Assembly (NCBI GenBank): GCA_005788585.1
Contig: SYBY01000249.1
Span: 1-16,026 of the forward strand
DNA: 16,026 bases
Source: Actinomycetota bacterium
GTDB taxonomy: Bacteria > Actinomycetota > Thermoleophilia > Solirubrobacterales > Solirubrobacteraceae
Direction: 5' to 3'
Shown: piece by piece, positions 1-16,026 of the stretch
How the letters are laid out: every line of letters starts with the position of its first letter
How positions within the stretch are numbered: position 1 is the stretch's first letter
The notes under the pieces: model-generated
What the model was told of the DNA's origin: nothing
Databases searched by the model: none
What the model saw: the letters and a program-made list of their open reading frames with translations, nothing else
Program-made: the position numbers and the translations under genes

Positions 1-933
1 GGCGGCGGGATGGACGGCGTGGCCCGGCGCCGGGGCGGGGTGCTCGAGCGGCTCCTGCACATCGGTGAGGCGCCGGTCATCGTGCGGGCGGCCCAGCCGG
101 CGGGCGGGGACGTCGTCCTCGGGGCCTGGGCCGACGACCGCGACGCCGCGCGGGAGGCCGTCGCGCGGACGCGCCGCGCGCTCGGGCTCGACGACGACCT
201 CGCGCCCTTCGTGGAGCGGTTTCGCTGGGACCCGCTGATCGGCTCGTCGGTCCGCCGCCGGCCGTACCTGCGCGTGCGCGGGCGTCCCGTCGCCTTCGAG
301 GCGCTGGCCTGGGCGATCTGCGAGCAGCTCATCGAGTTCACGCGGGCGACGGCGATCGAGCGCCGCATCGTCTGGCGCCTGGGCAGGCATGACGCCCCGA
401 CCGGTCTGCGCGACCTCCCGTCGGCCGCGACCCTCGCCGGGACCGCTCCCGCGCAGCTCTGCGCGTTCGGGTTGGCCGAGAAGCGCGCGCTCGCGCTCAC
501 CCGCTGCGCCCGTGAGGTGGCCAGCGGCCGGGTCGACCTCGACGATGCCGACCACGAGGCCGGCTGGGCCCGGTTGCGCCGGATCCCGGAGATCGGCCAG
601 TGGACGATCGACATGCTCGCCTCGCAGGGCCAGGGCCGCCTGGACTGCTTCCCGGCGGGCGACCTGGGCTTCCTCAAGCTCGTCGGGCGGCTCCGCAGCG
701 GCGGCGATCCCGACGCCTACGCGACCGAGGACGAGGTCCGTGAGCTCTTCGCGCCCTACGGGGCGTGGGCGGGCCTCGCCGCCACCCACGCCCTCGGCCT
801 GGCCACGTCCGTCGATCAGGGGGCGGCTTCGCCCTCGCCGAGGCCCTCGCCCGGCAGGAACTCGTTGGTGAACGCCCGTGCGCCCGGGGTCGTCGAGCCG
901 ATGAGCTCCTCGTCGACCATCCAGGTCGTGTAG
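1..933 (+). CDS. AlkA-type DNA-3-methyladenine glycosylase (5' end probably outside window)
   Basis: Base-excision repair glycosylase of the HhH-GPD superfamily, which removes alkylated purines such as 3-methyladenine from DNA. Numbering from the ATG at 10, a helix-hairpin-helix core lies at about residues 189-203 (LRRIPEIGQWTIDM), followed by the glycine/proline-rich loop and the likely catalytic Asp218 in FPAGDLGFLK, the position of AlkA Asp238. A conserved helix AICEQLIEFTRAT sits near residue 102. The frame is open to the left edge (GGC GGC GGG before the ATG), and the visible N-terminus already resembles the interior of family members, so the true start is probably upstream of the window. 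The last ~40 residues are Ser/Pro-rich, unlike the family, and overlap the 3' end of the convergent thiY-like gene by 118 bp. Family assignment is firm; the exact substrate range is inferred. Confidence 0.85.
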   Translation, partial: GGGMDGVARRRGGVLERLLHIGEAPVIVRAAQPAGGDVVLGAWADDRDAAREAVARTRRALGLDDDLAPFVERFRWDPLIGSSVRRRPYLRVRGRPVAFEALAWAICEQLIEFTRATAIERRIVWRLGRHDAPTGLRDLPSAATLAGTAPAQLCAFGLAEKRALALTRCAREVASGRVDLDDADHEAGWARLRRIPEIGQWTIDMLASQGQGRLDCFPAGDLGFLKLVGRLRSGGDPDAYATEDEVRELFAPYGAWAGLAATHALGLATSVDQGAASPSPRPSPGRNSLVNARAPGVVEPMSSSSTIQVV

Positions 934-1850
934 TCCGCCCACTCCTTCGGGTCCATGTAGCCGAACGGCCGGTCCTCGTCCTCGGGGAAGAAGACCGGCA
1001 GGGTCGCGTCGACGACGGCGGTCTGCAGCCCGCGCTGCAGGTCGGGGTTGGCCTCGAGCAGCGGGTCGATGCCCTGCGCCGGGTCCTCCCTCAGCGCCTG
1101 GTGACCTGCGGCCAGCGCCTGCATGAAGCGGCGGAGCATCGGGCCCTCGTTGCGCACCGTCTCGGCGCGGGCGACGACGATCAGCTCGTTGTACGTCGGG
1201 ACGCCCAGGTCCTCCATGCGGAGGATCGTCGGGTTGCGGTTGCGGCGCTCGAGCTCGACGCCCTCGTAGTTCCAGAACGACCCGAGCGTGGCGTCGACGC
1301 GGCCCGACAGCATCGCGGGCGTCAGGTTGAAGCCGACGTTGATCTCGCGCACCGACGACTCCGGGACGTTCGCCTCACGCAGGATCGTCTTCAGGTACGC
1401 GCTCTGGTACGGGATCCCGGCGGTGCCGACGCGGGCGTTGCGCAGGTCCTCGGGCTTCTTGATGGCGTCCTTGCCGATGGAGATGAGCGACGTCAGCGGC
1501 TTCTGGACGAGCGCCCCGACCGCCTGGAGCTCCTGGCCCTTGTCGCGCGCGAGGAGCAGCTCGGGCTCATACGAGATGACGAGGTCGGCGCGGCCGGCGG
1601 CCAGCAGCTTCAGCGGCGCCGACGGGTCGGAGGGGGTACGGGGGGTGACGCGCAGGCCCGCGCGCTCGAAGTCGCCGTTGCCGATGGCGGCGTAGATGCC
1701 GGCGTGGTCGGCGTTGGGGAAGTAGTCCAGGACGAGGTCGATCTCCTGCGTCGAGGCGGTGCGGCCCTCCTCTTCGGACTTCTCGCCGCAGCCGGTGGCG
1801 ACGAGGGCGGCGCAGACCAGGAGCGCGGCGGTGACGGGACGTGGGATCAC
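816..1850 (-). CDS. thiY: ThiY-like substrate-binding lipoprotein (NMT1/THI5 family)
   Basis: Solute-binding component of an ABC importer, 344 residues, probably for a thiamine pyrimidine precursor (HMP or formylaminopyrimidine). The N-terminus is a lipoprotein signal with lipobox VATGC, so mature protein would start at Cys21 and be lipid-anchored outside the membrane. The motif DYFPNADHAGIYAA (residues 42-55) matches the NMT1/THI5 ligand-site signature, and the FNLTPAMLSGRVDA and FWNYEG segments (about 174-196) are typical of ThiY-type proteins. The GTG start at 1850 overlaps the permease stop as GTGA and has a GAGAGG ribosome site upstream; a longer open frame to 2459 is only an antiparallel/other-frame extension into the permease gene. 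It is last in the operon. Its identity as a thiamine-precursor binder rests largely on the riboswitch upstream; riboflavin-type RibY is a less likely alternative. Confidence 0.87.
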   Translation of the reverse strand: MIPRPVTAALLVCAALVATGCGEKSEEEGRTASTQEIDLVLDYFPNADHAGIYAAIGNGDFERAGLRVTPRTPSDPSAPLKLLAAGRADLVISYEPELLLARDKGQELQAVGALVQKPLTSLISIGKDAIKKPEDLRNARVGTAGIPYQSAYLKTILREANVPESSVREINVGFNLTPAMLSGRVDATLGSFWNYEGVELERRNRNPTILRMEDLGVPTYNELIVVARAETVRNEGPMLRRFMQALAAGHQALREDPAQGIDPLLEANPDLQRGLQTAVVDATLPVFFPEDEDRPFGYMDPKEWADYTTWMVDEELIGSTTPGARAFTNEFLPGEGLGEGEAAP

Positions 1851-2593
1851 GAGTGGCCTCTCGGGGTTGGGGAACGGGTGGCTCTCAGGCGCCGCTCGGC
1901 GATCGCGAGCAGGGCGACGAGCGAGATGGCAAAGGTGGCGAGCACGACGACGGCGGCCCAGGCGCGCGCCGTCTCCAGCTGGGGGATGGACTGCAGGATC
2001 ATGTGGCCGAGGCCGGCCTCCGAGCCGGCGTACTCGGCGAACACCGCGCCCATCACGGCGACGGCGACGGCGATCTTCGCGCCCGACACGGCGGCGGGGA
2101 CGGCGGCGGGCAGTTCGGCGAAGCGCAGGCGCTGCCAGCGCGTGGCGTCCATCGAGCGCAGGACCCGCAGGAGCTCGCCGTCGGTGGAGGACAGCGCGCC
2201 GAGCGTGACCACGACGATGGGGAAGAAGGCGACGAGCGCGACGATCACGACCTTGGGACCCAGGTCGTACCCGAACCACACCACCAGCAGTGGGGCGATC
2301 ACGGGGATCGGCAGGGCGACGGAGGCCACGAGCAGCGGGTAGATGGCCCGGCGGGCGGTCCGCGAGAGGTGCAGGCCCACGGCGAGCAGCAGGCCGACGA
2401 CGAGCGCGAGCAGGATCCCCAAGCCGACCTCGGTGGCGGTGACCGTGAAGTTGGACCACAACAGCGCCCGTTCGTCGACCAGCGCGGTGGCGATCGCGCT
2501 CGGCGCGGGGAGCAGCAGCTCGTCGACCGAACCGAGCTGCACGTAGAGCTCCCAGGCGCCGAGCAGGGCAAGGACGATGACGGCGCTCAGCAT
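1847..2593 (-). CDS. thiX: ThiX-like ABC importer permease
   Basis: Integral membrane permease (BPD_transp_1 family), 248 residues, partner of the adjacent ATPase and binding protein. Hydrophobic segments lie near residues 1-20, 52-76, 84-108, 114-135, 172-190 and 211-232, giving about six helices. The cytoplasmic EAA-type loop that docks on the ATPase is visible at about 141-175 (LLRVLRSMDATRWQRLRF followed by ELPAA), as in permeases of the nitrate/sulfonate/taurine/HMP group. The ATG at 2593 overlaps the ATPase stop by 7 nt (ATGCTGA), and a GGAGG lies about 10 nt upstream inside the ATPase gene, so translation is probably coupled. Earlier in-frame ATGs up to 2866 lie within the ATPase gene and give non-family sequence. 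Its stop overlaps the binding-protein start. Confidence 0.9.
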   Translation of the reverse strand: MLSAVIVLALLGAWELYVQLGSVDELLLPAPSAIATALVDERALLWSNFTVTATEVGLGILLALVVGLLLAVGLHLSRTARRAIYPLLVASVALPIPVIAPLLVVWFGYDLGPKVVIVALVAFFPIVVVTLGALSSTDGELLRVLRSMDATRWQRLRFAELPAAVPAAVSGAKIAVAVAVMGAVFAEYAGSEAGLGHMILQSIPQLETARAWAAVVVLATFAISLVALLAIAERRLRATRSPTPRGHS

Positions 2594-3363
2594 GCGCGCA
2601 GGGCCTCCAGGGCCTGTCGGCGCAGCGCGATGAGCGCCGGGTCGGCCGGATCCCGCGGGCGCGCGCCGGGGACGGCCAGCTCGGCGACGATGCGCGCGGG
2701 GCGGGGCGACAGGACGCAGACGCGGTCGGCGAGGACGAGCGCCTCCTCGATGTCGTGGGTCACGAGCAGGACCGTGCGCGGCTGGCTGGCCAGCGCGCCG
2801 GCCAGCCAGCGGTGGATCTCGGCGCGGGTGATGGCGTCCAGGGCGCCGAACGGCTCGTCGAGGCACAGGACGCCGCGGCCGGTCAGCAGCGCACGGGCGA
2901 AGGCGACGCGCTGACGCATGCCGCCCGAGAGCTGCGCGGGATGCGCGCGCTCGAATCCCGACAGCCCGAGCTCGGCCAGCAACGGTTCGGCGCGGCGGCG
3001 GGCCTCCGCCCGGGCCATGCCTTGCAGGCGCAGCGGCAGCGCGGCGTTGTCCAGCGCGTCGGCCCAGGGCAGCAGCGCGTCACGTTGCGGGACGAGCGCC
3101 GCCGCGACGGCCGCGACCGTGCCCGAGGACGGGTGCTGCAGGCCGCAGGCGATCTCGAGCAGCGTGCTCTTCCCGCAGCCGCTGGGACCCACGAGCGCGA
3201 CGGTCTCGCCGGCGGGGACCTCGAGGGTCAGGCCGCCCAGGACCTCGAGGTCGCCGAAGCGGTGGCGGATGTCGCGCAGCAGGACGGCCGGCGCCTGCGC
3301 GCCATCCTCACTCCGCGGCGTTCGGACCGGCACCGCTTGCGGTGTCGTGGTCTCGGACTGCAT
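2587..3363 (-). CDS. thiZ: ThiZ-like ABC importer ATPase
   Basis: Cytoplasmic ATPase energising the importer, 258 residues. All motifs are intact: Walker A GPSGCGKST (59-67), Q-loop Gln93 (VPQRD), signature LSGGMRQR (145-152), Walker B VLCLDEP (165-171) and switch His203 (VTHDIEEA). The C-terminal part ends shortly after the ABC fold, typical of the NrtD/SsuB/ThiZ group. I start it at the ATG at 3363, preceded by GGAGGGAG with good spacing. An upstream in-frame ATG at 3381 is part of the conserved TAATGCC of the TPP riboswitch and is very unlikely to be a start. First gene of a three-gene operon, so riboswitch control would extend to permease and binding protein through coupled overlaps. Confidence 0.92.
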   Translation of the reverse strand: MQSETTTPQAVPVRTPRSEDGAQAPAVLLRDIRHRFGDLEVLGGLTLEVPAGETVALVGPSGCGKSTLLEIACGLQHPSSGTVAAVAAALVPQRDALLPWADALDNAALPLRLQGMARAEARRRAEPLLAELGLSGFERAHPAQLSGGMRQRVAFARALLTGRGVLCLDEPFGALDAITRAEIHRWLAGALASQPRTVLLVTHDIEEALVLADRVCVLSPRPARIVAELAVPGARPRDPADPALIALRRQALEALRAC

Positions 3364-3457
3364 CGCTCCCTCCGCGGGCATTACCCCACAGGTTCGAAGG
3401 GTCTGCGCCGCCTGCGGACGCGATCTCAGCCGGCCTGCCGCCAGCCCCCCTGGTTGT
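3364..3457 (-). promoter_or_regulatory. TPP riboswitch (THI box) in the leader of the thiZXY-like operon
   Basis: Read on the minus strand, the leader has the TPP aptamer elements in order: an AGGGGGGC start (near 3445-3453), CTGAGAT (3429-3423), CCTTCGAACCTG (3400-3389), GTGGGGTAATGCC (ending at 3377), then GCGGAGGGA (to about 3368). These match the conserved THI-box core that binds thiamine pyrophosphate. The GGAGGGAG at the 3' end is at once aptamer sequence and the Shine-Dalgarno of the ATPase gene starting at 3363, so ligand binding would plausibly hide the ribosome site. No U-rich intrinsic terminator lies between aptamer and ATG, which favours translational control. The exact P1 pairing is not resolved by eye. 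Confidence 0.93.
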
Positions 3458-3465
3458 CGCTGCGG

Positions 3466-3471
3466 ATCCTA
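3466..3471 (-). promoter_or_regulatory. Candidate -10 box (TAGGAT) of the thiZXY-like operon
   Basis: TAGGAT on the minus strand lies about 10 nt upstream of the first aptamer bases, which would place the transcription start just before the riboswitch. No good -35 hexamer is visible at 16-18 nt spacing (a TCGACG sits 15 nt away). Position is the main support. Confidence 0.3.
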
Positions 3472-3508
3472 GAGGATGGACCGCCCCGTCGATGTATGGG
3501 AGGACCGG

Positions 3509-3529
3509 TCAATCGGTCTTTCAATCGGT
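3509..3529. repeat. Short direct repeat TCAATCGGT x2 in a divergent promoter region
   Basis: Two perfect 9-bp copies of TCAATCGGT (3509-3517 and 3521-3529) are separated by CTT, giving a 12-bp period. They lie between the TPP riboswitch leader on the minus strand and the start of the GGDEF/EAL gene on the plus strand, a place suited to a regulator site. No regulator is identified. The second copy is followed by TAGTACG, a possible -10-like element for the plus-strand gene. Confidence 0.5.
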
Positions 3530-3565
3530 AGTACGTTCTGCCACGTAGTCCCTGCGTCTCCGCCG

Positions 3566-6500
3566 ATGTCGCGCGCCGACCCGACACCCGACCCCGAGCC
3601 CACCCCGGCCCTGCGCCGGCGCGCCGACCGCCTGCGGTTCTGGGCGGTGGTGGGGGCGCTGATCGTGACGACCGCGATCGCGACGGTGATCGCCCACGGG
3701 ATCGACGTGGACCGCGAGCGCGCGCGCGAGGCGACCGCCGCCGACCAGGCGGTCGCGGCGATCGAGACCTCGGCCGCGCGGCTGGAGGACACGGTCCGTG
3801 ACCTCACGTCGCTGTTCGCCGCCAGCGACAGCGTCACGACCGAGGAGTTCTTCGCGTTCGCCGAACCCGCGCTCGAGGCCGGGGCGGCGTCGGGGCTCTC
3901 GCGGATCGACCTCGTCGACGGAGAAGACCGGGCGGCGTTCGAGCGCCGGTTCGGGCGGCCCATCTGGGAGCCCGCCGGTGATGACAGGCGCCGGGCGCCC
4001 GAACGCGAGGCCTATGCCGTCATCGTGAACGTCGCGGCGCGGACGCTCGAGCGGCCGGTCGTGGGCTACAACGTCCTCGCCGACAAGGAGGGCCAGCGGG
4101 CTGCGGCGCTGCGCGCGTCGGCGCGCACCGGCGAGACCGTCGCCTCCGGCGTCGTGCCGCTCGCGGCAAGCGGCCGCGCCGGGTTCGTCGTGTTTTCACC
4201 GAGGTACGAGGAAGGGCAGCCCGCCCAGACGCCGGCAGAGCGGCAACGAGCGCTCATGGGCTGGGTGTCAGGCGCGCTGGACTACCGCCAGCTCGGGCTC
4301 GCGGTCCGCACGGCCGCGGGCAGCGGCGGCCTGCGCCTCAGCCAGGACGGCAAGACCCTGGTGTCCATCGGCGAGATCGACGGGGATCCGGTCCGCGCGT
4401 CGCCGGTCATCGCCGGGACGCGCTGGCAGGTCGAGCTGTCCCCCGATCCCGACGGGCTCATCCCGGTTGCGGCCTGGGTCGCGCTGCTCGGCGTCCTCGG
4501 CACGATCTTCGTCGCCCTGCTGATGCGCCAGGCGGCGATCAGCGAGCACCGTTCCCGTCAGCTCGCGACGCTCCGCGGACGCGAACGCGATGAGGCGGTC
4601 CGTACCGGGGCGGCCGAGCGCGCAGCGATGCAGGCGCTGCTCGGGCACCTCCCCGATATTGCGATGTACCGCTACGACACCGACCTGCGCTTCACCACGG
4701 TCGCGGGCGGCCTGATCGCTGCCACCGGGCGCGCGTCGGCCCAGCTCGTCGGCTGCGGGCCTGCCGACATCGCGACCGACGAAGAGGCCGCGGTGCTCGA
4801 GCCCACGATGCGCGCGGCGATCGACGGCGCGTCGCACAGCTTCGCGATGACCCTCGGGGGCCGCCGCCTCTGGGTCCAGACCGTCCCGCTCACCGAGGGG
4901 GAGGAGGCGCTGCTGGTCGCCACGGACGTCACGGGCCTCGAACGCGCGCAGGCCGGGCGGGCCGAGGCCGAGGCGCGCTTCCAGCAGGCGTTCGACGACG
5001 CGCCCGTGGGCATGTCGCTCATGGACCTCCAGGGACGCTTCATCGAGGTCAACCGCGCGTTGTGCGAGATGACCGGCTATGACGCCGATGATCTGCGCGG
5101 CCACAACTTCTCCGTCCTGTCACGGTCGGAGGACATGCCGGCCCTCGCCGACGCGCTGCGCCAGCAGGCCGCCGGCGAAACGCATCGCGTGACCACCGAG
5201 ACGCGCGCGGTCCACGCGTCAGGGAACACGATCTGGCTGGAGATCCACGCGACGACGCTCGCCGGGCCGGACGGCCGGCCCGCGCTCGTGCTCAGCCAGG
5301 TCCTCGACGTGACCGACCGCCGGCGCTTCGAGGCGCGCATCCAGTACATGGCTGACCACGACCCGCTCACCGGCATGGCGAACCGGCGGGCGTTCGAGCG
5401 GGCGCTGGACACCCAGCTGGCGAACGTCCGCCGCTACGGCGCCCAGGGCGCGCTCCTCGTCTTCGACCTCGACCACTTCAAGGCCGTCAACGACACGCTG
5501 GGCCACACCGCGGGCGACGCGGTGATCGTCAACGCCGCCCGGATCCTGAAGGACCTGCTGCGCGAAAGCGACGTCGTCGCGCGGCTCGGCGGCGACGAGT
5601 TCGCCATCCTGCTCCCGCGCGCCGACCACGACGAGGCCGTCGACGTGGCGCGCAAGCTCGTGACGGAGATCCGCGCCAACGGCAGCGTGCTGGCGGGCCA
5701 GCGCCCCGGGAGCGTCACCGCGAGCGTGGGGGTCACGCTGCTCGACCCGGTGCAGGAGACGGGCGAGCAGGCGCTCGTCGACGCCGACCTCGCGATGTAC
5801 GACGCCAAGGAGGCGGGCCGCGACCGGTTCGCCGTGTTCCATCCGGGCAGCGAAGCCGCCCAGTCGCGCACGAAGTCCCGGCTGACCTGGCTGGAGCGCA
5901 TCCGCACGGCGCTCGACGACGACGCGATGGTCCTCGTCGCCCAGCCGATCCAGTCGCTCGACGACGAGCGCGTCGTCCACCACGAGCTCCTGCTGCGAAT
6001 GGTCGACGCCCACGGCGACCTCATCCCGCCCAGCTCGTTCCTGCACATCGCCGAGCGCTTCGGGCTCATCGAGGACGTCGACATCTGGGTGGTCCGTCAC
6101 GCGATCCGCGCGCTCGCCGAGCGCGCGGGGCAGGACCTGATCTTCGAGGTCAACCTGTCGGGCGGGTCGATCGGCTCCTCACGGGTCCTGCAGGTCATCG
6201 AGCAGGAACTGCGGGACACGGGGGTCGACCCCCAGCGGCTGATCTTCGAGATCACGGAGACCGCGGCGGTGTCGAACGTCGCCGAGGCCCGGGTGTTCGC
6301 CGAGCGCCTCGGCGAGCTCGGCTGCCGGTTCGCGCTCGACGACTTCGGCGCGGGCTTCGGCTCGTTCTACTACCTCAAGCACCTGCCGTGCGACTTCCTG
6401 AAGATCGACGGCGAGTTCATCCGCAACCTCTCGTCCACGCCGACCGATCAGGTGATCGTCGCGGGGCTCGTGCGGATCGCGCAGGGCCTCGGCAAGCAGA

Positions 6501-6649
6501 CGATCGCGGAGTTCGTCGGAGACCAGGAGACCGTCGATCTGCTGCGCCGCGAGGGCGTCGACATGGCGCAGGGCTACTTCGTCGGGCGGCCGGGGCGGCT
6601 GGAGGACGTCCTGGGGCCCGCTCCGGGCGTGGGCGCGCGGCGGCCCTAG
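3566..6649 (+). CDS. Membrane-bound CHASE-PAS-PAS-GGDEF-EAL cyclic-di-GMP protein
   Basis: Bifunctional-looking cyclic-di-GMP enzyme, 1027 residues from the ATG at 3566. Transmembrane helices at about 25-43 and 298-320 bracket an extracytoplasmic CHASE sensor domain (about 60-285; VGYNVLADKEGQR and FVVFSPRY are typical). Two PAS domains follow (about 350-450, divergent, and 472-590, canonical). The GGDEF domain (about 600-755) has an intact active site GGDEF (675-679) and an intact inhibitory I-site RESD (666-669). The EAL domain (about 780-1020) reads ELLLR at 807 instead of EALLR but keeps the ExTE motif (FEITET), DDFG at 925-928, LKID with Lys946, and QGY near the end, so phosphodiesterase activity is plausible. 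An in-frame ATG at 3476 would add 30 non-family residues and run into the opposing promoter region. No Shine-Dalgarno precedes 3566. It stands alone as a plus-strand gene. Confidence 0.92.
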   Translation: MSRADPTPDPEPTPALRRRADRLRFWAVVGALIVTTAIATVIAHGIDVDRERAREATAADQAVAAIETSAARLEDTVRDLTSLFAASDSVTTEEFFAFAEPALEAGAASGLSRIDLVDGEDRAAFERRFGRPIWEPAGDDRRRAPEREAYAVIVNVAARTLERPVVGYNVLADKEGQRAAALRASARTGETVASGVVPLAASGRAGFVVFSPRYEEGQPAQTPAERQRALMGWVSGALDYRQLGLAVRTAAGSGGLRLSQDGKTLVSIGEIDGDPVRASPVIAGTRWQVELSPDPDGLIPVAAWVALLGVLGTIFVALLMRQAAISEHRSRQLATLRGRERDEAVRTGAAERAAMQALLGHLPDIAMYRYDTDLRFTTVAGGLIAATGRASAQLVGCGPADIATDEEAAVLEPTMRAAIDGASHSFAMTLGGRRLWVQTVPLTEGEEALLVATDVTGLERAQAGRAEAEARFQQAFDDAPVGMSLMDLQGRFIEVNRALCEMTGYDADDLRGHNFSVLSRSEDMPALADALRQQAAGETHRVTTETRAVHASGNTIWLEIHATTLAGPDGRPALVLSQVLDVTDRRRFEARIQYMADHDPLTGMANRRAFERALDTQLANVRRYGAQGALLVFDLDHFKAVNDTLGHTAGDAVIVNAARILKDLLRESDVVARLGGDEFAILLPRADHDEAVDVARKLVTEIRANGSVLAGQRPGSVTASVGVTLLDPVQETGEQALVDADLAMYDAKEAGRDRFAVFHPGSEAAQSRTKSRLTWLERIRTALDDDAMVLVAQPIQSLDDERVVHHELLLRMVDAHGDLIPPSSFLHIAERFGLIEDVDIWVVRHAIRALAERAGQDLIFEVNLSGGSIGSSRVLQVIEQELRDTGVDPQRLIFEITETAAVSNVAEARVFAERLGELGCRFALDDFGAGFGSFYYLKHLPCDFLKIDGEFIRNLSSTPTDQVIVAGLVRIAQGLGKQTIAEFVGDQETVDLLRREGVDMAQGYFVGRPGRLEDVLGPAPGVGARRP

Positions 6650-6966
6650 GGACCGCTGGCGATCGTCACGGTCCACGTCGACGTGTAGGTGCCGGTGCGG
6701 GCGTTCGCGGGCACGGCGAGCGAGAACGCGGGCGTGAGGTCCACCGGGCCCGTCCCGGTGTCATCGGGCGTGCTGAAGAACTTCGCGGCCGTCGGGGCGA
6801 CGCCTGCTGCCGGGAGCGTGATCGGATACGACATCGTGTTCGACGGGGCGACGCACGCGCCGCCCTGCGGCGTGGCGCTGACGCCGGTGATCGTCGTGGC
6901 GGTGGTGGGCAAGGTATTGCCGCCGCTGGTGAACGTGGTCGAGGTGGCGCTGAGCGACCAGCCGGC
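6646..6966 (-). repeat. WxL-domain coding segment, copy 2 (paralogous to 9062-9391)
   Basis: The 3' end of the propeller gene is similar to the 3' end of the small WxL gene at both protein and DNA level. Shared blocks include TSTTFTSGGNTLPTTATT, YP-x-TLPAAGVAPT-A-K and GTYTSTWT. This indicates domain duplication, or gene conversion, within the operon. Confidence 0.8.
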
Positions 6967-8079
6967 CTGGGCTGCCGATTGGTCGTCGACGGTCAGCGCG
7001 CCCGTCGCAGTCGAGGTCAGCGATCCGCCGAGACTGACGGCGGGGAAGGTGACGGCTCCGAGCGGCGCGGTCATGCTCAGCGAGCCCGACGAGCAGCCGG
7101 GCGGAGCGGTGTACTTGTACGGGACGCCGATGGCGTCGCCCGCGAACGCGGTGGTCATGGTGGGGAAGTCCAGGACGTACATCGCGGCCGCCGAGCCGGT
7201 GTTCTCCTCGGTCCAGAGCGCACCGCCGTCGTCCGTGAACTGGCTCTTGTTCGCGACGCCGACGGACAGGCAGCGGTTCGTCGTCACGCACGAGATCGCG
7301 TAGGTGTCAGGGGCTGTGCCGGTGGTCTGCGCGGGCCAGGTCGCCCCGCCGTCGCTGGACTTCCTGATCTCGCCCGTGGTCGCGGCCACGTAGCAGACGG
7401 TCAGCGACGGGCAGGTGATGGGGTGTGCGGGCTGGGGGTAGACGTCGGGCATCGCGGCGGAGGTCGCCATGAGGTCCCACGTGTCGCTTCCGGCCTGCTT
7501 CTTGCGGATCTCACCTGGGCTCATCACCGCGTAGCAGACGGTCGTCGTCGGGCAGTCGATCCCGGCGATGTAGCTCGATGTCGTCTGGTCGGCGCTGTCG
7601 GTCCAGGTCGCGCCGCCGTCGGTGGTCCAGCGGAACTTGCGGACCGAACTGCCCGAATAGCAGACCTCGGTGGAGGGACAGTCGATCTCGGTCAGGAACA
7701 GGGCGTTGTCGTCATGCACCGTGGTCCACGACGCCCCGTGGTCCGTCGACTTGTAGGTCCGGCCGTCGCCGGCGACGGCGAAGCACGTGGTGACCGACGG
7801 GCAGTCCAGGCCGTAGATCGAGCCGCCGAGCGTCTGCGGGGACAGCGTCCAGTTCGTCCCGCCGTTCGAGGTGTACTGCACGCGTCCTCCGACGGTGACC
7901 TGGACGCAGTCGGTGGCAGTCGGGCACGAGTTGCCGTAGATGATCACGGCGGTGACCGCCTTGGTCTGCGCCGTCCAGGTTCCGGCGTGCGCGTCCGTTG
8001 CCGTCAGGCTGGCGAGCAGCACGCCCAGCAGCGCGACGGTCAAGCTCCAGCCGCGCACCCTTGCGGCGGGCGCGCTCAT
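6646..8079 (-). CDS. Secreted Asp-box beta-propeller protein with C-terminal WxL domain
   Basis: Predicted cell-surface protein, 477 residues. A signal peptide (residues 1 to about 32, cleaved near AHA) is followed by about six ~40-residue blades, each with a C-x5-C pair (52/58, 93/99, 134/140, 176/182, 223/229, 264/270) and mostly an Asp-box-like turn (S-x-DGG-x-TW), as in BNR/YCF48-type propellers. A seventh degenerate blade (about 301-325) lacks both cysteines. The C-terminal ~105 residues are a WxL domain: AGWSL at 372-376 and the distal motif YTSTWTV at 465-471, ending in P477. WxL domains bind peptidoglycan non-covalently in Firmicutes. The ATG at 8079 overlaps the stop of the upstream WxL-interacting protein gene as ATGA, confirming the start. 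Last gene of the WxL operon; its stop shares CTAG with the convergent GGDEF/EAL gene. Ligand of the propeller is unknown. Confidence 0.83.
   Translation of the reverse strand: MSAPAARVRGWSLTVALLGVLLASLTATDAHAGTWTAQTKAVTAVIIYGNSCPTATDCVQVTVGGRVQYTSNGGTNWTLSPQTLGGSIYGLDCPSVTTCFAVAGDGRTYKSTDHGASWTTVHDDNALFLTEIDCPSTEVCYSGSSVRKFRWTTDGGATWTDSADQTTSSYIAGIDCPTTTVCYAVMSPGEIRKKQAGSDTWDLMATSAAMPDVYPQPAHPITCPSLTVCYVAATTGEIRKSSDGGATWPAQTTGTAPDTYAISCVTTNRCLSVGVANKSQFTDDGGALWTEENTGSAAAMYVLDFPTMTTAFAGDAIGVPYKYTAPPGCSSGSLSMTAPLGAVTFPAVSLGGSLTSTATGALTVDDQSAAQAGWSLSATSTTFTSGGNTLPTTATTITGVSATPQGGACVAPSNTMSYPITLPAAGVAPTAAKFFSTPDDTGTGPVDLTPAFSLAVPANARTGTYTSTWTVTIASGP
7105..7947 (-). repeat. Tandem blade repeats within the propeller-WxL gene
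   Basis: Residues about 45-325 of the encoded protein repeat a pattern: hydrophobic strand, D/S/T-C-P-x4-C, short strand with G, a K/R/T-rich strand, then S/T-x-DGG-x-TW. I count six clear copies and a seventh, DFPTMTTAFA, in which both Cys positions are Phe and Ala. Spacing is about 41 to 47 residues per copy. Confidence 0.75.
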
Positions 8080-9092
8080 TCCGATCGTCGGAGGCGGCGT
8101 GCGATCGTGGGGGCCAGCCCCAGCAGCAGCGCGCCGCCGGCGATCGCGGCGATCGCCCACGCCGGCAGACCGCCCTGCTGCTTGACGACGGTGGAGGGCG
8201 GGGCGGCCTTCGGCGCCTGGTCGGTGCCGACCAGGCCGTCGCGCAGTGTCGCGCTGCCCGTGGACTCCTGCGGCGCCCCGCAGCCCGAGACGCTGGCGCT
8301 CACCCCGTACGTCCCCGGCTTGATCGTCCGCGGCCAGGCCAGCGGGTAGGCGATCCTCGCGCCGGGCAGCACCGTGTCGAGCGTCCGCTCGACGACGTCC
8401 TCCTTGCCGTCCTCAGACGTGAGCACGACGCGCAGATCCGGCCGGCACAGGCGTTCGCCCGTGTTCTCCAGCGGGAGCTCGACCGAGGCGACGGACGTTC
8501 CAGGCAGCGCCTGGATCCGCGCCTTGCCGACGGTGACGGGTCCGGGGCTGCCGCCGGGGACGATGATCCGGACGCCGACGACGATCCGGACGACCTGGGT
8601 CACGGACAGGTTCGACTTCGCCGTGGTCTCGACGGAATCCTGGAAGGCCAGGCCGCCGACGTGGTCGCCGGGGCGCGCCGTCTCGGGCACGCGGACCCGG
8701 AACGGGATCCGGCGCGATTCGCCCGGGGCGAGCGTGACCTGGCGGACGGAGGGCGTGAGCCACTCCGCGGTCGCGTCGTTGCGGTCGTCGCGGTTGGCGT
8801 AGACGGTCCCCGAGGTCACGCCGGTCAGGCCGTCGACCGGGTCGAGGCGGTAGCGCTGGATCTTGTCCGAGCCGTTGGACACCAGGACGCGGCGATCAAG
8901 GACGGCGCCGGGCTCCGCGTTCAGCGTGAAGTACGACGGTGCGCGCGCTTCGTCCGCCCCGGCGTCGGGACGGACGTTGAAGCCGTTGCCGAGAGGAGTG
9001 GCCGCGGCACCTGCCGTCGCGGTGCCCGCGAGCAGGAGCGCGACCGTCGCCAGCGCGAGCGCTACGGCCCGCTGGTGAGGCTGAAGGTCCAT
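8076..9092 (-). CDS. WxL-interacting protein (DUF916-like peptidoglycan-binding domain, membrane-anchored)
   Basis: Predicted anchor/partner of WxL proteins, 338 residues. Signal peptide at residues 1 to about 30 (MDLQPHQR then AVALALATVALLLAG, ending TAGAA). Residues about 50-178 resemble the DUF916 (WxLIP peptidoglycan-binding) beta domain: FTLNAEPG, LVSNGSDK, WLTPS with APGES, and the GDHVGGLAF turn leading into strands VVRIVVGVRIIVPG. A second beta domain (about 185-285) occupies the place of DUF3324 and ends KPGTYGVSASV. A TM helix (about 311-330) and a basic tail RRLRRSE complete the usual type-I anchor layout. The likely ATG at 9092 lies inside the 3' end of the upstream WxL gene (31-bp overlap); no ATG, GTG or TTG gives a better signal peptide downstream. 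The stop overlaps the propeller-WxL start by 4 bp. Family call is from layout and motifs, not a search. Confidence 0.8.
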   Translation of the reverse strand: MDLQPHQRAVALALATVALLLAGTATAGAAATPLGNGFNVRPDAGADEARAPSYFTLNAEPGAVLDRRVLVSNGSDKIQRYRLDPVDGLTGVTSGTVYANRDDRNDATAEWLTPSVRQVTLAPGESRRIPFRVRVPETARPGDHVGGLAFQDSVETTAKSNLSVTQVVRIVVGVRIIVPGGSPGPVTVGKARIQALPGTSVASVELPLENTGERLCRPDLRVVLTSEDGKEDVVERTLDTVLPGARIAYPLAWPRTIKPGTYGVSASVSGCGAPQESTGSATLRDGLVGTDQAPKAAPPSTVVKQQGGLPAWAIAAIAGGALLLGLAPTIARRLRRSE

Positions 9093-9391
9093 GTGGACGT
9101 GTAGGTGCCGGCGATGGTCGACGCAGGGATTGCGACCTGCCAGGTGGGGGTGAAGGTCTGTGCGGCCAGCCCCGTCGACGCGCTCGCGTTGAAGAGCTTC
9201 GTCGCGGTGGGGGCCACGCCGGCGGCGGGCAGGGTGTAGGGGTAGCTCACGCCGCTGGTCGTCGCCGTGGTGCAGGAGATCCCGGCGTCGCACGAGACCG
9301 GTGGCGTGGACGCCACGGTGGTGGCGGTGGTGGGCAGCGTGTTGCCGCCGCTCGTGAAGGTGGTCGAGGTGGCGGTGACGTTCCACCCGGC
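9062..9391 (-). repeat. WxL-domain coding segment, copy 1 (paralogous to 6646-6966)
   Basis: Partner of the segment at 6646-6966. The DNA around 9312-9370 and 6898-6956 is nearly identical over the TFTSGGNTLPTTATT codons, with a few substitutions, mostly synonymous. The remainder is diverged at insert loops. Confidence 0.8.
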
Positions 9392-9637
9392 GCCCGTTCC
9401 CCGGGCGTCGTTGACGTTGAAGTCCTGGGTCTGCGTCGTCGTCTTGTCGGTGCCGTCGAGCGTCGTTCCCGGGAAGGTCACGTTGCCCGGCGTGCCGTTG
9501 ATGAACGCGAGCGAGCCGCCGGTGACCGACGCGGTCGCGGTGGCGGCGCTCGCGCTGGGCGCGGTGCACGCGAGCGCTGCGAGCGGGACAAGTACGAGCG
9601 CCGCTGGAAGGCGGCGTGAGAGGGGTACGGCGAGCAT
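9062..9637 (-). CDS. Small secreted WxL-domain protein
   Basis: Predicted surface protein of 191 residues, first gene of the WxL operon. Signal peptide: RR at 8-9, hydrophobic core to about 23, probable cleavage after SASA near residue 31. The rest is essentially one WxL domain: first motif GWNV (W85), distal motif YTSTWTF (W183) and terminal SGP. A likely disulfide joins C116 and C122 (SCDAGISC). Compared with the canonical WxL tripeptide the third residue is Val in the first motif and Phe in the second. The start chosen, ATG at 9637, gives a compact signal peptide; ATG 9685 would add 16 residues, and neither has a clear Shine-Dalgarno. The distal WxL coding sequence doubles as the start region of the next gene. 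It probably binds peptidoglycan and the membrane-anchored neighbour. Confidence 0.82.
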   Translation of the reverse strand: MLAVPLSRRLPAALVLVPLAALACTAPSASAATATASVTGGSLAFINGTPGNVTFPGTTLDGTDKTTTQTQDFNVNDARGTGAGWNVTATSTTFTSGGNTLPTTATTVASTPPVSCDAGISCTTATTSGVSYPYTLPAAGVAPTATKLFNASASTGLAAQTFTPTWQVAIPASTIAGTYTSTWTFSLTSGP

Positions 9638-9865
9638 GTCGTGAGACAGCCGGGCGCGGAAGGAACCCGGCGGTACCACGTTCATCGGCAGCTTGTGCGC
9701 CCCGGGTGTAGGCCCCTCAGCGAACGTACGAGTGCGCAGCCGCTGCTGGTCGTCGCCGGCCGGCCGGACCCACGGCGCGATGCGCACCCTATGTGGACGC
9801 GGCTAGCCTTCCTGGGCGAGGTCGCGCGTCCGCCGGCCGTACAGCTGCGCGACCTGGAGGCGACC
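9638..9865. other. Divergent intergenic region between the WxL operon and a small plus-strand gene
   Basis: About 230 bp with no convincing gene. It must hold the promoters for both directions, but no strong -35/-10 pair is visible; TACGTT (near 9723-9728, minus strand) and TAGCCT (9804-9809, plus strand) are weak -10-like candidates only. Confidence 0.4.
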
Positions 9866-10072
9866 TTGGCCGGCAAGAAGAAGACGACGTTCGCGAAGAT
9901 GAACCGCGAGGCGAAGGTGCGCGAGAAGCGCCAGGCGAGCATCCTGCGCAAGGAGCAGCGCCAGCGCGACCGCGAAGCCGGCGTCGAGATCGAGCACGAG
10001 GTCGAGGACCTCAGCCACCTCGACGTGGCGTTCGTCGAGGGCGTCGAGCCCGACGTCAGCGTCAAGCCGTAA
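9866..10072 (+). CDS. Small highly charged basic protein of unknown function
   Basis: A 68-residue protein. The first ~38 residues are very Lys/Arg-rich (AGKKKTTFAK, then KVREKRQASILRKEQRQRDR) and would form a long charged helix; the C-terminal 30 are acidic (EIEHEVEDLSHLDVAF). I choose a TTG start at 9866 because GGAGG lies 5 nt upstream, and because upstream in-frame sequence is unlike a protein; an ATG at 9790 in another frame is not used. Resembles small KKTTFAK-type hypothetical proteins seen in actinobacteria, function unknown. Ends 32 bp before the convergent VWA gene, with a palindrome between them. Confidence 0.6.
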   Translation: MAGKKKTTFAKMNREAKVREKRQASILRKEQRQRDREAGVEIEHEVEDLSHLDVAFVEGVEPDVSVKP

Positions 10073-10087
10073 CGCACGGTACGTGGC

Positions 10088-10105
10088 GCGCTTCCGCGGA
10101 AGCGC
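10088..10105. terminator. Perfect 18-bp palindrome between convergent genes
   Basis: GCGCTTCCGCGGAAGCGC is its own reverse complement and lies between the stop of the small basic gene (10072) and the stop of the VWA gene (10105-10107), touching the latter. As RNA it forms a 7-bp GC-rich stem with a 4-nt loop on either strand. No U-tract follows, so it may be a bidirectional U-less terminator or an RNA 3'-end stabiliser. A weaker CACG-GTA-CGTG inverted repeat precedes it. Confidence 0.5.
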
Positions 10106-11511
10106 TACCGCACCGGCCGCGCCAGCGCCTTGACGAACTCCTCGAGCTGCTCGGTCGTCCAGCACTCGAACGCCTCGCAGTACTGCTCGTACGCCGAGAT
10201 CACCGAGTCGCCGTAGTTCCAGTACAACCGCGGCTCGGGGTTCAGCCAGAACGTCCGCCCGGCCTTCGCGGCGACGTCCGCGAAGAGATCCGCCCGCGGG
10301 TCGCGGCCGTTCGTGCGCGCATCACCCAGCACGATGACCGTCGCGCGGGGGTGCAGCTCGTCCTCGACCTGCTCGCGGAACTCCGACCACACCCGGCCGT
10401 AGTCCGTGTAGCCCGAGATGTCCGCCACCCCTGCGTCCCGGCTGATCGCCTCGTTGACCGCCTTGAAGTCGCGCTCGCGCTCGAAGACCTCGGTCACCTC
10501 GCTGATGCGCTCGATGAACACGAACGACCGCATCTTGCGAAACGAGTCGTGCAGCGCGTGCATGACGCTCAGGAAGAAGACCGACGCGCTCGTGACGCTC
10601 GTCGAGACGTCGCAGAGCACGAAGATCTCGGGGCGGCGCGGCCGGGTGGGCTTGTAGCGCAGGTCGACGGGCACGCCGCCGGTCTGCAGTGACGCGCGCA
10701 TGGTGCGGCGCACGTCGATCTGCGCGTGACGCTTGCGCCCGCGGTTCTCCTGGCCCTGGGTCTTCAGCCGCCGCTTGAGCTGGACGACGACCTTGTGCAC
10801 GCTGGCGAGGTCCTGCAGCGGGCCGCCGGGCAGGCCGCGGTCGAGGTCGGAGAGCGGGCGGGACGGCGGGAGCTGCTGGGTCCGTTCGATCGAGCCGCGC
10901 TCGAGCTCTCGGCGCAGGAGCTGCTCGAAGCGGCGCAGCTGCTCGCGGGGCAGGCCCTCACGGCGGGGATCGCCCTGGGGCGCGTCGGGCTGCGGGTCCG
11001 AGCGCAGGCCGAGCGAGCGGCGGATGCGCTGGACGTCGACGCCGATGACGCCCGAGCCCTGGCCGCGCCTGCCAAAGGCGCTGATCGCGAGCCGGGCGAG
11101 GTCGCGCATGGCGCCCTCGTCGCCGTCGCGGATGGCCTGGGCGATCGCGTCGCGCAGGTCGGCCTCGTCGAACGCACCGTCCTCGCCCGCCGCGGTCGCG
11201 GCCTGGTCCTCGTCGCCCTCCTTCACGCCCTCGCGCAGTGCGGCCTCCTCGCTGGCGCGGAAGAGGAAGCGGTCGAAGACGAGCTCGAACCGGCGGCGGT
11301 CCTCGGGGGACTTCGCCAGGGTCGCGGCGAGCGCCTCGCGGACGTCTTCGGGGTCGGTCCACGCCACCTCGCCGAGCGCGGCGACGGCGTCCATCAGCTC
11401 GGAGGTGCCCGACGACACGCCCTCGGCGCGCAGCTCCTCGGCCAGGAAGACGAGGTTCGCGGCGAACCCGCCGGGGCGCTCCAGATCGGTGCGTTGCCTA
11501 GGAGGCGCCAC
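10105..11511 (-). CDS. VWA-domain protein, CoxE-like
   Basis: Cytoplasmic von Willebrand factor A protein of 468 residues that normally works with a MoxR-type AAA+ ATPase as a chaperone or metal-insertion pair. The VWA domain is C-terminal (about 295-440) with the full MIDAS: DVSTS (301-305), Thr369 in SGYTDYG and Asp398 in LGDARTNGRDP. The N-terminal half is helical and charged, with the FAANLVFLAEELRAEG start and an acidic linker (about 95-120), as in CoxE-like (DUF58-unrelated) proteins. The GTG at 11511 overlaps the upstream ATPase stop by 14 nt; there is no strong Shine-Dalgarno, so translation is likely coupled. CoxE homologues assist CO-dehydrogenase maturation, but no CO-dehydrogenase subunit genes are in the window, so its client is unknown. 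Confidence 0.85.
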   Translation of the reverse strand: MAPPRQRTDLERPGGFAANLVFLAEELRAEGVSSGTSELMDAVAALGEVAWTDPEDVREALAATLAKSPEDRRRFELVFDRFLFRASEEAALREGVKEGDEDQAATAAGEDGAFDEADLRDAIAQAIRDGDEGAMRDLARLAISAFGRRGQGSGVIGVDVQRIRRSLGLRSDPQPDAPQGDPRREGLPREQLRRFEQLLRRELERGSIERTQQLPPSRPLSDLDRGLPGGPLQDLASVHKVVVQLKRRLKTQGQENRGRKRHAQIDVRRTMRASLQTGGVPVDLRYKPTRPRRPEIFVLCDVSTSVTSASVFFLSVMHALHDSFRKMRSFVFIERISEVTEVFERERDFKAVNEAISRDAGVADISGYTDYGRVWSEFREQVEDELHPRATVIVLGDARTNGRDPRADLFADVAAKAGRTFWLNPEPRLYWNYGDSVISAYEQYCEAFECWTTEQLEEFVKALARPVR

Positions 11512-12388
11512 GGGACGACGCCGCCAGGCGCACGCCGACGCGCTCGGCGACGATGTCGAGGTCCGTGCGGTGCTTGACGATGACCGACATCGTGTCGCGG
11601 AAGACCTGCTGGTCGAGGTCCTCGGCGCCGATGAGCAGCAGCGCGCGCGCCCAGTCGATCGATTCGGCGATCGACGGCGGCTTCTTCAGGTCGAGCTCGC
11701 GGACCATCCCGACGACCTCGACGAGCCGGCGCGCGATCGTCTCGTCCAGGTCGGGCGCGTGGAGGCGCACGATCTCCAGCTCGGCCTCGAGCTCGGGGTA
11801 GTCCAGCCAGAGGTAGAGGCAGCGGCGCTTCAGGGCCTCGGTCAGCTCGCGCGAGTTGTTGCTCGTCAGCAGCACGATCGGCTGCGACGCGGCGCGCACC
11901 GTGCCCATCTCCGGGATCGAGACCTGGAAGTCGCTCAGGATCTCGAGGAGCATGGCCTCGAACTCCTGGTCGGTCTTGTCGATCTCGTCGATCAGCAGGA
12001 CGACCGGGTCAGGGCTGGAGATCGCCTCGAGCAGCGGGCGCGTGAGCAGGAACTCCTCGCCGAAGATGTCGTCGTGGACGCTGTTCCAACCGGTGCCCTC
12101 GGCCTCGGCCTGGATGCGCAGCAGCTGCTTGCGGTAGTTCCACTCGTACAGCGCCGTGGCCTCGTCGAGCCCCTCGTAGCACTGCAGGCGCACGAGCTTG
12201 CGGCTCAGATAGCGGCTGAGCGCCTTCGCCAGCTCGGTCTTGCCCACGCCCGCGGGCCCCTCGACGAGCACCGGCTTGCCGAGTCGCGTGGCGAGGTACG
12301 CGACGAGCGCGGTGGATTCGCCGGCGAGATAGTCGGCGTCGCGCAGGCCCGCGCGAAGGTCTTCGACGGAGGCGGGGGAGTCGGCCAT
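11498..12388 (-). CDS. MoxR-family AAA+ ATPase, CoxD-like
   Basis: AAA+ ATPase of 296 residues, partner of the VWA gene downstream. Motifs: Walker A GPAGVGKT (44-51), Walker B LLIDEID (131-137), sensor-1 TSNN (175-178) and arginine residues LKRRC (187-190). The segment after Walker A, CYEGLDEATALYEWNYRKQ, is characteristic of the CoxD/MoxR branch. Such ATPases use ATP to remodel or mature client enzymes together with a VWA protein. I use the ATG at 12388 (MADSPASVEDL); longer frames to 12508 overlap the opposite small membrane-protein gene and give non-family sequence. No Shine-Dalgarno is visible, and a TATCAT box lies just upstream, so the message may have a very short leader. Confidence 0.9.
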   Translation of the reverse strand: MADSPASVEDLRAGLRDADYLAGESTALVAYLATRLGKPVLVEGPAGVGKTELAKALSRYLSRKLVRLQCYEGLDEATALYEWNYRKQLLRIQAEAEGTGWNSVHDDIFGEEFLLTRPLLEAISSPDPVVLLIDEIDKTDQEFEAMLLEILSDFQVSIPEMGTVRAASQPIVLLTSNNSRELTEALKRRCLYLWLDYPELEAELEIVRLHAPDLDETIARRLVEVVGMVRELDLKKPPSIAESIDWARALLLIGAEDLDQQVFRDTMSVIVKHRTDLDIVAERVGVRLAASSRGAS

Positions 12389-12397
12389 GGGCTGATG

Positions 12398-12403
12398 ATG
12401 ATA
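12398..12403 (-). promoter_or_regulatory. Candidate -10 box (TATCAT) for the MoxR/VWA operon
   Basis: TATCAT on the minus strand ends 9 nt before the ATG at 12388, which would give a 2-3 nt leader. The whole divergent gap is only 27 bp, so the promoter must lie inside or next to the opposite small gene. No good -35 is visible. Confidence 0.35.
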
Positions 12404-12415
12404 GGAAGTCCAACG

Positions 12416-12613
12416 ATGCCGGCTCTCGTCCTCGCGGCGACCTCCCCGTCGATCGGGCCGGTCCTCCTCCTTCTCGCCCTCGGGGTGCTGCTCACGTTCG
12501 GTGGGCACCTGACGGCGTCACGGCGCGCGATCGCGCTCGGGATCTTCGTGATCTTCCTCGCGACGGTGCTGATGTTCGCCTTCGGCCTCGGGGTCTACCA
12601 GCGCGACACCTGA
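12416..12613 (+). CDS. Small two-helix membrane protein of unknown function
   Basis: A 65-residue protein with two hydrophobic segments (about 12-29, PSIGPVLLLLALGVLLTFG; and about 39-60, containing ALGIFVIFLATVLMFAFG) joined by a short basic loop (HLTASRR) and ending YQRDT. The ATG at 12416 has AGGAAG (12403-12408) 7 nt upstream. It is divergent from the MoxR gene (27-bp gap) and its TGA ends one base before the convergent stop of the next gene. The fit into the gap and the good ribosome site support a real gene. No family recognised. Confidence 0.65.
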   Translation: MPALVLAATSPSIGPVLLLLALGVLLTFGGHLTASRRAIALGIFVIFLATVLMFAFGLGVYQRDT

Positions 12614-12614
12614 G

Positions 12615-13280
12615 TCAGCGCGCGGGCGGGATCTCGCCGGGTCGCAGGGGGCGGGTCGGCGGGTCCTCGGGCTCGGGCACCGGGAGATCGTCGAAGAGGG
12701 TGGGTGCCGTGTCGTCGACGTCGACCGGCGCGGACGTGCGCGGGCGCGGGCGGCGGGCCGGCGGCGCGGGCGCGACCTCGTGGTCGCGGGGATCGTCGCG
12801 CAGCAGCGGCGGGGGCGGGGGCGACTCGTCGTGGGCGCGCATCCGCCATCCCGCGGCGGCGAGCGCGATGCCGGCGATGAACGCGATGAAGATGCCCCAC
12901 GCGACGCCGACGACCGTGCCCTCCGGGCCGTCGGGCTTGTCGAGCTGGCGCAGGAAGATCAGCAGGCAGACCCACACGCCGCCGGCGAAGACGAAGGTTC
13001 CGTCGCGGCCGGGCAGGGAGAACGTGCCGCCCTCGGCGCGTCCGACGATGAGCGCGAGGACCGCCGCGGCGACGAGCAGCACGGCGGCCTCGGTGAAGTC
13101 GAAGACCTGGAACGCGTTGATGGTCCGGTCGGCCAGCGCTCCGCGCGCGGGCGCGGCGGTCAGCTGGTACCACGGCAGCAGCATGCTGACGAACAGCGCG
13201 AGGGCCGCGCCGGCGGCGAGGCGCTGGTCGCCGTGCAGGGACCGCCAGATCCCCCGGCCGCGCTGGGCGGCCCCACTCAT
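12615..13280 (-). CDS. Four-helix membrane protein with Pro-rich C-terminal tail
   Basis: Unrecognised membrane protein of 221 residues. Hydrophobic segments lie at about 21-40, 62-80, 94-111 and 122-147. The loop after the first contains a conserved-looking LLPWYQL. The ~70-residue C-terminal tail is Pro/Asp/Arg-rich (ESPPPPPLLRDD, then PLRPGEIPPAR) and probably disordered and cytoplasmic. The ATG at 13280 overlaps the stop of the upstream EVE gene as ATGA, which fixes the start and indicates coupled translation. Upstream in-frame sequence to 13484 belongs to the other frame of the EVE gene. Function cannot be inferred. Confidence 0.75.
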   Translation of the reverse strand: MSGAAQRGRGIWRSLHGDQRLAAGAALALFVSMLLPWYQLTAAPARGALADRTINAFQVFDFTEAAVLLVAAAVLALIVGRAEGGTFSLPGRDGTFVFAGGVWVCLLIFLRQLDKPDGPEGTVVGVAWGIFIAFIAGIALAAAGWRMRAHDESPPPPPLLRDDPRDHEVAPAPPARRPRPRTSAPVDVDDTAPTLFDDLPVPEPEDPPTRPLRPGEIPPAR

Positions 13281-13741
13281 GCCGGGACGCCGGAGGCGGC
13301 GCGCAGGCGCGCCATCAGCAGGTCGGCGTCGTGCGTGCTGACGGTGCGGATCTGCCCCTGGAACGCGAGCGTCCAGTGCTCGGCCGGCCACTTCCTCACG
13401 TGCTCGAGGTCGTCCTTCAGCGCCTCGGCGGGCACGAACTCCGCCTCCTCGAGGACCAGCTCGGGCTCGGTGGCAAAGCGCCACGGATACGGGTCGACCT
13501 TGCCCGGCTTGCCCGGCCAGATCTTCTCGCGGTCCTCGTAGAGCTCCCCGGTGACCGTGATCGACGCCGCGAACCGCATGATCTTCGTGAGGTAGAGGAC
13601 GATCCGGTCGCCCGGCTCGATCTCGAGCGCGCGGTTGCGGTTGCGCTCCTTCAGCCCGATGACCGTGAAGCCGCGGCCGGCGGTCGCCGCGTAGTTCTCG
13701 GGCGAGCCGGTGAGGATCCAGGTGCGCGCGTCGTCGGCCAT
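13277..13741 (-). CDS. EVE-domain (PUA-like) protein
   Basis: A 154-residue single-domain protein of the EVE family, related to PUA and YTH folds that bind modified bases in nucleic acids. Typical elements are the opening strand TWILTGSPENY (7-17), the PGDRIVLYL turn (43-51), FAASITVTGELYED (57-70) and the Pro/Tyr-rich YPWRF (85-89), with helix VPAEALKDDLEHVRKW near 103-118. The ATG at 13741 has no Shine-Dalgarno but a TAGAAT box exactly 7 nt upstream, pointing to a leaderless message. The stop overlaps the four-helix membrane gene by 4 bp. EVE proteins occur in restriction-type defence and in housekeeping roles; no restriction gene is nearby, so no role is assigned. Confidence 0.8.
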   Translation of the reverse strand: MADDARTWILTGSPENYAATAGRGFTVIGLKERNRNRALEIEPGDRIVLYLTKIMRFAASITVTGELYEDREKIWPGKPGKVDPYPWRFATEPELVLEEAEFVPAEALKDDLEHVRKWPAEHWTLAFQGQIRTVSTHDADLLMARLRAASGVPA

Positions 13742-13748
13742 ACCGTCG

Positions 13749-13754
13749 ATTCTA
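13749..13754 (-). promoter_or_regulatory. -10 box (TAGAAT) of a probable leaderless promoter for the EVE gene
   Basis: TAGAAT on the minus strand is separated by 7 nt from the ATG at 13741, the distance expected if transcription begins at the start codon. It lies in the 33-bp gap after the 116-residue protein gene. No clear -35 is visible. Confidence 0.55.
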
Positions 13755-13774
13755 CGGGGCGGCCGGGCGTCGGT

Positions 13775-14125
13775 TTAGTCGACCGGGATGTCCTGCACGA
13801 CCGGCCCGCCGGGCGCGTCGACCGGTGCGATCCGCTCGATCCACCAGTCCAGGATCCCGCGGAGCAGGAGCAGCAGCTGGCGGATGACCTCGGCGAGCTG
13901 GCGCCACAGATCCTCGGGCACGAGGCCGCGCACGGTCTGCAGCAATGCGGTCAGCGCCTGTGCCTCGGCGGCCGCGTCCTCCGTCGGCGGCGCGCCCGTC
14001 GACGCGCCGTTGGCGGTCTGTGCCTTCGCCGTCTCGGCCGCGAGGCGGTCGACGGCCTCCTGCGTGCGCTCGATGCGCTCGCGCAGGGCGGCCAGCGGGT
14101 CCTCGGGAGGCTCGGGGTCGGTCAC
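13775..14125 (-). CDS. Small helical protein coupled to the ArsA-type ATPase gene
   Basis: A 116-residue protein of unknown function. The N-terminal part is an acidic coiled-coil-like helix (LAALRERIERTQEAVDRLAA, about 11-30), then an Ala/Thr/Pro-rich linker (31-52), then a long amphipathic to hydrophobic helix region (about 53-100) with RQLLLLLRGILDWW at about 82-95. It ends VVQDIPVD. The GTG at 14125 overlaps the ATPase stop as GTGA, so it is translated with the ATPase and may be its partner. The hydrophobic stretch contains Arg and Asp and is better read as a membrane-surface or protein-binding helix than a true TM. No family recognised. Confidence 0.7.
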   Translation of the reverse strand: MTDPEPPEDPLAALRERIERTQEAVDRLAAETAKAQTANGASTGAPPTEDAAAEAQALTALLQTVRGLVPEDLWRQLAEVIRQLLLLLRGILDWWIERIAPVDAPGGPVVQDIPVD

Positions 14126-15303
14126 GTGGTGGGGGTGGGCGGGTCGAAGGACACGGTCAGCGCACCGTCGGTCAGCGCGGCGCCCGCGGGACGATAGTCC
14201 TGCAGCGCGGGCGGGAGCAGCACGGTCCGGGTGTGGCCGTCGATGCCGATGACGAGCTCCTCGCCGACCTGGCGCAGGGAAACGTCGCCCTTCTGCGCGA
14301 ACGGGAGCGTCAGGCGGAGGTGGGCCTGCTCGTCGCCGAGCTCCAGGCGCTCGCCGATCTCGTCGTGCAGCACGGAGATCGGCGCCTCCACGCCCGTGAA
14401 CAGCTGCTCGGCGAGGCGGTCGAGCATCTCGGGGCCGCGCACCTCTTCGCCGAAGAAGGGAGCGCGCAGCAGCGGGAGGGGCGCGAAGGCCTGGCCGACC
14501 TCGATGAGCGCCTCGGTCTGCCGTGCGCGCCACGCGTCGAAGTACGCGCCGACCTCCTCGGGGAAGACACGGTTGACGATGATCGCGTCGGTCAACAGGC
14601 CGTACAGATTCAGGTAGGTGAACGTCCGGCGGGATTCGTCGACGACCAGCTTCTCCGGGGTCATGACCAGGCGCAGCGAGACGCGTTCGTGGTCGCGCAG
14701 GACGTCGCACAGCGCGACGAGGTCGCGCAGCAGGTCACCGGCGCCGTCGAGCGCCTTGTTGCTCGGCAGCGTGATGTCGAGCGCCGCGCGTGCGATCGGC
14801 CGCGCGGCGTCGAGGGCGCGGCGGTTGCCCGCGGTGCGTCCCAGCCACCAGCGCGCGGCGTCGGGCAGCGCGAGCAGCCGGAGGGTCTCGCCGCTCGCCG
14901 CGCAGTCGACCACGACGACGTCGAAGACCGCCTCCTCGGCGTGGCGGCGCAGTTCGAGCAGGCCGACGAGCTCGTGCAGCCCGGGCGGCATCGCGAGCTC
15001 CTCGGCGCGGATGCGCTCCATGCCGCGGTCGGACAGGACCCCGGCCAGCCAGGAGCGGATGGCGCCCCAATGGCGTTCGATCTCGTCACGGGCCTCGACC
15101 TGCTGCGCCCAGAGCCCTTCGCTGACCGGCGCCGCGGCCGGGCCGACTTCGCGGCCGAGCACGTCGCCGAGCGAGCCCGCCGGGTCGGTGGAGAGCAGGA
15201 GCGTGCGGCGACCGGCCGCCGCTGCCCGGCGCGCCGTCGCGGCAGCGACCGAGGTCTTCCCGACCCCGCCCTTGCCCGTATAGAGGATGATCCGCGGCCC
15301 CAC
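14122..15303 (-). CDS. ArsA/Get3-type ATPase with C-terminal HSP20-like domain
   Basis: P-loop ATPase of the ArsA/GET3 (SIMIBI) class, 393 residues. The deviant Walker A is at 9-17 (TGKGGVGKT), switch I at 40-47 (DPAGSLGD, where DPAHSLSD is usual, so His is replaced by Gly), and the VVVDCAASGETLRLL block at 130-144 corresponds to the DTAPTGHTLRLL signature. The last ~85 residues (309-393) fit the ArsA HSP20-like domain. There is no arsenite-binding metal site or ars operon around it, so arsenic export is not supported; a chaperone or targeting ATPase role is more likely. The GTG start at 15303 lies 11 nt after the stop of the epimerase-like gene, suggesting co-transcription. Longer in-frame sequence to 15756 overlaps that gene in another frame. 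Confidence 0.87.
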   Translation of the reverse strand: MGPRIILYTGKGGVGKTSVAAATARRAAAAGRRTLLLSTDPAGSLGDVLGREVGPAAAPVSEGLWAQQVEARDEIERHWGAIRSWLAGVLSDRGMERIRAEELAMPPGLHELVGLLELRRHAEEAVFDVVVVDCAASGETLRLLALPDAARWWLGRTAGNRRALDAARPIARAALDITLPSNKALDGAGDLLRDLVALCDVLRDHERVSLRLVMTPEKLVVDESRRTFTYLNLYGLLTDAIIVNRVFPEEVGAYFDAWRARQTEALIEVGQAFAPLPLLRAPFFGEEVRGPEMLDRLAEQLFTGVEAPISVLHDEIGERLELGDEQAHLRLTLPFAQKGDVSLRQVGEELVIGIDGHTRTVLLPPALQDYRPAGAALTDGALTVSFDPPTPTT

Positions 15304-15314
15304 GGCCGCCGAGT

Positions 15315-16026
15315 CTATGGACGGGCGACCGTCAGCACCGCGGACGTCGCGCCGCGCAGGCCGAGGATGTCCGTGGCGCGGACCGTCACCCGGTAGCGGC
15401 CGGCCTTCGTCTTCGCGCTGTAGACGAACACGGGCGAGCCCGGCTGCACACTCGCCGTCCTCGCGCCCACGGTCTTCCCGTCGCGGCTCACGGTGACCGT
15501 GACGGTCGCGGGTTTGTCGACGCGCACGCGGACGGCCCCGCGCTTGCCCGCACGCGTCCAGGTCGTGACGACCTCCAGTCGCGGCGCCCGGCTGAGGTCC
15601 TCGGTCAGGCGGGTGGCGAACGCGCAGAACGGCTCGGGGTCCACGCCGACGATCGGGGCGCGCTCGCGTTCGGGCTCCTCCGGCAGGGCGCCCGGCGTCG
15701 CGCCTCCCGCCTGCGCCGCCCCCGCCTTCGCGCGGTCGGCGCGGGTGCGCTCGCACAGCCCGCGCAGGAAGTCGCGGGCGAGCTTGTGGTACCCGACGTC
15801 GCTCGCCCGGCCGCCCACCTGGTAGCGCGACCAGCCGCCGGTGTCGTAGCGCGGGAGCTCGGCGGCGAGCTGCTTGACGCCCCGGGCGTAGAGCTCGCGC
15901 CCCTCGTCGTCGTTGGCGAGGGTGGCGAAGTCGTGCAGCCCGTTGACGGCCTGGTTGAACCCGTTGAGGACCCGCTGGCCGCGCGCGTAGGAGTACAGGA
16001 GATAGTGCGACCGGCCGGGCGCCACA
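15315..16026 (-). CDS. D-glucuronyl C5-epimerase-like protein with C-terminal Ig-like domain (5' part outside window)
   Basis: C-terminal ~236 residues of a larger protein; the frame runs off the right edge. The first visible ~70 residues match the C5-epimerase C-terminal (alpha/alpha toroid) domain: YLLYSYARGQRVLNGF, AVNGLHDFA and the diagnostic YDTGGWSRY. In eukaryotes this family epimerises glucuronate to iduronate in heparan chains; bacterial homologues act on unknown glycans. A low-complexity Ala/Pro/Glu linker follows, then a ~100-residue beta-rich domain (TRAGKRGAVRVRV, then KAGRYRVTVRATD) that looks like an Ig/FlgD-like fold. A GTG at 16025 is in frame but lies within the conserved domain and is not the real start. 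Probably secreted. Confidence 0.75.
   Translation of the reverse strand, partial: VAPGRSHYLLYSYARGQRVLNGFNQAVNGLHDFATLANDDEGRELYARGVKQLAAELPRYDTGGWSRYQVGGRASDVGYHKLARDFLRGLCERTRADRAKAGAAQAGGATPGALPEEPERERAPIVGVDPEPFCAFATRLTEDLSRAPRLEVVTTWTRAGKRGAVRVRVDKPATVTVTVSRDGKTVGARTASVQPGSPVFVYSAKTKAGRYRVTVRATDILGLRGATSAVLTVARP

Follow-up and report, generated by a model that had tools for sequence, protein, structure and literature searches.

The WxL clusters described from Enterococcus, Lactiplantibacillus and Listeria (the csc clusters; for the Enterococcus faecium WxLIP, PDB 9i1y and 9i25) combine a small WxL protein, a WxL-interacting protein (WxLIP) with two Ig domains and a transmembrane (TM) helix, and a large WxL protein, with the WxL domain placed at the C-terminal end. 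More than 91% of the 938 WxL sequences counted in PMC9772566 belong to Firmicutes, in agreement with a preliminary description of the present DNA that called such systems mainly Firmicutes ones. The commonest published arrangement is one WxLIP with two WxL proteins (98 of 179 clusters, PMC10599100). In a model that the same paper proposes for Enterococcus faecium (E. faecium), the first WxLIP domain contributes a hairpin that becomes ordered and completes the WxL sandwich, and the WxLIP is proposed to bind the host and to send its helix into the host membrane. Entry 9i25 is, by its title, a structure of the WxLIP from E. faecium “bound to long WxL”. The published model derives from gut bacteria and is framed around host binding, with a helix in host membranes.

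We analyzed a stretch of 16,026 nucleotides (the window; 72.7% GC) in which three genes, here called A, B, and C, follow the same plan of one WxLIP (B) and two WxL proteins (A and C), each with its WxL domain at the C-terminus. We consider it likely that they form a canonical WxL surface cluster of a Solirubrobacteraceae-like actinobacterium, in which B holds A and C at the cell wall. The locus differs from the Firmicutes clusters in lying in a GC-rich actinobacterium, in a PF11797 domain that is not recognized by sequence, in mostly not retaining the literal W-x-L, in a propeller tip with C-x5-C pairs, and in the GGDEF genes found near many related loci. Among the literature matches listed, in a search that left subscription papers largely outside, there was no paper on WxL clusters in actinobacteria. 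The families are soundly identified, and for WxL clusters this gene arrangement is ordinary; modest new information comes from the lineage of the host, the exchange of tips, a second Trp that is dispensable, and GGDEF genes nearby.

The three genes and their families

The three genes are adjacent, overlap one another, and all lie on the minus strand. Gene A (9062..9637) encodes a small WxL protein of 191 amino acids with one WxL domain at its C-terminus. Gene B (8076..9092; 338 amino acids from the first start) encodes the WxLIP anchor, with two Ig-like domains, a C-terminal TM helix, and an Arg-rich tail. Gene C (6646..8079) encodes a large WxL protein of 477 amino acids, in which a YCF48-like β-propeller precedes the C-terminal WxL domain. 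All three proteins begin with a hydrophobic N-terminus that, judged by eye, is signal-peptide-like. With the ATG at 9092 as the start of B, genes A and B overlap by 31 nt; the alternative GTG start at 9065 would reduce this to 4 nt. The B/C overlap is 4 nt (ATGA). The stop codon of C also overlaps (CTAG) that of a convergent gene on the plus strand (3476..6649), which by Pfam encodes a CHASE-PAS-GGDEF-EAL protein. This gene lies outside the core operon, and a link to c-di-GMP is possible. The same three genes occur in L001, a metagenome-assembled genome (MAG) of the Solirubrobacteraceae, where B is 91% identical and the operon adjoins the same VWA and GGDEF-EAL genes as in the window. L001 was the one match of a single-protein scan of genome contigs.

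In the Pfam search, A matched PF13731 (WxL) at 25.6 bits against a cut-off of 25, and B matched PF06030 (WxLIP_PGBD) at 43.8 bits against 27.3. Protein C reached 17.3 bits with PF13731, under the cut-off of 25, and its YCF48/BNR matches were likewise sub-threshold; several of its relatives, at ~50% identity, do have PF13731. The WxL assignment of C draws on those relatives and on its likeness to A, which amounts to 51% identity across a 144-residue alignment (E 6e-27 for this single pair). We did not count as evidence the score of C with our own WxL profile (E 6e-51), which is circular, as the underlying alignment (A2) contains C. A database search with A returned 661 relatives at E<=0.001, and among the best 120, which were listed, several carry the NCBI name “WxL domain-containing protein [Solirubrobacteraceae bacterium]”; the family assignment is therefore not new in the databases. 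In our reading, A serves as a bare WxL platform. Solved WxL chains gave no match at E<=1 to the profile made from alignment A2. We also considered A as a CPR “Pam” pilin, on a weak NCBIfam match (E 0.059), and rejected this; the literature match listed for it was one unrelated paper.

The preliminary description had correctly recognized a three-gene WxL/WxLIP operon at 6646..9637 in an actinobacterial context, and open reading frames (ORFs) and Pfam confirm the operon; the signal peptides that it noted agree, by eye, with the three N-termini. Of the profiles that it named, PF13731 in A and PF06030 in B were found, while PF13731 in C stayed sub-threshold and PF11797 was unmatched in B. Its “paired W motifs” hold for the Trp residues, which a motif scan places at W85 and W183 in A and at W374 and W469 in C. 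The Leu is literal only in the first motif of C (WSL); the second motif of C reads WTV, and those of A read WNV and WTF. Both proteins end in SGP directly before the stop codon (WTFSLTSGP in A, WTVTIASGP in C).

The WxLIP anchor and its two partners

Our WxLIP profile (A1) recovers the E. faecium WxLIP at E 2.2e-9, and the structure model of B aligns with solved WxLIP across both Ig domains, at 14–15% identity to the E. faecium protein. PF11797, the HBD domain, gave no match in B at E<=1 in the Pfam search; given the alignment of the model over both domains, this looks like divergence rather than loss.

In the model, residues 311–337 of B (8082..8162, minus strand) form the C-terminal TM helix with an Arg-rich end (RRLRRSE), the TM anchor that the preliminary description had noted. 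Among 90 pooled anchors, near-copies included, the C-terminal hydrophobic stretch was clear in 85 and weak in three, and in two too little sequence was left. Lys and Arg were more numerous after the helix than before it in 84 of the 85 anchors, and equal in one. Mean counts of Lys/Arg were 4.9 after the helix and 1.2 before it, and Asp/Glu averaged 1.1 after it; the hydrophobic stretches were taken to stop wherever a charged or polar residue occurs, a rule that biases the tally towards charge behind the helix, though not towards Lys/Arg over Asp/Glu. An excess of Lys/Arg after a helix is the stop-transfer pattern of bacterial membranes. On these sequence statistics we read B as anchored in the bacterium's own membrane, contrary to the host-membrane idea in PMC10599100.

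The same tally bears on whether the cluster is a host-attachment machine as in enterococci, whose second Ig domain would bind an animal host and whose C-terminal helix would enter the host membrane. This was proposed for the E. faecium WxLIP (PMC10599100), and B likewise has two Ig domains and a helix. Against it stand both the stop-transfer pattern in 84 of 85 anchors and the source names borne by a minority of the database and genome hits, which are MAGs of Solirubrobacteraceae, Solirubrobacterales, Acidimicrobiales, “Actinobacteria” or Blastococcus, and we regard host attachment as very improbable here. The abstract of PMC6544083 places this actinobacterial class chiefly in soil and hot springs. 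An intact and recurrent cluster in such a class argues for a more general role than host binding, namely a modular, non-covalent way for a Gram-positive wall to display interchangeable domains (propellers, PKD, TIG arrays).

We favour a reading in which B would be exported and kept in its own cytoplasmic membrane by the helix and the Arg-rich cytosolic tail. A flexible hairpin strand of its first Ig domain would then complete the β-sandwich in the C-terminal WxL domain of either partner, and would in this way retain A and C at the cell wall. We infer the binding and the wall attachment from the E. faecium work and from the title of entry 9i25, and B probably clamps both partners. The candidate strand, proposed from model confidence, conservation and the role described in PMC10599100, is a lower-confidence hairpin at about residues 153–173 (8574..8636, minus strand). 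Between the strands at residues 142–152 and 169–178, the region 151–170 has pLDDT block means of 73 and 78, a conserved hydrophobic pattern and a nearly invariant Arg169; this hairpin is likely the grip on WxL. As a marker of WxL-linked anchors, Arg169 had no discriminating power (43 of 51, against 9 of 14 others).

The proposed partner-completing hairpin of WxLIP resembles the chaperones of chaperone-usher systems. Like the pilus chaperones CsuC, CfaA, FimC, and Caf1M, B has two Ig domains. The cluster could then be the monoderm counterpart of such a system: B would be a tethered donor-strand chaperone, the WxL domains would be incomplete Ig subunits, their free C-terminal carboxylate docking at a conserved Arg of B, and small WxL proteins might polymerize. 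We consider this counterpart unlikely. No usher or pilin subunit genes were found among 13 proteins of the window scanned with Pfam.

Of the two partners proposed for B, C is the one that carries a separate tip. Its propeller (about residues 33–325; 7105..7983, minus strand), delimited by motif scan and model strands, has five Asp-boxes and six C-x5-C pairs. The WxL domain (about residues 330–477; 6646..7092, minus strand) reaches the stop codon. In a Foldseek search with the model of C (pLDDT 87.2), the first 11 rows were YCF48 by title, with TM-scores of up to 0.78 by target, and the best 50 rows held no solved WxL chain. In fold and Asp-boxes, C thus resembles the YCF48 photosystem II assembly-factor propeller (PF14870), and it differs in its signal-like N-terminus, its WxL fusion, and a Pfam score below threshold.

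These propeller matches, together with a match to the NCBIfam glycosylhydrolase family F510_1955 (E 2e-10), would also suit secretion of C as a glycoside hydrolase or an assembly factor, with the shared C-terminal domain as a mere linker and no display complex. The NCBIfam score, however, is 40.4 bits, far under the cut-off of 175; WxL adjoins WxLIP in 46 of 57 mapped loci; and the WxL domain is found with varied, unrelated tips. Among ten large WxL proteins, the tips above the Pfam cut-off are lactonase plus PKD (L039), YCF48 (L040), TIG arrays (L041), and DUF11 (L050), and the other six have no or weak Pfam tip matches; the WxL domain itself is above the Pfam cut-off in two of the ten and weak in two, the others resting on our own iterated profile. 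We therefore judge the secreted, undisplayed C highly unlikely. In the display reading, C probably presents its YCF48-like propeller outward, where it would bind a protein or glycan of the surroundings or of a biofilm.

Recurrence and motif conservation in the class

We surveyed 299 genomes from the class of the L001 genome with profiles A1 and A2. WxLIP was found in 61 genomes (A1, E<=1e-5) and WxL in 27 (A2), and 23 genomes held both; four have WxL without WxLIP and 38 the reverse. The two families co-occur with a Fisher P of 2.6e-14, to which no correction for kinship or completeness was applied. At family level, 27 of 146 genomes had WxLIP (E<=1e-10). In a sample of the phylum searched with the Pfam models, PF06030 was present in 25 of 396 genomes and PF13731 in eight, six of which were among the 25.

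The 57 mapped loci comprise the window, L001, and 55 stretches around WxLIP hits of the class and family searches, mostly the stronger ones and some weak. Both WxLIP and WxL were present in 46, WxLIP only in 10, and WxL only in one; these shares describe loci selected for their anchor (L098 was chosen for its WxL), and some contigs stop inside the locus. Of 92 WxL ORFs in anchor-bearing loci, 71 have their nearest anchor no more than 300 nt away and 85 share its strand. Exactly one WxLIP and two WxL proteins is the commonest arrangement (22 of the 46 loci holding both), as it is among the published clusters; because this is the usual arrangement, we reject the “reduced” system that the preliminary description had seen. 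Where WxLIP stands without a detectable WxL (10 of 57 loci and 38 of 61 WxLIP genomes), the distant DUF916-like anchors are probably partnered by other proteins.

We then compared 278 pooled WxL domains (211 from the database and 67 from the loci, with near-copies and the window's own genes included). The match extends to the last residue of the protein in 260. A Trp falls within the final 25 residues in 235, exactly eight residues before the end in 228 of these, and is absent in 43. By crude motif finding, Leu occurs in motif 2 of 71 of the 235 and in motif 1 of 51 of the 278. Per locus (n = 46), the second Trp is present in all WxL proteins in 22, in some in two, and in none in 22; one of the two mixed cases, L086, is an ORF truncated where its contig stops, and among the loci lacking the second Trp a few ORFs match the WxL domain partially. 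On these counts the name Trp-x-Leu overstates what this class conserves, and the second Trp appears dispensable; relatives without it can reveal the essential parts of the WxL domain. Its absence accompanies a shifted Arg in the anchor (7 of 7, against 17 of 39 loci, P 0.0097). The shifted anchors form a single clade, hence one event, and we do not count this as evidence that the two changes co-evolved.

A second anchor type and neighbouring GGDEF genes

In five anchors (two in L036 and one each in L041, L079, and L080) the Ig region leads into a long linker, then a helix, and last a cytosolic tail around DPKLxxAP; for the second L036 copy, the match is confined to the later half of the anchor profile. 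A sixth, in L081, belongs here by its grouping on the tree, its contig ending before the tail. The six second-type anchors form one group (96/78, an unstarred branch). In all five cases that have the upstream side on the contig (L036 twice, L041, L080, and L081; the L079 contig starts at the anchor gene), the gene immediately upstream, on the strand of the anchor, is a GGDEF gene, and its stop-to-stop ORF overlaps that of the anchor. The GGDEF assignments come from Pfam for L041 and both L036 genes, from the genome search for L081, and from our own profile for L080.

These adjacent diguanylate cyclases give a testable idea on the timing of display. A fuller proposal would make WxLIP/WxL a membrane-tethered, single-membrane counterpart of donor-strand chaperone and subunit, with the free C-terminus at the conserved Arg, and would have these actinobacteria tie the platform to c-di-GMP through the adjacent cyclases, with a second anchor type that has its own conserved cytosolic tail; we think this combination quite unlikely.

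GGDEF domains were also counted over 52 loci (left out were the window, and L063–L066 for their distant anchors), with our own profile for the loci and PF00990 for the genomes, genome G001 being scored for 66 of 84 candidates. With P values that are too small throughout, since the loci are related and several lie in one genome, we observed 15 domains against 4.0 expected from the density in the loci's own genomes (Poisson P 2e-5), and 10 against 3.2 (P 0.002) once the loci with second-type anchors were set aside.

WxL-domain proteins lacking the second tryptophan

The tryptophan near the C-terminal end of the WxL domain (motif 2) was absent from WxL-domain proteins adjoining the WxL-interacting protein (WxLIP) at mapped loci L042-L050, L052-L055, and L057, and likewise beside WxLIP at L060-L062, L067-L068, L093-L094, and L096-L097; at L044, two of the three WxL-domain proteins lacked it. 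Given that such proteins occur beside WxLIP, motif 2 seems to be dispensable.

Other anchors and their neighbors

A second WxLIP-type anchor was located at L041 (5920-8987), L080 (2944-6323), and L081 (2-2699), and in two copies at L036 (1026-4164 and 5615-8487). Those copies whose C-terminus is on the contig possess a long linker and the cytosolic tail DPKLxxAP, and a GGDEF gene lies directly upstream in all five testable cases.

Among the mapped loci, no WxL was found near the DUF916-like anchors of L063, L064, L065, L066, L069, and L095. Those of L063 and L064 have long cytosolic tails, and the hairpin (the proposed WxL-binding strand of the first Ig domain) is much shorter in L066 and L069. 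Directly upstream of the L066 anchor is a metallophosphatase gene, an arrangement resembling the metallophosphatase/DUF916 neighborhoods of "Ang-2" genes described in PMC12537917.

Genes surrounding the operon and its relatives

A CHASE-PAS-GGDEF-EAL gene (window 3476-6649, plus strand) is convergent with the large WxL gene, their stop codons overlapping in CTAG; it also adjoins the operon in L001, a Solirubrobacteraceae MAG. Pfam assigned other window genes, on the minus strand, to a CoxE-like VWA protein with an adjoining AAA ATPase (10105-12508), which we take to be a MoxR-like pair, an NMT1/THI5-like protein and ABC ATPase (816-3381), an EVE domain (13277-13741), and an ArsA-type ATPase (14122-15756), and, on the plus strand, to an HhH-GPD DNA glycosylase (10-933).

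Between the small WxL and VWA genes of L001, a putative alpha/beta-hydrolase ORF was recognized by eye (3864-4559, plus strand); its counterpart was not seen at the matching window position. The database relative P0003, an 88% identical anchor, is labeled as a Blastococcus sp. MAG, perhaps reflecting a mis-binned contig or transfer.
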